This document shows positions 1 to 64,000 of a stretch of 64,000 nucleotides of DNA, in pieces. Location: assembly GCF_009650215.1 (NCBI RefSeq), contig NZ_CP045851.1, positions 558,001 through 622,000 on the forward strand, read 5' to 3'. Position numbers and translations under genes: made by a program. Within the stretch, counting starts at the first letter, position 1. Each line of letters opens with the position of its first letter. Under the pieces are notes generated by a model, which saw only the letters and a list, made by a program, of their open reading frames with translations, was not told where the DNA came from and did no database searches. Origin of the DNA: Actinomarinicola tropica (GTDB lineage Bacteria > Actinomycetota > Acidimicrobiia > Acidimicrobiales > SKKL01).

Positions 1-815
1 TGCGGGCGGACACGGTAATCGTGGCGTGCTGGTGGTGGCCGCGGCTGTCGGGCGGCTCGTCGGGCCGGGCCGTGTCGAGCAGGACGTCCCACACGACGGC
101 GCCGTCGCCGATGTCGGGCAGGGCGAAGTCGACGTCGCAGACGTCGGTGTTGAACACGAGCAGAGTTCGTCAGACCTCGCGCCGCGAGGTGGCGTTCGGT
201 GACGAATGCATGCACGGGCAGCAGTTCGATGGCGGTGACGTGCAGCGACCGCAGGTGGTCGAGGATCACGGGGCTGGCCAGGCCGGCGTAGGTGCCGCGC
301 TGCTCAACGGGTACGTCAGGGTGGCGCGCGGTGAGCCCGCGGACGTGGGTTTCGTAGATGAGCGTGTCGTGCCAGGGCGTGTCGGGCGAGTGATCGTCGC
401 CCCAGTCGAATCGGCCGTCGACGACGACGCTCTTGGGGACGAACGGCGCGCTGTCGACGTCGTTGGTGTCGGCGAGCGCGTCGTCCCAGATCAGCTCGCC
501 GTCGAGGGCGCGGGTGTAGGGGTCGACGAGCAGCTTGGCCGGGTTGTGCCGTTCGCCGCGACCCGGGTCATGCGGGCCCCACGCCCGCAACCCGTAGCGC
601 TGGCCGTGCCCGACACCGGGAAGGTAGGTGTGCCACCACGGACCGGTGCGCTCGGCGAGCTCGACACGCTCCTCCCGGTCGTGGTCATCGAACAGGCATA
701 GGCTCACGCGCGTCGCGGCCGACGCGAACACCGACACGTTGGTGCCGGCGCCGTCGAAGGTGGCGCCCAGCGGGAACGGGGAGCCCGGTGGAAGCGGGCG
801 CGGGCGCCGGCTCAC
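1..815 (-). pseudogene. glgX: Glycogen debranching enzyme GlgX, internally deleted
   Basis: The first ~215 codons read as the start of a GlgX/isoamylase-type debranching enzyme: a CBM48 sandwich (GAGTNVSVFASA), then WHDTLIYETHVRGLT and IELLPVHAFV at the entry of the catalytic barrel. At about 163-165 the reading jumps, in another frame, to a typical carboxy-terminal piece (LLVFNTDVCDVDFALP). The barrel between them, about 400 residues with the Asp-Glu-Asp catalytic set in the family, is missing, so the product cannot be active. The GTG start overlaps the stop of the CBM48 gene upstream (GTGA), showing translational coupling. The carboxy end runs off the window. A misassembly could give the same picture. 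Confidence 0.8.
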
Positions 816-1102
816 ACCTCGACGACCGAGTCGTCGCCTCCGTAGTCGTTGGGGGCGTAGCCGTCGGCGGCCCAGTCGTTCTCCCAGCGGCCGTCGTCCA
901 GGAGGTACCGGAACCGGTATCGGCGTCCGGTCTCCAACGTGACCGTGGCGGTGAGGGTGCCGTCCTTGCGCCGCTTCATCGGCGTCGCGGAGGGCGACCA
1001 GTCGTTGAAGTCGCCGCACACGTGGGCGCCCGTCGCGCCGATCTCCGAGGCGAGCTCGAAGGTCACCTTGCACTGGCCGTCTCGGCCGGGTTGCTTCTTC
1101 AC
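812..1102 (-). CDS. CBM48 (isoamylase early set) glycogen-recognition protein
   Basis: A 96-residue protein made of one early-set/AMPK-type glycogen-binding domain: KVTFELASE, then VCGDFNDWS and RFRYLLDDGRWENDWAAD, the usual strand pattern. I chose the GTG at 1102 because AAGAGGAG sits just upstream; a longer frame to 1171 lacks a ribosome site and would run through the operator at 1134. Free-standing CBM48 proteins of this size occur near glycogen genes; a role in binding or regulating glycogen is inference. It is the first gene of a two-gene unit with glgX and lies about 30 bp downstream of a BlaI-like palindrome. Confidence 0.8.
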   Translation of the reverse strand: MKKQPGRDGQCKVTFELASEIGATGAHVCGDFNDWSPSATPMKRRKDGTLTATVTLETGRRYRFRYLLDDGRWENDWAADGYAPNDYGGDDSVVEV

Positions 1103-1133
1103 GATCGCTCCTCTTCCCGGTGAGCCGCGTACT

Positions 1134-1152
1134 CTACGACAGCCTGTCGTTG
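1134..1152. promoter_or_regulatory. BlaI/CopY-like operator, glycogen genes
   Basis: CTACGACAGCCTGTCGTTG, 18 of 19 positions in line with the window consensus CTACGACA-NNN-TGTCGTAG. It lies 31 bp upstream of the CBM48 gene start, and its first three bases are also the TAG stop (reverse strand) of the neighbouring FAD oxidoreductase. Confidence 0.65.
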
Positions 1153-2591
1153 GTTCTCGTGGCGGGGCCATCGCCGCGTGCTGGTGCGGCGTTGGTTCCC
1201 GCGGTGTGGGCGAGCGTGACGAGCCGGTCGCGGGTGATCACGGGAGCCGCGTGGGTGTGGCGGCGAGCGGCGCGGGCGACGCGGCGGAGGAACCCGTCCT
1301 CGCTGAACACCTCGGTGCCGGTGGCGACGAGACCAGCGATGCGGAACCAGCCCCGCAGCAGCTCGGGGTCGAGATGGGCGGTGTCTTCGAGCATGCGGTA
1401 GGCGCGCCAGGCAACGTCGGCATCGTCGTAGGGGCGACCGTCGATGGCGGCGTCGATCTCTCCGATGCGGTGCCGGTCGGCGGTGACCACGGCGTCGTAA
1501 TGAGGGCGCATGTCGCGTTCGGTGATGTCGTGCCAGGCGACGGCGAAGGCCGCGGGGTCGTGGAGACCGACGGCGCGGATGGTGTCGCGCAGGGCGAGGG
1601 CGTGCAGGAGGGCGAGCGTGGTGCCCCGCCCCAGCGTCGGGTTGGTCGACGCCCACGAGTCGGCCACCGGCGCGAACCCGGTGACGAGCGGGCGGCGATC
1701 GGGGCACAGCGTGCGGTGGCGGTCCTCGAGGCGGGTCATCACGTCGACCCCCGTGATGGGGTCGCCGTCGACCCAGTGGGCGATCGGCGTCAGGGCCCGG
1801 GCGACCGCAGTCCACGCGTCGACCCGGTGGAGGGCGCGGAGCTGGTCATCCCGGGAGCTGGTGATGAGCCCCACCCCCCACGTGCCCCCCTCGGCTGGCA
1901 GGGTGAGCGCCGACAGCGACCCGAAGTGCTGGAGCAGCGGGCCGCGCAGCGCTGGCACCCTCCCATCGGGGCCGCGGAAGTGGCGGCTGTGGTAGACGAA
2001 GCCGCTGTCCTCCGCGACCTCCGGCCAGGGGCGGGCACCGACGGCCGTCAGCCAGTCGCTGGCCGGGGACCGGCGGCCGGTGGCGTCGACGACCAGGTCG
2101 GCGCGTCGAACGCCGTGGTCGGTGACCACGCCGGTCACGTGGGGGACCCCCGCGATCGGATCGCCGGTGGCGAGCCCGCGGATGGGTGCACCGCGGTGGA
2201 CGTCGATGCCGGGTGTCGTGTCGGTGAGGCGGGCGATGGCGGCCTCGACCGTCGGGCGCCGCGCCGTCACGGTGACGATGTCGCCGTCCGGCTGGCTCGA
2301 CTCGCCGGTGACATCGGCCAGCGGGTGGTGGCGGAGGGCGACGGCGTCGAGCGCGTCGGTCACGGCTGGGAGCTCGCGCTCGGCGAGCTGGCGGAAGCCG
2401 GGCAACAGGTAGAACAGCTGACGGAACTGGGCGACACCCCGCCGCTGCCAGTGGTCCCACGCGGCGAGCGGCTCGCCGGGAGGCGCGCCCGCGTCGCGTT
2501 CGAGGACGGTGACGTGGTGACCGTCGCCGGCGAGGGCGAGCGCGGTGAGCAGGCCTCCGAGGCCGGCACCGGCAACGACGATCTCAGGCAT
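1134..2591 (-). CDS. FAD-dependent oxidoreductase (paralogue 1)
   Basis: A 485-residue flavoprotein of the FAD_binding_3 / geranylgeranyl-reductase-like class. It opens with a Rossmann dinucleotide motif (VVAGAGLGGLLTALALAGDG...VLERD), has the mid-protein VVDATGRRSP motif and a second FAD-contact region near the end (VADSWASTNPTLGRGTTLA). The ATG at 2591 puts the Rossmann strand at residue 4. The gene is divergent from a cyclopropane synthase gene across 100 bp with two operators. A close, intact relative lies at 15850-17298 and a decayed one at 10835-10987. Pairing with a CFA-type methyltransferase suggests modification of unsaturated lipids; the substrate is unknown. Confidence 0.85.
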   Translation of the reverse strand: MPEIVVAGAGLGGLLTALALAGDGHHVTVLERDAGAPPGEPLAAWDHWQRRGVAQFRQLFYLLPGFRQLAERELPAVTDALDAVALRHHPLADVTGESSQPDGDIVTVTARRPTVEAAIARLTDTTPGIDVHRGAPIRGLATGDPIAGVPHVTGVVTDHGVRRADLVVDATGRRSPASDWLTAVGARPWPEVAEDSGFVYHSRHFRGPDGRVPALRGPLLQHFGSLSALTLPAEGGTWGVGLITSSRDDQLRALHRVDAWTAVARALTPIAHWVDGDPITGVDVMTRLEDRHRTLCPDRRPLVTGFAPVADSWASTNPTLGRGTTLALLHALALRDTIRAVGLHDPAAFAVAWHDITERDMRPHYDAVVTADRHRIGEIDAAIDGRPYDDADVAWRAYRMLEDTAHLDPELLRGWFRIAGLVATGTEVFSEDGFLRRVARAARRHTHAAPVITRDRLVTLAHTAGTNAAPARGDGPATRTNDRLS

Positions 2592-2629
2592 GCCGTCTGG
2601 CAGCTGCGAGGGTGTGCATGTCCCTCTTT

Positions 2630-2648
2630 CTACGACAACATGACGTAG
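2630..2648. promoter_or_regulatory. BlaI-like operator, divergent FAD/CFA promoter, site 1
   Basis: CTACGACAACATGACGTAG, one mismatch to the consensus arms. It is in the 100-bp divergent region between the FAD oxidoreductase and the cyclopropane synthase. The centre is exactly 30 bp, about three helical turns, from site 2, so dimers on the two sites would face the same side of the DNA. Confidence 0.7.
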
Positions 2649-2659
2649 GTTCCCTCTTG

Positions 2660-2678
2660 CTACGACAATGTGGCGTAG
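2660..2678. promoter_or_regulatory. BlaI-like operator, divergent FAD/CFA promoter, site 2
   Basis: CTACGACAATGTGGCGTAG, one mismatch to the consensus arms. It ends 15 bp before the ATG of the cyclopropane synthase, right against the GGAAGGAGG ribosome site, so binding would block initiation. Confidence 0.7.
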
Positions 2679-2693
2679 GTGGAAGGAGGACCC

Positions 2694-4043
2694 ATGATCA
2701 CCGAACCGACATCGAACCGGACCGCACGCACTCCGAGCCCGTCGGCGGCCGATGCCATCGGGCCGCTCCTCGACGCACTCGCCCCCAACATCGCGGTACG
2801 GGTCGAGCTGTGGGACGGCACCACCGCCGGCGCTTCGAGTGGCCCGACGGTGCGGATCCGCTCGGTCGACGCGCTGCGCCGGCTGTTGTGGGCGCCAGGC
2901 GAGCTGGGCGTCGGTCGCGCCTATGTGGCCGGTGATGTCGACATCGACGGCGACATCTTCGACGCAGTGGCCGCGTTGCGCCCGGCCGGGGCGCAACTGC
3001 GAGTCGGGCCCCGCCAACTCGCCGCGGTCGTCACCGCGGCGAAGCGAGTGGGTGCGATCGGGCGGCCGCTCCCGCCGCCACCAGAAGAGGCCCGGCCGAA
3101 GGGTGGGCTCCACTCCCTTCGCCGGGACGCGCAGGTGATCAGCCACCACTACGACGTCGGCAACGACTTCTACCGGATCGTGCTCGGCCCGTCGATGACC
3201 TACTCGTGCGCCCGCTTCGCCGACCCAACCATGACGTTGGCAGACGCACAAGCCTCGAAGCACGACCTGGTGTGCCGCAAGCTCGGCCTCCACGAACGGC
3301 CGGGGATGCGGCTGCTGGACGTCGGTTGCGGGTGGGGGTCGATGGCCATCCACGCCGCCGCCCGCTACCGCGCCCGGGTCGTCGGGGTGACGATCAGCCG
3401 CGAGCAGCGCGACCTCGCCCAGCAACGGGCAGTCGACGCCGGCGTCGCCGACCTGGGGGAGATCCGCCTGCAGGACTACCGCGACGTGCGCGGCGAACGC
3501 TTCGACGCCATCTCCTCGATCGGCATGTCCGAACACGTGGGCTCGAGCCGCATCGACGAGTACTTCGCCGGCCTGGCTGGCCTGCTCGCACCCCGGGGCC
3601 GGCTGCTGAACCACGCCATCTCCGCCGTCGGCGGCTCGAAGCTGGGGCGCCGGTCGTTCATGGGCCGCTACGTGTTCCCCGACGGCGAGCTCCTCGACGT
3701 CGCCGACACAGTCGCCGCCATGCAACGGGCCGGTCTGGAGGTGCGCGACGTCGAGTCGCTGCGCGAGCACTACGCCCGCACCCTGCGCCACTGGGTCGCC
3801 AACCTCGAGAAGTCCTGGGACGAGGCCGTCGCGCTGGTCGGCGAGCGGCGCGCCCGGGTGTGGCGGCTGTACATGGCCGCGTCCGCCGTCGGTTTCGAAG
3901 ACGGCGGCCTCGCCATCCACCAGGTGCTCGGCGTGGCCCGCGACACCGAAGGGGGATCCGGGATGCCTGCCACCCGCGACGGGTGGGCGACCACAGACAC
4001 CGCGGTGCCGGCGGAGAACCACCGATCGGTGCTTGTCGATTGA
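2694..4043 (+). CDS. Cyclopropane-fatty-acid synthase family methyltransferase (copy 1)
   Basis: A 449-residue SAM-dependent methyltransferase of the CFA/UfaA family, which adds a methyl(ene) group to double bonds of membrane lipid acyl chains. Visible: an amino-terminal domain (WDGT, VRIRSVDALRRLLWAPGELG, YVAGDVDIDGD), the family signature HHYDVGNDFYRIVLGPSMTYSCARF, SAM loop LLDVGCGWGSMAIHAA, and carboxy HWVANLEKSWDEA. The ATG at 2694 has GGAAGGAGG seven bases upstream. It is divergent from the FAD gene and controlled by the same two operators. A close copy is at 11085-12410. Confidence 0.9.
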   Translation: MITEPTSNRTARTPSPSAADAIGPLLDALAPNIAVRVELWDGTTAGASSGPTVRIRSVDALRRLLWAPGELGVGRAYVAGDVDIDGDIFDAVAALRPAGAQLRVGPRQLAAVVTAAKRVGAIGRPLPPPPEEARPKGGLHSLRRDAQVISHHYDVGNDFYRIVLGPSMTYSCARFADPTMTLADAQASKHDLVCRKLGLHERPGMRLLDVGCGWGSMAIHAAARYRARVVGVTISREQRDLAQQRAVDAGVADLGEIRLQDYRDVRGERFDAISSIGMSEHVGSSRIDEYFAGLAGLLAPRGRLLNHAISAVGGSKLGRRSFMGRYVFPDGELLDVADTVAAMQRAGLEVRDVESLREHYARTLRHWVANLEKSWDEAVALVGERRARVWRLYMAASAVGFEDGGLAIHQVLGVARDTEGGSGMPATRDGWATTDTAVPAENHRSVLVD

Positions 4044-4065
4044 CGTCGCGCTGGGGCGTGGCGGC

Positions 4066-4668
4066 TCAGTGGCGGGTGGCGACACCGAAGATGAAGTCAC
4101 CGAAGAACCGCTCGACGGAGCGGCCGTCGACGTCGAGGCCGGCCACTGTGCAGCCGGCGGCGAACTCTTCGCCGGAGAACCGGTCGTGGGTGGGGTGGAG
4201 GAGGAAGGTGCGGTAGGACCAGCGCTGGAGGGCGTGGCGGGTGACCTCTTCGAAGTAGAACCGTCCCCCGGGGCGCAGCACCCGGGCGATCTCGCCGAGT
4301 GCGGTACGCCAGTCCGGCACGTGGTGGATGATCCCGAAGTCGAACACGGCATCGAACTCCGCGTCGGGGGTGTCGATGCTGGTGACGTCGCCGACCGACA
4401 GCGCCACCCGGCCGGGCAGGTGACGGCGGAGCCGGCGCCGGGCTCGTTGCACCATGGCGGGGTCGAGGTCGAACGCCGTCACGTGGGCGGCGCCGAAGCG
4501 TTCGAGGATGATCTCGGTGCCGACCCCGCGGCCGCAGCCGACCTCGAGGACGCGCTCGCCCGGCGTTCGGCCACCGAGCCGCTCCAGCAGCGGCGCCTCG
4601 TAGTGGCGCTGGATCGCGGCGCGCACCGGATTGTTCATCAGCGCCGTCTCGATTGCGTTCATCTTCAT
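4066..4668 (-). CDS. Class I SAM-dependent methyltransferase
   Basis: A 200-residue protein with Methyltransferase_11 features: motif I VLEVGCGRGVGTEIILE, acidic loop AFDLDPAMVQRARRRL, motif IV FDFGIIHHVPDW and motif VI EIARVLRPGGRFYFEE. The substrate cannot be read from sequence. I chose ATG at 4668 (MKMNAIETAL) after a GGGAAGCG site; the frame extends to 4935 without further homology. It converges on the cyclopropane synthase gene, with 22 bp between stops, and lies 106 bp downstream of the ICMT-like gene on the same strand, so one transcript is possible. Confidence 0.8.
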   Translation of the reverse strand: MKMNAIETALMNNPVRAAIQRHYEAPLLERLGGRTPGERVLEVGCGRGVGTEIILERFGAAHVTAFDLDPAMVQRARRRLRRHLPGRVALSVGDVTSIDTPDAEFDAVFDFGIIHHVPDWRTALGEIARVLRPGGRFYFEEVTRHALQRWSYRTFLLHPTHDRFSGEEFAAGCTVAGLDVDGRSVERFFGDFIFGVATRH

Positions 4669-4774
4669 GTGGCGCTTCCCGTCTCCGACGTCACTCGGTG
4701 TCGCCGCTGCGGCGTCGAGTGGTGTCGGAACCTCGGAGCGAACGCGCGTCTCGCTCGTGTGGTCGGTGCGGGCA

Positions 4775-5473
4775 TCATGCGGCGGTCTTGGACGATCCGC
4801 CGGCACCGCGGTCTTGGACGGCTGCGGGCGGCGACGATGGCGGCGTGAGCGGCCGCCGGTGGCGCGAGGGGACGAAGCGAGGGGTGACCGCGGCGTAGGC
4901 GTCCCAGGCCGGGCCGAACGTGTCGCGGACAGCACGTTCTTCGGAGATCGACAGCCGGCGGTAGATGACGACCAGGACCGGGAACATGACCAGGGTCGGC
5001 AGGGTGGGCCACTGGAGCAGGAACCCGACCATCACCGCGAGGAAGCCGGCGTACTGCGGGTGCCGGACGTACGCGTAGGGTCCGGTGACGGCCAGCTCGC
5101 GCCGACCGGCCGCGGCCCACAGCACCTTCCACGCCTTGTAGATGAGGTAGAGGCCGCCGGCGATGAAGAAGTAGCTGGCCAGGTGGAAGGGGCTGAAGTG
5201 CGGGTCGCCCTTCCAGCCGATCAGGTCGGCCCACAGGTGCCCGCCGTTGTGGGTGAGGTCGACCCCGAAGCGGCTGCCGAACACGCCGGTGAGCAGGTAG
5301 ATGGTCAGCGGGAAGCCGTACATCTCGGTGAACAGGGCGACGATGAACGCCGAGAACGCACCCATGGCCTTCCAGTCCCGGCGGTTGGCGGGGTGGAAGA
5401 AGCTGGCGGCGAAGGCGATGAAGATCACCGAGTTGATGATCACGAGCGCCCACAGCCCATAGCCGTAGTCCAT
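4775..5473 (-). CDS. Isoprenylcysteine-carboxylmethyltransferase-like (ICMT/PEMT) membrane methyltransferase
   Basis: A 232-residue integral membrane protein with about five hydrophobic segments and the ICMT/PEMT carboxy-terminal signature GPYAYVRHPQYAGFLAVM followed by EERAVRDTFGPAWDAYAAVTP. Such bacterial proteins methylate lipids or small molecules; the substrate here is unknown. ATG at 5473 (MDYGYGLWA) follows AGGAGGTC. The amino-terminal 50 residues are repeated, with stop codons, at 38948-39102 next to an IS3 element, so the gene had a second copy. It probably heads a unit with the methyltransferase downstream. Confidence 0.8.
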   Translation of the reverse strand: MDYGYGLWALVIINSVIFIAFAASFFHPANRRDWKAMGAFSAFIVALFTEMYGFPLTIYLLTGVFGSRFGVDLTHNGGHLWADLIGWKGDPHFSPFHLASYFFIAGGLYLIYKAWKVLWAAAGRRELAVTGPYAYVRHPQYAGFLAVMVGFLLQWPTLPTLVMFPVLVVIYRRLSISEERAVRDTFGPAWDAYAAVTPRFVPSRHRRPLTPPSSPPAAVQDRGAGGSSKTAA

Positions 5474-5643
5474 TGCTGGCGACCTCCTGATCGTGCTGGC
5501 CTGTCCTGTTGGCATCGACGGTACGGACGGGGCCGGGCGTGGCCATCCGTGCGGAGAACGGGTTCGCGCTGCGGGCGACTACGCGACCTCATCCGGGCTG
5601 GTGGTCAGGCGCCGGTGATGTCGGACTCGCCTGGTGTGGCCCG

Positions 5644-5946
5644 TCATTCGGGCCGCCGCAGCGACGCCGGGGTGTAGCCGAGCTTCTGGTAGAGCGGGCA
5701 GTGCCCGAGGGCGCCGGTGACGACCAGGTCGAGGCCGGCGGCGACGAGCAGGATCTCGAGAACGACCGCGGAGCCGGCGGAGGTGAGCAGCACGATGCCG
5801 GCGATGGCCGCGGCTGCGCCCAGGATGACCCGCCCGGCCCGTTCGGCCGGGGTGATGTTGATGCTGAACCGGCGCGTGCCCGGCGCACGCGGTTCGGGGG
5901 CCGAGCAGTGGCTGCCGGCGGCGGTCGGGTGGTGGGTGGTCGCCAT
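5644..5946 (-). CDS. DUF2892 membrane protein (copy 1)
   Basis: A 100-residue protein with two hydrophobic hairpins (AGRVILGAAAAIAGIVLL and LEILLVAAGLDLVVTGAL) and the DUF2892/YgaP-tail ending GHCPLYQKLGYTPAS. The family often sits beside rhodanese or thiol-stress genes. ATG at 5946 follows GAGGAGG; the frame continues to a GTG at 6099 with an extra hydrophobic stretch, a possible longer form. A second copy at 44746-44991 shares the CPLY..LG..P ending. The conserved Cys before PLY may be functional, but the role is not known. Confidence 0.75.
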   Translation of the reverse strand: MATTHHPTAAGSHCSAPEPRAPGTRRFSINITPAERAGRVILGAAAAIAGIVLLTSAGSAVVLEILLVAAGLDLVVTGALGHCPLYQKLGYTPASLRRPE

Positions 5947-6229
5947 GGTCGTGGCCTCCTCGGATCGGGTGTCTCGGTGGGGGCGCCGGCGGCGATCGTC
6001 GACGACGGCCGGCTGGGGACGGGCGGAACCCGTCCACCGTGACGCGGCGATCGCGGCGATCACGGAAGCCGCGCTGGCGATCCAGACGACCCAGAGCACC
6101 GGTCGCTCCGTTCACTCGTTCCCTTTCGCTTCCGAGGGTGCGCCTCGAGGTTCTGCGCGCCATCCGAGGCGACCACGGAACCGGTCGGTGGAACTTCACG
6201 GATTCGGTGTGTGGGCGCCCGGTCTTGTG

Positions 6230-7930
6230 CTACGGCTGGCGGCCCGCCGGCGCAGGAACGCCGAGACGGGCGGCGAGGAGGTCGAGCACCGCGGTCGTCA
6301 TGACGCCGATCGTGGCGGCCTCCCCGGTGGCGATTCCCGCGTCGTCGGGCTCGGACGGGGCGGCGAGCGCGCCGATGGGGACGCGTTGGATGTTGGTGAC
6401 TTCGGCGGGGTTGGCGGGGTGGACGAAGCGGGGCTGGTGGGACCAGGCGAGCACCGGGGTGACGAGGAAGCCGCTGTCGGCGAGCGCGAACGACGGGAGC
6501 GTCCCGATGATCTGCACGCTGGCCGGGTCGAGACCGATCTCTTCGTGGGCTTCGCGCAGCGCGGTGTCCACTGGTCCGCGGTCGGTGGGGTCGACGGCGC
6601 CGCCGGGGAAGACGAGCTGGTCGGCGTAGTTGGTGAGGTCCGGGGCCCGGCCGGTGAGCAGCACCTCGGATCCCTCGGCGGTGTCGGTCAGCACGACGAG
6701 GACGGCGGCCGGGCGGAGGGTGACGGTGTCGCCGATGGGGCGAGGGGCGGCGGCGGTGCTGCGCCGTCGGAGCTCCTCAACCCAGGGCGGTCGGGCGGCG
6801 TCGGTGTCGGGGCGCGCCGCGGCCTCGGTCGTGTCGGGTCTGTCGTCGTGGGGGTGCCAGCTGAGCCGGCCGGGCCGGACGCGCAGGAGCGCGATGCCGG
6901 TGCGATGGTCGGGCGCGGCGACCTGTCGGGACTGCTGGGCGAAGCCGGGGTGCCCGAAGAGCGACCGTGCCGGTTGCCGTCGCTGGTCGGGCCGGTTGGG
7001 GTCGGACCAGTCGGCGGGGTTGTTGGCCACGGCCACGAGTGCCTGCCCGGTGCCGACGAGCTGGGCGACGGGTCCGCCGAAGGCGACGAGGGTTTCGCTC
7101 ATTGACGGGGCGAGCACGAGGTTGGCGCCGGCTTCGCCCAGCGCGTGGACGGCCTGGGGGTTGAGCAGGTCGCGGCAGATGGCGATGACCAGGTGCCAGC
7201 CGTCGGCGGTGACGTAGATGCGCAGCTCGGGCCAGCCGGTGGGGGTGATGTCCTCGGTGACGGGCTGATCGGCGGGTGAGTGTTTGTCGTGGATGAGCGC
7301 GCCGGGGTGACCGCGCACCCAGGCGATGGCCCGATTGGCGCGTCGTGTCGGATCGTCGGGATCGGCGTGGTGGTAGCTGCCGGCGACGAGCAACCGAAGT
7401 GGTCCCGGTCGACGGACCCACGTCGCGAGGTCGGCGGCGAGATCCTCGGTGACGCTGAGCTCGGGCAGCACGACAACATGGGCTCCCGCGTCAGCGGTGA
7501 ACGTGAGGAGCTGGTCGATCCGGGTTCGTTGGCCTGCCACGTCGAGCGGTCCGACGGGGAACGCCGGGTGTCGGCGGTCGCCGGGCAGGGAGAGCTCGCT
7601 GAGGTCCCGGTTCGGATGGCACGTGGCGATCACCGCGTCCTCGCCGATGACCCCGGCGAGGGTGTCGAACACCGAGTAGTCGAACACGACCCGGAACTGC
7701 GTCGTCCACGCCCCGGCGAGCCGGACTCGTCGGGTCTCGTCGAGGCGGTTGGCCAGCCGCCACGGCGGCGCGGTCGGCGGCAGCGTCGTGACCCGGCGCA
7801 GGTCGGGGCTGTCCAGGGGGATGGGGTCGCCGACTGCGGGCTGGTAGGGGCTGCGCTGGCGGAACCAGTCGGTGAAGACGTGGCCATAGCGCTGGTCGAG
7901 TAGCTCGGCGAGGGCGTGCGCCACCACCAC
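6230..7930 (-). CDS. Nitrilase-superfamily / Nudix hydrolase fusion, probably 5'-truncated
   Basis: A 566-residue chimera. After ~130 unassigned residues comes a carbon-nitrogen hydrolase domain (about 125-370) with the intact Glu-Lys-Cys triad: VVVLPELSV, HDKHSPADQP and IAICRDLLNP. The carboxy part (about 400-560) is a Nudix domain close to CoA pyrophosphatases: VLLTGRAPDLTNYADQLVFPGG, then ALREAHEEIGLD. The two activities, amide/nitrile and diphosphate hydrolysis, would be joined in one chain. The first codons are uncertain: the frame runs back to the integrase remnant at ~8018 without a ribosome site, suggesting the gene lost its 5' end there. Substrates are unknown. Confidence 0.7.
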   Translation of the reverse strand: MVVAHALAELLDQRYGHVFTDWFRQRSPYQPAVGDPIPLDSPDLRRVTTLPPTAPPWRLANRLDETRRVRLAGAWTTQFRVVFDYSVFDTLAGVIGEDAVIATCHPNRDLSELSLPGDRRHPAFPVGPLDVAGQRTRIDQLLTFTADAGAHVVVLPELSVTEDLAADLATWVRRPGPLRLLVAGSYHHADPDDPTRRANRAIAWVRGHPGALIHDKHSPADQPVTEDITPTGWPELRIYVTADGWHLVIAICRDLLNPQAVHALGEAGANLVLAPSMSETLVAFGGPVAQLVGTGQALVAVANNPADWSDPNRPDQRRQPARSLFGHPGFAQQSRQVAAPDHRTGIALLRVRPGRLSWHPHDDRPDTTEAAARPDTDAARPPWVEELRRRSTAAAPRPIGDTVTLRPAAVLVVLTDTAEGSEVLLTGRAPDLTNYADQLVFPGGAVDPTDRGPVDTALREAHEEIGLDPASVQIIGTLPSFALADSGFLVTPVLAWSHQPRFVHPANPAEVTNIQRVPIGALAAPSEPDDAGIATGEAATIGVMTTAVLDLLAARLGVPAPAGRQP

Positions 7931-8017
7931 CGGCGGGATGTCCTCTGCGGCGGTGAGCGCGTCTGTGATCGCCCGGCGGGCGTCGGGCGCGAGCAGCGCC
8001 TCGGTGCCGGTTGCGGG

Positions 8018-8501
8018 CAGACCAGGGCCACGTTGCGGGTGACCAACCCACGTCGGAGGGCGTCGCCGGGAGCGTTGCGGATGAGCAGGTGGATCTCGTA
8101 CACGGTCTTGGGGGAGAGGCCCTTTCCGCTGGTGGGGTGGAGGAGCGAGTCGTAGAGCGATTCGATCTGTTGGTACCGCAGGCGCCGCAGCCCGGTCCGA
8201 CCCAGCGTCGGCAGGACGTGGAGCACGACGTTGCGTTCGTATCCCCGGTAGGTGCTGGTGGCGAGGTGGAGCTTCTTTGCCGCAGCCACTGGCTGACCAG
8301 GTAGGCGCCGAAGGTCAGAGACCGCACCGACTCCACCCTGCGGGTCTCCTCGGCGGCCAGCGTGGTGGCGAGGCGCTCAGCGGCGGTGCGGTCGGTGCCG
8401 GCGGGATGCCAGCGCCGCTGCTCCTTGCCGGTCACCGGGTCGCGGCCTTCGTAGATCACCACGTAGAACCGGCCCCGCCGTTTAGCGATGTATCCGTTCA
8501 C
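8018..8501 (-). pseudogene. Tyrosine recombinase (integrase) remnant
   Basis: Starts well (MNGYIAKRRGRFYVVIYEGR, the AP2-like arm-binding domain of phage/ICE integrases), shifts frame near 8290, and continues with a SAM-like core-binding domain (STYRGYERNVVLHVLPTLG, LSPKTVYEIHLLIRNA, LVTRNVALV). It ends at ~8018, before the catalytic domain with its R-H-R-Y residues, and fuses directly to the nitrilase-Nudix reading frame. One inserted base near 8290 would restore the first frame, but the catalytic half is truly absent. It marks a past integration or deletion event; no attachment site or tRNA is visible next to it. Confidence 0.8.
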
Positions 8502-8782
8502 GAGCCTCCTCCTTCAACTGCGGGCCCGACGGTCGGAACCCGGAGGAACACTCGGTAGATCAACGTGCGCTGCGTTGCTCGATGGCATGCGAACGGCGAC
8601 GCCCCAGGTCGGCGGATCGGGGCTGTGCGAGGGAGCTCGGGGGAATCCTGCTCCCGCTGCGCGAGTGGCTGGCGGTGCCGTCAGCATCGCGAACTCTTCC
8701 ACCTCGGGATCGGCATGAGGCAGGGGTCGGCCGAGGCGCCGCGTGCACACGGCGGCGACGATCGGCTCGGCCGCACTAACGT

Positions 8783-8801
8783 GAACGACAGCGTGTCGTA
8801 C
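8783..8801. promoter_or_regulatory. BlaI-like operator, two-component pair
   Basis: GAACGACAGCGTGTCGTAC: both core arms ACGACA/TGTCGTA intact, mismatches only at the outer positions. It ends 15 bp before the chosen GTG start of the sensor kinase. Confidence 0.6.
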
Positions 8802-8816
8802 CACGAGGCTGAGGAC

Positions 8817-10025
8817 GTGTCGGGCCCGGACCCGGGGGAGATGGATCGCTCGACCGCGCTGTTGCGTGCCGCGCTGGCGCTGAGCGAGCACCACGAGCTG
8901 GCCGATGTCCTGGCCCTGATCCTCACCAGTGCCCGCTCGCTCTCCCGGGCGAGGTACGCCGCGCTCGCGGTGTATGACGAGCACGGGGCGATCGAGGCCT
9001 TCGTGCACCAAGGCGTGGACGACGCAGCCGCCAGCGAGGTCGGAGCACCGCCCCGCGGCCACGGCCTGTTGGGGGAGTTGATCTTGGCGGGTGGGCCGAT
9101 CCGGCTCGATGACGTGCGCGCCGACCCGCGCTTTGGCGGCTTCCCGGCCCATCACCCCGAGATGCGGACGTTCCTCGGTGTGCCTGTGGCGAGCAGCCGG
9201 CACGCATACGGAAACCTCTATCTGGGCGACAAGGAGGGCGGCCGGCTCTTCGACGAGGAGGACGAGCGCCTGCTGGGCACGCTGGCCGCGTTCGCAGCCG
9301 CAGCGATCGAGAACGTGCGGCTGGTCGAGGCCGAGCGCGACCTCGCTGCGGCGCGGGAGCGCGACCGGGTCCGCACCGAGATGTTGGGCCGGGTGATCGA
9401 GGCCCAGGAGGCCGAGCGGGCACGAGTCGCGCGAGACCTGCACGACGAGATCGGCCAGTCCCTCACCTCCGTGCTGCTCGGGCTGCGCTTGGTAGAGGAC
9501 TCGCTGTCTGGCCCCGCCCCCGACGTGGCGGACTGTCGGCAACGCACGGGGGAGGTTCGCGCGCTTGTGGCCGACGCTTTGCGCCAGGCCCGCACCCTGG
9601 CCTTCGACCTACGCCCGACGGTGCTTGATGACGTGGGGCTGGTGGCGGCGATGCGCCGACTCGTCGAGCACATCGGGGCGCGCGACGCGCCCGCGGTCGA
9701 TCTGGCGTTGCACGGGCTGGATGACGACACACGCCTCGCCCCCGACATGGAGACGGTCGTGTATCGCGTGGTGCAGGAGGCGCTCACCAACGTGGTCCGT
9801 CACGCCGAGGCGTCGTCGGCGAGCGTGGTGATCGCACGCGACGGAGGCTGGCTGCGAGCGGTCGTCGAGGATGACGGCCGAGGCTTCGACGTCGGCGTCA
9901 GGCGCCATCCGTCGCTCGGCGTCGGGGGGATGCGCGAGCGCGCCGCGCTGGTGGGTGGGACGTTGACGATCGACAGCGTCGAGGGTCGGGGGACGACGGT
10001 GCGGTTGGAGGTGCCCGTTGGCTGA
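8817..10025 (+). CDS. GAF-domain sensor histidine kinase, NarL family
   Basis: A 402-residue soluble kinase. A GAF domain (about 15-165, with GVPVASSRHAYGNLYLGDK) precedes a short coiled linker, a HisKA_3 dimerisation helix with the phospho-acceptor His in ARVARDLHDEIGQSLTSVL, and a HATPase_c domain (VVQEALTNVVRHAEA; VVEDDGRGFDVG; GVGGMRERAALVGG). This matches DevS/NreB-like kinases. I prefer the GTG at 8817 (after GAGGCTGAGGAC); ATG 8841 is possible and the frame extends to 8565 through the operator. It overlaps the response regulator by 8 bp, so the two form one unit. The signal is unknown. Confidence 0.85.
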   Translation: MSGPDPGEMDRSTALLRAALALSEHHELADVLALILTSARSLSRARYAALAVYDEHGAIEAFVHQGVDDAAASEVGAPPRGHGLLGELILAGGPIRLDDVRADPRFGGFPAHHPEMRTFLGVPVASSRHAYGNLYLGDKEGGRLFDEEDERLLGTLAAFAAAAIENVRLVEAERDLAAARERDRVRTEMLGRVIEAQEAERARVARDLHDEIGQSLTSVLLGLRLVEDSLSGPAPDVADCRQRTGEVRALVADALRQARTLAFDLRPTVLDDVGLVAAMRRLVEHIGARDAPAVDLALHGLDDDTRLAPDMETVVYRVVQEALTNVVRHAEASSASVVIARDGGWLRAVVEDDGRGFDVGVRRHPSLGVGGMRERAALVGGTLTIDSVEGRGTTVRLEVPVG

Positions 10026-10677
10026 GTCGATCCGGGTGGCGTTGTGCGATGACCATGGGGTGGTGCGCAGCGGGCTGCGCCACATCCTCGACGCTGAGGT
10101 CGACATGGTCGTGGTCGGCGACGCCGGCAACGCCGAGGACGCCTTGGCGATCGCTCAGGCCGAGCGCCCCGATGTGTTCGTGATGGACTTGGGACTGCCG
10201 GGCACAGGTGGCATAGAGGCGACCCGACAGGTACGTGCGGCCAGCCCGGCCACCGCGGTGCTGATCCTCACCGTGCATGACGATGTCGGCTACATCCGCA
10301 AGGCGTTCGACGCCGGTGCGTCGGGGTACCTGGTCAAGGAGGCGGCTGACGCCGAGCTGGTCCAAGCGGTCCGCGTCGTCGCCAGCGGTGGGCAGTACGT
10401 GCACCCGAGCCTCGGGGCGGCGTTGCTCGCTCCGGATGCGGCCCAGCCGAAGTTGGGGGGCCCGGGTGGGGCCCTGTCCGAGCGCGAGCTGGATGTGCTG
10501 AGGCTGATCGCGCTCGGCCTGACGAACGCGGAGATCGGCGAGCGGTTGTACGTCTCGGTCCGCACCGTCGAGACCCACCGCGCCCACATCCACCAGAAGC
10601 TCAACGTGAGGACCCGAGCCGAGCTGGTGGGCTTCGCCCGCGAGGCGGGACTTCTGGATCAGGACGGCATCGGTTGA
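10018..10677 (+). CDS. LuxR/NarL-family response regulator
   Basis: A 219-residue regulator: receiver domain with DDH acidic pair, phospho-acceptor Asp in VFVMDLGLPGTGG, Thr in ILTVHDD and Lys in GYLVKEAAD, then a LuxR-type helix-turn-helix (LSERELDVLRLIALGLTNAE, TVETHRAHIHQKL). It starts at TTG 10018, overlapping the kinase stop by 8 bp, and is its obvious partner. The last 16 bases of the gene form the left edge of a 73-bp repeat found again at 12844. Confidence 0.88.
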   Translation: MAESIRVALCDDHGVVRSGLRHILDAEVDMVVVGDAGNAEDALAIAQAERPDVFVMDLGLPGTGGIEATRQVRAASPATAVLILTVHDDVGYIRKAFDAGASGYLVKEAADAELVQAVRVVASGGQYVHPSLGAALLAPDAAQPKLGGPGGALSERELDVLRLIALGLTNAEIGERLYVSVRTVETHRAHIHQKLNVRTRAELVGFAREAGLLDQDGIG

Positions 10678-10734
10678 GCGGAGACCCGCGAGGCTCGATG
10701 TCACGACGCCGCCGCGGCGACGGGACGGGGCTCG
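10662..10734. repeat. 73-bp direct repeat, left copy
   Basis: Begins GGACGGCATCGGTTGAGCGG inside the response regulator stop region and ends GACGGGACGGGGCTCG. The right copy at 12844-12917 differs by one substitution and one inserted G. The repeats bracket the decayed FAD gene and cyclopropane synthase copy 2. Confidence 0.8.
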
Positions 10735-10834
10735 CAGGAGCAGGGCTCCTCCACCGGGCATGGCAGCCATGCGCCGCCGGGGGCAGCGGAGCCGGACGCC
10801 GAGCCCGGCACCGCGGAGGTGGGCGCGGCGGGCC

Positions 10835-10987
10835 CGGCGCGGCCACTCCTCCCAGGCGACGCTCGGATCGGCTGGGGCATTGCCGGCGTCGCGCTCGACG
10901 ATGGTGACGCGGTGGCCGTCGCCGGCGAGGAGCAGCGCGGCGAGAAGCCCCGCCGAGCCCGGCACCGGTGACGACGATGTCAGCCAC
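10835..10987 (-). pseudogene. FAD-dependent oxidoreductase remnant (paralogue 2)
   Basis: GTG at 10987 opens VADIVVTGAGLGG, then one extra G shifts the frame, after which the text LLAALLLAGDGHRVTIVERD and WEEWPRRA continues as in the paralogues at 1134 and 15850. Homology stops after about 60 residues at ~10835; the remaining 400 are gone. It is divergent from cyclopropane synthase copy 2, the same arrangement as the intact pair at 1134-4043, so it is the relic of a duplicated module. Confidence 0.8.
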
Positions 10988-11084
10988 GGGCGCCCGCTGC
11001 GGCGGCGGCCGGCAGTCCGAAGAATTTCACAGGGAGTTGTCTCCCGTTCAGGAAGGCCGTCGGTGACGCTCGAAGGAGGACACC

Positions 11085-12410
11085 ATGATCGCCCAGCCCG
11101 AACCGAGTAGCGCGGCACCGGAGGGGAAGCATGCCTCGGCAACAGCTGCGGCCGACCTGGTGGCGCCGCTCGTCGATGCCCTCGCCCCGAACCTGGCCCT
11201 GCGAGTCGAGGTGTGGGACGGCACCGCGGTCGGCCCTCCCGACGTGCCGACCGTGCGCATCCGGTCGGTCGACGCCCTGCGCCGCCTACTGTGGGCGCCG
11301 GGCGAGCTCGGCCTCGGCCGCGCCTACGTCGCCGGCGACCTCGACATCGACGGCGACATCTTCGACGCGGTCGCCGCGCTGCGCCCGGCCGGGTCGCAGT
11401 TGCGGATCGGGCCGCGACAGGTGGCGGCGGTCATCACCGCGGCCCGGCGCGCCGGGGCGCTGGCCCGGCCGCTGCCTCCGCCCCCGGAGGAAGCCCGGCC
11501 GCGGGGGCCGCGCCACTCGATCGCCCGCGACGCCCGTGTCGTCAGCCACCACTACGACGTCGGCAACGACTTCTATCGGATCGTCCTTGGCCCGTCGATG
11601 ACCTACTCGTGCGCCCGCTTCACCGACCCGGCGATGAAGTTGGAGGAGGCGCAGGCGTCCAAGCACGACCTGGTGTGCCGCAAGCTCGGTCTCGACGAGC
11701 GGCCCGGCGCCCGCCTCCTCGACGTGGGCTGCGGCTGGGGATCGATGGCCATCCACGCCGCCACCCGCTACCGCGCCCGGGTGGTCGGCATCACCATCAG
11801 CCGCGAACAACGCGACTCGGCACGCCAGCGGGTGGCCGAGGCAGGGGTCGCCGACCTGGTCGACATCCGCCTCCAGGACTACCGCGACCTCACTCGCGAG
11901 CCCTTCGACGCCATCTCGTCGATCGGCATGTCCGAACACGTCTGCCGCGCCCGCATCGAGGCGTACTTCTCCGGCCTCGTCTCGCTCCTCGCGCCCCGCG
12001 GTCGCCTGCTGAACCACGCCATCTCCGCCGTCGGCGGCGCCAAAATGGGGCGGCGGACATTCATGGGCCGCTACGTGTTCCCCGACGGCGAACTGCTCGA
12101 TGTCGGCGACACCGTGCTGGCCATGGAAGCGGCCGGGCTCGAGGTCCGCGACGTCGAGTCGCTGCGGGAGCACTACGCCGCCACGCTGCGCCACTGGGTC
12201 GCCAACCTCGAAGCACGCTGGGACGAGGCCATCGCGCTGGTCGGCGAGCGCCGGGCGCGGGTGTGGCGGCTGTACATGGCGGCCTGCGCGGTCGGATTCG
12301 AAGACGGCGGCCTCGCCGTCCACCAGGTGCTCGGCGTCGCACGACATCTCGACGGCACCAGCGCCATGCCCCCGACCCGCGACGGATGGGACACAGGCCC
12401 GGTGACGTGA
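11085..12410 (+). CDS. Cyclopropane-fatty-acid synthase family methyltransferase (copy 2)
   Basis: A 441-residue close paralogue of the gene at 2694, collinear over nearly its whole length: VRIRSVDALRRLLWAPGELG, HHYDVGNDFYRIVLGPSMTY, SAM motif LLDVGCGWGSMAIHAATRYR and HWVANLEARWDEAIALVGER. ATG at 11085 follows GAAGGAGGA. Unlike copy 1, no consensus operator lies upstream; a GGGAG-TTGT-CTCCC inverted repeat is seen at ~11034 instead. Its FAD partner upstream is decayed, so either this copy uses the partner elsewhere or it works alone. Confidence 0.88.
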   Translation: MIAQPEPSSAAPEGKHASATAAADLVAPLVDALAPNLALRVEVWDGTAVGPPDVPTVRIRSVDALRRLLWAPGELGLGRAYVAGDLDIDGDIFDAVAALRPAGSQLRIGPRQVAAVITAARRAGALARPLPPPPEEARPRGPRHSIARDARVVSHHYDVGNDFYRIVLGPSMTYSCARFTDPAMKLEEAQASKHDLVCRKLGLDERPGARLLDVGCGWGSMAIHAATRYRARVVGITISREQRDSARQRVAEAGVADLVDIRLQDYRDLTREPFDAISSIGMSEHVCRARIEAYFSGLVSLLAPRGRLLNHAISAVGGAKMGRRTFMGRYVFPDGELLDVGDTVLAMEAAGLEVRDVESLREHYAATLRHWVANLEARWDEAIALVGERRARVWRLYMAACAVGFEDGGLAVHQVLGVARHLDGTSAMPPTRDGWDTGPVT

Positions 12411-12757
12411 TCGTCGGTCTCAGACGTCAGGGCGCGTCCGACCAGCTCCACCAGGCGGCGAGGCGTGAGTTCGATCCCGGCGACGCGCAGCTCGAGCAGT
12501 ACGAGAAGCTCGCCCTGGAGGTCGGCGAGGCCACGTCGCTCATCGCGGAGACCACCGCCCGTGCGAGGGGACTCGCGTCCGCCGCTCGATGTCGGCATGC
12601 GGTGGTTCGATGGCGCTCGCGGTCGCATGGAGGCGATCAGCGTCGGCGTGTGCAGCGTCGTTCAGCCACGGACACACGGGGGCGGGCCGTCCGAGTCGAT
12701 GACATGCGTCGGGATATGCGCCTGCGAGAATGGCCTCTTACTCGTCTGCGACCGTGA
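12407..12757 (+). CDS. Hypothetical protein or gene remnant
   Basis: A 116-codon frame whose GTG overlaps the cyclopropane synthase stop (GTGA). The first ~60 residues look protein-like (LHQAARREFDPGDAQLEQYE, LALEVGEATSLIAETTARAR); the rest is Arg-rich and resembles non-coding reading. I do not recognise the family. It may be the fragment of a gene cut by the recombination that produced the flanking repeats. Confidence 0.3.
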   Translation: MIVGLRRQGASDQLHQAARREFDPGDAQLEQYEKLALEVGEATSLIAETTARARGLASAARCRHAVVRWRSRSHGGDQRRRVQRRSATDTRGRAVRVDDMRRDMRLREWPLTRLRP

Positions 12758-12843
12758 GAGATGCGGTGAGCGAACCGGTGGCCTGCGGTCCCAGTCGCGG
12801 GGTGCGGGCGAGAATCTCGATGGCCGGGTCGAGTTCGTCGACG

Positions 12844-12917
12844 GGACGGCATCGGTTGAGCGGAGACCCGCGAGGCTCGGTGTCACGACGCCGCCGCGGC
12901 GACGGGGACGGGGCTCG
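12844..12917. repeat. 73-bp direct repeat, right copy
   Basis: Second copy of the repeat at 10662-10734, same orientation, 2182 bp away, with one substitution (CTCGGTGTC for CTCGATGTC) and one extra G near its end. It ends just before the stop of the winged-helix/YHS gene. Between 12758 and 12843 I see no gene, only a reverse-strand fragment ending in LTASLTVADE. Confidence 0.8.
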
Positions 12918-12918
12918 A

Positions 12919-13350
12919 TCAGCGCCGCACCTGGGCCCGGCGGCGGTCTGACGTCCATCGGAGCTGGCACGGCAGCGAGCAGAACCTGACCTCCCGCTCG
13001 CCGTCGTTGGCGGTGTGCGGAACGCCAGGCGGGACGGGCATGCCACACACTGGATCGGTGGCGGTGTCGTCGACCTCGCCGCCTCGTAGGTAGGCCATCG
13101 CCGGGTGCCAGCGGTAGCGGTGACCGTGCCCTCGACTCGGGGTGTCCGCGACGATCCCGGCCGACGCAAACCGGCGCAGGGCCTGGTCGGTCTCGTGGTG
13201 GTCCGCGCCTGCGGCGGCCGCCACCTCGCCGGCCAGCCATTCGCGATCGGGCGTCCCGGCGAGGACGCGGTAGACGGCGCGTTCGGCGCCGCTGGGCAGG
13301 TGAGCTCGCGCGAACTGGACGAACAGGTCAGCGCGGAGTCGGGCGGTCAT
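12919..13350 (-). CDS. Winged-helix / YHS-domain fusion protein
   Basis: A 143-residue protein. Residues ~1-85 read as a winged-helix (LPSGAERAVYRVLAG, WLAGEVAAAAGADHHETDQA, LRRFASAGIVADTPSRGHGH), the rest as a YHS metal-binding domain with ATDPVCGMPVPPG and VRFCSLPCQLRW. YHS domains bind copper or other soft metals and are often found with transporters; joining one to a DNA-binding fold suggests a metal-responsive regulator or accessory, which is inference. The ATG overlaps the csoR-like stop (ATGA), making it the last gene of a four-gene unit. Confidence 0.75.
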   Translation of the reverse strand: MTARLRADLFVQFARAHLPSGAERAVYRVLAGTPDREWLAGEVAAAAGADHHETDQALRRFASAGIVADTPSRGHGHRYRWHPAMAYLRGGEVDDTATDPVCGMPVPPGVPHTANDGEREVRFCSLPCQLRWTSDRRRAQVRR

Positions 13351-13592
13351 CGTCGGACGAACCGTCCGATGGCGGTGACGAGTTCGGCGGTGCGGGCGTG
13401 GTCGTCGCTGTGGTCCAGGCAGTCGTGTAGCCGGGCATCGAGGAGAGCGAGCCCGGTGGCGTCGAGCGCGGCGCGTGCCGCCGCGATCTGGGTGAGGACG
13501 TCGCTGCACGGTGCGGCGTTGGCGATCATGCGCTGGATGCCGCGGACCTGGCCTTCGACCCGGCGCAGTCGGGCGATCAGCTCGTCAGCCAT
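13347..13592 (-). CDS. CsoR/CstR-family repressor
   Basis: An 81-residue all-helical repressor of the CsoR/RcnR/CstR family (RLRRVEGQVRGIQRMI). By spacing, the two cysteine ligands are present at 29 and 58, but the position of the copper-ligand His (25 residues after the first Cys) is Arg54, in LLDARLHDC; a His lies at 56 instead. Cys-Cys without the His is the pattern of persulfide-sensing CstR, whereas Cu(I)-sensing CsoR has Cys-His-Cys. So sulfur sensing is plausible, copper not excluded. It follows the exported protein gene by 4 bp and overlaps the winged-helix/YHS gene. Confidence 0.82.
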   Translation of the reverse strand: MADELIARLRRVEGQVRGIQRMIANAAPCSDVLTQIAAARAALDATGLALLDARLHDCLDHSDDHARTAELVTAIGRFVRR

Positions 13593-13596
13593 GGCG

Positions 13597-14028
13597 TCAC
13601 CTGCCCCGCGTCCACTGCGCGGTCACGGTCTCGGGGAAGCCATCGAGTGTCAGCTCGACGGGCCCGGTCGCCGGGCCGGCGGCGTCGAAGCGAAGACGGC
13701 CCTCACGGTGGTGGCCGCTCGGACCATCCCCGTCCCACCCCGCCACGGGCCACTGGGCGTCGCCGACGACGAGCCGGGCGCCGGCAACGAGGTCCATGTC
13801 GAGTTCCTCGGAGTGGGTGTCGAGAGTGACGGCGAACTCGGCGCCGGTGGCGTCGAGATGGTGCGGCTCCAGGCGTACGGTGACCTCGCCCGCGGTGACC
13901 GTCGTCGCCTCGAGGCCGGCCGCACGGGCGGGTGGTGCGTCGTTGCTGTCGTCCGCGGCGACGACGGCGATCCCGACGGCGGCGGCGGCGACCACGGCGA
14001 GGACGGTCAGGATCATGCGTGGGCGCAT
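13597..14028 (-). CDS. Exported or membrane-anchored hypothetical protein
   Basis: A 143-residue protein with an amino-terminal hydrophobic helix (MILTVLAVVAAAAVGIAVVA) and a β-rich outer part (VTVRLEPHHLDATGAEFAVT, LDTHSEELDMDL, LVVGDAQWPVAGW). HH, H and M residues in the strands could bind metal, but no family is recognised. ATG at 14028 follows AAGGAGAAG and overlaps the upstream membrane gene by 16 bp. It is the second gene of the csoR-like unit. Confidence 0.7.
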   Translation of the reverse strand: MRPRMILTVLAVVAAAAVGIAVVAADDSNDAPPARAAGLEATTVTAGEVTVRLEPHHLDATGAEFAVTLDTHSEELDMDLVAGARLVVGDAQWPVAGWDGDGPSGHHREGRLRFDAAGPATGPVELTLDGFPETVTAQWTRGR

Positions 14029-14477
14029 GCGACTTCTCCTTCCGGTCCGGTGGTGAACTGGCGCAGCCGGCGAGCGCTGATCGCGATGGCGAGCGCGTTG
14101 ATGCCGATGCCGACCACCATGAACGCGATCCGCCAGTCGGTGAGGAACGCCGCGGCGCCGGTCGCCCCGAGAAGCGGGACGAGCTCGGCGATGTGGTGGG
14201 CGCAACAGGCGACCATCCCGGCCGTCGACGCGCCGGCGCCGGCGCCGCCGGCGGCCATGGCCTGGGCGTGCATGCGGTGCCGGTGGCGAAGCTCGATCAT
14301 GAGGGCGACCTGGACGCCGAAGCCGGCGATGATCGGCACGAGCAGGTACCAGTCGGTGCGGGCCTGGTCGGCGAGGTGCTCGATCGATCGCGACGCACCG
14401 CCCACGACGGCGGCGTAGAAGACGACGAACGCTCCCGAGGCGATGAGGCCGGCGCGAAGGCTGCGTGGCTCGAACAT
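14013..14477 (-). CDS. Four-helix membrane protein with CC..HH motif
   Basis: A 154-residue protein with four hydrophobic segments (around residues 8-28, 45-62, 85-115, 118-138). The third carries STAGMVACCAHHIAELVPLL, a Cys-Cys-x-His-His cluster inside the membrane that could bind or conduct a soft metal or sulfur species; this is inference. First gene of the four-gene csoR-like unit, so probably under its repression. ATG at 14477; the frame continues to 14525 without support. Confidence 0.7.
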   Translation of the reverse strand: MFEPRSLRAGLIASGAFVVFYAAVVGGASRSIEHLADQARTDWYLLVPIIAGFGVQVALMIELRHRHRMHAQAMAAGGAGAGASTAGMVACCAHHIAELVPLLGATGAAAFLTDWRIAFMVVGIGINALAIAISARRLRQFTTGPEGEVACAHA

Positions 14478-14534
14478 GGGCCCACCGTGCGCCCGATGAC
14501 CGGTGCCGCCATCAGGACGGGACACGGATCGTCC

Positions 14535-14544
14535 ACTACGTAGT
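14535..14544. promoter_or_regulatory. ACTACGTAGT palindrome in divergent promoter
   Basis: A perfect 10-bp palindrome between the csoR-like operon and the receiver-like gene at 14610. It shares CTACG/CGTAG halves with the 19-bp operator but lacks the ACA/TGT core, so it may be a different site. Confidence 0.3.
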
Positions 14545-14609
14545 CATCCGCAGCCGGTGCCGTAGAGGGAACTGATGGCGGAGATGGCGGAACGGCGCAC
14601 GATGGCGGG

Positions 14610-15071
14610 GTGAGCTTCGACCCCTGCCCTGTGTGCGACGGCACCGCGAGGGTCCTGGTCGCTGTCCGTCACCCGGTCATGAGACGCTACGCCGCGGAGC
14701 TGCTGGCCCGCGAGTGCTGCTGTTGGGCGTCGAGTGACGTTGCGGCGGGTGAGATGCTCCCCGCAGCGATCGAACGGGTCCGACCCGACCTCCTCGTCGT
14801 CGACGCCGGGGACTTCCCGGCCTGCTGTCAGGCCGCCATCGACAGCTTCCCCCGCGACCGGGTCGTCGTCATCGGACCAGAACCCGACCCCAGCTACGGC
14901 GCCGCGGCGCTGGCCAGCGGTGCCGCGGCGTGCGTCTCGCGCGACAACGTCGGCGAGGAGCTCGTGCCGACCATGCGCTCCGTCCTCGGATGCCGCCATG
15001 AACACTGCCCGCCCTCCTCAGGGCTAGCCGCCCACGTCGGCGCGACCGCGAATCAGCTGGCCGGACGATGA
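14610..15071 (+). CDS. Cys-rich receiver-like protein (copy 1)
   Basis: A 153-residue protein with a response-regulator-like fold (VLVAVRHPVMRRYAAELLA; DLLVVDAGDFP; RVVVIGPEPDPSYGAAALAS) and no output domain. The usual β5 Lys is absent. Extra cysteines stand in CPVCDG, ECCCW, DFPACC and the ending GCRHEHC. The paralogue at 33892-34485 keeps W-adjacent Cys, DFPxCC, FPxxRVVVxGPEPDxxY and GCxHxxCP, so these residues are under selection. A metal- or thiol-sensing pseudo-receiver is my inference. GTG at 14610; no clear ribosome site. Confidence 0.6.
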   Translation: MSFDPCPVCDGTARVLVAVRHPVMRRYAAELLARECCCWASSDVAAGEMLPAAIERVRPDLLVVDAGDFPACCQAAIDSFPRDRVVVIGPEPDPSYGAAALASGAAACVSRDNVGEELVPTMRSVLGCRHEHCPPSSGLAAHVGATANQLAGR

Positions 15072-15181
15072 CGCAACCTCACCGCAGGTCTCGCTCAGGG
15101 TTCTCCCGCATCGAGAATCCGGGCCCAGACCCGATGGGGCCACCCGGCGAGAAGCGCAGCATCGAGCTGGAGGTGAACATC

Positions 15182-15499
15182 ATGACCAAGGCAATGCGAA
15201 GGTTCATTATCACCGCGGTGCTCTTCTTCGGCAGCGTGTTCACGCTGGCGGCGGTCACAGAACCCGACGGTGGCGCCGGCACCCCGGGCCGGTCGACCTA
15301 CAGCTCGACCTATGACCACGAGCAGCTGCAGCGCGACGCGCAGATGACCCAAAACATGTCGACTCCCAACGCCAACACAGACGCGCAGATCCACCGCGGC
15401 GATGCCCAGCTGACCCACAGCAGCGACCCGGCGTTCATCGACGACCTCGAGGCGCACCAGGCCGACATCGACCGCATGCTGGCCCGACCAGGCCGGTGA
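15182..15499 (+). CDS. Small exported protein with DIDRML ending
   Basis: A 105-residue protein: signal-like helix (RRFIITAVLFFGSVFTLAAV), then a polar, Gln/His/Met-containing tail ending HQADIDRMLARPGR. The same ending occurs in the exported protein at 38404-38724 (HQEDIDRMLGE). ATG at 15182 lies after GGAGGTG. Function unknown; location among YHS and metal-handling genes hints at a periplasm-side role. Confidence 0.65.
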   Translation: MTKAMRRFIITAVLFFGSVFTLAAVTEPDGGAGTPGRSTYSSTYDHEQLQRDAQMTQNMSTPNANTDAQIHRGDAQLTHSSDPAFIDDLEAHQADIDRMLARPGR

Positions 15500-15515
15500 G
15501 CCGGCGCCGGTGATC

Positions 15516-15534
15516 GTCGTACACACTGTCGTCA
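15516..15534. promoter_or_regulatory. Weak BlaI-like site before YHS gene
   Basis: GTCGTACACACTGTCGTCA: core ACA-CAC-TGT and right arm TGTCGT match, left arm poorly. It is 43 bp upstream of the YHS protein start. Confidence 0.3.
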
Positions 15535-15576
15535 GTCCCCGGCGACACTCAGCCGAGAAGAAGAGAGGAGCCGATC

Positions 15577-15723
15577 ATGGCAAATGATCCGGTCTGCGGC
15601 ATGGACGTCGACGAGAACAGCGCATCGGCCACGTCGGAGTACGAGGGCCGCACCTACTACTTCTGCGCACTGAGCTGCCAGCGGGAGTTCGAGTCGAACC
15701 CGGAGAAGTACGCGACAGGGTAA
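15577..15723 (+). CDS. YHS domain protein
   Basis: A 48-residue single YHS domain: DPVCGMDVDE, YEGRTYYFCALSCQREFE, NPEKYATG. The three cysteines form the expected soft-metal site. ATG at 15577 follows AGAGAGGAG. Too short for many gene finders but clearly real: the same domain, same length, precedes nuoA at 25993. Such proteins are thought to carry copper or similar metals to membrane exporters. Confidence 0.8.
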   Translation: MANDPVCGMDVDENSASATSEYEGRTYYFCALSCQREFESNPEKYATG

Positions 15724-15849
15724 CGGCCGGGCCCGCCCCGCCTCGCCACCAGCACACCTCGCCACGGCACCGTGCGCCCGTCGGTACGCGCGTACCCGCC
15801 GGAGTGGCATCTCGCTCGCCATCGGCGATGATCGGGTCTTGGTCATGGG

Positions 15850-17298
15850 ATGGCTCCGTCGAGAGGTCTCTTCGTCTTGGTCACGAACCCAACTGCAACG
15901 CCCGATGTGGCTAGCGAGGTCGTCGTCGTAGGCGCCGGTCTCGGCGGTCTCCTTGCGGCGCTGCTGCTCGCCGAGGACGGCCACCGCGTCGTCGTCTTGG
16001 AACGCGACGGCGCGGAACCACCCGGAGAGCCCGCTGGGGCGTGGGACGAGTGGGAACGCCGAGGCGTGGCGCAGTTCCGGCAGCTCTACTACCTGCTGCC
16101 CCGCTTCCGTCATGTCGCCGATCGTGAGCTGCCGGCCCTCAGTGCCGCGCTCGAGAAGGTTGCGCTCCGCCACGACCCGCTCGCCGGCATGGCGGGAGCC
16201 GGGGTAGGCGACGACGACGTCGTGACGTTGACGGCGCGGAGGCCGACCGTGGAGGCGGTGGTCGCGCGGCTGGCAGCCATGCATCCAGGCATCGAGATCC
16301 GACGCGGGGTCGTCGTCAACGGCTTGACCCGTACGCCTGCCGCCGCCGGTTCGGTGCCCGACGTCGCCGGGGTGAGCACGGCGATGGGTGAGGTTGCCGC
16401 CAATCTGGTCGTCGATGCCACCGGACGCAGGTCGCCGCTGTCGGCGTGGCTCGCCGCCATCGGTGTGCCGCCGGTGCCCGAGGTCGTCGAGGACAGCGGC
16501 TTCGTGTATCACAGCCGCCACTTCCGCAGTAGCGACGGCGCAATGCCCGCCCTTTCCGCGCCGTTGCTTCGTCACTTCGGGTCGCTGTCCGTGCTCCTCC
16601 TCCCGGCAGAGGCGGGCACCTGGGGCGTGGGGCTCATCACCAGCTCCCGTGACGAGGAGCTGCGTTCGCTCCACCGCCCCGACAGGTGGATGGCGGTGGC
16701 GCGCGCCCTCGGGCCGGTCGTGCGCTGGGTCGAGGGGGAGCCGATCACGGGGGTCGACGTCATGACCCGCCTCGAGGACCGACGCCGCACGCTGTGCCGC
16801 GACAGCCGACCGCTCGTCACCGGTGTTGTCCCGCTGGCGGACGCATGGGCGTCGACGAACCCGACGCTGGGCCGCGGGACCACCCTTGCGATCCTTCACG
16901 CCGTCGCGCTCCGGGACACGCTCCGCGCGGTGGGACTGGCTGACCCTGCGCGGTTCTCGCTCGCCTGGCACGATGTCACCGAGCGCGACCTCGGCCCCCA
17001 CTACGACGCCATCGTGACGGCCGACCGCCACCGGCTCGCCGAGATCGATGCAGCGGTGGCCGGCGTCCCGTACGAGGGCGGCGACGTCGCCTGGCGCGCC
17101 TATCGCATGCTCGAGGACGTCGCCCACCTCGACGTCGAGCTGCTGCGCGGCTGGTACCGCATCGCCGGCCTCATCGCTCCTGGCACCGAGGTGTTCGCGG
17201 CGGACGGGTTCCTCCGGCGAGTAGCCCGCGCCGCTCGCCGGTCGACGGTGGAACCCCTGCCCACCAGGCACGAGCTGATCGCCCTCGCCACCGGTTGA
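15850..17298 (+). CDS. FAD-dependent oxidoreductase (paralogue 3)
   Basis: A 482-residue homologue of the protein at 1134-2591, collinear along its length: VVVVGAGLGGLLAALLLAED, WDEWERRGVAQFRQLYYLLP, VVDATGRRSPLSAWLAAIG, EDSGFVYHSRHFR, WASTNPTLGRGTTLA. It has its own strand and no adjacent cyclopropane synthase. ATG at 15850 gives a 20-residue leader before the Rossmann strand; TTG 15877 would fit the family length better. Substrate unknown. Confidence 0.83.
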   Translation: MAPSRGLFVLVTNPTATPDVASEVVVVGAGLGGLLAALLLAEDGHRVVVLERDGAEPPGEPAGAWDEWERRGVAQFRQLYYLLPRFRHVADRELPALSAALEKVALRHDPLAGMAGAGVGDDDVVTLTARRPTVEAVVARLAAMHPGIEIRRGVVVNGLTRTPAAAGSVPDVAGVSTAMGEVAANLVVDATGRRSPLSAWLAAIGVPPVPEVVEDSGFVYHSRHFRSSDGAMPALSAPLLRHFGSLSVLLLPAEAGTWGVGLITSSRDEELRSLHRPDRWMAVARALGPVVRWVEGEPITGVDVMTRLEDRRRTLCRDSRPLVTGVVPLADAWASTNPTLGRGTTLAILHAVALRDTLRAVGLADPARFSLAWHDVTERDLGPHYDAIVTADRHRLAEIDAAVAGVPYEGGDVAWRAYRMLEDVAHLDVELLRGWYRIAGLIAPGTEVFAADGFLRRVARAARRSTVEPLPTRHELIALATG

Positions 17299-17511
17299 GG
17301 AACGGCTTCCGACGAACGCGCGACACGGGCAGCGTCGTGCTCGGGCCCAGGTGAACCGTCATGGCCGCCGCCCCGGCAACCACGCGTGCAGCGTCCTGCC
17401 GGGCGAAGCCCCCGGTAGGCGAACGCAGGCGGGAACAGCATGAGCCGGCGTTCTGAGAAGCCGGAGGTGTCGCGGGTGATGAGCTATCCCAGACGGCCAA
17501 GCTGCGTCCCG
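17299..17511. other. Convergent intergenic region
   Basis: 213 bp between the ends of the FAD oxidoreductase and nuoN. GC-rich inverted repeats such as GCCGGCGTTC..GAAGCCGG could act as a shared terminator; there is no coding signal. Confidence 0.4.
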
Positions 17512-18948
17512 TCAGCTGGGAAGTAGCTGGATGCCGTCGAATGCACGGAAGAGTAGTTCTGCGCCGACGCCGACCAGCACCACCAGTGAGCCAGTGATGA
17601 CAGCAGCGAACCCGGCAGTACGGCTGAGAACCGGCACCGGACCGGCGAGGTCGTCGAAGTACATCGGGGCGATCACGCGGGCGTAGTACGCGATGGACAC
17701 CACCGTGTTGATCGCTCCCAGGACCGCGAGCCAGCCGTAGCCTGCGTCGATGGCGGCGGCGAACAGGCTCAGCTTGGCGGCGAAGCCAGCGAGTGGGGGC
17801 ACGCCGATGAAGGAGAGCAGTGTGATGGTCAGCGTGGCGGCCAGGAGCGGACGGGCGCGTGCCAACCCTGCGTAGGTGAGTCGGTCGGTGCGTCCCCGGA
17901 GTTGTACGACGACGCCGAAGGCTGCGACGTTGGCGAGCACGTAGGCGAGGAGGAAGTACAGCAGCGACGGGAGCGCGAGTTCGCTGCGTTGTACGGCGAC
18001 GATGGCCAGCAGGCCGTAGCCGGTCTGGGAGACCGAGGACCAGCCCAGGAGGCGTCGCACGTCGTCCTGCCACAGCGCCGCCAGGTTGCCGAGCGTCATC
18101 GTGGTTGCGGCGATCACGGCGACGAGCGGTCGCCATCCGAGCCCGTCCGGCGGCAGGACCAGCACCAGCCGGGCGAGGAACAGGAACGCGCCGACCTTGG
18201 GCACGGACGTCACGAACGCGGCGACGGGCGCGGGCGCACCCTCGGCGACATCGGGCATCCACGCGTGTGCCGGCACGGCGCCGAGCTTGAACGCCACCGC
18301 AACGACGACCAGGGCGGCGGCCACGGCCAAGCCGGGTCCACTCGTCGAGGTCAGGCCGGTGCGTAGGCCGGGCAGCGTCGTCGTTCCGCCGAGACCGAAG
18401 AGGTAGGCGACGCCGATCAGCATGCTGGCGCTGGTGAGGGCCCCGAGCAGGAAGTACTTGATGCCCGCTTCAGCCGAGGCCCGGGACAACCGGTGGTAGG
18501 CGGTGAGGACGTAGCCGGTCGCAGACGACAGCAGCATCGAGACGACGAACTGCTTGAGGTCCGTCGCACCGGCGAGGAGCACGGCGCCGAGGGCGGAGAA
18601 CAGCAGCAGGGTGTAGTACTCGCCGCTGCGGGGATCGCTGCGGAACCAGGGAAGCGAGAGCGCGATCACGGCTGCGGTCGCCGCCAGGACGATCAGCTTG
18701 GCCCAGACGGCCGGCAGATCACGGGCGTAGGTCTCGGCGAACGTGTAGGCCTCGGGCCCGTCCAGCATCGGGATCGTGGTCGCGGCGGCGACGGCGACCG
18801 TCAGCAGGGCCAGGACGGCTGCGCCGCTCTGGAGGCGTCGAGGCACGGCCAGTGCGTAGAGCAGGACGACAACACCGCCGACGACGAGCACCAGCTCGGG
18901 GATGACGTCGCCCAGCATGGACGCCATGTCCATGCCTGCCGAGCCCAT
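17512..18948 (-). CDS. nuoN: Complex I-like antiporter subunit NuoN
   Basis: A ~478-residue, multi-helix MrpA/D-type proton-translocating subunit (proton_antipo_M domain): YHRLSRASAEAGIKYFLLGA, KLGAVPAHAWMPDVAEGAPA, VGWSSVSQTGYGLLAI-type helix, and LSFIGVPPLAGFAAKLSLF. The conserved membrane lysines and glutamate regions typical of NuoN are visible. Last gene of the reduced complex I operon. ATG at 18948 chosen; TTG 18960 is possible. No terminator is obvious beyond the convergent region. Confidence 0.9.
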   Translation of the reverse strand: MGSAGMDMASMLGDVIPELVLVVGGVVVLLYALAVPRRLQSGAAVLALLTVAVAAATTIPMLDGPEAYTFAETYARDLPAVWAKLIVLAATAAVIALSLPWFRSDPRSGEYYTLLLFSALGAVLLAGATDLKQFVVSMLLSSATGYVLTAYHRLSRASAEAGIKYFLLGALTSASMLIGVAYLFGLGGTTTLPGLRTGLTSTSGPGLAVAAALVVVAVAFKLGAVPAHAWMPDVAEGAPAPVAAFVTSVPKVGAFLFLARLVLVLPPDGLGWRPLVAVIAATTMTLGNLAALWQDDVRRLLGWSSVSQTGYGLLAIVAVQRSELALPSLLYFLLAYVLANVAAFGVVVQLRGRTDRLTYAGLARARPLLAATLTITLLSFIGVPPLAGFAAKLSLFAAAIDAGYGWLAVLGAINTVVSIAYYARVIAPMYFDDLAGPVPVLSRTAGFAAVITGSLVVLVGVGAELLFRAFDGIQLLPS

Positions 18949-18978
18949 GGTGTCGTCCAACTCGTCGACCGCCGTGCG

Positions 18979-20493
18979 CTACCGGCCGACGAAGGGGCCG
19001 GCGAAGGTGTCGATGACGTCGAGCAGCAGAGCCGGAGCGACGCCGATCCCGATGATGAGGAGGATCAGGGTGCCGAGGGTCAGGCGCTCGATCCACCCGA
19101 GGTCCGGCCACTCGGTCCACCGTTCCGGGAGTGGGCCGAGGAAGACCTGCTGGAGCATGCGCAGGAACAGCGCTGCGGTGATGACGATGCCGAGCAGACC
19201 GATGCCGGCGAGCCAGGGGTAGACGGCGAGGGCGCCGGCGAAGACCTGGAACTCGGCGACGAACCCGGCAAGCCCGGGGAGGCCGAGGCTGGCGAAGGCC
19301 GCGACGACGGTGATGCCGGTGAGCGCCGGGGCTCGGCCGGCGAGGCCGCCGTACGCGTCCATCTCGTAGGTGTCGCCTCGGGCGAGGATCGACCCGCTGA
19401 CGAGGAACAGCGCGCCGGTGATGAGACCGTGCGCGACCATCTCCAGCGTCGCGCCGGTCAGGGCCAGTGCCTGGGCGTCCTCCTGTCCGGCGATGCTGGC
19501 GCCCGCAGCCGCCAACCCGAGCATCACGTAGCCCATGTGGTTGACGCTGGTGTAGGCGATGAGCCGCTTGAGGTTGGTCTGGGCCATGGCGACAAGGGCG
19601 CCGTAGACGATGGAGACGACGGCGACCACGCCGATCGGGAACGCGAAGCGAGCGAACGTCTCGGGCTGCATGGACATGAGGACCCGGACGAAGCCGTACG
19701 TGCCCATCTTCAGCAGCACGCCGGCGAGGACGGCCGAGGCCGGTCCGGGCGCGTCGACGTGGGCGGGCGGGAGCCAGGTGTGGAAGGGGACGACCGGTGT
19801 CTTGACCCCGAAGCCGATGAAGAACCCGAGGAAGACGAGGGTCGCGTACACCCCGCCTGCGGGCAGCGGTTGCTGGCGGATGATCTCGGCCATGTCGAAG
19901 GTCCGTGGTTCGGTGGCGAGGTACAGGCCGAGGATGGCGAGCAGGAGAGCGAGCGAACCGGCGAACGTGTAGACGAAGAACTTCAGGGCCGAGCGTCGGG
20001 CGTCACCGTGCCCCCAGGCGCCGATCAGGAAGTAGATGCCGACCAGGCTCAGGTCCCAGAACACGAAGAACAGGAACAGGTCGAGTGACAGGAAGAGGCC
20101 GACCGACACGCCCTCGAGGAAGAGCATGAGCGCGTAGTAGGGGCCCGGCCGGCCCCGCAGGTCGACCGGATAGGCGATGGCGACAGCGAACACGAAGGCG
20201 GTCATGAGGGCGAGTGGGAGTGACAGCCCGTCGATGCCGACCCGGTAGCCGACCCCGAGCGTCGGGATCCACTCGCTGGACTCGACGAGCTCGAAGCCGC
20301 CACCGCCGTCGAAGCGGGCCCAGGCGCCGAGGAGGATGAGCAGTGGCACGGCGCCGACGACGCTGGCGACCAGACGGAGCCGGGACGTCCAGGGATCGTC
20401 GCGTGCCGGGTCGACGTCGGATCGCAACCGCCGGGGGAGGAGGGCGAACACGGCGGCGGCAGCGATCGGCAGGAAGATGGCGAGGGTCAGCAC
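18979..20493 (-). CDS. nuoM: Complex I-like antiporter subunit NuoM
   Basis: A 504-residue polytopic protein of the NuoM/MrpD class: LFLFFVFWDLSLVGIYFLIG, FGVKTPVVPFHTWLPPAHVD, PGPASAVLAGVLLKMGTYGF, LKRLIAYTSVNHMGYVMLGL. The HTWLP..H..AP-type loop and lysine helices are the family marks of a proton pump. GTG at 20493 after GGAGCT. It is 29 bp downstream of nuoL and 30 bp upstream of nuoN on the same strand. Confidence 0.92.
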   Translation of the reverse strand: MLTLAIFLPIAAAAVFALLPRRLRSDVDPARDDPWTSRLRLVASVVGAVPLLILLGAWARFDGGGGFELVESSEWIPTLGVGYRVGIDGLSLPLALMTAFVFAVAIAYPVDLRGRPGPYYALMLFLEGVSVGLFLSLDLFLFFVFWDLSLVGIYFLIGAWGHGDARRSALKFFVYTFAGSLALLLAILGLYLATEPRTFDMAEIIRQQPLPAGGVYATLVFLGFFIGFGVKTPVVPFHTWLPPAHVDAPGPASAVLAGVLLKMGTYGFVRVLMSMQPETFARFAFPIGVVAVVSIVYGALVAMAQTNLKRLIAYTSVNHMGYVMLGLAAAGASIAGQEDAQALALTGATLEMVAHGLITGALFLVSGSILARGDTYEMDAYGGLAGRAPALTGITVVAAFASLGLPGLAGFVAEFQVFAGALAVYPWLAGIGLLGIVITAALFLRMLQQVFLGPLPERWTEWPDLGWIERLTLGTLILLIIGIGVAPALLLDVIDTFAGPFVGR

Positions 20494-20521
20494 GGGAGCT
20501 CCATGAGCGTCGGTGTCGGGT

Positions 20522-22522
20522 TCAGCTCGTCAGGGCCAGCAGGACTGCGGCGGCGACGACGAAGCCCACCGCCACGATGGCGTAGTAGTGGTGGGCTTGG
20601 CCGGTCTGCAGCTTGCGGCTCGCATGGCCGCCGACCCCGACGAGCCATGCCGAGCCCTCGACCGCACCGTCGACGACGCGGTCGTCGGCGACACCGGAGG
20701 CGTCGGCGCCCTTCAGCGTGAGGGCCGCGAGTGCACGGACGGCGCCGTCGACGGAGCGCTCGTCAGCCGTGCGGGTCCCGCGGGCCCCGAGGCCCACCGC
20801 CCCAGCCAGGCCGTGCACGAAGGCGTCGAGGCTCCACTCGGCGCGTCCCCAGACCACCCGGGACAGCCTCCGGGTGAGCTGCTCGGCGCCACGGACCCCG
20901 GCGTCCACGACCCGGTCGTCGAAGCGGGCGAGGCCACGGGAGAGCGCCAGCGTCGGCTCGACCACGGCCACCCGGCTCAGCCGAGCGAGGCCGTACCAGT
21001 CGGCGACCACCGCCGCTCGACCCTCGCGTGCTGACGGGTCCAGGCGGTGCGCTCGCCACGCCCGGAACACACCGGCGGCGGCGGTGCCGGTGACGGCGAG
21101 GGTCACGGTCAGCTCCCACAGGGGGGCTTCGTACAGCTGGCCGCCCGTGACCCGCTCCAGGACCTCGCTGCTGCCCGGGAGCCACAGCACGGAGAGCGCC
21201 ACGGTGATGGCGGCGAGGACGCCGAGCGACCAACGTTCCGCTGTCGTCGGTTGTGCCTCGACTCGGCGACCGATGTCGTTGTCGGGACCGCGCCCGAAGG
21301 CGAGGACCTGGTACCGGAAGGCGTACACGACGCTCAGGGCGCCGGCGACGAGCACGCCGAGGAGGAGCCACACGCTGCTGTGCGCCGCGGCCGCACCGAT
21401 CTCCTGCTTCGACCAGGCTCCGCCGAGCGGCGGGATGGCGGCGAGGGCGGCGACACCCACGAGGGACAGCCCAGCGGTGCGGGGCAGCACCCGTCCCAGC
21501 CTCATGGCGCCCAGGTCGCCGCTGCCCGCCGCATGTATCGCCACCCCGGCGCCGAGGAACAACAGGGACTTGAACGCGGCGTGGGTGACGAGCTGAGCGC
21601 CGGCGGCGGCGGTCGAACCGGCGCCGACGGCCACGAACATCAGCCCGTACTGCGCCGACGTGGAGGCGGCCAGGACCCGTTTGGCCTGGGACTGCAGCGC
21701 GGCGCTCACCCCGCCCGCCAGTGCGGTCGCCATCCCGAGGCCGGCGACGGCGGGCAGGAACCACCCGACCGGCTCAAGCGAGGGCGCCACACGGATGAGG
21801 AGGTAGGCGCCCGCCGAGACCAGGGTCGCCGAGTGCAGGAGCGCCGACACCGGTGTCGGGCCCGCCATCGCCGAGAACAACCACGGCGAGAACGGCAGCT
21901 GGGCCGATTTGGCTGCGACGGCGAGCAGCAGGCCTGCGGCGAGGGCATCCTGGCGGGCGCCGTCGACGGCGGCGAGGTCGTCGTATCCGAGCCCGCCCGT
22001 CGCAGCGAACGTCGTGCCAGCGGCCACGTAGAGCCCGAGGTCACCGATCCGGGTCGTGATGAACGCCTGGGCCGCAGCGGCACCGTTGGACCGTTCCCGC
22101 CAGCCGTGCCCGATGAGTGCCCACGAGAACGCACCGATCAGCTCCCACGCCAGCAGCAGGGTGAGCAGGTCGGACGCCACGACGAGGAGCTCCATGGCAG
22201 CCACGAAACCGAGCATGAGGGCGAGCAGCCGGGTCCGGCCCTCCTCGACGGTGGCGGCCGCGTAGGCCAGCACGGGTGCCGCCACAACCGGGATCAGGAC
22301 CACCATGACCCGGGCGAAGCCGTCGACCGCGACGCTCAGCTCGAGGGTGTCACTCCAGCGCCACGCCAGCCTCGGCTCGGCCCAGGCCGCCACCATGGCG
22401 GCGGCGAGGGTTGCGACCGCTGCGCCGACCGCAGCGGCACCGACGCCGTGGGGACGGCGGCGCAACCCGAGGACCGACGCGGACCCCAGGACGGGAAGGA
22501 GCACGAGGAGGGCGACCGTCAT
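20522..22522 (-). CDS. nuoL: Complex I-like antiporter subunit NuoL
   Basis: A 666-residue protein with the NuoL core (FITTRIGDLGLYVAAGTTFA, SAQLPFSPWLFSAMAGPTPV, SALLHSATLVSAGAYLLIR, HAAFKSLLFLGAGVAIHAAG) followed by a long carboxy extension (~500-666) of amphipathic helices ending in one hydrophobic helix, the place of the lateral helix in true NuoL. The extension here is charged and unusual in sequence. The ATG overlaps the nuoK stop (ATGA). Confidence 0.9.
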   Translation of the reverse strand: MTVALLVLLPVLGSASVLGLRRRPHGVGAAAVGAAVATLAAAMVAAWAEPRLAWRWSDTLELSVAVDGFARVMVVLIPVVAAPVLAYAAATVEEGRTRLLALMLGFVAAMELLVVASDLLTLLLAWELIGAFSWALIGHGWRERSNGAAAAQAFITTRIGDLGLYVAAGTTFAATGGLGYDDLAAVDGARQDALAAGLLLAVAAKSAQLPFSPWLFSAMAGPTPVSALLHSATLVSAGAYLLIRVAPSLEPVGWFLPAVAGLGMATALAGGVSAALQSQAKRVLAASTSAQYGLMFVAVGAGSTAAAGAQLVTHAAFKSLLFLGAGVAIHAAGSGDLGAMRLGRVLPRTAGLSLVGVAALAAIPPLGGAWSKQEIGAAAAHSSVWLLLGVLVAGALSVVYAFRYQVLAFGRGPDNDIGRRVEAQPTTAERWSLGVLAAITVALSVLWLPGSSEVLERVTGGQLYEAPLWELTVTLAVTGTAAAGVFRAWRAHRLDPSAREGRAAVVADWYGLARLSRVAVVEPTLALSRGLARFDDRVVDAGVRGAEQLTRRLSRVVWGRAEWSLDAFVHGLAGAVGLGARGTRTADERSVDGAVRALAALTLKGADASGVADDRVVDGAVEGSAWLVGVGGHASRKLQTGQAHHYYAIVAVGFVVAAAVLLALTS

Positions 22523-22824
22523 CCCTTGAGCTTCCGCAGCTTCTCGGTGATGTCGGCCCGGCGCACCCGGTACACATTGGTGATGAGGGCGAACCCGAGC
22601 GCCATCTCGATCGCCATCACGGTCATGAACACGATCGCCAGCATCTGCCCCTGCGGGTTGCCTCCAGTGCTGAGTGCCCAGAGCGCGATGAGCGCGAGCA
22701 GGGCGCCGTTGATCATCAGCTCGAGGCCCATCATCAGCATGACGAACGACTGCTGGCTGATCGCCCCGTAGAGGCCGACGGCGAACAGCGCCGCGGCGAC
22801 AACGAGCACGGTTTCGAGGGTCAC
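22519..22824 (-). CDS. nuoK: Complex I-like subunit NuoK
   Basis: A 101-residue three-helix protein: GAISQQSFVMLMMGLELMIN and TVMAIEMALGFALITNVYR. The two membrane glutamates of NuoK (in GLELMIN and AIEMALG) are present, so the proton path seems intact. It overlaps both neighbours by 4 bp. Confidence 0.92.
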   Translation of the reverse strand: MTLETVLVVAAALFAVGLYGAISQQSFVMLMMGLELMINGALLALIALWALSTGGNPQGQMLAIVFMTVMAIEMALGFALITNVYRVRRADITEKLRKLKG

Positions 22825-23390
22825 GGCGACTCCAACTCCTCGATCTCCAGCGCCGGCTCCCGCGACCCCTCATCGGACGTGCCGAACCGGCCGTTGCGGC
22901 TGGCCAACGCGATCGCGCCGATCATCGTGGCGAGCAGGGCGACGCCGGCGGTCTGGAACACCAGCATCGAGTCGCCGAGCAGCTCGAAGCCGAGCTCGGC
23001 GGTCGCATCGACCGAGGCATCGACCGGCTGGTCGGGGAAGTCGGCCGTGAGGGCGACGACGGACAAGCCGGCGAACGACACGACGCCGGCGGCCACGGCG
23101 AAGCGGTGCTGGTGCACCATGAACATCGGGTTCAAGCCGGCGGGGTTCATCATGAACATGACCATCACGACCGCCATGATCAGCATCTCGCCGGCCATCA
23201 TCAGGATCAGCACCACACCGAGGAACTCCGCAGCCAGCAGCACGAGGATGGCGCCCACGCCGACGAACGAGGCGAGCAGCCAGAACGCAGCCCTGACCAT
23301 GGAGTCGGTTCGGAACACCAGGTACCCGGTGACCACACTTCCGGCGGCGAAGCACCAGAACAGCACGTCCACGACCAACGACCGGTTCAC
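22821..23390 (-). CDS. nuoJ: Complex I-like subunit NuoJ
   Basis: A 189-residue membrane protein of the NuoJ class: RAAFWLLASFVGVGAILVLL, AAEFLGVVLILMMAGEMLIM, and a Met-rich run VVMVMFMMNPAGLNPMFMVH. The conserved third helix normally reads YVGAIMVLF; here it is MAGEMLIMAVVM, with an extra membrane Glu. GTG at 23390; overlaps nuoH and nuoK by 4 bp each. Confidence 0.85.
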   Translation of the reverse strand: MNRSLVVDVLFWCFAAGSVVTGYLVFRTDSMVRAAFWLLASFVGVGAILVLLAAEFLGVVLILMMAGEMLIMAVVMVMFMMNPAGLNPMFMVHQHRFAVAAGVVSFAGLSVVALTADFPDQPVDASVDATAELGFELLGDSMLVFQTAGVALLATMIGAIALASRNGRFGTSDEGSREPALEIEELESP

Positions 23391-24322
23391 AGCAGGAGCG
23401 CTCCGCTCACGAAGATGTTGACCAACGCCAGCGGGATGAACACGGCCCAGCACGCGACCACGAACGGTTCGATGCGGACGCGTGCCACGAGGTGCCGGCT
23501 GCCGACCATCACGACGAGCAGGAACAGCGTCTTGAGTGCCATCCAGGCCGGTCCAGGCAGCAGCGGACCCCACCAGCCACCGAGGAACGCCGCTGCTCCC
23601 ATCGAGGCGATCGCGAAGAGCATGGCGGCCCGGGCCAGCTCCCAGGCGAGCCGGTCGGTGCCGGCGTCCTCCGCCGACGTTCCGCCGACGAGGTCGGCGC
23701 CGTCGGGCAGGTTCAACGGGCCCCAGAAGCTCACCCCGATGCCGACCATGAGGTAGATCGGCAGCCCCAGCGGCTGTCGGACCACGTTCCAAAGGTCCTC
23801 CTGGGCCTGGACGATGTCCATCACCGCCAACGACTCCGCCGGGAGGGCGGTGGCCAGCATCGCGAGCAGGAACGGGATCTGGAGGGACAGTGCCTGGGCG
23901 CCGTAGCGGTACGCCCCGATCAACGGAAACAATGAGTTGGGGGACCAGCCATGGAGGAACACGGCGATCATCACGAACGCGATGGCGGTGGCGAAAACGA
24001 CGAACCCGGTGCTCGGGTCCGCCACCGCAGCGCCGGGGCCGACAGGGACGACGGCGAGCCCGGTGGCGGCAAGCCCACCCAGCAGACCCGGGGCGAGTGC
24101 CCATCCAGGCGCATCGGGGCGCTCGGTGCGGCGTCGCCGCTGGGTGGCGAGGACCGCCACGGTGCGGAGCGGATCGAGGAGGACCGCGCCGAGGTCGCTG
24201 CGGCCCGTTCCGCCGGCCAGGCGACCGGCGGTGCCGTCGATGACCGCCACGACGTAGACGCCGACCGCCATGGCGACGGCCACGGCGCCGACCGCTGCAC
24301 CAGGTTCCAGGTAGGCCCTCAC
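23387..24322 (-). CDS. nuoH: Complex I-like subunit NuoH
   Basis: A 311-residue membrane protein of the NuoH class, with IGAYRYGAQALSLQIPFLLA (the quinone-site amphipathic loop corresponds to RxxAQxxSYE in true NuoH, here YRYGAQALSLQ, so the acidic residue is replaced), LPDGADLVGG and the glutamate-poor carboxy part. In respiratory complex I this subunit forms the quinone chamber with NuoB/NuoD. The lost acidic residues suggest changed quinone or electron chemistry. GTG at 24322 overlaps the NuoB/D-like stop. Confidence 0.85.
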   Translation of the reverse strand: MRAYLEPGAAVGAVAVAMAVGVYVVAVIDGTAGRLAGGTGRSDLGAVLLDPLRTVAVLATQRRRRTERPDAPGWALAPGLLGGLAATGLAVVPVGPGAAVADPSTGFVVFATAIAFVMIAVFLHGWSPNSLFPLIGAYRYGAQALSLQIPFLLAMLATALPAESLAVMDIVQAQEDLWNVVRQPLGLPIYLMVGIGVSFWGPLNLPDGADLVGGTSAEDAGTDRLAWELARAAMLFAIASMGAAAFLGGWWGPLLPGPAWMALKTLFLLVVMVGSRHLVARVRIEPFVVACWAVFIPLALVNIFVSGALLL

Positions 24323-25635
24323 GGGACCGGCAGCTCCCGGTCCGGGGAGCGCATGGCCAGGACCTCGTCGGTGTCGAGGTCCAGGCTCACCACGGTTGAC
24401 ACCGCGTCGCCCCATTCCATGCCTTCCAGCACGGCCGGAAGCAGCGGGAGTAGCCGCTGCGCCGGTGTGTCGCCGACGGCGAGCCGGCCCCGCGGCGACT
24501 CCAAGGGTGCCTCGGGATCGTGGCGGCGATCGCCGGCACGACTGGCCAGCTGCAGAGCCTGGTGGGCTTCGGCGAGCCGCTGGGCGATGCGGGAGCGGAC
24601 GTCACCGCCGTCGTGGACGATCGGTTCGAAACCGATTCCGACGTAGGCGGGATCGGCGACTCGCTCGTCCTGGTCGACACCGGACGCGCGGGCGACGGGT
24701 CCGGTGGCCGTGCCCTCGAGCTGGTCGGCCAGAATCGGGCCGACCCCCCTGGTGGCCCAGCCCAGCATCTGTGACCGGCGCAGGAGATGGTGCAACCGCT
24801 GCACGTCCTCGCCTCGGTCCGGGTGGACGTGTTTCGCGAGTCGGAGAACCCGTCGCGCGAGCGAAGGCAGTTGCTGCGCAACGAGCGCCGAGGCGATCGA
24901 GCGAAGGTGCGACCGGGCACGCTCCAGCTCCAGGACCGACACCAGTACCGGGGTGTCGAGAGCGTTATGGAAGGGGGTCCGGAGATCGGCCTCGAGTGTC
25001 GCCGGATCGGTGGTCACGACGACGTTCGCCTGCTGGACCACGTCGCCCTGGAGCAGGATCTCGAGCACGAGACCGGTCGGGAAGCGCGCGAAGAACGGGC
25101 CGATGCGGACGGTGAGCTGGTCGAGGCGCAGGCCGTCCCGGTCCGGTGCGACACCAGCCATCGGGCGCCCGTAGGGCACCCCACCCGTCATCCCCGTCCC
25201 GCCCTGCCCGTACGGGCCGACACCACGCCAGGGGGCGGCCTCCTCGTCCGGCATCGCCGGAGGACTGGAACGGAGCGCGCCGACGAGCAGCCGACGGTGG
25301 GTCTCGAGTACGGCGTCGACCAGGCGGGTGGGATCGTCCTCGTGCACCTCCACCGTCGTTGGCGCTGGTGGAGCGCTGCGCGAACCCAGCGACCACCACA
25401 GGCTCACGCGTGGTCGTGACAGCCCGTCGTGCAGGCGTGCCACCTCCGTGGCGAGCTGAGCGGGCACCCAACCGGCAAGCAGCAGGACGTTCGCTGCAGC
25501 CGGGGAGTCGACGAGGTGCAACCGATCCTGAAGCAGGAGGCCATCCACGTGGGCCCGGGCACCGGCGCCTGCCACGGCGAACACCGGCACGGGGGCTCGG
25601 GCCGCCACACGCCCGACGGCGGCCCTCAGGCCCAC
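24319..25635 (-). CDS. Cysteine-free NuoB/NuoD-like fusion
   Basis: A 438-residue protein standing where nuoB, nuoC and nuoD normally lie. The amino part (LLLQDRLHLVDSPAAANVLL, LAGWVPAQLATEVARLHDGL) resembles NuoB's PRQADVxxVxG..P.L strand, but the chain contains no cysteine at all, so no N2 iron-sulfur cluster can form. The middle and end follow NuoD: GGVPYGRPM, APDRDGLRLDQLTVRIGPFF, LEGTATGPVARASGVDQDER, DGGDVRSRIAQRLAEAHQAL. GTG at 25635, overlapping the nuoA stop. It may be a structural plug or a coupling subunit for a non-FeS partner. Confidence 0.75.
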   Translation of the reverse strand: MGLRAAVGRVAARAPVPVFAVAGAGARAHVDGLLLQDRLHLVDSPAAANVLLLAGWVPAQLATEVARLHDGLSRPRVSLWWSLGSRSAPPAPTTVEVHEDDPTRLVDAVLETHRRLLVGALRSSPPAMPDEEAAPWRGVGPYGQGGTGMTGGVPYGRPMAGVAPDRDGLRLDQLTVRIGPFFARFPTGLVLEILLQGDVVQQANVVVTTDPATLEADLRTPFHNALDTPVLVSVLELERARSHLRSIASALVAQQLPSLARRVLRLAKHVHPDRGEDVQRLHHLLRRSQMLGWATRGVGPILADQLEGTATGPVARASGVDQDERVADPAYVGIGFEPIVHDGGDVRSRIAQRLAEAHQALQLASRAGDRRHDPEAPLESPRGRLAVGDTPAQRLLPLLPAVLEGMEWGDAVSTVVSLDLDTDEVLAMRSPDRELPVP

Positions 25636-25988
25636 CGCAGCGCGCGCTCCCGCCAGGCGTAGAGCACCCCCACGAGCAGGATCGTGATGAACATGCCCAT
25701 CTCGGCGAGGGCGATGCCACCCTCCCGGACGAACACGACGGCCCACGGGTACATGAACACCATCTCCATGTCGAAGGCCAGGAACAGCAGCGCCATCACG
25801 TAGTAGCGAGCGTGGAACCGACTCCACGCATGGACCTCCGGTTCGTGGCCGCCGAGGAACGGCGTCCGCTCCGGGGCCGTCTCGCCCACGCCGGCGATGG
25901 CATCGCTGGCCGATCGGATCGCCACGAACGCGATCGTGGCGAAGACGAAAACGGCGAGCGCCGCGCCGACCGGCCCCAGAACGGACAT
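25626..25988 (-). CDS. nuoA: Complex I-like subunit NuoA
   Basis: A 120-residue three-helix protein with the NuoA signature: PFLGGHEPEVHAWSRFHARY, YYVMALLFLAFDMEMVFMYP, WAVVF. The family has a Cys-Gly pair (PYECG) in the loop; here it is PFLGGHE, again without cysteine. The acidic FDMEM helix is kept. It starts 4 bp after the YHS gene and overlaps the NuoB/D-like start. Confidence 0.9.
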   Translation of the reverse strand: MSVLGPVGAALAVFVFATIAFVAIRSASDAIAGVGETAPERTPFLGGHEPEVHAWSRFHARYYVMALLFLAFDMEMVFMYPWAVVFVREGGIALAEMGMFITILLVGVLYAWRERALRWA

Positions 25989-25992
25989 GGCG

Positions 25993-26139
25993 CTAGGTGT
26001 AGTCGTCGGGGTTCTCGCGGAACTCCTCTGCGCAATCCTGGCTGCAGAAGTAGTACGTCGATCCGTCGTGGTCGACGGTGGCCACCGCGTCTGCTTCGGC
26101 GATGGTCATCCCGCACACCGGGTCCTTGACATCGGGCAT
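25993..26139 (-). CDS. YHS domain protein at head of nuo-like operon
   Basis: A 48-residue YHS domain: DPVCGMTIAEADAVATVDHD, TYYFCSQDCAEEFRENPDDY. Nearly the same size and motif as the one at 15577. It is separated from nuoA by only 4 bp, so it is part of the complex I-like operon; a soft-metal protein in that position ties the operon to metal handling. ATG at 26139. Confidence 0.8.
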   Translation of the reverse strand: MPDVKDPVCGMTIAEADAVATVDHDGSTYYFCSQDCAEEFRENPDDYT

Positions 26140-26179
26140 GGTGCCGTCCTTCGGAATCGGGGGCTTTCTCGGGCCGGTT

Positions 26180-26198
26180 CTACTACATGGTTTCGTCC
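26180..26198. promoter_or_regulatory. Weak BlaI-like site before YHS-nuo operon
   Basis: CTACTACATGGTTTCGTCC: left arm CTACnACA good, right arm degenerate. Located in the 80 bp between the multicopper oxidase and the YHS gene. The TGTAGTAG arm on the reverse strand resembles those at the two ccdA/tlpA promoters. Confidence 0.3.
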
Positions 26199-26219
26199 CA
26201 CGCTCGGGAGGGGTCCAAG

Positions 26220-27770
26220 TCAGCGCACGTAGGACACCACGGTCACCATTCCCGCTTCTGCGTGGTAGATGTTGTGGCAGTGGAGAGCCCACGCCCCGGG
26301 GTTGTCGGCGTCGAACTCCACGACCACGGTCTCCATCGGCGGCACGATGACCGTATCCTTTCGAGCCCCGGGCTTTCCGTCCGTAGTGACCTGGAACGTG
26401 TGGCCGTGCAGGTGGATCGGGTGCCACATCATGGTGTCGTTGCGGAAGACCATCCGAATCCGTTCGCCCTCGCGAACCGGCATGGAGGTGCCGTCCTCCG
26501 CCGGGGCGTCGAGAGCCCACTGGTATGCCTGCATGTCGCCCCGCATGCTGATCTCAAAGGTGCGGTCGGGCGTCTCGGGGCGCAGCCTGACGTCGTCGGC
26601 GGCGACGAGATCCTCGAGCCTGAGCAGATCACCGTCCAGCTCGCTTGGACGTGACCCTGCTGTCGGGATCGTCTCCGGCCCGGAGCGCAGGAGCGCCCGC
26701 GCCCCGCCGTCGCCGCCCTCGACCGTGGCCACCAACGGCAACCCGGAACCTCCAGGGACGTCGACCATCACGTCGTATCGCTCACCCATGCCGATCACGA
26801 GCGCGTCGACCGTGACGGGCCGGACCGGGAAGCCGTCCGTGGCGACCACCGTCAGCCTGGCGCCGCCGACCGCCACCCGGAACGGGGTGTCGGAACCAGC
26901 GTTGACCAGTCGGAGTCGAAGCGGGCCAGCGCCTACTGGCAGCTCGGGCGCGGACTTGCCGTTGACCAGGTAGAGGGGGTAGTCCACGTCGCTGGTGTCG
27001 CCGCCGAGCGGGCGGCCGGGGGAAGCCATCTCCATGTCGTCCATCGCTGCGGCGCCCATGTCCATGTCGTCCATCGCACCCATGTCGTGCCCGCCACCGC
27101 CGCCGGTGAGGCCTTCCAGGACCTCGTCGGGTTCCTGTCCGAGTCCGTCGAGCCAGTCATCGAGGAGCACCGTGACGTCATTCGCGCCGTCTTCGGCGGG
27201 GGCGAGCTCGTCCTCGACGATGAGGGCACCGTAGAGCCCACGATCGAGCTGCGTGCCGGTGTGGGGGTGGTAGAAGTAGGTCCCGGCGTCGGGCACGGTG
27301 AACTCGTACGTGAACGAAGCACCCGGCGAGATCGCCTCCTGGGTCAGATCCGGCACTCCGTCCATGTCGTTGCGGAGCGCGATCCCGTGCCAGTGCATCG
27401 TCAGTGGCTCGGGAAGGCCGTTTCGCACGACGGCCCGCAGGACCTCGCCCTCACGAAGCCGGATCTCCGGGCCGGGGACCGCCCCGTTGAACGCCCAGGT
27501 CTCGACCGTCTGCCCTCCGAGGTCGACCGATGCCGGGGCCGCGGTCAACTCGACGTCACGCACCGTCCCGTCGCTCGTGCGGCGAGCGCGCTCAGCGGCG
27601 AGGACGGGCTCGTCTTCGGGGCCGATCGGCTGCACGGCGGACGCTGGGGTGGTTGCCTCGGTCGCCGGCGCCGCGTCGTCCCAGGGTCGCGTCGTGCCGG
27701 CCCACACCGCTGCGGCGGTGAACAGCAAGGCTGTCGCGATCGCGAGACGTCGCAAGGATCGATTCACCAT
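26220..27770 (-). CDS. Multicopper oxidase, copper-resistance type
   Basis: A 516-residue exported enzyme: signal helix (LAIATALLFTAAAVWAG), three cupredoxin domains, and all four copper motifs: HWHG, YFYHPHTGTQ, HPIHLHGH and HCHNIYHAEAGM, whose last Met is the axial type-1 ligand. A Met/Asp-rich stretch (GAMDDMDMGAAAMDDMEM) in the middle is typical of cuprous oxidases such as CueO or CopA. It would oxidise Cu(I) outside the membrane using O2. Divergent from the rhodanese gene, with a strong operator between, and followed by the YHS-nuo genes on the same strand. Confidence 0.92.
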   Translation of the reverse strand: MVNRSLRRLAIATALLFTAAAVWAGTTRPWDDAAPATEATTPASAVQPIGPEDEPVLAAERARRTSDGTVRDVELTAAPASVDLGGQTVETWAFNGAVPGPEIRLREGEVLRAVVRNGLPEPLTMHWHGIALRNDMDGVPDLTQEAISPGASFTYEFTVPDAGTYFYHPHTGTQLDRGLYGALIVEDELAPAEDGANDVTVLLDDWLDGLGQEPDEVLEGLTGGGGGHDMGAMDDMDMGAAAMDDMEMASPGRPLGGDTSDVDYPLYLVNGKSAPELPVGAGPLRLRLVNAGSDTPFRVAVGGARLTVVATDGFPVRPVTVDALVIGMGERYDVMVDVPGGSGLPLVATVEGGDGGARALLRSGPETIPTAGSRPSELDGDLLRLEDLVAADDVRLRPETPDRTFEISMRGDMQAYQWALDAPAEDGTSMPVREGERIRMVFRNDTMMWHPIHLHGHTFQVTTDGKPGARKDTVIVPPMETVVVEFDADNPGAWALHCHNIYHAEAGMVTVVSYVR

Positions 27771-27886
27771 GTGGGGTCCCTTCTCGGTCCAACTGTCCAG
27801 ATCATCGCTCTGAGCGCACGCTCCACCATCCGGTGCCAGTACGGGGTCGCTCGTGGGTGACTACGGAGTGAGGGCGACCGGAAGTG

Positions 27887-27905
27887 CTACGACCTGTTGT
27901 CGTAG
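27887..27905. promoter_or_regulatory. BlaI-like operator, oxidase/rhodanese divergent promoter
   Basis: CTACGACCTGTTGTCGTAG, a palindrome matching the consensus except one inner base. It ends 10 bp before the rhodanese ATG and is 117 bp upstream of the multicopper oxidase. Confidence 0.72.
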
Positions 27906-27915
27906 CGTTCCCGCC

Positions 27916-28443
27916 ATGTCCGATGATCTCGACCCCGCCGGCCGCCCGGCCGAACACAGCGGACGTACGCTCGTTGTCGCCGGCGCCGTCGCCGCCGCAC
28001 TGTTCCTTGCGTATCTCGTCCTGGGCATGCCGGGCATGGATCACGGTCCGTCCGGCAACCAGGGTTCGATGGATTCGATGGACCACGCTGCCATGGCTGA
28101 CGGTGGACTCTCGGTCGACGAGTTCCAGTCCCGAATGGCCCAAGGAGCGTTCGTGGTGAACGTGCACCGGCCCTACGACGGCGAGATCGACGGCACCGAT
28201 GCGTCCATCCCCTACGACGAGATCGCCGGCGACCCGAGCCTGCCGTCTGACAAGGGCACCCCGATCCTCCTGTACTGCCAGACGGGCCGGATGTCGGCGA
28301 CCGCCTCCGATTCACTCGTCAGCGCCGGCTACACCGACGTGGCACACCTGCGAGGTGGGATGGATGCGTGGGAGGCGGCAGGCATGCCCGTCCTCCGCCA
28401 GCAGTCTGACCCAGACGGTCGCGCCGATCGGTCGGCGACTTGA
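27916..28443 (+). CDS. Membrane-anchored rhodanese-domain protein
   Basis: A 175-residue protein: one transmembrane helix (TLVVAGAVAAALFLAYLVLG), a short Met/His linker (MPGMDHGPSGNQGSMDSMDH), then a rhodanese domain with the active-site loop LYCQTGRMSATAS and ending HLRGGMDAWEAAGMPV. The catalytic Cys is present, so sulfur (persulfide) transfer outside the membrane is likely; the Met/His linker could hold copper. ATG at 27916, directly after the operator. Confidence 0.85.
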   Translation: MSDDLDPAGRPAEHSGRTLVVAGAVAAALFLAYLVLGMPGMDHGPSGNQGSMDSMDHAAMADGGLSVDEFQSRMAQGAFVVNVHRPYDGEIDGTDASIPYDEIAGDPSLPSDKGTPILLYCQTGRMSATASDSLVSAGYTDVAHLRGGMDAWEAAGMPVLRQQSDPDGRADRSAT

Positions 28444-28465
28444 GCAGGGGTCCCGGCGTGCGAGC

Positions 28466-28484
28466 CTACGACGACGTGTCGTAC
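28466..28484. promoter_or_regulatory. BlaI-like operator, DUF305 gene
   Basis: CTACGACGACGTGTCGTAC, two mismatches to the consensus arms, 23 bp before the ATG of the DUF305 lipoprotein. Confidence 0.7.
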
Positions 28485-28507
28485 GAACGCTCCGGAAGGC
28501 TCACCCC

Positions 28508-29152
28508 ATGACCACCCCCCGCCATCGCCGCCCCCTCCTCATCCTGGTCGCCGCCGCCTTCTTCCTCGCGGCGTGCGGCGCGGACAGCAGCGACGACCCT
28601 GCCATGGCGCCTCCGGCTGCAGAGCAGGACGGGGCCGACGGCTCCGGCGCAGCCGAGCCGAACCAGGCCGACGTCGAGTTCACGAAGGCGATGATCGTCC
28701 ATCACGAGCAGGCCATCGAGATGGCTGCGCTCGCGGAGGACCGGGCCGAGGCCGAGGAGGTGCGGTCGCTGGCCACGCGCATCGGCGAGGCCCAGCAACC
28801 CGAGATCGATCGGATGCAGGAGTGGCTGGAAGCCTGGGGTGAGGATGCCGCTGGCGCGAGCGGCGACATGGACCATGGCGACATGGACATGGGCGGCGGC
28901 GACAGCATGGGGATGATGTCCGAGGAGGACATGGGGCAGCTGGAAGCTGCGAGCGGCCCCGAGTTCGACCGCATGTTCCTGGAGATGATGATCCAGCACC
29001 ACCGAGGAGCCATTTCGATGGCGCGCGAGGTCCAGATCGACGGCTCCCATCCCGACGTGCTCGCTCTCGCGGAGGATGTCGTCGCCGATCAGGAGGCCGA
29101 GGTCGAGGAGATGGAGCAGCTCCTCGCAGACTTTGGTGCGGCAGCCGAGTAG
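28508..29152 (+). CDS. DUF305 lipoprotein
   Basis: A 214-residue lipoprotein: signal and lipobox (LILVAAAFFLAACGAD), then two DUF305 ferritin-like repeats, each with its metal motif: FTKAMIVHHEQAIEMA and FLEMMIQHHRGAISMA. A Met/Asp/His-rich linker (MDHGDMDMGGGDSMGMM) joins them. The family is linked to copper resistance and sits with multicopper oxidases in actinobacteria. ATG at 28508; the operator lies immediately upstream. Confidence 0.9.
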   Translation: MTTPRHRRPLLILVAAAFFLAACGADSSDDPAMAPPAAEQDGADGSGAAEPNQADVEFTKAMIVHHEQAIEMAALAEDRAEAEEVRSLATRIGEAQQPEIDRMQEWLEAWGEDAAGASGDMDHGDMDMGGGDSMGMMSEEDMGQLEAASGPEFDRMFLEMMIQHHRGAISMAREVQIDGSHPDVLALAEDVVADQEAEVEEMEQLLADFGAAAE

Positions 29153-29708
29153 CAGCTCAGGAACCTGCGCTCTCAGTAGATCCTTGGTTCGGCAGCAAGG
29201 TGAGGTAGATCGGTACAGAGCTCAGGCAGTAGCAATTACCCCCGACCACCCGGCCTGAAGCCGAGTGTTCCCGGCGACGACCCGTCCAGCTCGGATGCGG
29301 CGCCCGCCGCTGATGAGCTCCGGCCGCAGATGTGGGTCAGGACCTACTGGCAGGCCTGCGCGGCACCCGACAAGCTGGCCCAACGCTGCGACGGCAGCGC
29401 CCACGACGGCTGGACACGACTCCAAGCCCGTAGCCACCAGTTCGGCGGGCAACTCGCTCGGCTCATGGTCCGCCCGCCAGACGACTTCGATGCCGAGGGC
29501 AACCCGGTCCCCATCCGCCGACACCACCCGGAGACATCGCGACGACCCCGCCCGTCGCGGTTCGACGTCGTTGAGCGCCTGATCTGGAAGTCAGACGCTC
29601 AAGGTGACTCGACCGGCATGTCGTTACCAGTTCGTCGTCCGCGGGTCCGTGAACGCCGCGACGGGTACGCCGTCCCACTGGCGGACCACCCGGGCTCGCA
29701 CGCCTCCC
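29153..29708. other. Region with possible gene remnant
   Basis: No complete gene. On the plus strand from ~29260 to 29600 a frame reads like protein (LRPQMWVRTYWQACAAPDKL, QARSHQFGGQLARLMVRPPD, DAEGNPVPIRRHHPET) but has no start signal and no family I recognise; it may be the tail of a lost gene. Confidence 0.3.
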
Positions 29709-30090
29709 TCACATCCCGCGGGTAGTCGCCGACGCGGCACGGACATCACCAGCGTCGCCGGGCGGCGAGGCACTGGCGGCGTCCCCGCCCGCGAATGCTG
29801 CCGACCAGTGCTGGCGCAGGTCGTCCGAGTAGCCGGAAGTGAATCCGCATTCCCAGGCGATGGCGTCGTCGAGTGGAGCACCCCCCCCATCGCGGCTCGC
29901 CTGCGACGAGCAAGCGGTCTCCCTCCTCGACCGGTCGCTGCATCCAGACGGTCACGGTTTCGTCGGTACCGCCGGCGAACCACTCGTGCACCTCGAAGCG
30001 GACATCTCCGGTGACGATGTCGTCATCCGGTGCAAGCGGGTCGATGCGGCTGCCCAGGCCGTGCCCCATGGAGTGGTGGAAGTAGGTCTG
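29709..30090 (-). pseudogene. Lipoprotein gene, carboxy-terminal part (IS-interrupted)
   Basis: Frame reads TYFHHSMGHGLGSRIDPLAP, DVRFEVHEWFAGGTDETVTV, LLVAGEPRWGG, then an 8-base C/G homopolymer at 29881-29888; dropping one base restores the frame, giving APLDDAIAWECGFTSGYSDD and a stop at 29709. The upstream part is cut off by the IS256-type element. The amino-terminal part is probably the fragment at 31401-31709. Confidence 0.55.
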
Positions 30091-31400
30091 TGATCCTTGG
30101 CTTGGCCAGCTGAGGTTACGCGGCTGGCAGCGCGGCGGTCGTGGTGGTGGTCATCTCCTCGGTGGGGGTGTCGATCTGGGCCATGGATTCTTCGCTGAGG
30201 TAGCGGCGTTCGGAGATGGCCCAGTCGTCGTGTTGGTCGAGCAGGACGGCGCCGACGAGGCGGATGGCCGAGGCGTCGTCGGGGAAGATCCCGACCACGT
30301 TGCTGCGGCGCTTGATCTCCTTGTTGATCCGCTCGAGCGGGTTCGTGGATGCGATCTTGCGCCAGTGCGCTCGGGGGAAGCCGGTGTGGGCCAACACGTC
30401 GACCTCGGCGTCGGCCAAGATCGCGGCGGCCTTGGGGAACTGGCCTTCGAGGATCCCGACGACCTCATGGAGCTGGGACCGGCACGCCTCGGCGGAGGGC
30501 TGGGCGAAGATCGTGCGGACGGTTGCGGCGACCATGTCCTTCGACGCGGAGGGCACGGTGCCCAAGATGTTGCGCATCAGGTGCACCTTGCAGCGCTGCC
30601 ACGAGGCGCCGGCGAGCACGCGTGGGATCGAGGCCTTCAGCCCGGCGTGCGCGTCGGAGATCACCAGGCGCACACCGGCGAGGCGCCGGTCCTTGAGACC
30701 CCGGAGGAACGCGGTCCAGAACACCTCGTCCTCGCTGTCGCCGACATCCACGCCGAGCACCTCGCGGTCGCCGTTCGCGGTGACACCGGTGGCCACCACG
30801 ACAGCCCTCGAGACGATCCGGTGGTTGATGCGGGCCTTGATGTAGGTGGCGTCCAGATACAAGTAGGGGAACTCGACGTGATCGAGCGTCCGGGCCCGGA
30901 ACACGGCGACCTCTTCGTCGATGCCCGCGCAGATCCGCGACACCGTCGACTTCGACACACCCGACTCACACCCCAGCGCCTGGACCAGATCATCGACCTT
31001 CCGGGTCGAGGTCCCGGTCGTGTACGCGGTCATGATCACGCCCCACAGGGCCTTGTCGACCCGCCGGCGGGGCTCCAACAGCGACGGGAAGAACGACCCG
31101 ACCCGCACCTTGGGGATCCGCAGCTCCACATCGCCCGCAGGAGTGGACAACAGCCGGGACCGAGAGCCGTTGCGCTGGTTGGTACGGGAGTCGGTTCGCT
31201 CGTGCGGCGCCGCCCCGATCGCCGCAGTGAGCTCGGCGTCGATCAGCTCCTGCATCCCCGCCTCGAGAAGCCGACGGAACAGCTCCTTGCTGTCACCGTC
31301 GCCCAAGCGCGCCAACAGGTCAGCAACGCGGGCATCATCGTCATGGGTCATCGCGTGGTTCCTTCCAGTGAGTGCTTTCGCAGGTCTCACCAAGGATCAC
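30091..31400 (-). mobile_element. IS256-family insertion sequence
   Basis: About 1.31 kb carrying one mutator-type transposase. The ends show the inverted repeat GTGATCCTTGG (left, from ~30090) and CCAAGGATCAC (right, to ~31400). The bases flanking each end (agtaggtct and gcgatggcc) do not match, so no target duplication is visible; either old decay or a later rearrangement. Confidence 0.85.
30116..31351 (-). CDS. IS256-family (mutator-type) transposase
   Basis: A 411-residue DDE transposase. Catalytic residues: Asp in YLYLDATYIKA, Asp in LVISDAHAGLKASI, Glu in NPLERINKEIKRRSNVVGIF; also the CxxH-type WQRCKVHLMRNIL. Full length for the family and uninterrupted, so the element may still move. 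ATG at 31351 (MTHDDDARVADLLARLG); the frame extends to 31393 inside the terminal repeat. Confidence 0.93.
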   Translation of the reverse strand: MTHDDDARVADLLARLGDGDSKELFRRLLEAGMQELIDAELTAAIGAAPHERTDSRTNQRNGSRSRLLSTPAGDVELRIPKVRVGSFFPSLLEPRRRVDKALWGVIMTAYTTGTSTRKVDDLVQALGCESGVSKSTVSRICAGIDEEVAVFRARTLDHVEFPYLYLDATYIKARINHRIVSRAVVVATGVTANGDREVLGVDVGDSEDEVFWTAFLRGLKDRRLAGVRLVISDAHAGLKASIPRVLAGASWQRCKVHLMRNILGTVPSASKDMVAATVRTIFAQPSAEACRSQLHEVVGILEGQFPKAAAILADAEVDVLAHTGFPRAHWRKIASTNPLERINKEIKRRSNVVGIFPDDASAIRLVGAVLLDQHDDWAISERRYLSEESMAQIDTPTEEMTTTTTAALPAA

Positions 31401-31709
31401 GCGATGGCCCACCCCATCAGGGGGACCTCTGCTACTTCCACCACCTCACGGGACGCCAACGCTGCCCACGTCAACGACGGTGCCGTCGAACGCGAACGCT
31501 CGTTCCCGCAACGTCTCGGGGGTGTACTCGCTGACGCAGAGGCTACTGGCGCCGACGGCTTCGTCTGCCGCGGGTTCCTCACTCGCATTGTCGGAAGCGT
31601 CAGTCAGTTCTGCCGCAGGCGCTGCCTCGTCGGGCTCGTCAGCCGTGTTGGCGCACGCACCGAGGAGACCGGCGACACTGAGCAACCAGGCACCCACGAG
31701 GACCTTCAT
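31401..31709 (-). pseudogene. Lipoprotein gene, amino-terminal part (IS-interrupted)
   Basis: ATG at 31709 opens a lipoprotein signal (MKVLVGAWLLSVAGLLGACA), an acidic Ala-rich linker, then CVSEYTPETLRERAFAFDGT and VVDVGSVGVP before a stop at 31446, 45 bp from the element. Actinobacterial lipoproteins that begin this way continue with VxFEVxEWFxGG, which is what lies on the other side of the element. Confidence 0.55.
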
Positions 31710-31891
31710 GATGCTTGGACGTTGCTCGGTCGGTTCTGGTTCCCGGTCATGACCGTCATCGTCCGTGTGCCGGGTGGCAGACCGGCTAGCAGCGGATGCT
31801 GTCGCTACCCGGGAGACCGACTCCGGCGACGACGCCCGGCAGCGGATCGCCGCCGACGGGCAGCGGGTTCCCCGGCGCGCCTGCGGCGAGG

Positions 31892-32797
31892 TCACGAGCC
31901 GGCCCGCTGGTCCCCATCTCCGGCATCCTGGATCGACAGTGCAGGAAGCGCTCCTCGGTCATGCGCCGAGGAGCGCAACCGGACAGCCACGAGGGCGACG
32001 CCGGTGACGGCGAGCACTGCGAGCGCGATGCGGCCGGCGCCGAGGCGCTGCACGTTCTCGACGATGCGCAGACGGAGATCCTCGACGGTGTCGATGATCG
32101 GGTCGCCGCGGAGGTCCCCGCCGTAGACGCCGAGCTCCCACCTGCCGTACCAGGCGGCGTACGCTCCAGCGACGATCATCAGGCCACCGCCTACACGGGG
32201 CATGAGGCGAGTCAGGCCGCCCATCGCCCGCACCACCGAGCTGTGCGCGACGGCGGCGAGGACGCTGATAGCGAGGATGATCGTGCCCATCCCCGCGGCG
32301 TAGGCGGCGTAGGTGACCACACCCTGCGCCGTCGACTGGGTCAGCGCAACGCCGGTGACGGCGAGGAACGGGCCGATCGTGCACGACAGCGATGCGATGG
32401 CGAACGTGGCGCCGTAGCCGACCATGGCTGCGGCTCCCCGTCGCCCCGAGGCCAGGTCCAGGTTCCGGACTGCGATCGCGGGCTTCCAGCCGAGGACCAT
32501 GAGCAGGCCGGCGACGGCGAGCGCTGCACCGGCAGCGATGCTCACCCAGGGGAGCCGCTGGCGGGTGGGGCCTGCGAGCTGGTCGATGACCAGGCCGACG
32601 GTGGTGAAGACGCCGACGAAGCCGACCGACACCGCTGCGGCCACGCCGACGGCCCTCGCCACCCGCTGGTCGGGGCGCCGGTCCTGCGCGTCCCCGGCCA
32701 CGAAGGCGCCGAGGTAGGCGGGAAGCAGCGAGAACCCGCACGGGTTGAAGGTGGCGACCATCCCGGCCGTGAACGCCAGCGCCACGACGGGGGCCAC
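31892..32797 (-). CDS. ccdA: CcdA-like thiol:disulfide transporter (copy 1)
   Basis: A 301-residue six-helix protein of the CcdA/DsbD-core family, which passes electrons from cytoplasmic thioredoxin across the membrane. Both conserved cysteine motifs are present: TAGMVATFNPCGFSLLPAYL and FAIASLSCTIGPFLAVTG. GTG at 32797 after GGAGAG. Divergent from tlpA, its natural electron acceptor, with a conserved operator-like site between. Copy 2 at 61273 is collinear. Confidence 0.9.
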   Translation of the reverse strand: MAPVVALAFTAGMVATFNPCGFSLLPAYLGAFVAGDAQDRRPDQRVARAVGVAAAVSVGFVGVFTTVGLVIDQLAGPTRQRLPWVSIAAGAALAVAGLLMVLGWKPAIAVRNLDLASGRRGAAAMVGYGATFAIASLSCTIGPFLAVTGVALTQSTAQGVVTYAAYAAGMGTIILAISVLAAVAHSSVVRAMGGLTRLMPRVGGGLMIVAGAYAAWYGRWELGVYGGDLRGDPIIDTVEDLRLRIVENVQRLGAGRIALAVLAVTGVALVAVRLRSSAHDRGALPALSIQDAGDGDQRAGS

Positions 32798-32820
32798 CGT
32801 CAGGTCTCTCCGCCACCGAG

Positions 32821-32839
32821 AAACGACGCGATGTAGTAC
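32821..32839. promoter_or_regulatory. BlaI-like site, ccdA1/tlpA1 divergent promoter
   Basis: AAACGACGCGATGTAGTAC; arms ACGAC/TGTnGTA match, spacer and length the same. The same 18 bases (CGA spacer included) recur at the other ccdA/tlpA promoter. Confidence 0.5.
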
Positions 32840-32868
32840 ACGGGGTCAGGGTAGGCCACAATCGCCAG

Positions 32869-33426
32869 ATGGCCCCCGCCGCACCGAGCCTCCGCACGAT
32901 GACGACGCGACGGATCGCGGTGGCCGTCGTGGTGACGCTGGCCGCTGCGTGGGCGGGGTGGACGGCCCTGCGACAGCCGGCCCTTCCCGACTTCGTCGCT
33001 TCGGGTGAGCCCGTGGCACTGCCCGATCCAGGGGAGCTGCCTGCGGTGTCGCTCGATCTGTTCGAAGGGATGCTCGTCGGAGAACGGGGTCGGCCGGTGG
33101 TGGTGAACATCTGGGCGTCGTGGTGTGCTCCGTGTCGCACCGAGATGCCCCTGCTCGACGACGCCGCTCGGTCGTACGGCTCCGACGTGGCGATCCTCGG
33201 CGTTGCGTCAAAGGACGATCCCGGCGAAGCCCGACGCTTCCTCGACGATCTGGGCATCACGTACCCCAACGTCTTCGACGAGTCCGGTCAGGTCCGCGTC
33301 GCCCTCGGGCTCACGGCGTACCCGACGACCTACGTGTTCGGAACCGATGGGCGACTTCGCGCCCGCGTGGACGGCGGCATCTCGGAGCAGCGACTCGCTG
33401 GGCTGGTCGAGGATGCGCTCCGGTGA
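32869..33426 (+). CDS. TlpA-like thioredoxin-fold protein (copy 1)
   Basis: A 185-residue membrane-anchored thioredoxin: signal-anchor helix (IAVAVVVTLAAAWAGWTAL), then a TlpA/ResA domain with active site WASWCAPCRTEMPLL and the cis-Pro loop GLTAYPTTYVF. It would reduce disulfides outside the membrane with electrons from CcdA. ATG at 32869; ATG 32899 is an alternative. Its TGA overlaps the next gene (GTGATC). Confidence 0.9.
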   Translation: MAPAAPSLRTMTTRRIAVAVVVTLAAAWAGWTALRQPALPDFVASGEPVALPDPGELPAVSLDLFEGMLVGERGRPVVVNIWASWCAPCRTEMPLLDDAARSYGSDVAILGVASKDDPGEARRFLDDLGITYPNVFDESGQVRVALGLTAYPTTYVFGTDGRLRARVDGGISEQRLAGLVEDALR

Positions 33427-34010
33427 TCGACTTCGGCCTCGTCGTGTCGGTGATCGCGGCCGTCGGTGCGCCGGCCCTGCTTGCGACCCTCTGGGCGTAC
33501 GGCGACGGGAGCTCCAGCTTCCTGGACGACGTGACCGCCCCGCTGCTCGCCGGCCTGGCAGTGGGTCGGCTGGTGACCCTCGCCCTGGACGACCCCAGCT
33601 CGATCGGGAGCCTGTCGGACATGTTTGGTGATCCGCAGTGGCGTGGAGTTCTGGCCCGGCGCCGTCGGGGCCGCAGGCGTGGTCGCCTGGCAGGCGTTTC
33701 GGACCGGGACGTCACCGATGCAGCGTCTGGCTGCGCTGGCACCGCTCGCGTTGGTCGGATATGCCGCCTACGAAGCGACGTGCGTCTTTCGTGATGGTTG
33801 CCTGGGTCCACTAGCACCGGTGGGGCTGCGCCCCCCCCCGGTCTGCAGGCGACGATGCTGCCGGTCGGATGGCTGATGTCCGCAGCCACCCTCACCGGCG
33901 CGGTGCTGGTGCGGAGACGGCGTCTTGTCGAGGTCCGGCGACCTCGTGCGGGTCCTGGGTCGGGCACCGTCCGTGGGTGCAGCCGAGGGCGGCGCGCATG
34001 CCGGCACTGA
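33423..34010 (+). pseudogene. Polytopic membrane protein, cassette copy 1, two frameshifts
   Basis: Collinear with the intact 237-residue protein at 62775, but in three frames: MIDFGLVVSVIAAVGAPALL to SLSDM, then a shift at ATGTTTGG (33622, one extra T), VIRSGVEFWPGAVGAAGVVA to VGLRPP, then a shift at nine C's (33832-33840) and GLQATMLPVGWLMSAATLTG. After ~33912 homology is lost; the last ~60 residues of the intact copy are missing and the reverse-strand receiver-like gene occupies this space. Confidence 0.75.
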
Positions 34011-34485
34011 GGTCTTCCGCCACGCGATCGCGGGCGAGCCAGGCGCCGGAGCCGGCCCGGCGGGCGGCTCGCTCGTAGGCGGCGTCCGGTTCGGGACCGA
34101 CGACGACGACACGTTCGGGCGGGAAGCCGTCGAGAACGTCGCGGCAGCAGCGCGGGAAGTCCGCTGCGTCGATGACCACGAGATCGGGCGGCGCCTCAGC
34201 GAGCACACGGCCGAGGGCGGCGGCCTGGGCCAGCGCCCGAACCTGCCAGCAGCCGTGATCCCGTTCGAGGAGCTCCACAGTGAGCTCGCGCAGCGTCCGG
34301 TGCGCAATCGCCACGAGGACCGTCGGGGGGTCATTGCCGCCAACTGGCCGTGGATCGTGCTCATTGCCGCCATGCTCGCCATGCCCCGCGGCGGCGGGGC
34401 GGCCGCGCCAGCAGCCACGGACGCGGTAACGCCCGTCCGGACGGACACGCCCGATGACGCCGGACGCGCCCATCACAGGAGCCAC
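33892..34485 (-). CDS. Cys-rich receiver-like protein (copy 2)
   Basis: A 197-codon frame; the homologous part starts near residue 50 (TVLVAIAHRTLRELTVELLE) and follows copy 1 at 14610: RDHGCWQV, DLVVIDAADFPRCCRDVLDG, RVVVVGPEPDAAYERAARRA, AALGCTHGRCPT. The start is uncertain; ATG 34485 gives a low-complexity leader. It overlaps the decayed membrane gene on the other strand by ~120 bp. Role unknown; see copy 1. Confidence 0.55.
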   Translation of the reverse strand: MAPVMGASGVIGRVRPDGRYRVRGCWRGRPAAAGHGEHGGNEHDPRPVGGNDPPTVLVAIAHRTLRELTVELLERDHGCWQVRALAQAAALGRVLAEAPPDLVVIDAADFPRCCRDVLDGFPPERVVVVGPEPDAAYERAARRAGSGAWLARDRVAEDLSAGMRAALGCTHGRCPTQDPHEVAGPRQDAVSAPAPRR

Positions 34486-34546
34486 CGGTGGACCAGATGA
34501 GCTGCTCGAGGGCGAGCCCCTCGACCTCGCCCACTAGCTTAGCTAG

Positions 34547-35692
34547 CTAGGACGAGCCGGTGGCGCTCGGCGCCGCACCCGTGGAGTTGCCGATCCCGCG
34601 CGCCGCGGAGACGGCGGCCCCTTCCCAGTCCGTGGGACGAGCCCCGGCCCGCCGCATGGTGCGGCGCCACAGGACGTAGGCCAGCCCGCCGAGGGGGATC
34701 TGGAGCAGGTAGGTGAGTGCGCGGTACACGAGGACCGCGGCGACGACGGCGGCTCGGCCGCCGCCCGCCGCCACAAGTCCGGTGGTGAGAGCGAGTTCGA
34801 CGACACCGAGGCCACCGGGGCTGAACGGCACGGCCGTGGCGAGCCGGGCGAACGCGAACACGGCGAGCGCTTCGGCCGAACCGATCTCCTCCGCCGAGAC
34901 GCCGGCCGTGCGCAGCGAGGTGAGGAGCACGAGGAACAGCGACAGTTGGCCGACCGCTGTCGCGGCCGTGAGCAGGTGCCACCGGGCAGCCAGCAGCGCG
35001 CCGGCGTGAGTGCGGAAGCGGCGCAAGGCAACGTCCCATCCGCTCGGCGCGGGCCGGCGGACGAGGCGCAGGGCGGGCGTGGCGGCCGTGGCGGCGATCA
35101 GCGCCACTCGTGAGGCCGCTGCATCGGTGCGCATCGCAGCGGCGAAGACCCCGACCGCGGCGACCAGCCCGCCGAGACCGACGGCCGCACCGACCACCCG
35201 TGGGAAGTCGACGTCGTCGCCGATCGTCAGCGCGGCGAGCGCGACAGTCGGCAGGGCGAGCTTGGCGAAGTTGTTCCAGATGCCGGTCACGACCATCGCC
35301 AACGTCGCTGCGGACCGGCGCTGTCCCCAGGAGCGCAGCATCGAGTAGGTGAGCGCCACCGCCACGTAGCTGCCGGCTGGGACGGTGTTGGCGACAGCGG
35401 TCGGCGCCTGCGACACCAACGCAGCCCGCCGCAGACCGAGGCCGGGCACCGCCGCCATCCACACCAGCCAGTAGGTGACCAGGTTCCAGCCTGCCGCGAC
35501 CGCCAGCAGCGCCGCGCCCCGCCAGCCCACGTGGCCAAGGGCGTGCCACACGTCCGCCGCCGACGCGAACCGGGGCAGAGCGAACCCGAAGACAGCCACG
35601 GCGACCGCGACGGCGACCGCGGCGCGGAGCGCCCGCGTGGACAGCGGCGCCCGGCGCGGGATCGTGTCGACCTCGCCGGTGACGACGTCCAT
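34547..35692 (-). CDS. Flippase-like protein, LPG-synthase TM (UPF0104) family
   Basis: A 381-residue protein with about eight hydrophobic helices. It shows the LPG_synthase_TM marks TAVANTVPAGSYVAVALTYS and FARLATAVPFSPGGLGVVEL followed by VYRALTYLLQIPLGGLAYVL. The family includes the MprF membrane part and AglD; it is thought to move lipid-linked head groups across the membrane. It starts one base after the stop of the large fusion upstream, so they form one operon. Confidence 0.82.
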   Translation of the reverse strand: MDVVTGEVDTIPRRAPLSTRALRAAVAVAVAVAVFGFALPRFASAADVWHALGHVGWRGAALLAVAAGWNLVTYWLVWMAAVPGLGLRRAALVSQAPTAVANTVPAGSYVAVALTYSMLRSWGQRRSAATLAMVVTGIWNNFAKLALPTVALAALTIGDDVDFPRVVGAAVGLGGLVAAVGVFAAAMRTDAAASRVALIAATAATPALRLVRRPAPSGWDVALRRFRTHAGALLAARWHLLTAATAVGQLSLFLVLLTSLRTAGVSAEEIGSAEALAVFAFARLATAVPFSPGGLGVVELALTTGLVAAGGGRAAVVAAVLVYRALTYLLQIPLGGLAYVLWRRTMRRAGARPTDWEGAAVSAARGIGNSTGAAPSATGSS

Positions 35693-35693
35693 G

Positions 35694-38102
35694 TCAGCAG
35701 CAACCCTGCCGGCGGAGGCGCCGGTACGCCAACGCTGCCGGCACCAGCGGCACCCAGTAGGTGACGGCGCGGAACACGATCACGGCGGCGACCGCCGGCG
35801 CGGCGGGCACGCCGAGCACCATCAGCCCGGCGGCGAGCGCCGGTTCGACGACGCCGAGGCCGCCGGGCAGTGGCCCGCTCGCGGCGAGCGCCGACGACGC
35901 CAGGTAGAGGGTCACGGCCGCAGCAATGGGGACCGACACCGACACCGCCCGCAGGGCGGCCAGCAACGACAGGGCCAGCGACGCCGTCAGGGCGACCTGC
36001 GCGAGAAGCAGGCGAGCGCTCTGTCCGTCCGTGCGCAGGCGCCGGAGCAGCCGGAGCCGTCGCACGGCGGCACGCGCCAGCGCCCGGCGGCTCGCCGGGA
36101 GCCATCCGAGCGCGCCGGCCGCGAGGGCGACAACGAGCGCGGCGACAACCAGCGCGGCGGGCCGCGGGGGTTCGGCGACGCGGATCCCTTCGGCGAGGGC
36201 CAGTCCACCGGCGGCGACGAGGGCGATGGTGTGCACGGCGAAACCGGCGGCCCTGGTTAGGTCGACCGCGTCCTCGGCCTCGCGGGCAGGCATGCCGGCG
36301 GCGCACAGGTATGCCGCGCTCACCTCGGCGCCGGCGTGGCTGCTCGCCGAGCCGCGGGATGCCAGGGTCGAGGCGAGTTGGCTGGCGACGGTCCTGCCCA
36401 GCGCGAGTCGCCGCCCCGCAGCGGCGGCCAGAGCGATCGCGGCGAACAGGAATGGGAGGAGGCCCCCCGCGGTGGCGGCGGCCACCCAGCGCCAGCGGCC
36501 GTCGGCCAGCAGCGACGCCACGCTGGACGCGCCGGCGGCGCCGATCAGCAGGTGATGGGTGGCGTAGCCGCCGGCGGCGACGGCGACGAGCATCGAAGGG
36601 CGGAGCCGGACCCGGAGCAGGCGGCGCGGGTCGACCGGTGCGCCGGCGGTGGCCATCGCATCGCGCAGTCTCTCGAGGGCGCCCGGTTGGGCGGCGAGCT
36701 GGCGGCGGGTGGCGGTGGACAGGGCGAGCGGCTGCAGCAGCGGCGCCGCCTCCCGCAGCGCGTCGGGCCCGACCGCGGCGGAAGCCGCGGCGACGGCCAG
36801 GCCGGCACCCACAGCGGTCGCGGTGGAGGCGAGCAGCTCGGCGACATCGCGGGCCAGCTGGTCGTCGCTGGCGCCGGCCTGGGCGAACCCGAAGTCGACC
36901 AACCACGCCTCGCCGCCTGTGCCGATCAGAACGTTGGCGAGGCGGAGATCGCGATGGGCGATGCGGGCCGTTCGCAGCGCCACCAGTTGGCGCCAGATGT
37001 CGGTCAGCACGTCGTTGCCGAGCGTCGGTGCCTGCGACGCGTCGGTGCCCGCCACGCGACGCTCGGCGAGCAGCCAGATGCCGTCGTCGGCCTCGGCGGT
37101 GGTGAGGAGGTCCGGGACCCGTGCGCCGGCGCGGGCGGCGGCGAGGAGCAGGTAGGCCTCGTGCTCGATCTGCTGCTTGGCGGTCGCCAGCGGCGCCTCG
37201 TCGCCGACCTCTCGGAAGGCGAGCCACCGTCCGATGCGGAAGAGCAGGTCGGCGTCGCGCTGGTCTCGCCCAACGGCCTTGACGAACACGCCGCCCCCAG
37301 CGGCGTCGCCGACGAACGGCACCGACCCCCGCGCGTCGGCGTGCAGGGGGCGCAGGGCCTGGACGTCGAGGCCGGACCGGGTGAGCCCGGCGAGGACGGT
37401 GGCGACCGGCGGGGCGTGGCCGGGCGTCCCGCGCACGAGGTGCACGCCGGCACCGAGCGCCCAGCCGAGGGCGGCGCCACCGAGCACGTCGAGCGGGAGG
37501 TGAGCGCCCGAGTAGACGCGCGCCCCGGCGACGGCCCACACCAGCGCCCACAGCGCTCGGCGGGTCCGGCGGCTCACCTCGCTTGACGCGACCGTGGCGA
37601 GCGCGGCGGCCACCGCGGCATGTCCGGAGACGAAGCCGTGCCCGGTGGCGGGGACGCCCCGGAGGATCACCTCCTCGAGCAGCACGCCCGGCCGGCCGCG
37701 GTGTGCGACATCCTTGACCATCTTGGCGAGCACCCACGCTGCTCCGCCCGCGAGGCCCAGGTCGATCGCCAGCCGCCGGCGCCTCGCCAGCACCGCGACC
37801 GCCCCGGCGATCGGCACGGCCCCGACCCAGCCGGCCTGCGTCACGACGCGCATCGGCCCGTCGAGCCATCCCGGGAGGTCGTTCAGGAGCCGGAACATCG
37901 TCCGCTCGGGCCGGGTCAGGACGCCGCCGGCGGCGAGAACCGACAGCCCTGCCAACACCGCGAGACCCGTGACCACCCGGAAGATGTCGCCGGGGTGGCG
38001 GTACCGGGCCGGCCGTGGGCGGCGGGTCCGGCGCTTCGTTTCCATCAGTGCGTTCGCGCCTTGGGCGGGTGCGTCGACGGTCGCAGCCGAGCCTCGTGTC
38101 AT
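35694..38102 (-). CDS. PAP2 phosphatase - kinase-like - LPG-synthase TM fusion
   Basis: An 802-residue, three-part protein. Residues ~40-215: PAP2 lipid phosphatase with KMVKDVAHRGRP, GHGFVSGHAAVAAAL and ARVYSGAHLPLDVLGG (the K..RP, xSGH and R..H..D motifs). Residues ~240-450: RIO/ABC1-like kinase domain with FVKAVGRD, ARIAHRDLRLANVLIG and WLVDFGFA. Residues ~480-800: LPG-synthase TM domain (ASQLASTLASRGSASSHAGA, LPGGLGVVEPALAAGLMVLG). A role in phospholipid or polyprenol-lipid remodelling with translocation is likely; substrates unknown. ATG 38102 chosen over 38045. Confidence 0.82.
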   Translation of the reverse strand: MTRGSAATVDAPAQGANALMETKRRTRRPRPARYRHPGDIFRVVTGLAVLAGLSVLAAGGVLTRPERTMFRLLNDLPGWLDGPMRVVTQAGWVGAVPIAGAVAVLARRRRLAIDLGLAGGAAWVLAKMVKDVAHRGRPGVLLEEVILRGVPATGHGFVSGHAAVAAALATVASSEVSRRTRRALWALVWAVAGARVYSGAHLPLDVLGGAALGWALGAGVHLVRGTPGHAPPVATVLAGLTRSGLDVQALRPLHADARGSVPFVGDAAGGGVFVKAVGRDQRDADLLFRIGRWLAFREVGDEAPLATAKQQIEHEAYLLLAAARAGARVPDLLTTAEADDGIWLLAERRVAGTDASQAPTLGNDVLTDIWRQLVALRTARIAHRDLRLANVLIGTGGEAWLVDFGFAQAGASDDQLARDVAELLASTATAVGAGLAVAAASAAVGPDALREAAPLLQPLALSTATRRQLAAQPGALERLRDAMATAGAPVDPRRLLRVRLRPSMLVAVAAGGYATHHLLIGAAGASSVASLLADGRWRWVAAATAGGLLPFLFAAIALAAAAGRRLALGRTVASQLASTLASRGSASSHAGAEVSAAYLCAAGMPAREAEDAVDLTRAAGFAVHTIALVAAGGLALAEGIRVAEPPRPAALVVAALVVALAAGALGWLPASRRALARAAVRRLRLLRRLRTDGQSARLLLAQVALTASLALSLLAALRAVSVSVPIAAAVTLYLASSALAASGPLPGGLGVVEPALAAGLMVLGVPAAPAVAAVIVFRAVTYWVPLVPAALAYRRLRRQGCC

Positions 38103-38403
38103 GGCACCAGGATCCCCTCTGCGACTCGGCTGCGCGTCGGTGCCGCCTCCCGAGCCCGCAGTGCTCGGGCGTCCGCAAGCACGTGGGGACGGGCGTGGCC
38201 CGGACGGTCCGCGGGGGTCTCGATAGCGATCGGCTCGCATATGGCAGCGCCGTCCCCGGTCTCCTCGAGGAGCGCTCGACCAGCCGGTGCAGCTCGCCGC
38301 GATGGCCGCTTCCACCACCGCCGCGGCGGCGGGCGGGTGGCAAGTTCAGCGGAGTGGGCTCCTCGGGATGGGGATGCGACTGGTCGCGTCACCGGGGTGC
38401 CCC

Positions 38404-38724
38404 CTACTCGCCCAGCATCCGGTCGATGTCTTCCTGGTGCTGCTCGTCCATCCGCGCCCATTCGGGCGTACGCATCATCTGCCACATCGGGTCGTTGTTC
38501 ATGATCGCGAGCATCGCCGGGGAGGCGTCCTCCTGCATTCGCTCGAGCATCTGCCGGTGCTGCTCCCAGATCTGGCTCATCTCGCCGGACTGCTCCATCT
38601 CCGTGATCCGGCTGGCCGGCTGCGACGGGTTGTCGTCGTCGCCGTTCGCGGCCATCACCAAGGCCAGCACCGCGACGAACACAACGACCGTCACGCCGAT
38701 AGCCGTCTTCCAGGCTCGGGTCAT
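38404..38724 (-). CDS. Small exported Met/Gln-rich protein with DIDRML ending
   Basis: A 106-residue protein: amino-terminal helix (TAIGVTVVVFVAVLALVMAA), then a helical tail rich in Met, Gln and His (WEQHRQMLERMQEDASPAML, NNDPMWQMMRTPEWARMD) ending HQEDIDRMLGE. The Met density resembles periplasmic copper-binding helices such as the DUF305 and Spy-like proteins. ATG at 38724 after AAGGAGGTGG. It shares its ending with the protein at 15182. Confidence 0.75.
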   Translation of the reverse strand: MTRAWKTAIGVTVVVFVAVLALVMAANGDDDNPSQPASRITEMEQSGEMSQIWEQHRQMLERMQEDASPAMLAIMNNDPMWQMMRTPEWARMDEQHQEDIDRMLGE

Positions 38725-38947
38725 CTCCCACCTCCTTGTCCACGCGACGATCCCGTCGCCTCGCCCCATCGTCGCCTCGAACGCGCTGCCGGGCGTCCGG
38801 GCTCAGTACGGGTCGGGCGTGCGGGCGACTACGCGGTGTGCTCGCGGCGGCAACCCCGTAATCGGAATCAGCGGTGGTCACCGATCGCTGTCGCCGCCCC
38901 GGTCCATACGGTCGAGACTGACACCGCACGCGCAGGAGGAGACCGAC

Positions 38948-39102
38948 ATGGACTACGGCTAATGGCTCTGGGCCCCCGTCATCGTCAACTCGGCGACTTT
39001 CGTCGTCTTCGCCCTCAGCTTCTTCCGGCCGGGGAACCACCGTGACTGGAAGGCGATGGGGGGCTTCACCGCGTTCATCGTCGCCCTGTTCGCCTAGATG
39101 TA
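38948..39102 (+). pseudogene. ICMT-like methyltransferase remnant
   Basis: Reads MDYG*, WLWAPVIVNSATFVVFALSF, FRPGNHRDWKAMGGFTAFIV, ALFA*MY, matching the first ~50 residues of the ICMT-like protein at 4775-5473 with two in-frame stops. It stops exactly at the left end of the IS3 element, and nothing of the remaining 180 residues is found on the right side. Confidence 0.8.
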
Positions 39103-39133
39103 TGAACCGCCCCGGGTTTCGTGACTGCTCGGG

Positions 39134-40392
<1,259 letters not shown>

Positions 40393-40488
40393 CGCTCCAT
40401 CCTCTCAAGAGAAGGAGCAGTCACCAGACCCGGGGCGGTTCACCTGGCGGCTGCGCCGAACCCGAGGCAGCGTCGCCCACGACTCCGC

Positions 40489-43329
40489 ATGGCGGTGGGG
40501 ATCGTCGTTGTCGTGTTCCTGGTCTTGGTGGTGTCGGCACGGGCGATCGCCGGCCTCTACACGGACTGGCTGTGGTTCGGCTCATTGAGGCTGCGCCCTG
40601 TCTGGACGGAGGTGCTTGGCACCAAGGTCGGGCTCGCCGTCGTCATGGCCTTGGTGTTCGGCGTGCTTGTCATCCCGAACCTCGTGTTCGCCCGCCGCGG
40701 AACTCACGGCGCCGGCCAGCCTGATGACCCGGTCGTGATGGTGCGCGAGGTCGTCGACCGCCGGCCGGTGCTCGTGCATCTGGGCATCGCGTTGGTGGTG
40801 GCGTTGCCGTTCGGCATCGCCGGCATCGGCGCGTGGAACGAGTGGATCCTGTTCAGCAACTACGTCCCCTTCGGCACCGAGGACCCCCTGTTCAATCTTG
40901 ACGTCGGGTTCTACGTCTTCCGGCTCCCGTTCCTGGCGTTCCTTGCCAACTGGCTGTTCGGGGCGCTCATCGTCGTCACCATTGCATCGGCGGCGGCGCA
41001 CTACCTGTGGGGCGGCATCCGGGTGGTGACCGACGCCGAGCTGCCGAGCGTCACTATGACGGGGCGGGCGAAGGCTCATCTGTCGTTGCTCCTCGCCGCG
41101 GTGGCGTTGGTGAAGGCGGGGAACTACGTCCTCGACCGCTACGACCTCACCCGTTCGACGCGGGGAGTGGTCCACGGCGCCTCCTACACCGATGTCACCG
41201 CCCAGCTTCCCGCGTTCAACCTCCTCATCCTGATCTCGGTCGTGGCGGCTGGTCTGCTCGTGTTCAACATCCGCCGTCGAGGGTGGGTGCTCCCGGTGAT
41301 CGCCGTCGGGCTGTGGTTCTTCGTCGCGCTCGTCGTCGGGACCGTGTATCCCGTGTTGTTGCAGCGGTTCCGTGTCGAGCCGGCGGAGTCGACCCGCGAA
41401 GCGAAGTACATCGAGCGCAACATCGAGGCGACGCGGGTGGCGATGGGACTCGACGACGTCGAGGTCAGCCCGTTCGCCTATGACGAGGAGCTTGCCGCCG
41501 GCGAGCTGCAGGAGAACGCCGAGACGATCCGCAACGTCCGCCTGTGGGACCCGCTGATCCTCCGCCAGACGTATCAGCGGCTCCAGGAGGTGCGCACCTT
41601 CTACCGCTTCACCGACGTCGACATCGACCGCTACCTGGTCGACGGTGAGCAGACGCAGATCGTGCTGTCGGCACGGGAGCTGAACCCCGACAGCCTGCCG
41701 TCGGACACCTGGGAGAACCGGCGCCTGGCGTTCACGCACGGCTATGGCGCGGTCCTCTCACCGGCGAATGCCGTGACCTCCGACGGCCAACCCGACTTCC
41801 TGGTGAAGAACATCCCTCCGCAAGGCGCGCCGGCGATCACCGAGCCGCGGCTGTACCACGGCGAGTCGATCGGCGGCTACGCCATCGTCAACACCGGTCG
41901 AGACGAGATCGACTACCTCCAGGAAGACGGCACCGCCGTCACCAACCGCTACGACGGCGAGGGCGGCGTGGGCATCGGCTCGGTCGTGCGGCGACTGGCG
42001 TTCGCCCTCCGCTTCGGCGACATCAACCCGCTCATCTCCGGGTTCATGACGTCGGAGTCGCGCATCCTGTACATGCGCGACATCCGGGACCGGGTCGAGG
42101 CCATCGCGCCCTTCCTCCACTACGACGCCGATCCCTACCCCGTCGTTGTCGACGGCCGGATCACGTGGTTGATCGACGCGTACACGACGAGCTCCTACTA
42201 CCCGTACGCCCAGCAGGCGGACAGGTCGCGGTTGCCCGCCGACAGTGGGCTCCAGCACGACTTCAACTACATCCGTAACTCGGTCAAGGTCGCGGTCGAC
42301 GCCTACGACGGCGACGTGACCTTCTACATCGTCGACGACGCCGATCCGATCGCCGCCGCTTACGCCAAGGCCTTCCCGCGCCTGTTCACCGACGGCGACG
42401 AGGTCCCGGACGAGCTGCGGGCCCACTTCCGGTACCCCGAGGAGCTCTTCCGGGTCCAGACGAACATGTGGGGCCGGTACCACATCGGCGATGCCGACGA
42501 GTTCTACTCGCAGTCCGACCGATGGAACATCGCTCAGGATCCCGACTCGGTCGCTGCGGCTCCCGACTCGGCGGCGACCGACGACACCACCAGTTCGGCA
42601 AGAGAGCGAATGGACCCCTACTACCTGCAGATGCGGCTGCCCGACGAGCGGTCCACCGAGTTCCTGATCCTGCAGCCCTTCGTCCCGTTCTCGGACGACG
42701 ACACCCGACGCGAGCTGGCCGGCTTCATGACCGCCAAGTCCGACCCCGAGAACTACGGCCGTCTCCGGGTGTTCGTGATGCCACGGGACCGGCAGGTCGA
42801 CGGCCCGGCCATCGTGAGCGCCCGAATGAACCAGGAGCCCGAGGTCAGTCAGCTCATCACGCTTCTCAGTCGGGCGGGCTCCGAGGTGCTCCAGGGCAAC
42901 CTGCTCGTGATCCCGATCGAGCAGTCCCTCGTCTACATCCGGCCCCTCTACGTCCAGGCCACCGGGGCCAACGCGGTGCCGGAGCTGAAGAAGGTCATCG
43001 TCGCGTTCGGCAACCAGATCGCCATCAGCGACACCCTTCAGGGCGCGCTGGCGACGGTGTTCGGCGATGCCCCCGAAACCCTCGAGGAGGGTCCGGGAGA
43101 CGGCGGGCCCGTCGACGGGACCGGCGTCAGCGACGAAGCGGCGCGGCTTCTGGAGCAGGCCGCTCAAGCGTTTGCCGACGCCGACGCCGCGTTGCGTGAC
43201 GGCGACGCCGTCGCGTATCTCCGAAAGCTGGAGGAGGGGCGACAGCTCTTCGACGAGGCATGCCGGGTAGAAGCGGGCCAAGGGGACTCCGGCGAGGAGG
43301 ACGTCGGTCAGGAAGACGGCGACTCGTAG
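40489..43329 (+). CDS. UPF0182 membrane protein, 5' end altered by IS3
   Basis: A 946-residue protein of the actinobacterial UPF0182 family: about seven amino-terminal helices (GIVVVVFLVLVVSARAIAGL, YTDWLWFGSL) and a large outer domain (KYIERNIEATRVAMGLDDVE, FTHGYGAVLSPANAV, YGRLRVFVMPRDRQVDGPAI, QATGANAVPELKKVIVAFGN), with an acidic carboxy tail. The reading frame runs back without stop (PNPRQRRPRLRMAV) to the right end of the IS, where the natural start was probably lost. ATG 40489 has no ribosome site. Function of the family is unknown. Confidence 0.85.
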   Translation: MAVGIVVVVFLVLVVSARAIAGLYTDWLWFGSLRLRPVWTEVLGTKVGLAVVMALVFGVLVIPNLVFARRGTHGAGQPDDPVVMVREVVDRRPVLVHLGIALVVALPFGIAGIGAWNEWILFSNYVPFGTEDPLFNLDVGFYVFRLPFLAFLANWLFGALIVVTIASAAAHYLWGGIRVVTDAELPSVTMTGRAKAHLSLLLAAVALVKAGNYVLDRYDLTRSTRGVVHGASYTDVTAQLPAFNLLILISVVAAGLLVFNIRRRGWVLPVIAVGLWFFVALVVGTVYPVLLQRFRVEPAESTREAKYIERNIEATRVAMGLDDVEVSPFAYDEELAAGELQENAETIRNVRLWDPLILRQTYQRLQEVRTFYRFTDVDIDRYLVDGEQTQIVLSARELNPDSLPSDTWENRRLAFTHGYGAVLSPANAVTSDGQPDFLVKNIPPQGAPAITEPRLYHGESIGGYAIVNTGRDEIDYLQEDGTAVTNRYDGEGGVGIGSVVRRLAFALRFGDINPLISGFMTSESRILYMRDIRDRVEAIAPFLHYDADPYPVVVDGRITWLIDAYTTSSYYPYAQQADRSRLPADSGLQHDFNYIRNSVKVAVDAYDGDVTFYIVDDADPIAAAYAKAFPRLFTDGDEVPDELRAHFRYPEELFRVQTNMWGRYHIGDADEFYSQSDRWNIAQDPDSVAAAPDSAATDDTTSSARERMDPYYLQMRLPDERSTEFLILQPFVPFSDDDTRRELAGFMTAKSDPENYGRLRVFVMPRDRQVDGPAIVSARMNQEPEVSQLITLLSRAGSEVLQGNLLVIPIEQSLVYIRPLYVQATGANAVPELKKVIVAFGNQIAISDTLQGALATVFGDAPETLEEGPGDGGPVDGTGVSDEAARLLEQAAQAFADADAALRDGDAVAYLRKLEEGRQLFDEACRVEAGQGDSGEEDVGQEDGDS

Positions 43330-43406
43330 GTCCTCCACTCGTCAAGGGGCGAACCGCACCTGCTCGGCACCCAGGCTGTCGCCGCCCGACAGTACGAACG
43401 CGGTGG

Positions 43407-44575
43407 TCACCGCGACGTGCTGCCGCGGAGGGGTTCTTGCTCCACCGCGGTGGCGGCGGGGCCGGCCCCGCACTGCTCGGCGGTGACGTGCACGTCGCTC
43501 CACACGCCGGGGGCGACCTGCAGGCGGTCGGGGTCGGCGAGGTCCCAGTAGTAGGCCTGCGCAACCCGGGCGATCGGGCCGTGGGCGAAGATCCGCACCG
43601 CCGTGGGCAGCACGGCGCGGGGCGCGCGCAGGAGGCCGGCCTGGATCCGCTCGAGCGTGCGGTACTGCCAGCGGTGGGCCAGCACTTGGGTGCGGTAGGC
43701 GGCGAGGGCGGCGTCGAGGCTTGCCTCGCCGCGCACGACCCGCGCTGCCTGGCGGCCCGCTTCCTGGCCCCACACCAGCGCGGGGCGGATCCCCTCGCCG
43801 GTGAGCGCCAGGCACTGCCCGGCGGCGTCGCCGGCGACGAACACGGGCCCGGCGACCGGGTCGCGCAGCCGGGACGGGAACCCCCGCCGTGCACCGCCCG
43901 GGCGGCGAGCTCCTGTTCGTGCACGAAATCGGCGAGCGCGGACCGCAGCCGTGTCCCCTTCCCGGTGTAGGAGGCGACGCCCTCGCGGACGTGGCCGCCG
44001 GCCGGGAACGCCCAGAACACCCCGTCGGGGCACTCCTCGGGACGGGCCCAGAACTCCAGGTCGCAGCCGCCGTGGCCGTGCCGCAGTTCCATGCCGACGC
44101 TGCGGTGCGCGGGATCGGGGGGCGGCGCGCCGTAGGTGCGGGCCAGGACGGCCCGCCACCCGGACGCGTCGATGAGCACCGGGGCCCGCACGCGTCGGTC
44201 GCCGACTCGCAGGGAGCCGTCGTCGTCACGCCCGCCGAAGGCTGCGGCCGCCACGTCGATGTCGGTGAGGCGGCGGGCGAGGATGTCGCACATCGTGCGG
44301 TAGTCGAAGGTGGCGAACGGGTAGGCGGGCTGGAAGCCGATGCGCCGGCGGCCGGCGTTGATCACGACGGTGGGGTGGATCTGCTCCAGGGCGTCGAGGG
44401 CGTCGAGCCGCGCGATCACCGCCAGCAGCGTGCCGCACGCCGAGGTCTCGCCTGCACCGGGCGGCTGGCGGTCGGCGAGCAGCACCCGCCCGGCCCCTTG
44501 GAGCTGGGTGGCGGCGGCCAGCCCGGCGAAGCTCGCACCGATGATGACGGCGTCATAGTCGTCGACGGTTCGCAC
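43407..44575 (-). pseudogene. Geranylgeranyl-reductase-like flavoprotein, frameshifted
   Basis: From ATG 44575: YDAVIIGASFAGLAAATQLQ, TSACGTLLAV, VLIDASGWRAVLARTYG, VFWAFPAGGHVREGVASYTG; then near 43880, at five G's, the text leaves this frame and continues in another: FPSRLRDPVAGPVFVAGDAA, GQCLALTGEGIRPALVWGQE, AYRTQVLAHRWQYRTLERIQ, stop at 43407. One base change restores a ~390-residue FAD reductase of the ChlP/GGR family, acting on isoprenoid lipids. Real decay or sequencing error cannot be separated here. Confidence 0.75.
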
Positions 44576-44602
44576 GATCCCTCCTCCCCGGGCGTCCCGA
44601 GT

Positions 44603-44737
44603 TCAGCGGCCGATGACGATGAACACCACCGCGAGGATCATTGGGATGCAGCACAGCAGCATCGCCCAGCCGCCGTGACCGTGGCCCTCGCTCTCGCCGG
44701 CCGCTTCGGCCGGCGCGGGCCGGTCGTGGTCGTGCAT
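44603..44737 (-). CDS. Small His-rich membrane peptide
   Basis: A 44-residue protein: His/Asp-rich head (MHDHDRPAPAEAAGESEGHG), then one hydrophobic helix with two adjacent cysteines (WAMLLCCIPMILAVVFIVIG). Size and layout recall DUF2933-like metal-associated peptides. ATG 44737; GTG 44749 is possible. It lies 9 bp after the DUF2892 gene. Confidence 0.6.
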   Translation of the reverse strand: MHDHDRPAPAEAAGESEGHGHGGWAMLLCCIPMILAVVFIVIGR

Positions 44738-44745
44738 GGGTGCGT

Positions 44746-44991
44746 TCACCGTGCCGTGCCTTGCAGTGAGCTCGGCACGTGGCCGAGGCGGGCGTACAGC
44801 GGGCAGTAGCCGCGGGCGCCGGTGACGATCAGGTCGATGCCGGCCCCGAGGGCGAGCAGCGCGCCGACCCAACCCCACAGGGAGGGCCCGGCTACCACCA
44901 CGACGATCCCGAGGACGGCCAACGCGGCGCCGAGGACGATGCGGCCGACCCGCTCGGCGTTGCCGATGTTCTGTGCGTGCTGCGTGCTCAT
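44746..44991 (-). CDS. DUF2892 membrane protein (copy 2)
   Basis: An 81-residue protein: ERVGRIVLGAALAVLGIVVV, GALLALGAGIDLIVTGARGY, CPLYARLGHVPSSL. Same two-helix hairpin and CPLY ending as copy 1 at 5644. ATG at 44991 after AAGGAGCACC. Confidence 0.8.
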   Translation of the reverse strand: MSTQHAQNIGNAERVGRIVLGAALAVLGIVVVVAGPSLWGWVGALLALGAGIDLIVTGARGYCPLYARLGHVPSSLQGTAR

Positions 44992-45078
44992 GGTGCTCCT
45001 TCTCGGGTTCGAGGTCCGGGGCGTTGGTGGGCGCTCCGGTCCCGCTGGCGGAGGCGGGACGGAGCGCCCGTGGGTTGG

Positions 45079-45684
45079 TCAAGACAGGACGGTGGCGTGG
45101 CGGCGGACGAAGGGCAGCCGCGCCCACGCCCGGCCCAGGCCCCACCGGTTGCCGGCGGCGGTGACGGCCACGACGATCAGGGCCAGCGCGTAGATGACGT
45201 GGTAGTCGATGAGGGGGTTGGTCGACCCGGTCGCCTCACCGGCGGCGGTGTAGCGGGCCGGGTGCCACTCGGCGATCCACATGAGCGCCAGCAGCAGCGT
45301 GCCGCTCACCGCGGCCAGCCGCAGGCCGATGCCCAGCACGACCGCGGCACCGATGCCGAGCAGGCCGAGCATGAACAGCCAGTCGACCCACCAGTCGCCC
45401 GCCATCGAGCGGAACGTGGAGGCGAACGGGCCGGCGTCGATGCTGCCCAGGAACCCCTTGGTGGGGGAGCCCCCGTTGAGCCAGGCCCGCTCCGAGGGCG
45501 TCGAGTAGCCGAGGCCGAACAACTTGTCGACGAACGCCCACAGGAAGACGAACCCGGTGGCGATCCGCAGGCCGGCGAACCAGGCCGACGGCTCGGTGGG
45601 GCGGGGCCGGTGCCCGTTGTGACGGCCAAGGGTGGGGCTTGCCCGCTCGGTGCGGGTGGGGCGGGTGGTGGTCGGTGTTGCCAT
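45079..45684 (-). CDS. DoxX-like membrane protein
   Basis: A 201-residue four-helix protein: WFAGLRIATGFVFLWAFVDK, LFMLGLLGIGAAVVLGIGLR, SGTLLLALMWIAEW, LIDYHVIYALALIVVAVTAA. This is the DoxX/DoxD layout, linked in other organisms to thiosulfate or quinone oxidation and to thiol stress. ATG at 45684 after GGAGAGGGAACC. Confidence 0.75.
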   Translation of the reverse strand: MATPTTTRPTRTERASPTLGRHNGHRPRPTEPSAWFAGLRIATGFVFLWAFVDKLFGLGYSTPSERAWLNGGSPTKGFLGSIDAGPFASTFRSMAGDWWVDWLFMLGLLGIGAAVVLGIGLRLAAVSGTLLLALMWIAEWHPARYTAAGEATGSTNPLIDYHVIYALALIVVAVTAAGNRWGLGRAWARLPFVRRHATVLS

Positions 45685-45743
45685 GGTTCCCTCTCCTTCC
45701 TGAGGGTCGTGTGTCGGGGCCGGTGTTCGTACCGGCCGGCGGC

Positions 45744-45905
45744 TCACGCCTTCTCGGCGGGCTTGGGGTTGTCGGCGTTCACGGCCGGGTCGCCGCAGCA
45801 GCCTGCGCCGTGGCTGGTGTCGTGCTGGCTGTCGTCGTCGTGGCCGCCGTGCTGGTGGCCGTCGTGCTCGTGGCCGCAGCCGCAGCCACCGGGTGCGCAT
45901 GTCAT
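45744..45905 (-). CDS. Small Cys/His-rich metal-binding peptide
   Basis: A 53-residue protein with 5 Cys and 10 His: MTCAPGGCGCGHEHDGHQHG, GHDDDSQHDTSHGAGCCGDP. This composition is that of a soft-metal store or chaperone. ATG at 45905 after GAGAGGAGACGAC supports translation. First gene of the run to 43407 on this strand. No operator match in the 190 bp upstream. Confidence 0.65.
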   Translation of the reverse strand: MTCAPGGCGCGHEHDGHQHGGHDDDSQHDTSHGAGCCGDPAVNADNPKPAEKA

Positions 45906-46095
45906 GTCGTCTCCTCTCGGAGGTCCGGCTCGTCGCGAGTCGGGCCCGTACACGGTCATGGTGCGCCGTGGGCGGGTTCGAGCCATCCGGAGCAGCTACG
46001 GCTTCGCCATGTGGTGGAACCCTGATCACACGATCGGGTCGGTCGCGACTGCGCGTCGCCGCCAGTTGCCCGCCGCGGTCGGGCACGAAAGGGGC

Positions 46096-47405
46096 TCAGC
46101 CCGCTTGGGGTTCCTGGGCGCTGCTGGTCGTGGTGGCGAGCAGGATGGAGGCTGCGATGGTGGCGGCGGCCAGGGAGGCGAGGAGGATGGCGACGGTGGC
46201 CTGTGCCTGGAGCGTGGTGCCCTCGAAGGCGAGGCCGGTGATGAAGATGGAGACGGTGAAGCCGATGCCGCCCAGCGCGGCGACGCCAAGCAGCCCCCGC
46301 CAGGTGGCGCCGTCGGGCAGCCTGCAGATGCCGATCCGGGTGCCGATCCAGGCGAAGGCCGAGATCCCGACCAGCTTGCCGACGACCAAGCCGAAGAAGA
46401 TGCCCGTGGCCGTCCGCGTGGAAAGGGTGTCGGCGATCGCGCCCGCGCCAAGGGGCACACCGGCGTTGGCCAGGGCGAACAGGGGGACGATCACGAAGGT
46501 GGTCCACGGGTGGAAGAAGTGTTCGAGCCACTCGATGACCGACACGGAGTCGCGAGCCAGCGCAGCCGTCTCTCGCGCTGCTTGCACGGTGGAGATGTCG
46601 GCGAGGGCGTCGGTGTCGATCAGCTCCCGTTGGCGGGGCGCGCCGGTGTCAGGAGCCCGAACACGACGCCGGCCAGGGTGGGGTTGACGCCGGATTGGTG
46701 GAGGGCGAGCCACACGGCGGCGCCGAGGGCGACGTAGGCGGTGACGGCGCGCACCCCGAGGCGCCGGAGGGCGGCGGCGGCCAGGAGCAGGACCGCGGCG
46801 GTGGCGAGCGCGTCGAGCTGGATGCCGTCGGCGTAGAAGACGGCGATGATGAGGATCGCGCCGATGTCGTCGGCGATGGCGAGCGCCAGCAGGAACACCT
46901 TGAGGGCCGACGGGATCCGGCTGCCGAACAAGCTGAGCACGCCGACGGCCATGGCGATGTCGGTGGCGGTGGGAATGGCCCACCCGCGCATGCCGTCCGT
47001 GCCGGCGTTCACCGCGGCGTAGATGAGCGCCGGCACCACCATGCCGCCGAGCGCGGCGACCGCGGGCAGCGCCGCCCGGCTCGCGGTCCGCAGCTCGCCT
47101 TCGACGAGCTCGCGTTTGACTTCCAGGCCCACGACGAGGAAGAAGATGGCCATCAACCCGTCGTTGATCCACTCGCGGAGGCTGAGGTCGAGCCCGTGGT
47201 TGCCGAGGACGACGGTGAACGACGTCTCCCACAGCTCCTCGTAGGTGTCCTGCCACGGGGAGTTCGCCCACAGCAGAGCCAGCGGCGTCGCTCCGATGAG
47301 GACGATCCCCCCGGCCGCCTCCAAGCGGAGAAAGTCGACGAGGGGCCGGATCAGCACGGTGTGGCTCGCCCCCGACGGCGTGTCCTCGGGCCGGTCGTGC
47401 ACCAT
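46096..47405 (-). pseudogene. nhaA: Na+/H+ antiporter NhaA, single-base frameshift
   Basis: From ATG 47405: GGIVLIGATPLALLWANSPW, MAIFFLVVGLEVKRELVEGE, AIPTATDIAMAVGVLSLFGS, LALAIADDIGAILIIAVFY (the paired Asp of the ion site), GVVFGLLTPARPANGS then a stop at 46620. One missing G in GGG (~46627) restores ELIDTDALADISTVQAARET, HPWTTFVIVPLFALANAGVP and the rest to 46096. Otherwise full length, about 435 residues. The start overlaps the EamA stop (ATGA). Confidence 0.8.
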
Positions 47406-48268
47406 CAGTCCCTCCCGGCCGGTCGCTCCGTGGGGTGGCTGCTGGGATCCGATCCGCGGAGCACGACCCACAGCGACCCGAGGACGAGGACGAGCCCGGC
47501 CGCGGTCCAGCCGCCGGGGCGCTCGGCGGTGGCCAGGAACGCGAAGGCGACGCCGAACACGGGGGTGAGGAACGTCCAGGCGGCGAGGCGGCCGAGCGGC
47601 GAGCGGAGGGTCTCGACGAACCAGGCCCAGTAGGCCAGCGCCGTGCCGACGAGCGCCAGGAAGCCGAGGACGAGGAGAAACCGTGGGGTCCAGTCGATGC
47701 GGGGGAGGCCCTCGACGGCGCCGGCCACGACGGCGAGGCCGGCGCCGCCGATGACGAAGTGCCAGCCCGCGGTCTGGACGAGGTCGGCGCCGGTGAGGCG
47801 GCGGGCGAGGAGCGTTCCGGCGGTGATGGCGGCAGCGGCGAGGATCGACAGCCAGGCGCCGGTTCCGCCGCCGGCCGGGACGGCCACGACGAGGAGGCCG
47901 GCGAACCCGACGGTGAGCCCCACGGCGGTGCGCACGGTGAGCCGCTCGCCGTAGAGCCACCACGCGGGGAGCAGGATCAGCAGCGGCTGGGCGTTGGCCA
48001 GGACGGCGGCGGTGCCGGTGGCGAGGCCGGCGACCCCGGCGAACATGGCGGCGAACGCGATGCCGGCGTTGGTGAGGGCCAGCAGGCCGATCAGCCGCCA
48101 GGCGCGGACGCCGGTCGGCAGCGGCCGGCGCTGCGCGGTGGCGAGCGCGACCAGCGCGGCCCCGGCGACGAGCGATCGCAGGGTGGCGAACCAGAGCACC
48201 GGCGCGTCTCGTAGGCCCCAGCGGATGGCGACGAAGCAGGCCCCCCACGCGGCGGTGATCCACAGCAT
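47405..48268 (-). CDS. EamA-family (DMT) transporter
   Basis: A ~287-residue, ten-helix drug/metabolite transporter with two EamA repeats: MLWITAAWGACFVAIRWGLR ... GTAAVLANAQPLLILLPAWW and VQTAGWHFVIGGAGLAVVAG ... FLALVGTALAYWAWFVETLR. Substrate unknown. I chose ATG 48268, where the first helix begins; TTG 48352, next to the ATPase stop, would add 28 residues and couple the genes. Confidence 0.82.
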   Translation of the reverse strand: MLWITAAWGACFVAIRWGLRDAPVLWFATLRSLVAGAALVALATAQRRPLPTGVRAWRLIGLLALTNAGIAFAAMFAGVAGLATGTAAVLANAQPLLILLPAWWLYGERLTVRTAVGLTVGFAGLLVVAVPAGGGTGAWLSILAAAAITAGTLLARRLTGADLVQTAGWHFVIGGAGLAVVAGAVEGLPRIDWTPRFLLVLGFLALVGTALAYWAWFVETLRSPLGRLAAWTFLTPVFGVAFAFLATAERPGGWTAAGLVLVLGSLWVVLRGSDPSSHPTERPAGRD

Positions 48269-48353
48269 GCGCAGCGGCGGCGGGCCGGCCGGCGCCTCGC
48301 CGTCCCAGCGGTGGCGCGATGCCGTGGTCGTTCGGCGCAGCCACAGGGTCAAG

Positions 48354-50790
48354 TCAGCGAACGGGGGTCGTCGCCGGTACTGCCTCGGGGGCCAGCGTCG
48401 TGGCCGCGGCGTCGGCGATCGACGGGAGGCGGAGGCGTTTGAGCATGACGGCGTTGACGGCGACGATGAAGCTCGACCCCGACATCGACAGGGCGGCGAT
48501 CTCGGGGCGCAGCACCAGCCCGAACGCGGGCTCGAACACGCCCGCGGCGATGGGCAGGGCGATGACGTTGTAGCCGACGGCCCAGCCCAAGTTCTGGCGC
48601 ATCTTGCGCAGCGTGCCCCGGCCGATCTCGATGGCGGTGGGGACGTCGAGGGGGTCGCTGCGCATGAGCACCACATCGGCGGTCTCGATGGCGACGTCGG
48701 TGCCCGCGCCGATGGCGATGCCGATGTCGGCTTGGGCGAAGGCGGGCGCGTCGTTGACACCGTCGCCGACCATGGCGACCTTGCGGCCCTTGGGCTTGCA
48801 GTTCGGCGACCTTGGTGGACTTGTCGCCGGGGAGGACGTCGGCGATGACTGTCGTCACGCCGAGCAGGGAGGCGATGCGGCGGGCGGTGGCCTCGTTGTC
48901 GCCGGTGAGCATGACGACCTCGGTGCCGATTCGTCGTAGCTCGGCGACCGCCGCGCCGGCGGTCTCTCTGGGGGCGTCGGCCATGCCGATGAGGCCCGCG
49001 GCGCGGCCGTCGACGGCGACGACCACCGCGGTGCGGCCGCCTTCGGCAAGCTGGGTGCGGCGAGCGGCGAGCCCGTCGAGGTCGACGCCTTCGCGTTCCA
49101 TCAGGCGGCGGTTGCCGACGACGACGCGGTGGCCGTCGACGGTGGCGAGGGCGCCGTGGCCGGGGACGCTGTCGAAGTCCTGTGCCGGCAGGACGTCGGC
49201 GCCTCGCCGTTCGGCTTCGGTGACGATGGCTTGGGCGAGGGGGTGCTCGGACTCGCATTCGACGGCGGCGACGAGGGCGAGGAGACGGTTCTCGTCGATG
49301 ACGGTGGCGATGACGTCGGTGACCTCGGGTTCGCCCTTGGTGAGGGTGCCGGTCTTGTCCATGACGACGGTGTCGATGCGGGCTGCGGTCTCGAGGGCCA
49401 TGGCGTTCTCGAACAGCACGCCCCGCCCGGCGCCGAGGCCGGTGCCGACCATGACCGCGGTGGGGGTGGCGAGTCCGAGGGCGTTGGGGCAGGTGACGAC
49501 CACGACGGTGATGGCGAACAGGATCGCCTCGCTCACCGGCCGGTCGGCCAGCACGCTCCACACGAAGAAGGTGCCGGTGCCGCCGATGAGGGCGACGAAC
49601 ACCAGCCAGAACGCGGCCTTGTCGGCGAGGCGCTGCCCGGGGGCCTTGGAGTTCTGGGCCTCTTGGACGAGCTTGACGATCTGGGCCAGTGCGGTTTCGG
49701 AGCCGATCTTGGTGGCCCGCACCCGCACCGTGCCGGTGGTGTTGAGCGTCGCCCCGATCACCGGGTCGCCCGGGCCCTTGTACACGGGGAGGCTCTCGCC
49801 GGTGACCATCGACTCGTCGAGCTCGGTCTCACCTTCCTCGACGACTCCGTCGACGGCGACCTTGGCGCCCGGTCGCACCAGCAGCAGGTCGCCGACCTGC
49901 ACGTCGGCGGTCGGCACCTCGACGGTCTCGCCGTCGCGGATCACCGTTGCCATCGGCGGGGCCAGGTCGAGCAGCGCCCGGATGGCGTCGTTGGCGCCGC
50001 CGCGGGCGCGCATCTCGAACCAGTGGCCGAGCAGCACAAACGCGGAGAGCACCGTGGCCGCTTCGTAGAAGACCTCGCCGCCGCCGGTGAGGGTCACCCA
50101 CAGCGAGTACAGCCAGCCGGCACCGACCGCCACGGCGACGAGGACCATCATGTCCAGCGTCCGCGCCCGCAGCGCCCGCCACGCGCCGTCGAAGAAGATC
50201 CACGCCGACCAGAAGATCACCGGCAGGCTCAACACCAGCATGAACACGTCGTCGCGCATGCCGAACGGCGCGGCCGCGTCGAAGTTGAGGACGTCCCGGC
50301 CGATCGGTGACCACAGGAGAATGGGGACCGAGAACACCGCGGCGACGAGGAAGCGTCGGCGCATGTCGGCCACCATCTCGGCCATCGACGCGCCGCCGTG
50401 GCCGCCGTGGCCCATCGTCTCGTGCGGCGAGCGCACCGCTGCTTCGGCTGGCTCCTGGCCGGCGTGGCCGTCGGCTGCGGGCTCCTCCATAGGGTCGCAG
50501 AGGTGGTCGGGCACCGACTGGCCGGCGCAGTGATAGCCGCACCGCTCGACCCAACCCCGAAGTTCCGCGACGTTCGTGACTGTCGGGTCGTAGGTGACCG
50601 TCGCCGTTTGGGCGGCGGGGTTGGCGTCGACAGCCGATACGCCGGCGATGCGCCCGAGCGTGGCCTCGACCACGGCCTTCTCGCTGGCCCAGTGGAGGCC
50701 GCTGACCTCGAGGACGGCGGTCGCGATGGCGCCGTCACGGCCGCCACCACCGTGGGCGTGGTGGTGGTCGTGAGCATGGGGTGCTGGCAT
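48354..50790 (-). pseudogene. P1B-type heavy-metal ATPase, single-base frameshift
   Basis: About 812 residues once repaired. His-rich start (HAHDHHHAHGGGG), an HMA-like fold whose CxxC is replaced (GLHWASEKAVVEA), eight helices with the channel motif TCPNALGLATP, phosphorylation site VVMDKTGTLTKG, VMLTGDNEA, and, after one extra C at ~48793, VAMVGDGVNDAPAF. The channel motif CPN is unusual (CPC and CPH are the common copper types). Likely a copper or related exporter. Followed by EamA and nhaA on the strand; divergent from GAPDH. Confidence 0.85.
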
Positions 50791-50828
50791 GCGTTCGTCC
50801 TTCCGCTGCCGGCGGGTAGGACACCCGT

Positions 50829-50847
50829 CTCCTACAGTCTGTCGCAG
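50829..50847. promoter_or_regulatory. BlaI-like site, ATPase/GAPDH divergent promoter
   Basis: CTCCTACAGTCTGTCGCAG: core ACA-GTC-TGT and right arm TGTCGnAG match; the left arm is weaker. It also forms a longer palindrome CTCCT...AGGAG. 39 bp upstream of the ATPase start. Confidence 0.4.
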
Positions 50848-50930
50848 GAGCGCGCGGACTGTGCCCGCTCAGTGCGGTTGTCGCCGAAATGCCGGCACGC
50901 CGAGCGTTGATCGAACCACAGGAGGATGCG

Positions 50931-51980
50931 ATGTCCGGTGCGAAGGTGCGGGTTGCGGTCAACGGCTACGGCGTGATCGGCAAACGGGTCGCCGACGCGG
51001 TGGCGCTGCAAGACGACATGGAGCTGGTCGGCGTGGCCGACGTGGCGTCCGACTACCGCATCCGTGTGGCGGTGGAGCGCGGCCATGCGGTGTTCGCGTC
51101 GGACCCCGCGGCGGGCGACGAGATGGACGCGGCCGGCATCTCGGTGGCGGGCACGCTGGACGATCTGCTCGGCCGGGTCGACGTGGTGGCCGACTGCGCC
51201 CCGAAGAAGCTGGCGGCGGCCAACAAGGACCGCTACCAGGCCGCGGGGGTGAAGGGCATCTGGCAGGGAGGCGAGAAGCACGAGCTGACCGGCTACTCGT
51301 TCTGCGCCCAGGTGAACTACACCGGCGCGCTGAACCGAGACTTCGCCCGGGTGGTGTCGTGCAACACGACGGCGTTGAGCCGCACCATGCACGCCCTGCA
51401 CCGGCGCGGCTGGGTGCGCCGGGCGCGGGCGGTGCTGCTGCGGCGGGGGACCGACCCGTGGGAGTCGCATGCCAACGGGATGATCAACACGGTCGTCCCG
51501 GAGATCAGGGTTCCCAGCCACCAGGGCCCCGACGCCCAGACGGTGATCCCCGACCTCGACATCACCACCCTGGCCGGCGCCGGCCCCTACAACCTGAGCC
51601 ACATCCACTTCGCCATGGTGGAGACGACCCGCCCCGTCAGCCTCGACGAGCTGCGCGACGCCTTGTGGGACGAGCCCCGCGTCGCCTTCGTCCGCGCCGC
51701 CGACGGCCTGGTGGCGCTGAACTCGGTGATCGAGCTGATGCGCGACCTCGACCGGCCCCGGGGCGATATGTGGGAGGTGGCGGTGTGGGAGGACGCGCTC
51801 GCCAGCGACGGCCGCGAGGTGTACCTCACCTTCCAGGTGCACAACGAGGCGATCGTCGTGCCCGAGACCATCGACTGCATCCGGGCGCTCACCGGCATCG
51901 AACCGGACGGGGCCGCGTCGGTCGCCAAGACCGACGCCTCGCTCGGGATCACCAAGACGTTCCTGCCGGCGACGACGTGA
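50931..51980 (+). CDS. Type II (archaeal-type) glyceraldehyde-3-phosphate dehydrogenase
   Basis: A 349-residue enzyme of the archaeal GAPDH class: RVAVNGYGVIGKRVADAVAL (NAD(P) binding), DVVADCAPKKLAAANKDRY, catalytic Cys in VVSCNTTALSRTMHAL, NTVVPEIRVPSHQGPDAQTV, LSHIHFAMVETTRPVSLDEL. It oxidises glyceraldehyde 3-phosphate with phosphate and NAD(P)+. Type II enzymes are characteristic of archaea and uncommon in bacteria, so transfer is likely. ATG at 50931 follows CAGGAGGATGCG. Divergent from the metal ATPase. Confidence 0.92.
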   Translation: MSGAKVRVAVNGYGVIGKRVADAVALQDDMELVGVADVASDYRIRVAVERGHAVFASDPAAGDEMDAAGISVAGTLDDLLGRVDVVADCAPKKLAAANKDRYQAAGVKGIWQGGEKHELTGYSFCAQVNYTGALNRDFARVVSCNTTALSRTMHALHRRGWVRRARAVLLRRGTDPWESHANGMINTVVPEIRVPSHQGPDAQTVIPDLDITTLAGAGPYNLSHIHFAMVETTRPVSLDELRDALWDEPRVAFVRAADGLVALNSVIELMRDLDRPRGDMWEVAVWEDALASDGREVYLTFQVHNEAIVVPETIDCIRALTGIEPDGAASVAKTDASLGITKTFLPATT

Positions 51981-52137
51981 GCCGATTGCGCCCTTCACCG
52001 ACGCGACGCTGCCCCGTCCGGGCGACCCTTCGGCACGCAGCTCCCGAACGAAGCGACCCGCGCAACGGCCAACGGGTCACCCACAGCATCCGCCCCGGCT
52101 CGGGCCGGTTGCCAGTCTGGACTACGCCGCGGCTCCC

Positions 52138-52264
52138 TCACGCGGACATGGGCGTCGGCTGCGCATCGGCCCCGGCTGGCTCCTCTAGCGGCGCGGCCGG
52201 AAGGCGCAGGCGCTGGAGCATCACCGCGTTGACAGCCAGGGTGAAGCTCGAGCCTGACCCATCG
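52138..52264 (-). pseudogene. Carboxy-terminal remnant of a P1B ATPase
   Basis: Reads GSGSSFTLAVNAVMLQRLRL then PAAPLEEPAGADAQPTSMSA and a stop; it matches the last helix of the ATPase at 48354 (SSFIVAVNAVMLKRLRLPSI). Nothing of the rest of the enzyme is present upstream. A second exporter gene was once here. Confidence 0.7.
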
Positions 52265-52323
52265 CCAGCTCTGTCGGGACAAGTGCCAGGATGGCCCATA
52301 GCACCAGTCCCCGTGAGCGCGAT

Positions 52324-52794
52324 TCAGCCGTGGCGGTCGGCCGAGACCACTTCCCCACCTCGCGTGCTCCCCTCCGCGGTCGTACAGCACGATGCCGCGG
52401 TGGTTCCGGCTCGCGAGGAGCTGTGGTAGCTCGAGGTGACACGACGTGCAGCCGTGAGACGCCAGGCTGCTAATCCGACAAGCAGCAGGAGCGCTCCGGT
52501 GAGGCTCACGGTGGCCACGACGCCGGAGACGGCGAGCCCGACCACCAACAGTACTGGGACGCCACAGCAGGCGGCGCACGCGCCGACGGCCGCGAGTCGC
52601 GAACCCGAGCCGGCGGGGTGACACTCAATCGAGTTGGGCAGCGTTTCCCCGTCGTTGGTCGTCCGGGGGTTCGATCGTCCCTCCGGCCACCACGCCGGCC
52701 GGTCGAGGTGCGGCTCGCCCTCGAGAAGCCACAGGAGTCGGCCGATGCCTCCTGCGCACACCACCATGAGTCCTGCTGCGACGATGAACGTCAT
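52324..52794 (-). CDS. MerT-like membrane protein
   Basis: A 156-residue protein with three hydrophobic helices: VAAGLMVVCAGGIGRLLWLL at the start, then AVGACAACCGVPVLLVVGLA and TGALLLLVGLAAWRLTAARR. The ACAACCGVP helix resembles the paired-Cys helix of mercuric-ion transporters, suggesting soft-metal passage; identity beyond that is uncertain. ATG at 52794 (MTFIVAAG). A good operator lies 50 bp upstream. Confidence 0.65.
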   Translation of the reverse strand: MTFIVAAGLMVVCAGGIGRLLWLLEGEPHLDRPAWWPEGRSNPRTTNDGETLPNSIECHPAGSGSRLAAVGACAACCGVPVLLVVGLAVSGVVATVSLTGALLLLVGLAAWRLTAARRVTSSYHSSSRAGTTAASCCTTAEGSTRGGEVVSADRHG

Positions 52795-52844
52795 CTGACT
52801 GTGCCTCCATCTGGTGCTGTCGTACGCAGTCGACAGGGGCGATC

Positions 52845-52863
52845 GTACGACGCTTTGTCGTAG
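52845..52863. promoter_or_regulatory. BlaI-like operator, MerT-like/permease divergent promoter
   Basis: GTACGACGCTTTGTCGTAG, two mismatches in the arms, between the MerT-like gene and the amino-acid permease. Confidence 0.65.
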
Positions 52864-52974
52864 TGTCGGCAACGTGCCAGAAGACCTTGAGGGCATCGAC
52901 GCGAGGGCGGCGGTCGCTCAGCACAGGGACGACCGCCCTGTCTAACCGCAAGGGTGCTTCGGAGGAGAATCGTC

Positions 52975-54318
52975 GTGGACCAGATGACCGCCGCTGACGA
53001 CAGCGCCCCGGAGGATGTACCCGGGAGTCTGACGTTGTCGGGGGCGGTCGCGCTCGGCACGGGGGTGATGATCGGTGCCGGGATCTTCGCGCTGACCGGG
53101 CAGACAGCTCGGCTGGCGGGCGACTGGTTCCCGCTCGCGTTCGTCGCGGCAGCCGGGGTGGTGGCTGCGAGCGCGTACTCGTATGTGAAGTTGTCGAACG
53201 CGTTCCCGTCGTCGGGTGGGGTCGCCATGTTCCTGCGCGAGGAGTACGGACCCGGGACGGCGATGGGCGTGTTCGCCATGTTCATGTACGTGTCGATGGT
53301 GATCAACGAAGCACTCGTGGCCAGGACGTTCGGCGCGTATTTACTCCAGGTCGTCGACCTCGAACCGGTGTCGTTCTGGGTGCCCGCGTTCGCGGTCGCG
53401 TTGCTCGTTGCCGCGTTTGGCGTGAACGTCGCCGGCAACCGCGCGATGCAGGCCGCGCAGCGGGTCATGGCGGCGGTCAAGATCGTCGGCCTCGGCGCGT
53501 TCGCAGTCGCTGGGCTGTGGTACGCGTCGGCGGCCGAGTTCACCAGCGGCACCGGCGGCGAGTACACGGCGTCGCCGGAAGGCTTCCTGGCCGCGGTCGC
53601 GCTGGCGATCCTCGCCTACAAGGGCTTCACGACGATCACCAACAGCGGCGGCGAGCTCGTGGACCCGCACCGCAACACAGGACGGGCGATCGTGATCGCG
53701 CTGGCGATCTGCACCGTGGTGTACCTGACCATCGCCGCGGCGGTGGCGGGGAACCTCGATGTGGCCGAGATCGTGGACGCCGAGGACTACTCGCTCGCCG
53801 AGGCGGCTCGTCCAGCGTTCGGTGACGGTGGGGTGAGCTTCACCGTCGCACTGGCCCTCGTGGCGACGGCCTCGGGAGTGATGGCCAGCATCTTCGCGGC
53901 GTCCCGGATGCTGGCGATGCTCACCCACATGACCCAGGTCCCCCACCGGCACTTCGGCATCCCCGGCACGGTGCGGGCCCACACCACCGCGTACACCGTC
54001 ATCTTCGCCGTCGCCCTGGCAGCGACGCTGGACCTACGTCGGATCGCCGTCTTGGGCGCCATCTACTACCTGATCATGGACATCGCCATCCACTGGGGAC
54101 TCCTGCGGCACTTACGTGATCGCGTCGAGCACCGCCGCGCCATCGTGGTAGGTGCGATCCTCCTCGATGTCGTCGTGCTCGGCGCACTCGTGTGGGTCAA
54201 GGCGTCGGCCGATCCGCTCGGCCTGTGGGTGGCGGTCGCCGGCATCGTGCTCGTCGTGCTGGGCGAGCGGCTGTTCATGGCCTCCCACACCCGACCCGAC
54301 GGCACGATGGACATGTGA
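52975..54318 (+). CDS. APC-superfamily amino-acid permease
   Basis: A 447-residue, twelve-helix transporter: SGAVALGTGVMIGAGIFALT, SYVKLSNAFPSSGGVAMFLR, ILAYKGFTTITNSGGELVDP, ASRMLAMLTHMTQVPHRHFG. The GxxxGAGIF helix and the central GFD/E-type helix are APC marks. Substrate not readable; YhdG/YfnA-type uptake of a neutral or cationic amino acid is possible. GTG at 52975 follows GGAGGAG. Shares an operator region with the MerT-like gene, suggesting supply of a thiol or ligand amino acid, an inference. Confidence 0.87.
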   Translation: MDQMTAADDSAPEDVPGSLTLSGAVALGTGVMIGAGIFALTGQTARLAGDWFPLAFVAAAGVVAASAYSYVKLSNAFPSSGGVAMFLREEYGPGTAMGVFAMFMYVSMVINEALVARTFGAYLLQVVDLEPVSFWVPAFAVALLVAAFGVNVAGNRAMQAAQRVMAAVKIVGLGAFAVAGLWYASAAEFTSGTGGEYTASPEGFLAAVALAILAYKGFTTITNSGGELVDPHRNTGRAIVIALAICTVVYLTIAAAVAGNLDVAEIVDAEDYSLAEAARPAFGDGGVSFTVALALVATASGVMASIFAASRMLAMLTHMTQVPHRHFGIPGTVRAHTTAYTVIFAVALAATLDLRRIAVLGAIYYLIMDIAIHWGLLRHLRDRVEHRRAIVVGAILLDVVVLGALVWVKASADPLGLWVAVAGIVLVVLGERLFMASHTRPDGTMDM

Positions 54319-54382
54319 GCTACCGAAAACGCGCCTGGTGAGATCTCGACCGCGGTTCGGCGCAGCCGCCAGCAGTAGTGTT

Positions 54383-54401
54383 CTGCGACAGGATGTCGGA
54401 G
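54383..54401. promoter_or_regulatory. BlaI-like operator before small membrane protein
   Basis: CTGCGACAGGATGTCGGAG, one mismatch per arm, about 90 bp upstream of the small membrane protein gene. Confidence 0.55.
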
Positions 54402-54490
54402 ACATTCGGATACGTCTCACCACAGGCGGCTGTCTCGGTCCATAGTCCCCCGCAGCACGGATCGGTGGTCGAAGCGGATGCAGCGCAGGG

Positions 54491-54805
54491 GTGTCGGCGC
54501 GACCGTCACCCCATGACCGGAACCCGCACCCACCGCACGGCGCTGTCGAGCGTGACTCGCGGCCACGTGGCGGGCGAGGCGAGCTGGTCGGCATCGCAGC
54601 TGCCGCAGGTCTGGTCGTCGTGCTGTGGCTTGCTGGTATCGGATCCCTCGGTGTGGGCGTCGCTGCCGGGCTTCTGGTGATCACGTGCCTCGCTGTCTGC
54701 GTGATGGCCGCGCTGACGGGTCATCGGTGCGGTCGCGACATCGAGGCAGCAGCGGCCCATCTCGTCGCCGCTCGACGTGACCAGTACAAGGAGGGGGGAG
54801 CCTGA
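54491..54805 (+). CDS. Small two-helix membrane protein
   Basis: A 104-codon frame: polar His/Pro-rich head, two hydrophobic segments (VGIAAAAGLVVVLWLAGIGS and GVAAGLLVITCLAVCVMAAL) with Cys residues, then TGHRCGRDIEAAAAHLVAAR. The membrane region and HRCG..IE tail look like a DUF2933-type protein. GTG 54491 is the first start; a later in-frame start is possible. The GAAGCCC tail region to 54900 holds only a doubtful 43-codon frame. Confidence 0.5.
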   Translation: MSARPSPHDRNPHPPHGAVERDSRPRGGRGELVGIAAAAGLVVVLWLAGIGSLGVGVAAGLLVITCLAVCVMAALTGHRCGRDIEAAAAHLVAARRDQYKEGGA

Positions 54806-54903
54806 AGCCCCGCAGGTCGTCGTGGCGCTCGCCCTAGTCTTCGGATCGGTCATCGCCATCGGTCTCGCCCAACCCGACGAGGAGAGCGGAGGGGTTCACC
54901 GCT

Positions 54904-55836
54904 CTAGTCGAGGCAGAAGCTCAGGAGTCCGAGCAGGAGGTGGTGCGACGTGAGCGTCCAGGTGGCGGCTGCGGCGACGCCGATGGTTACCGGCGCGCCG
55001 ATCATTGCCACCGTCTGGGCGCGCCTGGTCGAGTTGATCGACTGCGGGTGATCGAGGGCGGCGAGGCGGGCCAGGATCGTGTCGGCTGGGGTGAACGCGG
55101 CGACCGCGCCGGCGATGGACTCCGCAGCCTTGGTCAGAGCACTCCGGACGTCGTGGCGGTCCTCGGGGCGGGTGATGGCGTCCTCGTCGGCGCAGCGCTC
55201 CACGGCGAGGCGTAGCACGCTGGTCGCACGCGCGAGGGCGGGGATGCGGGCGAAGACGGCCTCGATCTCGCAGGCGAGCACGAGTTCGCGGTGGTGGCGG
55301 CGGCGCAGGTGGCTGGTTTCGTGGCGGATCACTGCTGCCAGTTCCTCGGCGGTCATGGCATCGTGCAGGCCTTCGGACAGGACGATCTGGGGGTTGGGGC
55401 CGGGCACGGAGTAGGCCAACGGCCGGGTTGCGGGGATGACAGCCAGATCGAATCCATCGGCCCGGGTGTGGCTCCCCAGCCAGGCCTCGATCCGCGTGGT
55501 GTCGGTGACCTGACGGACGTGGCGGCGGGCGTGCCAGCGCGTGAGCAGCACCCAACCGAGCACGCCGAGGCTGGCCCAGCCGGTGAGGTCACCGCCGGGT
55601 GCGGGTGGCCCGAGGATCTGATTGCAGGTGTCGGCAAGTTTGTGTGCGCCGACACCACCCAGCACCGTCGGTGCGGCGGTGGCGAGGAGACCGAACTGCA
55701 CCAACCCGAGCCCGATCCGGAGGCTCACGGATGTCGCGCGGGTCCACTCGGCGGGGGAGAGCTGGGCGAGGCGGCGCCGCAGCAGCCACGGGAGTAGGAG
55801 CAGGCCGAGGCCCCCGAGCGAGACGACCAGGGTCAT
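54904..55836 (-). CDS. M56-family (BlaR1-like) membrane metallopeptidase
   Basis: A 310-residue membrane protease: helices around 5-20, 38-55, 80-98 and near the end; zinc motif AAVIRHETSHLRRRHHRELV (HExxH with Glu), and upstream YSVPGPNPQIVLSEGLHDAM. In BlaR1/MecR1 such a protease cleaves the partner repressor after sensing. No outer sensor domain is present, so the trigger must act on the membrane part. The ATG overlaps the blaI-like stop (ATGA). Confidence 0.88.
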   Translation of the reverse strand: MTLVVSLGGLGLLLLPWLLRRRLAQLSPAEWTRATSVSLRIGLGLVQFGLLATAAPTVLGGVGAHKLADTCNQILGPPAPGGDLTGWASLGVLGWVLLTRWHARRHVRQVTDTTRIEAWLGSHTRADGFDLAVIPATRPLAYSVPGPNPQIVLSEGLHDAMTAEELAAVIRHETSHLRRRHHRELVLACEIEAVFARIPALARATSVLRLAVERCADEDAITRPEDRHDVRSALTKAAESIAGAVAAFTPADTILARLAALDHPQSINSTRRAQTVAMIGAPVTIGVAAAATWTLTSHHLLLGLLSFCLD

Positions 55837-56207
55837 CGTTGGGGACCCCTACTGCCGAGTGCCTTGCGGAGGGCAGCGCGCTGCTCATCGGGAAGCGAAT
55901 CCGCGAACGCGTTGAGGGCGAGCGTGTGGTCCTCGGCGGCGCCCAGGACCGCCCGCATGCGCTGGGCGACCCGCTGATCGCGCCCGACGACCGGCTCGTA
56001 GGCGTAGGCGCGACCGTCCTTGCGGCGGGTCAGCTCGTCCTTCTCCCACAACCGAGTGAGGATCGTCATCACCGTGGTGTACGCGAGGGCGCGATCGGCC
56101 GCCACCACCTCGTGCACCGCGCCAGGGGTCATTGGTTCGCCGGCCGCCCAGAGCACCTCTAGCACTTGGTTCTCGAGCTCGCCCGAGCGCAACTTCCGTC
56201 CCGACAT
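55833..56207 (-). CDS. BlaI/MecI/CopY-family repressor
   Basis: A 124-residue winged-helix repressor: LRSGELENQVLEVLWAAGEP, MTPGAVHEVVAADRALAYTT, VMTILTRLWEKDELTRRKDG, RAYAYEPVVGRDQRVAQRMR, and a carboxy dimer helix. No CxC copper motif of CopY. Family members bind palindromes with an ACA-n-TGT core; that is the core of the 19-bp site repeated through this window, so this is the best candidate for its binder. Partner protease follows directly. Confidence 0.9.
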   Translation of the reverse strand: MSGRKLRSGELENQVLEVLWAAGEPMTPGAVHEVVAADRALAYTTVMTILTRLWEKDELTRRKDGRAYAYEPVVGRDQRVAQRMRAVLGAAEDHTLALNAFADSLPDEQRAALRKALGSRGPQR

Positions 56208-56234
56208 GGCCGCCTACGGTACCCGATGCCGCAA

Positions 56235-56250
56235 CAGCGACACGACGTAG
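56235..56250. promoter_or_regulatory. Possible autoregulatory half-site of the BlaI-like gene
   Basis: CAGCGACACGACGTAG, 28 bp upstream of the repressor start. It contains a GCGACA left arm and a CGTAG right arm but is 3 bp shorter than the 19-bp sites; the site at 58063 has the same shortened layout. Confidence 0.3.
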
Positions 56251-56433
56251 AAAAATTGGAGTCGTGTTGTGATCTCCCGCGCGTGGCAACCAGCTCCAAG
56301 CGGCTCACACCTCGTGACCCTTCACGATGCCCGGGCACTTCGTCGTTGCGGCCCTTGTGCTCGCGTGGTGGGCGGTGATCCGGCCGTAAAGTGCAATCCC
56401 CAGCTTGTTGCAGCACGCTGGAACGTCGATAGT

Positions 56434-57081
56434 TCAGCGATCGCAGGTTAGGCGTTCGGGGCCGCGCTGCCGGTATGTGCGTACGAACTCGGTGATCTCT
56501 GGGTCGGCGGCGTCGTAGGCCTTGATCCGCCCCCATGCCGTTGCCACGACTGGTCGGTCAATGCCCGTATTGGCGGAGATGATGACGTGGGTGTCCCACT
56601 CGTCGGTCGCGTCGATGAGCTCGTCGGCCAGCTCGGGTCGCGCTGCGTCGTACCAGAGGACGACCGCGCCATGTTCGAGGCCATGTACGGCCATTGCCGG
56701 ATTGAGCGGTTCCCGGTAGGTGCCACACCGTGGCGCCCGCGCGTCGTGGGCCCCGCTGGTCGGGGTCGGCGAGTCGTAGTCTGCGGCCGCCACGTGGCCG
56801 CCACCGCGATTGGATGGACGGGCGACCCCGGCGAGCTCTGGGTCGGGCCGGAAGGCCAGCCACCCGCCCCCGGCGACCACGCCGAGGGCGACCACTCCCA
56901 GGGCGGTGTTGCGGATGCGGCGCAGACGCCCCTTACGCGCTTGATGGCGCCGCTGCTCGATCTGGCGCTCGAGGCGAGCTTCGTGCATGGATGCTGGCTT
57001 GTCCGGCTCTTGCGTGGTGCGTGCCTTAGCCCGTTTGGCCTTGGCCGCCTTCGCCTTCTTGCTCTGGGGATGGGGCGACAA
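56434..57081 (-). CDS. DUF3105 membrane-anchored protein
   Basis: A 215-residue protein: a Lys/Arg-rich cytoplasmic head (KKAKAAKAKRAKARTTQEPD), one helix (NTALGVVALGVVAGGGWLAF), and the DUF3105 domain outside, with APRCGTYREPLNPAMAVHGL, EHGAVVLWY and the carboxy WGRIKAYD, ERLTCDR. The two Cys and HGLEH are conserved in the family, function unknown; family members are often found near copper or DUF305 genes. TTG at 57081 chosen for its GAAGGAGAA site. Confidence 0.82.
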   Translation of the reverse strand: MSPHPQSKKAKAAKAKRAKARTTQEPDKPASMHEARLERQIEQRRHQARKGRLRRIRNTALGVVALGVVAGGGWLAFRPDPELAGVARPSNRGGGHVAAADYDSPTPTSGAHDARAPRCGTYREPLNPAMAVHGLEHGAVVLWYDAARPELADELIDATDEWDTHVIISANTGIDRPVVATAWGRIKAYDAADPEITEFVRTYRQRGPERLTCDR

Positions 57082-57114
57082 GGGGTTCTCCTTCGAGTCT
57101 CGGGTGTTGCGCAG

Positions 57115-58062
57115 TCAGACGCTGGGCGGGAGGAGTCGGTTCAGGTTCTCGAAGAACACGAACAGCACGATCAGGAAGGGGACGACGCCGAGCGCGTACG
57201 CCGTCCCGCGCCGCCACTTGCGTCCGGCCAGCCAGATCACCCCGGCTGTGCCGGCGGTGGCAAACCCCCAGAGCAGGGCTGGGAACAGGGCTGCGGAGCT
57301 GTCGTCGAGCGACCCTCCGATTTCCGAACCAGCTGTGAGGGCCTCGGGCGTCGCCGTCGCAGCCGGCGTGGCTACCGGCGGAATCGGGCGATCGTCGGCG
57401 TCGGTCGAGCCGGCCGGCGGTCGGTCGAGACGGGCAGTGACGATCAGGCGTTGAGCCGCCGAGTAGCGGGGGTTGCAGGTCGTGAGGGTGAGACGGTCGT
57501 CCCCGAAGTCGTCGAGCACGTCGACTCGCGTGGGTGCGACCACCTCGTTGCCGGTCACCTTGTACTCGAACTCCCCCTCGCGTGTGGTGACCCGGATCAC
57601 GTCGCCGGGCTCGAGCTCGTCGAGCCGGTAGAAGGGGGCTCCGTAGGTCGTCCGGTGGCCGGCGATGGCAGCGTTGCCGGCCTGGCCCGGCAGCGGAGTC
57701 CCCGGGTAGTGGCCTGGCCCGCGCCGCAGATCTCGCTGGCTCACGCCTTCCACGACGATCTTGTCCACCCCGATGGCGGGGATCTCCAACCGGGCGACAG
57801 CGCTCCCCTCCTGAGGCAGCAGCGATTCCGGTGCGGACGTGGACGTACTGGTTGTCGGGGCAGTCGCTGCCGGGCTCGGTTCGCTCTCCGGGGGTGGCGG
57901 TTCGGCTGCGGCGAGGACCGTTGCGAAGTCGTCCTCGAGTGAGTCCTGGGCGCGGGTTTCGACGAGCGACGTCCCCCAGAGCTGGTAGACGACGAACAAC
58001 AGGACGAGCACACCGCTGGCGATGAGCACTCGCCCTAGGAATCCGAGCACACGACAAGGCAT
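57115..58062 (-). CDS. Class E sortase
   Basis: A 315-residue sortase: amino helix (IASGVLVLLFVVYQLWGTSL), Pro/Ser/Thr linker, sortase domain with catalytic His in NAAIAGHRTTYGAPFYRLDE, Cys in DRLTLTTCNPRYSAAQRLIV (the Arg follows as QR), then a second linker and a terminal helix. Class E enzymes attach or polymerise surface proteins at LAxTG-type signals. No substrate with such a signal was seen in this window. 33 bp upstream of the DUF3105 gene. Confidence 0.88.
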   Translation of the reverse strand: MPCRVLGFLGRVLIASGVLVLLFVVYQLWGTSLVETRAQDSLEDDFATVLAAAEPPPPESEPSPAATAPTTSTSTSAPESLLPQEGSAVARLEIPAIGVDKIVVEGVSQRDLRRGPGHYPGTPLPGQAGNAAIAGHRTTYGAPFYRLDELEPGDVIRVTTREGEFEYKVTGNEVVAPTRVDVLDDFGDDRLTLTTCNPRYSAAQRLIVTARLDRPPAGSTDADDRPIPPVATPAATATPEALTAGSEIGGSLDDSSAALFPALLWGFATAGTAGVIWLAGRKWRRGTAYALGVVPFLIVLFVFFENLNRLLPPSV

Positions 58063-58078
58063 CTACGACGCAACGTAG
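58063..58078. promoter_or_regulatory. Shortened operator-like palindrome at sortase start
   Basis: CTACGACGCAACGTAG, touching the sortase ATG. Palindromic CTACG/CGTAG ends, but 16 bp long and without the TGT half core. Confidence 0.35.
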
Positions 58079-58543
58079 TTGACGAGGTGCGGGCAGAGAT
58101 CGCGGCAGGGGCGCTCGACGCCGAGGTGCCCTCCAGCGCGGCGACCCCGGTTCGTCGCCCACTGCTCGGCAGCACCCGGCGACGCTCGGCGAGCTCAGCG
58201 GTCTCGGTCCAGGTCTTCAGGGCGCAGGCGACATCCGGGGGCACCCCATCCGCTTGCGCCACCGCGCCAAGACCGGCCGATCGCCCAAGCGAGCGTCGCG
58301 GACCGTCATCGGCGGGTCCATGGCCCGGCCCCGGGCCCCACACGCCCCACACCACCGTCGCTGACGTCTCCCCCGCCCCGTCTTTGGACTTCAAGCAGCA
58401 GGAGACTCATGGAGGCCGGTGGACCCTCACCGAACCCGTCTCCCACGTTCATCGTGGAGGGGGGACACGCGCTCCACGACCCAACCAGATGGGCCGCTTT
58501 GGCGCCTTGCCGGCGGAGAGGGCCTCCGACGTCCGCAGCCACA
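58079..58543. other. Intergenic region without recognised gene
   Basis: 465 bp between the sortase promoter and the four-helix protein gene stop. Open frames exist on both strands, but all are Arg/Pro/Ser-rich shadows without motifs or ribosome sites. Confidence 0.5.
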
Positions 58544-58948
58544 TCAGGCCATCGCGCCGAGCAGTTCCTGGCAGGCGCTCTCGCATCGGCGGCAACTCTC
58601 CGCGCAGATGGCGCAGTGCCTCATGTGTTCGCTGTGGCTCTGGCACTCGTCACCGCAGCTCTTGCACGCGGCCACGCACGCTTCGAGCAAGGATCGGGTG
58701 ACGTTGGCGTCGTACTCGGTCTGGCGGCCGAGGACTCGGCTGGTCGTGGCGCAGATGTCCGCGCAGTCGAGGTTGAGTCGGATGCACTTGGCCATGGCCG
58801 CCACATCGTCCTCTGACAGGCAGGCGTCGGCGCACTGGGTGCAGGTGCTCCCGCACTCGATCAGCGCGTCGATCGCGCTGGCCAGTGTGTCTGCGTCGAC
58901 GTTGAAGCTTCGTGGATAGGTCTCGAGCATGTCCTTCGCGGTGGCCAT
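58544..58948 (-). CDS. Four-helix-bundle copper-storage-like protein (DUF326)
   Basis: A 134-residue helical protein with about 17 cysteines spaced along helices: ECGSTCTQCADACLSEDD, NLDCADICATTSRVLG, EACVAACKSCGDECQSHSEH, RHCAICAESCRRCESACQEL. This is the DUF326/Csp fold, in which inward-facing cysteines store many Cu(I) ions. No signal peptide, so a cytoplasmic form. ATG at 58948 after AGGAGACCGC. Confidence 0.9.
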   Translation of the reverse strand: MATAKDMLETYPRSFNVDADTLASAIDALIECGSTCTQCADACLSEDDVAAMAKCIRLNLDCADICATTSRVLGRQTEYDANVTRSLLEACVAACKSCGDECQSHSEHMRHCAICAESCRRCESACQELLGAMA

Positions 58949-59527
58949 TTGCGGTCTCCTGTCACGGGGTGAGCCCACGCCCCACCCGTCTACCCGTGCG
59001 GCCGTCCGGACGAACCCGGACGGGTGAGTGATCACAACCATCCCGTTGACTCCGATCGGGTCGGTTAGGTCCGCAGCGGCGGGCTTCCGGCTGGCGAAGC
59101 GAGTTCCCTGGCTGGCCTGCGCGTCGCCCTCGACACCAGCGAGGATTCGCGTTGCGGACCGGCGGACTCGTTCGGCGGCGACGGGAGGGACGGATGGGTT
59201 CCTACCGCTATGGGAAGGGGGTTTCGTGAGGCGCTCGCTGCGTCGCTCGACGACCTTAGAGAGCTGACGGCCCTGCTTCTGGCATCCGCCGCGGACGACG
59301 CCGCCGGCCCGTAGCCAGTTCACGATCGTCCGGGTCGGCAACCTCGGCCCAGTTCTTCACCTACCCGATGCCATGGTCGGCGCTACCACCACCGAAACGC
59401 TCTGGGACCCAACCGGCTTGGTGGACATCCCCGATCAGGGATCTGCGTCGGAGAGGAGGGACCTCGTGGCGGCCGTCCGGAGCAACCCGCACGGCGAGGA
59501 CGCGAAGGTTCCCAACAACGTCCTATG
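58949..59527. other. Intergenic region with a possible gene tail
   Basis: 579 bp. A plus-strand stretch at ~59110-59314 reads protein-like (MGRGFREALAASLDDLRELT, ALLLASAADDAAGP, stop) but lacks a start signal and known family; the rest shows nothing. Confidence 0.3.
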
Positions 59528-59546
59528 GTACGACACGTTGTCGTAC
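59528..59546. promoter_or_regulatory. Perfect BlaI-like palindrome
   Basis: GTACGACACGTTGTCGTAC: both 8-bp arms are exact inverted repeats. 15 bp before the ATG of the small membrane protein; the spacing equals that at copper synthase and kinase starts. Confidence 0.7.
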
Positions 59547-59561
59547 ATCGGGGAGCTCGTG

Positions 59562-59834
59562 ATGAAGCGAAAGCCCATGAAGCGGTCCCATGCCCTCCGC
59601 ATACGGCCGAGACCGCGACCGATCTTCCGGCCACGTCGCAACTGGCGGCGTCCAGCAACCGTGATCGCCTACGTATTGGCGTTCCTGGCGATCGGCATGT
59701 TCCTGAAGGCCACAGCGTCCGACCTCTCCGACGCGCCCGTGCCAGGATCCAGTCTTGATCCCGCCACTCGCACCGAATCCCCGACCGTTGAAGGCGGATC
59801 CGACCCCGCCCACCCGAGCCACACCCCGCCGTGA
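59562..59834 (+). CDS. Small basic single-helix membrane protein
   Basis: A 90-residue protein: very basic head (MKRKPMKRSHALRIRPRPRP, IFRPRRNWRR), one helix (PATVIAYVLAFLAIGMFLKA), then a Pro/Ser/Thr-rich acidic tail ending HPSHTPP. ATG at 59562 follows GGGAGCTC. No family recognised; the perfect operator directly upstream is the main clue that it belongs to the BlaI-like regulon. Confidence 0.6.
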   Translation: MKRKPMKRSHALRIRPRPRPIFRPRRNWRRPATVIAYVLAFLAIGMFLKATASDLSDAPVPGSSLDPATRTESPTVEGGSDPAHPSHTPP

Positions 59835-60129
59835 CCGAGCGACACGGAGGCCTCCCGACCGTCACTCCGCAAGGCCGCCTGGCGGCCAGGACCCGGAGCC
59901 GCTGGTTTCGCCCACCGGCGTGTGTGATGCCCGGTGTCCGGATCAGTGGGTGCGTCCGGCCATGACGGATCGAACTCCGGCGTGAAGGGATCGTCGGCGC
60001 GAGGGGCGGCCACACCGCCGACGAAGGCGAGGGGAAAGTCATGCAGTAGCCGAGCATCATCCACCGCCTCATCCGGCGGTCCGGCCTGTGGCCGCTGGGA
60101 CGGCGGGTGCTCTGATGCGCTGTTGTGCA
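59835..60129. other. Intergenic region
   Basis: 295 bp with no gene I can support. A reverse-strand frame has a protein-like piece (DDARLLHDFPLAFVGGVAAP) without start or motif. Confidence 0.35.
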
Positions 60130-60370
60130 GGTTGGTCAGTGCCGCTTGTTCGAGGTCTCGGACACCGGCCTCGGCATCGACCCAGCGGCCTCCCCCAGAT
60201 CTTCGACTGGTTGTACTGAGGGCGGCGAGCCGCAGACGCCTTGGGCAGCGCCATCGGTCTGGCCGTGGCCAGCGAACTCGCCGCCCACGGCGGCCCGTGA
60301 TGGCCAAGAACGGGAGCTGGCGGGCGCAGCCATCACGATCACACTGCCGACGGAGTCAACGTCCTCCCGA
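60130..60370 (+). pseudogene. Histidine kinase ATPase-domain remnant
   Basis: Pieces of a HATPase_c domain in changing frames: EVSDTGLGIDP, then LPQIFDWLY, GSAIGLAVASELAAHGG and GAAITITLP. These correspond to the G1 box, F box and G2 box of a kinase. Neither the rest of the kinase nor a regulator is present. Confidence 0.65.
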
Positions 60371-60413
60371 GTGGAAGGTATGAGCTCAAGAGAGTCACAT
60401 GAGAACAGTGCGC

Positions 60414-61280
60414 CTACGGGGTGACCTCGCTCCACGATTCCCCGTCGTCGCCCGAGCGGTGCAGGGCGGTCGGTGCGGCGTAGGCGTACACGTCGGTGCC
60501 GTCGCTGCCCAATGCCTCCGCACCCGGCAGCGTGGCGGCCGGTGTCCACGTGAGGCCGGCGTCGGTACTCCTCAGGATCGCCCCTTCGGCGTCGATGGCG
60601 ACGAGCGCACTGGAGGTCCACTCGAGGTCGACCAAGTTGGGGGCACCCGCCATGGGCGCCCAGCTGTCGCCTCCGTCGTCGCTGACGGCCAGACCTCGAT
60701 CGAGGTCGACGCCCACCATCTGGTCCGGGTCGGCGGGGTTGATGGCGAGGTCGAGGAGCTGGGCGTCGCCAGCACTTGGCTCCCAGGTGTGGCCGCCGTC
60801 GTCACTGACCATCACTCGCGCCGAGGTCGAGTCGGCTCCATACAGTCTCCCTTCGGTGACGACGAGAGCATGGAAGTCGGCATCGCCGAGGAGTGAACGG
60901 GGCGTCCATGTAGATCCGTCATCGCTCTCGACAAGGCCGAGCAGAGGCGGCTTGCCCGCGATGCGCAGGTTCTCGGTGGACAGGTCGGGGTGCCCGGAGG
61001 CAATCAGGGTTCCGTCGGGCTCGATGGCCGCCGCCATGAGGTCGTCGAAGTGGTCGCTACGTGCGACGACCTCGCCGTCGCGCAGCTCGTAGAGGCCGGT
61101 GTGTGCGGCCAGGTACACCGGTGATCCACCAGCGCCGACGAGCACGTCGTGCACGTGGACCAGCTCGCCTTCGTCGGCTTGCTCGGTGCCGGAGCCCGCA
61201 GTGGAACCCTCGGAATCTCCGCACGCCGCAAGCACGAGGACGAGGAATGCCGTCACAGCAAGACGAGTTCTTCTAGGCAC
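60414..61280 (-). CDS. BNR-repeat (F510_1955-like) exported lipoprotein
   Basis: A 288-residue protein: lipoprotein signal (LAVTAFLVLVLAACGDSEGS), then a β-propeller of BNR-type repeats (VMVSDDGGHTWEPSAGDAQL, AVSDDGGDSWAPM, ILRSTDAGLTWTP, LHRSGDDGESWSE). Opens with VHVHDVLVG, seen in proteins found with CcdA/DUF305 genes. Such propellers rarely are sialidases; no catalytic set is visible. GTG 61280 overlaps the ccdA2 stop by 8 bp, so it belongs to that transcript. Confidence 0.8.
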   Translation of the reverse strand: MPRRTRLAVTAFLVLVLAACGDSEGSTAGSGTEQADEGELVHVHDVLVGAGGSPVYLAAHTGLYELRDGEVVARSDHFDDLMAAAIEPDGTLIASGHPDLSTENLRIAGKPPLLGLVESDDGSTWTPRSLLGDADFHALVVTEGRLYGADSTSARVMVSDDGGHTWEPSAGDAQLLDLAINPADPDQMVGVDLDRGLAVSDDGGDSWAPMAGAPNLVDLEWTSSALVAIDAEGAILRSTDAGLTWTPAATLPGAEALGSDGTDVYAYAAPTALHRSGDDGESWSEVTP

Positions 61281-62151
61281 TGGGAACACTCCGGTCTGGG
61301 TCTGGGTGCCGGCCGGCAGCACGGTTCCAGCGGACGGCGGCCACGGCAAGGCCGGCTGACAGGACCACCGCCAGTGCGATGCGTCCGGCACCGATGGTTT
61401 CGATGTTCTCGACGATGCGGAGGCGGAGGTCCTCGATCGTGTCGATGATCGGGTCGGCGTCGAGGTCGCCGGCGTAGACGCCGAGTTCCCATCTGCCGTA
61501 CCAGATGGCGTAGCCGCCGGCGGCGATCATGAGCGCGCCGCCGAGGCGTGTCATCACCCGGGTGAGCTTGCGCATGGCCTGGATGAGTGTGGTGTGGGCG
61601 AGGGCGGCGAAAACGCTGATCGCGAGGATGATGGTTCCCATGCCGAGGGCGTATGCGACGTGGGTGGCGATCCCCAGGGTGGTCGACTGGGAGAGTGCGA
61701 CGCCGGTGACCGCGAGGAACGGGCCGATCGTGCAGGACAGCGACGCGATGGCGAACGTTGCGCCGTAGGCGGTCATGGCCGCGATCCCTCGTCGACCCGA
61801 GGCCAGGTCGGGGCCCCGCACGGCGATCGATGGCTTCCAGCCGAGGACCATGGCGATGCCGGCGAGGACGAGGGCCGCACCGATGATGATGGTGACCCAG
61901 GGGAGGCGTTGGCGGGTTGCGCTGGTGAGCTGGTCGATGACCAATCCGGCGGTGGCGAACACGACGACGAAGCCAAGCGACACGGCGGCGGCCACGCCGA
62001 CGGCCCGCATGACGCGCTGGTCGGCCCGCAGTTCAGTGGCGTCGCCGGCGACGAAGGCGCCGAGGTAGGCGGGGAGCAGTGAGAAGCCGCAAGGGTTGAA
62101 CGTGGCGACCATGCCTGCGGTGAAGGCGAGCGCGACGGGGGCGCTGATCAT
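61273..62151 (-). CDS. ccdA: CcdA-like thiol:disulfide transporter (copy 2)
   Basis: A 292-residue six-helix protein collinear with copy 1: TAGMVATFNPCGFSLLPAYL and FAIASLSCTIGPFLAVTG hold the redox cysteines. ATG at 62151. Divergent from tlpA2 with the operator-like site between; followed by the BNR lipoprotein, which copy 1 lacks (its place is taken by the IS-broken lipoprotein). Confidence 0.9.
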   Translation of the reverse strand: MISAPVALAFTAGMVATFNPCGFSLLPAYLGAFVAGDATELRADQRVMRAVGVAAAVSLGFVVVFATAGLVIDQLTSATRQRLPWVTIIIGAALVLAGIAMVLGWKPSIAVRGPDLASGRRGIAAMTAYGATFAIASLSCTIGPFLAVTGVALSQSTTLGIATHVAYALGMGTIILAISVFAALAHTTLIQAMRKLTRVMTRLGGALMIAAGGYAIWYGRWELGVYAGDLDADPIIDTIEDLRLRIVENIETIGAGRIALAVVLSAGLAVAAVRWNRAAGRHPDPDRSVPSA

Positions 62152-62174
62152 CGGGGGCTCTCCTCGGCGTCGAA

Positions 62175-62193
62175 CAACGACGCGATGTAGTAC
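62175..62193. promoter_or_regulatory. BlaI-like site, ccdA2/tlpA2 divergent promoter
   Basis: CAACGACGCGATGTAGTAC, identical to the copy-1 site at 32821 in 18 of 19 bases although the flanking promoter sequence has diverged. Confidence 0.5.
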
Positions 62194-62214
62194 ACAGGAT
62201 CAGCGTAGGGCACA

Positions 62215-62778
62215 ATGGCCTCCGTGGCGCCAGCAACAACGAGCTCGACCAGTGGGCGGCGACGAGTCGCAGTGGTCGTCGTGGTGGTGGTCGTCGCTGG
62301 TTGGTTGGGGTGGACGGCGCTGCGCCAGCCGGCCCTTCCCGAGTTCGTGGCCTCGGGTGAGCCGGTCGAACTGCCCGCCGACAGGGACTTCCCGGCGGTG
62401 TCGCTCGAGCAGTTCGAGGGGATGCTGGTAGGTCAGCAGGGTCGCCCGGTGGTGGTGAACATCTGGGCCTCCTGGTGTGCGCCGTGTCGCACGGAGATGC
62501 CCCTGCTCGACGAGGCGGCCCGATCGTACGGGTCCGAGGTGGTGATCCTCGGTGTCGCGTCCAAGGATGACCCGGAAGAAGCGGAGCGCTTCCTCGATGA
62601 GCTGGGCATCACGTACCCCAACGTGTTCGACGAGTCCGGCCAGATCCGCGTCGCGCTCGGACTCACCGCCTACCCGACGACCTACGTGTTCGGTGCCGAC
62701 GGGCAGCTCCGCGCCCGGGTCAACGGTGGCATCTCCGAGCAACGACTCGCCGGCCTGATCGAGGACGCGCTGCGGTGA
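62215..62778 (+). CDS. TlpA-like thioredoxin-fold protein (copy 2)
   Basis: A 187-residue anchored thioredoxin: helix (RRRVAVVVVVVVVAGWLGWT), active site WASWCAPCRTEMPLL, cis-Pro loop GLTAYPTTYVF. Nearly identical to copy 1 over the catalytic domain. Its stop overlaps the GTG of the membrane protein. Electron acceptor of CcdA copy 2. Confidence 0.9.
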   Translation: MASVAPATTSSTSGRRRVAVVVVVVVVAGWLGWTALRQPALPEFVASGEPVELPADRDFPAVSLEQFEGMLVGQQGRPVVVNIWASWCAPCRTEMPLLDEAARSYGSEVVILGVASKDDPEEAERFLDELGITYPNVFDESGQIRVALGLTAYPTTYVFGADGQLRARVNGGISEQRLAGLIEDALR

Positions 62779-63488
62779 TCGACTTCGGCCTCGTCGTCTC
62801 CTTGATCGCGGCCATCGGAGCTCCGGCACTGCTCGCCATCCGATGGGCCTCATACGACGACTGGGGCTCGAACTTCCTCGACGACGTGACCGTCCCACTC
62901 CTGGTCGGCCTGGTGACGGGCAGGCTGGTGACCCTCGCCCTCGACGACCCGAACTCGATCGGGAGCCTGTCGGACATGTTGGTGATCCGCAGCGGGGTCG
63001 AGTTCTGGCCCGGGGTTGCCGCGGCCGCGGGCGTGGTGGCCTGGCAGGCGAACCGTGCCCACCGGTCACCACTCGAGCGCCTGGCCGCGCTCGCCCCCCT
63101 CGCACTCGTCGGCTATGCGGCCTACGAGGCGACCTGTGTGTTCCGCGACGGATGCCTCGGCCCGGTGTCGCCGGTGGGGCTGCGCCCACCCGGGCTGCAG
63201 ACCACGATGCTGCCGGTCGGGTGGCTGATGGCGGCAGCCACCCTCGCCGGTGCGGTGATCGTGCACCGACTACAGGATCGTGTCCGGCCCACGGTCGTGG
63301 TCGCGACTGCGGCGGCCATCGTCGCGGCCGTGCGGTCGCTCGGTTCCGTGTGGCTGCCGCACGTCGGCGATGGCATGACCCGCCAGCACCAGACGTCCAT
63401 CGCCGTTCTCCTCGTGGCCACCGCGGCCCTCGTCGCAGCGGCCTCCCGGAGTGTGGGCCCCACCGAGCCGGCTGTGCCAGATGGCTGA
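62775..63488 (+). CDS. Polytopic membrane protein of ccdA-tlpA cassette (copy 2, intact)
   Basis: A 237-residue protein with seven or so helices: VVSLIAAIGAPALLAIRWAS, PLLVGLVTGRLVTLALDDPN, YEATCVFRDGCLGPVSPVGL, LPVGWLMAAATLAGAVIVHR. The loop CVFRDGCLGP carries two cysteines in a pattern that recalls prolipoprotein diacylglyceryl transferase, but I cannot confirm the family. Joined to tlpA by a GTGA overlap, so it probably works with the thiol-redox pair; the two Cys could be its substrate or active site. Confidence 0.65.
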   Translation: MIDFGLVVSLIAAIGAPALLAIRWASYDDWGSNFLDDVTVPLLVGLVTGRLVTLALDDPNSIGSLSDMLVIRSGVEFWPGVAAAAGVVAWQANRAHRSPLERLAALAPLALVGYAAYEATCVFRDGCLGPVSPVGLRPPGLQTTMLPVGWLMAAATLAGAVIVHRLQDRVRPTVVVATAAAIVAAVRSLGSVWLPHVGDGMTRQHQTSIAVLLVATAALVAAASRSVGPTEPAVPDG

Positions 63489-64000
63489 CCGGCGGCATGC
63501 TCGTCCGGTGATCGTGGCCGGGCTGGTGAAACGATGCAGACCTGCCGCCCTGCAGCTGCCGGACGCCGGGTCGTGCCCTCGGAGTAGCGGCGCACCTCCT
63601 TCGAGGGATCGAGGCGGAGATCTGGGCCCGACTGGATGTCGGGCGCAGCGGCCCGAGCACCATGCGAGCGCGGTCGACACGCTGGCGAGGACGAAGAGCG
63701 CCCAGATGTCCGGCCCGAAGCTGGCGCCGGGGACCGTGACGGAGACCTCAGTGGCGAAGTGCGGCGACGACGAGTGGTCGAACGTCTCGGTAGGTGACCG
63801 CAGGCGGGAGTCCGTAGTTCGCGCCGATGCGAACGGCGCCTGGTCCGGAGACCATGGCGGTATGCCCAAGGACCAGCCGTCTCAGAGTGGCCCTCACCAA
63901 CGGCGCCGGAGGCTGGCTGAGCCGCGACCACGTCGCCGACGGGTTGAGCCGGCGATGCGTGGTGCGCTCGGCCGCCACCACGAACCATGCCCGCCCTCAC
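63489..64000. other. Right-hand end, no supported gene
   Basis: 512 bp without a convincing gene. A reverse-strand stretch at ~63650-63870 (VRIGANYGLPPAVTYRDVRP; FGPDIWALFVLASVSTALAW in another frame) may be a broken membrane-protein gene. Confidence 0.35.

Follow-up and report, generated by a model that had tools for sequence, protein, structure and literature searches.

Respiratory complex I (NDH-1, NuoA-N) and the Mrp antiporter are the closest described systems to the operon analyzed here. With complex I the operon shares seven homologous membrane subunits, the NuoD fold and a NuoB-like segment, but it has no NADH module, N2 ligands or quinone-loop motif, and it adds metal-binding elements and methionine-rich NuoA, NuoJ and NuoK subunits. 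Redox-free antiporter and NuoJ/NuoK-type subunits are common to the operon and Mrp, in which Na+ is proposed to pass through the region that matches the methionine-rich NuoA/J/K part of the operon; the essential MrpA E706 on this proposed path has NuoJ Y59 as its counterpart (PMC7419157). Unlike Mrp, the operon includes NuoA, NuoH, NuoM and a NuoB/NuoD-like fusion and has Met where Mrp has Glu, and no MrpE/F/G-type genes were found by Pfam among its nine genes. The Cu(I) exporter CusA is driven by protons and has a methionine ladder (PMC7558416), but its fold and subunits are unrelated to those of the operon and the likeness is an analogy only.

The operon occupies positions 26139-17512 on the minus strand of a 64,000-nucleotide stretch of the Actinomarinicola tropica genome (the window). 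Nine genes form a tight array in the order YHS-nuoA-[NuoB/D-like fusion]-nuoH-J-K-L-M-N, with gaps of +4, -10, -4, -4, -4, -4, +28 and +18 nt between successive genes from YHS to nuoN (Table 1; the NuoJ start was chosen from its 4-nt overlap). The content, order and place of all nine agree with a preliminary description of this DNA, as does the absence of NuoC, E, F, G and I, none of which occurs within the operon in the window or in relatives. YHS, A, H, J, K, L, M, N and the C-terminal half of the fusion exceed their Pfam cut-offs, and the membrane arm (A, H, J, K, L, M, N) is complete, with seven of seven subunits above threshold. Antiporter-type subunits also occur in bicarbonate/CO2 systems, and a bicarbonate module was one function suggested at the outset. 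This reading is scarcely tenable, as nothing in the operon scores over a Pfam cut-off except complex I subunits and YHS/zf-FCS families; the DabA partner protein is absent among the nine operon genes of the window, and the evidence favors copper.

Table 1. Features of the operon and its flank in the window
Feature	Position	Strand	Evidence
YHS-domain protein, 48 aa, first gene of the operon	25993..26139	-	PF04945 49.5 bits, cut-off 30.3
NuoA homologue, 120 aa	25626..25988	-	PF00507 93.9 bits
Met motif FDMEMVFMYPWA, NuoA TM2, residues 72-83	25740..25775	-	family pattern match
NuoB/NuoD-like fusion, 438 aa, GTG start, without Cys	24319..25635	-	PF00346 42.5 bits, cut-off 24
NuoB-like half, residues 1-130, without N2 ligands	25246..25635	-	hhalign probability 96.4 to NuoB, 34 columns
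Gly/Met linker WRGVGPYGQGGTGMTGGVPYGRP, about residues 135-158	25162..25233	-	many invariant columns
NuoD-like half, residues 164-428, without quinone-loop His	24352..25146	-	structural match to 8e9h_D
NuoH homologue, 311 aa	23387..24322	-	PF00146 139.1 bits
NuoJ homologue, 189 aa	22821..23390	-	PF00499 75.5 bits
NuoJ TM3 and next loop, Met/Glu strip, residues 64-93	23112..23201	-	conserved columns and signature
NuoK homologue, 101 aa	22519..22824	-	PF00420 60.6 bits
NuoL homologue, 666 aa	20522..22522	-	PF00361
NuoM homologue, 504 aa	18979..20493	-	TIGR01972 473.6 bits, cut-off 263.8
NuoN homologue, 482 aa	17512..18960	-	TIGR01770 338.3 bits, cut-off 332.6
Multicopper oxidase, just upstream of the operon	26220..27770	-	Pfam Cu-oxidase families over cut-off
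Rhodanese-domain protein, between multicopper oxidase and CopM	27853..28443	+	PF00581 39.1 bits, cut-off 22.2
CopM-family (DUF305) metallochaperone, divergent neighbor	28454..29152	+	NF049983 102.3 bits, cut-off 90

The fusion is a genuine protein whose N-terminal half resembles NuoB without N2 ligands, an assignment made by hhalign across 34 columns, and whose C-terminal half (PF00346) has the NuoD fold. A model built from 42 sequences has a mean pLDDT of 88.7, with low confidence in the linker between the halves. Its NuoD-like half superimposes on 8e9h_D with Z 26.4 and an rmsd of 2.7 over 256 residues; Foldseek and VIA-align return NuoD-type and related large-subunit matches, which have little bearing on the NuoB-like half. 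A misread frame was rejected because the same gene order recurs in 82 non-duplicate loci and the model is confident. The protein is indeed free of cysteine, as first claimed, and it is one of 15 such fusions among 92 in the family. No conserved Cys column exists in the 42 aligned rows (top frequency 0.14), so that the Cys ligands of Group 4 [NiFe] hydrogenases are also absent. Neither CC nor GCPP, the ligand motifs of NuoB, occurs in any of the 92 family fusions, which bears out the proposed loss of the N2 cluster; of 23 canonical NuoB proteins, 22 have CC and 22 have GC[PA]P. The quinone-loop motif GPxHP is found in only one of 92 fusions versus 19/19 canonical proteins. The patterns G[ST]C and GYxHR are unfit as tests since few canonical proteins have them (G[ST]C in just 4/23).

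Changes extend to NuoH and NuoA. The preliminary description noted that NuoH had lost an acidic quinone-loop residue; the loss is real but is not limited to one residue, as the residues equivalent to E. coli E157, D213, E218 and E241 are all replaced and E220 is changed to Asp. The loop Cys of NuoA is absent, as was also reported, but its absence is uninformative about loss because the other two NuoA proteins of the genome and E. coli NuoA likewise have ESG here. NuoA has lost Tyr/Glu and gained two His (H53, 96%; H59, 100%). Copper bound to YHS or HMBD domains might replace the iron-sulfur centers, with Cu(I)/Cu(II)-quinone exchange driving pumping, and these metal domains do lie beside the old quinone module. 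This copper redox scheme is highly improbable given the near-complete loss of GPxHP, the altered quinone-side acids of NuoH and an electron path that is not conserved.

The proton-pump subunits had been described as intact, which holds for the key residues of NuoL and NuoM but not throughout. NuoL keeps the equivalents of E. coli E144, K229, K342 and K399; NuoM keeps K234, K265 and E407, with E144 changed to Asp in 72/76; and NuoN keeps K217, K247 and K395. The TM5 Glu of NuoN (E. coli E133) is lost in 75/75 sequences and is Leu in 69. This residue lines the Mrp cation site, so exact Mrp-type coupling cannot hold.

Methionine has been gained in a concentrated manner. If a new Met column is defined as one with Met in at least 95% of the family and less than 50% of canonical sequences, then 19 of 20 fall in NuoA, NuoJ and NuoK, which contribute 399 of the 2230 family columns (18%). 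Twelve of these near-invariant columns are in NuoJ, on both sides of the membrane. The NuoA motif F[DE][MV]EMx[FY]MYPWA matches 89/92 family proteins versus 0/22 canonical ones, and an MMxxEMxxMxxxM-type signature in NuoJ matches 81/85 versus 0/20. The NuoJ strip consists of M64, M65, E68, M69, M72, M76, M80, M81, M89, M91 and H93. NuoK has gained M29, M31 and M70 and retains E35 and E73; these two acids and NuoA E75, which is retained as well, are flanked by the new Met columns. The position of NuoJ Y59 is Met in 99% of 85 family rows, and the Mrp-type carboxylate is gone. The predicted NuoJ structure has low confidence (pLDDT 66.8), too low for locating the Met residues in three dimensions, and a path lined by them is proposed from alignment columns.

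A metal-binding element accompanies the operon in 87 of 92 loci. The types are YHS genes, fusions with internal HMBD domains, NuoJ tails rich in His, and linkers rich in His and Met; the tails of canonical NuoJ contain no more than two His per 20 residues. YHS lies directly upstream of nuoA in 28/92 loci by tblastn positions, and no locus among the 92 has YHS and HMBD together. The linker of the window's fusion occupies the site where HMBD domains occur in other lineages, between the halves in L131 and L132.

Copper genes are present in 31 of 59 loci of at least 15 kb versus 0/20 and 0/20 control regions, in a comparison whose queries came from family loci, many of them closely related. In six of 11 non-duplicate later loci, nuoA is preceded on its own strand by genes of the copA, csoR and copZ types, and checked annotation for L196 gives a contiguous copA-csoR-copZ-nuoA arrangement. 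In the window itself the copper neighbors are the multicopper oxidase, whose top NCBIfam match (copper_res_A) is under the cut-off at 278.4 of 478.95 bits, and CopM; the link to a Cu(I) sensor, chaperone and ATPase comes from relatives. This context supports the earlier view that the YHS and multicopper oxidase neighbors are meaningful. The remaining 28/59 loci have no copper gene beyond YHS or CueR, three of the 11 later loci (L200, L201, L204) likewise have none, and annotation gives none for three plasmid regions (L140, L141, L142). Loci of this kind, the retained NuoL and NuoM residues and the frequency of the family among halophiles would fit a conventional Na+/H+ or K+/H+ antiporter that deals with salt or pH, with an incidental link to copper. 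We consider this quite improbable in view of Met at the Mrp carboxylate position, the 19 new Met columns, the HMBD, YHS and His-tail elements, and operons with csoR and copZ.

The same operon is found in Actinomycetota, Chloroflexota, and alpha- and gammaproteobacteria, and copies also occur on plasmids. Across the 82 non-duplicate loci, gene order is the same within reach of each contig, and the operon-type NuoH proteins form one group separate from canonical NuoH (100/100). A decayed nuo operon was rejected because gene order and new residues are kept across phyla. Queries with NuoB, CD, E, F, G and I gave no match inside the operon in the 82 loci, which answers the concern that nuoB, nuoI or nuoEFG might belong to the transcript in relatives. 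Matches outside it were a NuoB/NuoD cluster that runs opposite to the operon (L114), a NuoI-like gene (L073) and NuoG-like genes (L112, L122, L126). An Azospirillum match (H62) was dropped because the cluster it belongs to is of hydrogenase type and has a NuoB of its own.

The host genome has a second copy of the operon and two NuoB-containing nuo clusters. One, at 208-224 kb, is the essentially full set that had been sought elsewhere in the genome (A, B, C/D, F, H-N). The other, at 225-236 kb, shares with the operon the lack of a NuoF match and a NuoA that is 45% identical over 83 residues, but it has NuoB, C, D and I, and its NuoA and NuoJ, included in the 22 and 20 canonical sequences compared, do not carry the Met signature. 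Matches in 66 of 99 genomes were mostly partial and NuoD-like; besides G000, the only good matches among the 99 are in G033, G069 and G005 (residues 12-303). PF01512 is present in 20/20 genomes, which is not proof of a full complex I because this family includes proteins outside complex I.

Homology to complex I, loss of the cluster and quinone ligands, the Met signature, the metal elements and the copper gene context can be read directly from the sequences. With electron carriers lost, Met and metal features gained and copper-resistance genes often adjoining, the operon may encode a copper transporter. An ion module with a different partner, as first suggested, is most likely. Redox ligands are absent, and the product would couple ions without redox chemistry. 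We lean toward a complex I-type assembly without redox chemistry (A-BD-H-J-K-L-M-N), which would handle Cu(I), and possibly Ag(I) as well, in movement coupled to proton flow. It is probably an exporter, where transport, metal identity, coupling and direction are what we infer.

Cu(I) would be captured in the cytoplasm by the lineage-specific element, whether the YHS protein, HMBD, NuoJ His tail or His/Met linker, and would enter near the former quinone-module junction. It could then pass through a Met/Glu-lined hinge formed by NuoJ TM3, NuoA TM2 and NuoK and exit to the periplasm, where multicopper oxidase, CopM or CopB may take over. Inward protons through L, M and N would power this exit, much as in Mrp for Na+ export, and the fusion may be a structural plug or metal-gated lid rather than an enzyme. 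The same copper evidence might instead reflect a gating device: under copper stress, Cu(I) bound by the YHS/HMBD/His elements and by the Met-rich hinge would control proton or cation flow via L/M/N without itself being carried. A P1B ATPase, an independent exporter, often already adjoins the operon, as such a device would allow; a sensor, however, has no obvious need of 12 new NuoJ Met columns on both membrane sides, and we regard gating as unlikely. The broader form of the transporter proposal hangs in the balance: a new class in which a redox-stripped complex I uses protons to pump Cu(I)/Ag(I) through a Met-lined Mrp-type path and has exchangeable cytoplasmic capture modules, spread over several phyla and plasmids.

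No description of such a system was found among the open-access papers that the literature searches listed. In the annotated plasmid copies, the labels given to most membrane-subunit genes are those of NADH-quinone oxidoreductase, complex I or proton-conducting transporters, and with such labels the system is easily overlooked. For complex I it has long been asked how events in the quinone module are coupled to proton movement far away. If the proposal is true, a natural redox-free relative whose hinge has been re-lined to suit a metal ion would allow the ion half to be studied alone, and it would put the proposed descent of complex I from cation/proton antiporters to the test.

Pfam identifies all nine genes of the window's minus-strand operon (YHS, nuoA, a fusion of 438 residues, nuoH, J, K, L, M, and N), as well as the C-terminal half of the fusion, and the genes from A to L overlap one another by 4 to 10 nt. 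The N-terminal half of the fusion matches NuoB weakly (E 0.23). A profile-profile comparison of 91 of the 92 N-halves with 23 canonical NuoB proteins gives a probability of 96.4 across 34 columns (SPR..VAG..DQMPxPR), and 88 of the 89 D-halves compared in the same way with 18 canonical NuoD proteins give a probability of 98.0. In a structure model of the fusion (mean pLDDT 88.7, pTM 0.88, alignment of 42 sequences), residues 160-427 match mycobacterial complex I NuoD with a Z score of 26.4 and an rmsd of 2.7 over 256 residues at 24% identity. These matches bear out the NuoB/D-like fusion proposed in the preliminary description, and the protein is therefore related to NuoB and NuoD, with the NuoD fold retained and both the cluster motifs and the quinone-loop motif lost. 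Much of the NuoD-like half is missing from the shortened fusions of four loci (L043, L122, L124, and L134), so some lineages can do without even this part.

Searching GTDB contigs with an alignment of five fusion sequences yielded 127 relatives, and 80 of these were retained. They come from actinobacteria, Chloroflexota, Halomonadaceae, Salinisphaera, Burkholderiaceae, Stutzerimonas, relatives of Roseobacter and Aurantimonas, and MAGs whose labels name other phyla. Of 396 evenly drawn Actinomycetota genomes, 34 have a family match at 1e-20. The A-BD-H-J-K-L-M-N order is held to the limits of each contig, with a few genes apparently split in two in L106 and L113, and the D-half is shorter in one genome (G005) and in the Roseobacter/Aurantimonas group. 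In a maximum-likelihood tree of NuoH (73 rows), a branch with 100/100 support parts 51 family from 22 canonical rows; the program warns that long branches connect the canonical rows with the three plasmid rows of HMBD type. Xanthobacter plasmid pXAUT01 apparently bears an operon remnant.

The host genome, a single contig of 3.7 Mb, has two clusters with nuo matches and also a further copy of the operon, in which YHS lies directly before nuoA and the fusion is 78% identical to that of the window. Two ORFs just upstream of this YHS look, on visual inspection, like the histidine kinase/LuxR pair that Pfam identifies in the window. Rhodanese-like and DUF305-like ORFs near both copies also seem to be paralogous, which would fit the duplication of an island. 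A Mutator-family transposase about 1 kb past the CopM gene is in keeping with a mobile island.

Coordinates of the operon, its neighbours, and features of the host and related loci
Feature	Location	Strand	Remark
Operon	window 26139-17512	-	
Multicopper oxidase	window 26220-27770	-	
Rhodanese	window 27853-28443	+	
CopM (DUF305)	window 28454-29152	+	
Mutator-family transposase	window 30116-31393		
Stand-alone YHS gene	window 15577-15723	+	second in window, beside next entry
FAD-dependent oxidoreductase	window 15850-17298		
NhaA-type antiporter	window 46620-48344		adjoins next entry
Predicted heavy-metal P-type ATPase	window 48349-50790		HMA domain
nuo cluster	host ~208-224 kb		matches to A, B, C/D, F, H-N
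Further nuo cluster	host ~225-236 kb		matches to A, B, C/D, H-N
Second operon copy	host 3013 kb		
Paralogous-looking ORFs	G000 (host) 3006-3026 kb (L040); window 26-29 kb		
Shortened fusion	L043 9840-10871		
Xanthobacter pXAUT01 piece	L136 11642-12333		only nuoA and fusion start; beside annotated bilirubin oxidase and rhodanese gene
egtB/egtD (ergothioneine)	L130 22117-24389		Halomonas KO116; directly 3' of nuoN
FGE-sulfatase/DinB protein	L085 17884-19371		3' of nuoN; in cluster of 14 loci

Metal-binding elements accompany nearly all copies, at least one being present in 87 of 92 loci, and a contig end cuts NuoJ in two of the five loci without one. A YHS gene stands immediately before nuoA in 28/92 loci, mostly actinobacterial and Chloroflexota. 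A His-rich NuoJ tail (at least 4 His in 20 residues) is found in 54/92, mostly proteobacterial, and the longest His run is eight (L085). HMBD heavy-metal domains occur within the fusion in 4/92 (Rubrobacter, Paracoccus, and Thioclava plasmid copies), with two stretches in L131 and three in L132. Seven loci have a His/Met-rich linker, three together with HMBD and four on Rhodococcus, Mycobacterium, and Arthrobacter plasmid copies. YHS and the His tail coincide in two loci, and YHS and HMBD in none of the 92. The pattern looks like metal-capture modules swapped on a common chassis.

With 24 query proteins taken from family loci, and YHS and CueR not counted, at least one copper gene is present in 31 of the 59 family loci of at least 15 kb (38/82 overall) and absent from 28. 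The same genes are found in 0/20 canonical nuo regions (20 kb, same order) and in 0/20 other 20-kb regions of family-carrying genomes, with a CueR match in one of the latter; this contrast is indicative only, because the family loci also supplied the queries, many of these loci are closely related, and the canonical nuo control regions consist mostly of the operon itself. Twelve phylum-survey loci were fetched from the 34 positive genomes, and 11 remain after removal of L205, a duplicate of L131. Copper-gene matches (1e-5, no coverage filter) occur in 8/11, in broken pieces in L202 and partly weak in L203, and none is seen at 1e-5 in L200, L201, and L204. P-type ATPase, CsoR, and HMA/CopZ matches lie 5' of nuoA on the same strand in L196, L197, L198, L199, L206, and L207. 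Locus L196 has a contiguous copA-csoR-copZ-nuoA arrangement with gaps, as called, of 1, 10, and 65 nt. Its ATPase exceeds the TIGR01511 cut-off (636.5 versus 397 bits) and its DUF305 protein that of CopM; RicR and CopZ rank as best-matching models, yet under their cut-offs. The CsoR protein has the Cys, His, Cys pattern of CsoR regulators. Copper or heavy-metal genes also stand beside the operon on Halomonas, Rubrobacter, Paracoccus, Roseivivax, Mycobacterium, and Arthrobacter plasmids, and the annotation shows none beside it in L140, L141, and L142. In the window itself, the operon has the multicopper oxidase and CopM as its copper-type neighbours.

Per-subunit alignments combined 75-92 family members with E. 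coli and canonical proteins mostly of the same order (canonical rows: 23 A, 23 H, 21 J, 22 K, 21 L, 7 M, and 7 N). Methionine makes up 8.5% of family NuoA versus 2.4% of canonical NuoA, 8.6% versus 2.1% of NuoJ, and 9.0% versus 5.1% of NuoK, with no rise over canonical proteins in H, L, M, or N. Columns that are at least 95% Met in the family number 4 in A, 13 in J, and 4 in K (canonical also Met at 0, 1, and 1) and 0, 2, 3, and 1 in H, L, M, and N (canonical also Met at 0, 2, 2, and 1), so that A, J, and K account for 19 of the 20 new Met columns. The NuoJ signature, of the MMxxEMxxMxxxM type, is present in 81/85 family versus 0/20 canonical proteins, and the NuoA motif F[DE][MV]EMx[FY]MYPWA in 89/92 versus 0/22. 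New Met columns border the kept acids NuoA E75, NuoK E35, and NuoK E73, and NuoJ E68 is a Glu gained in the family. On a helical wheel, NuoJ M65, M69, M72, M76, and M80 share an 80-degree sector, with M64, M78, and M81 outside it.

According to PMC7419157, Mrp has E706 at the position of NuoJ Y59 on its proposed Na+ path, and the site is completed by His residues of MrpC and the TM5 Glu of MrpD. Relative to Mrp as described there, the family has Met at the Y59 position, and its NuoN counterpart of the MrpD Glu is Leu in 69/75 and Glu in 0/75. A hard-cation site has thus become rich in thioethers, which are well suited to Cu(I) and Ag(I).

Lacking an electron path, the assembly must draw its energy from an ion gradient. 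Proton residues are kept in L and M, where M has Asp for the TM5 Glu; NuoN keeps its lysines and has lost the TM5 Glu. By analogy with Mrp exporting Na+ and CusA exporting Cu(I), we propose that proton entry via L/M/N pays for Cu(I) exit via the A/J/K hinge. The main rival explanation is that the assembly is an ion device gated by copper. For Cu(I) transport, export would be the favoured direction because the metal-binding elements look cytoplasmic: the 48-aa YHS protein has no evident signal peptide, the fusion stands where complex I has its cytoplasmic arm, and the NuoJ C-terminus is presumably cytoplasmic. Loss of the NuoN Glu implies that coupling differs from Mrp in detail, and NuoJ E68 may take its place.

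In structural terms, the operon adds a new variant to the complex I/Mrp superfamily. It lacks the redox and quinone features that define complex I, and likewise the features of Mrp that were tested. Among the papers listed from an open-access library, none describes the system; subscription papers and preprints could hold a description. If the operon carries copper, then it would represent a new class of copper transporter.
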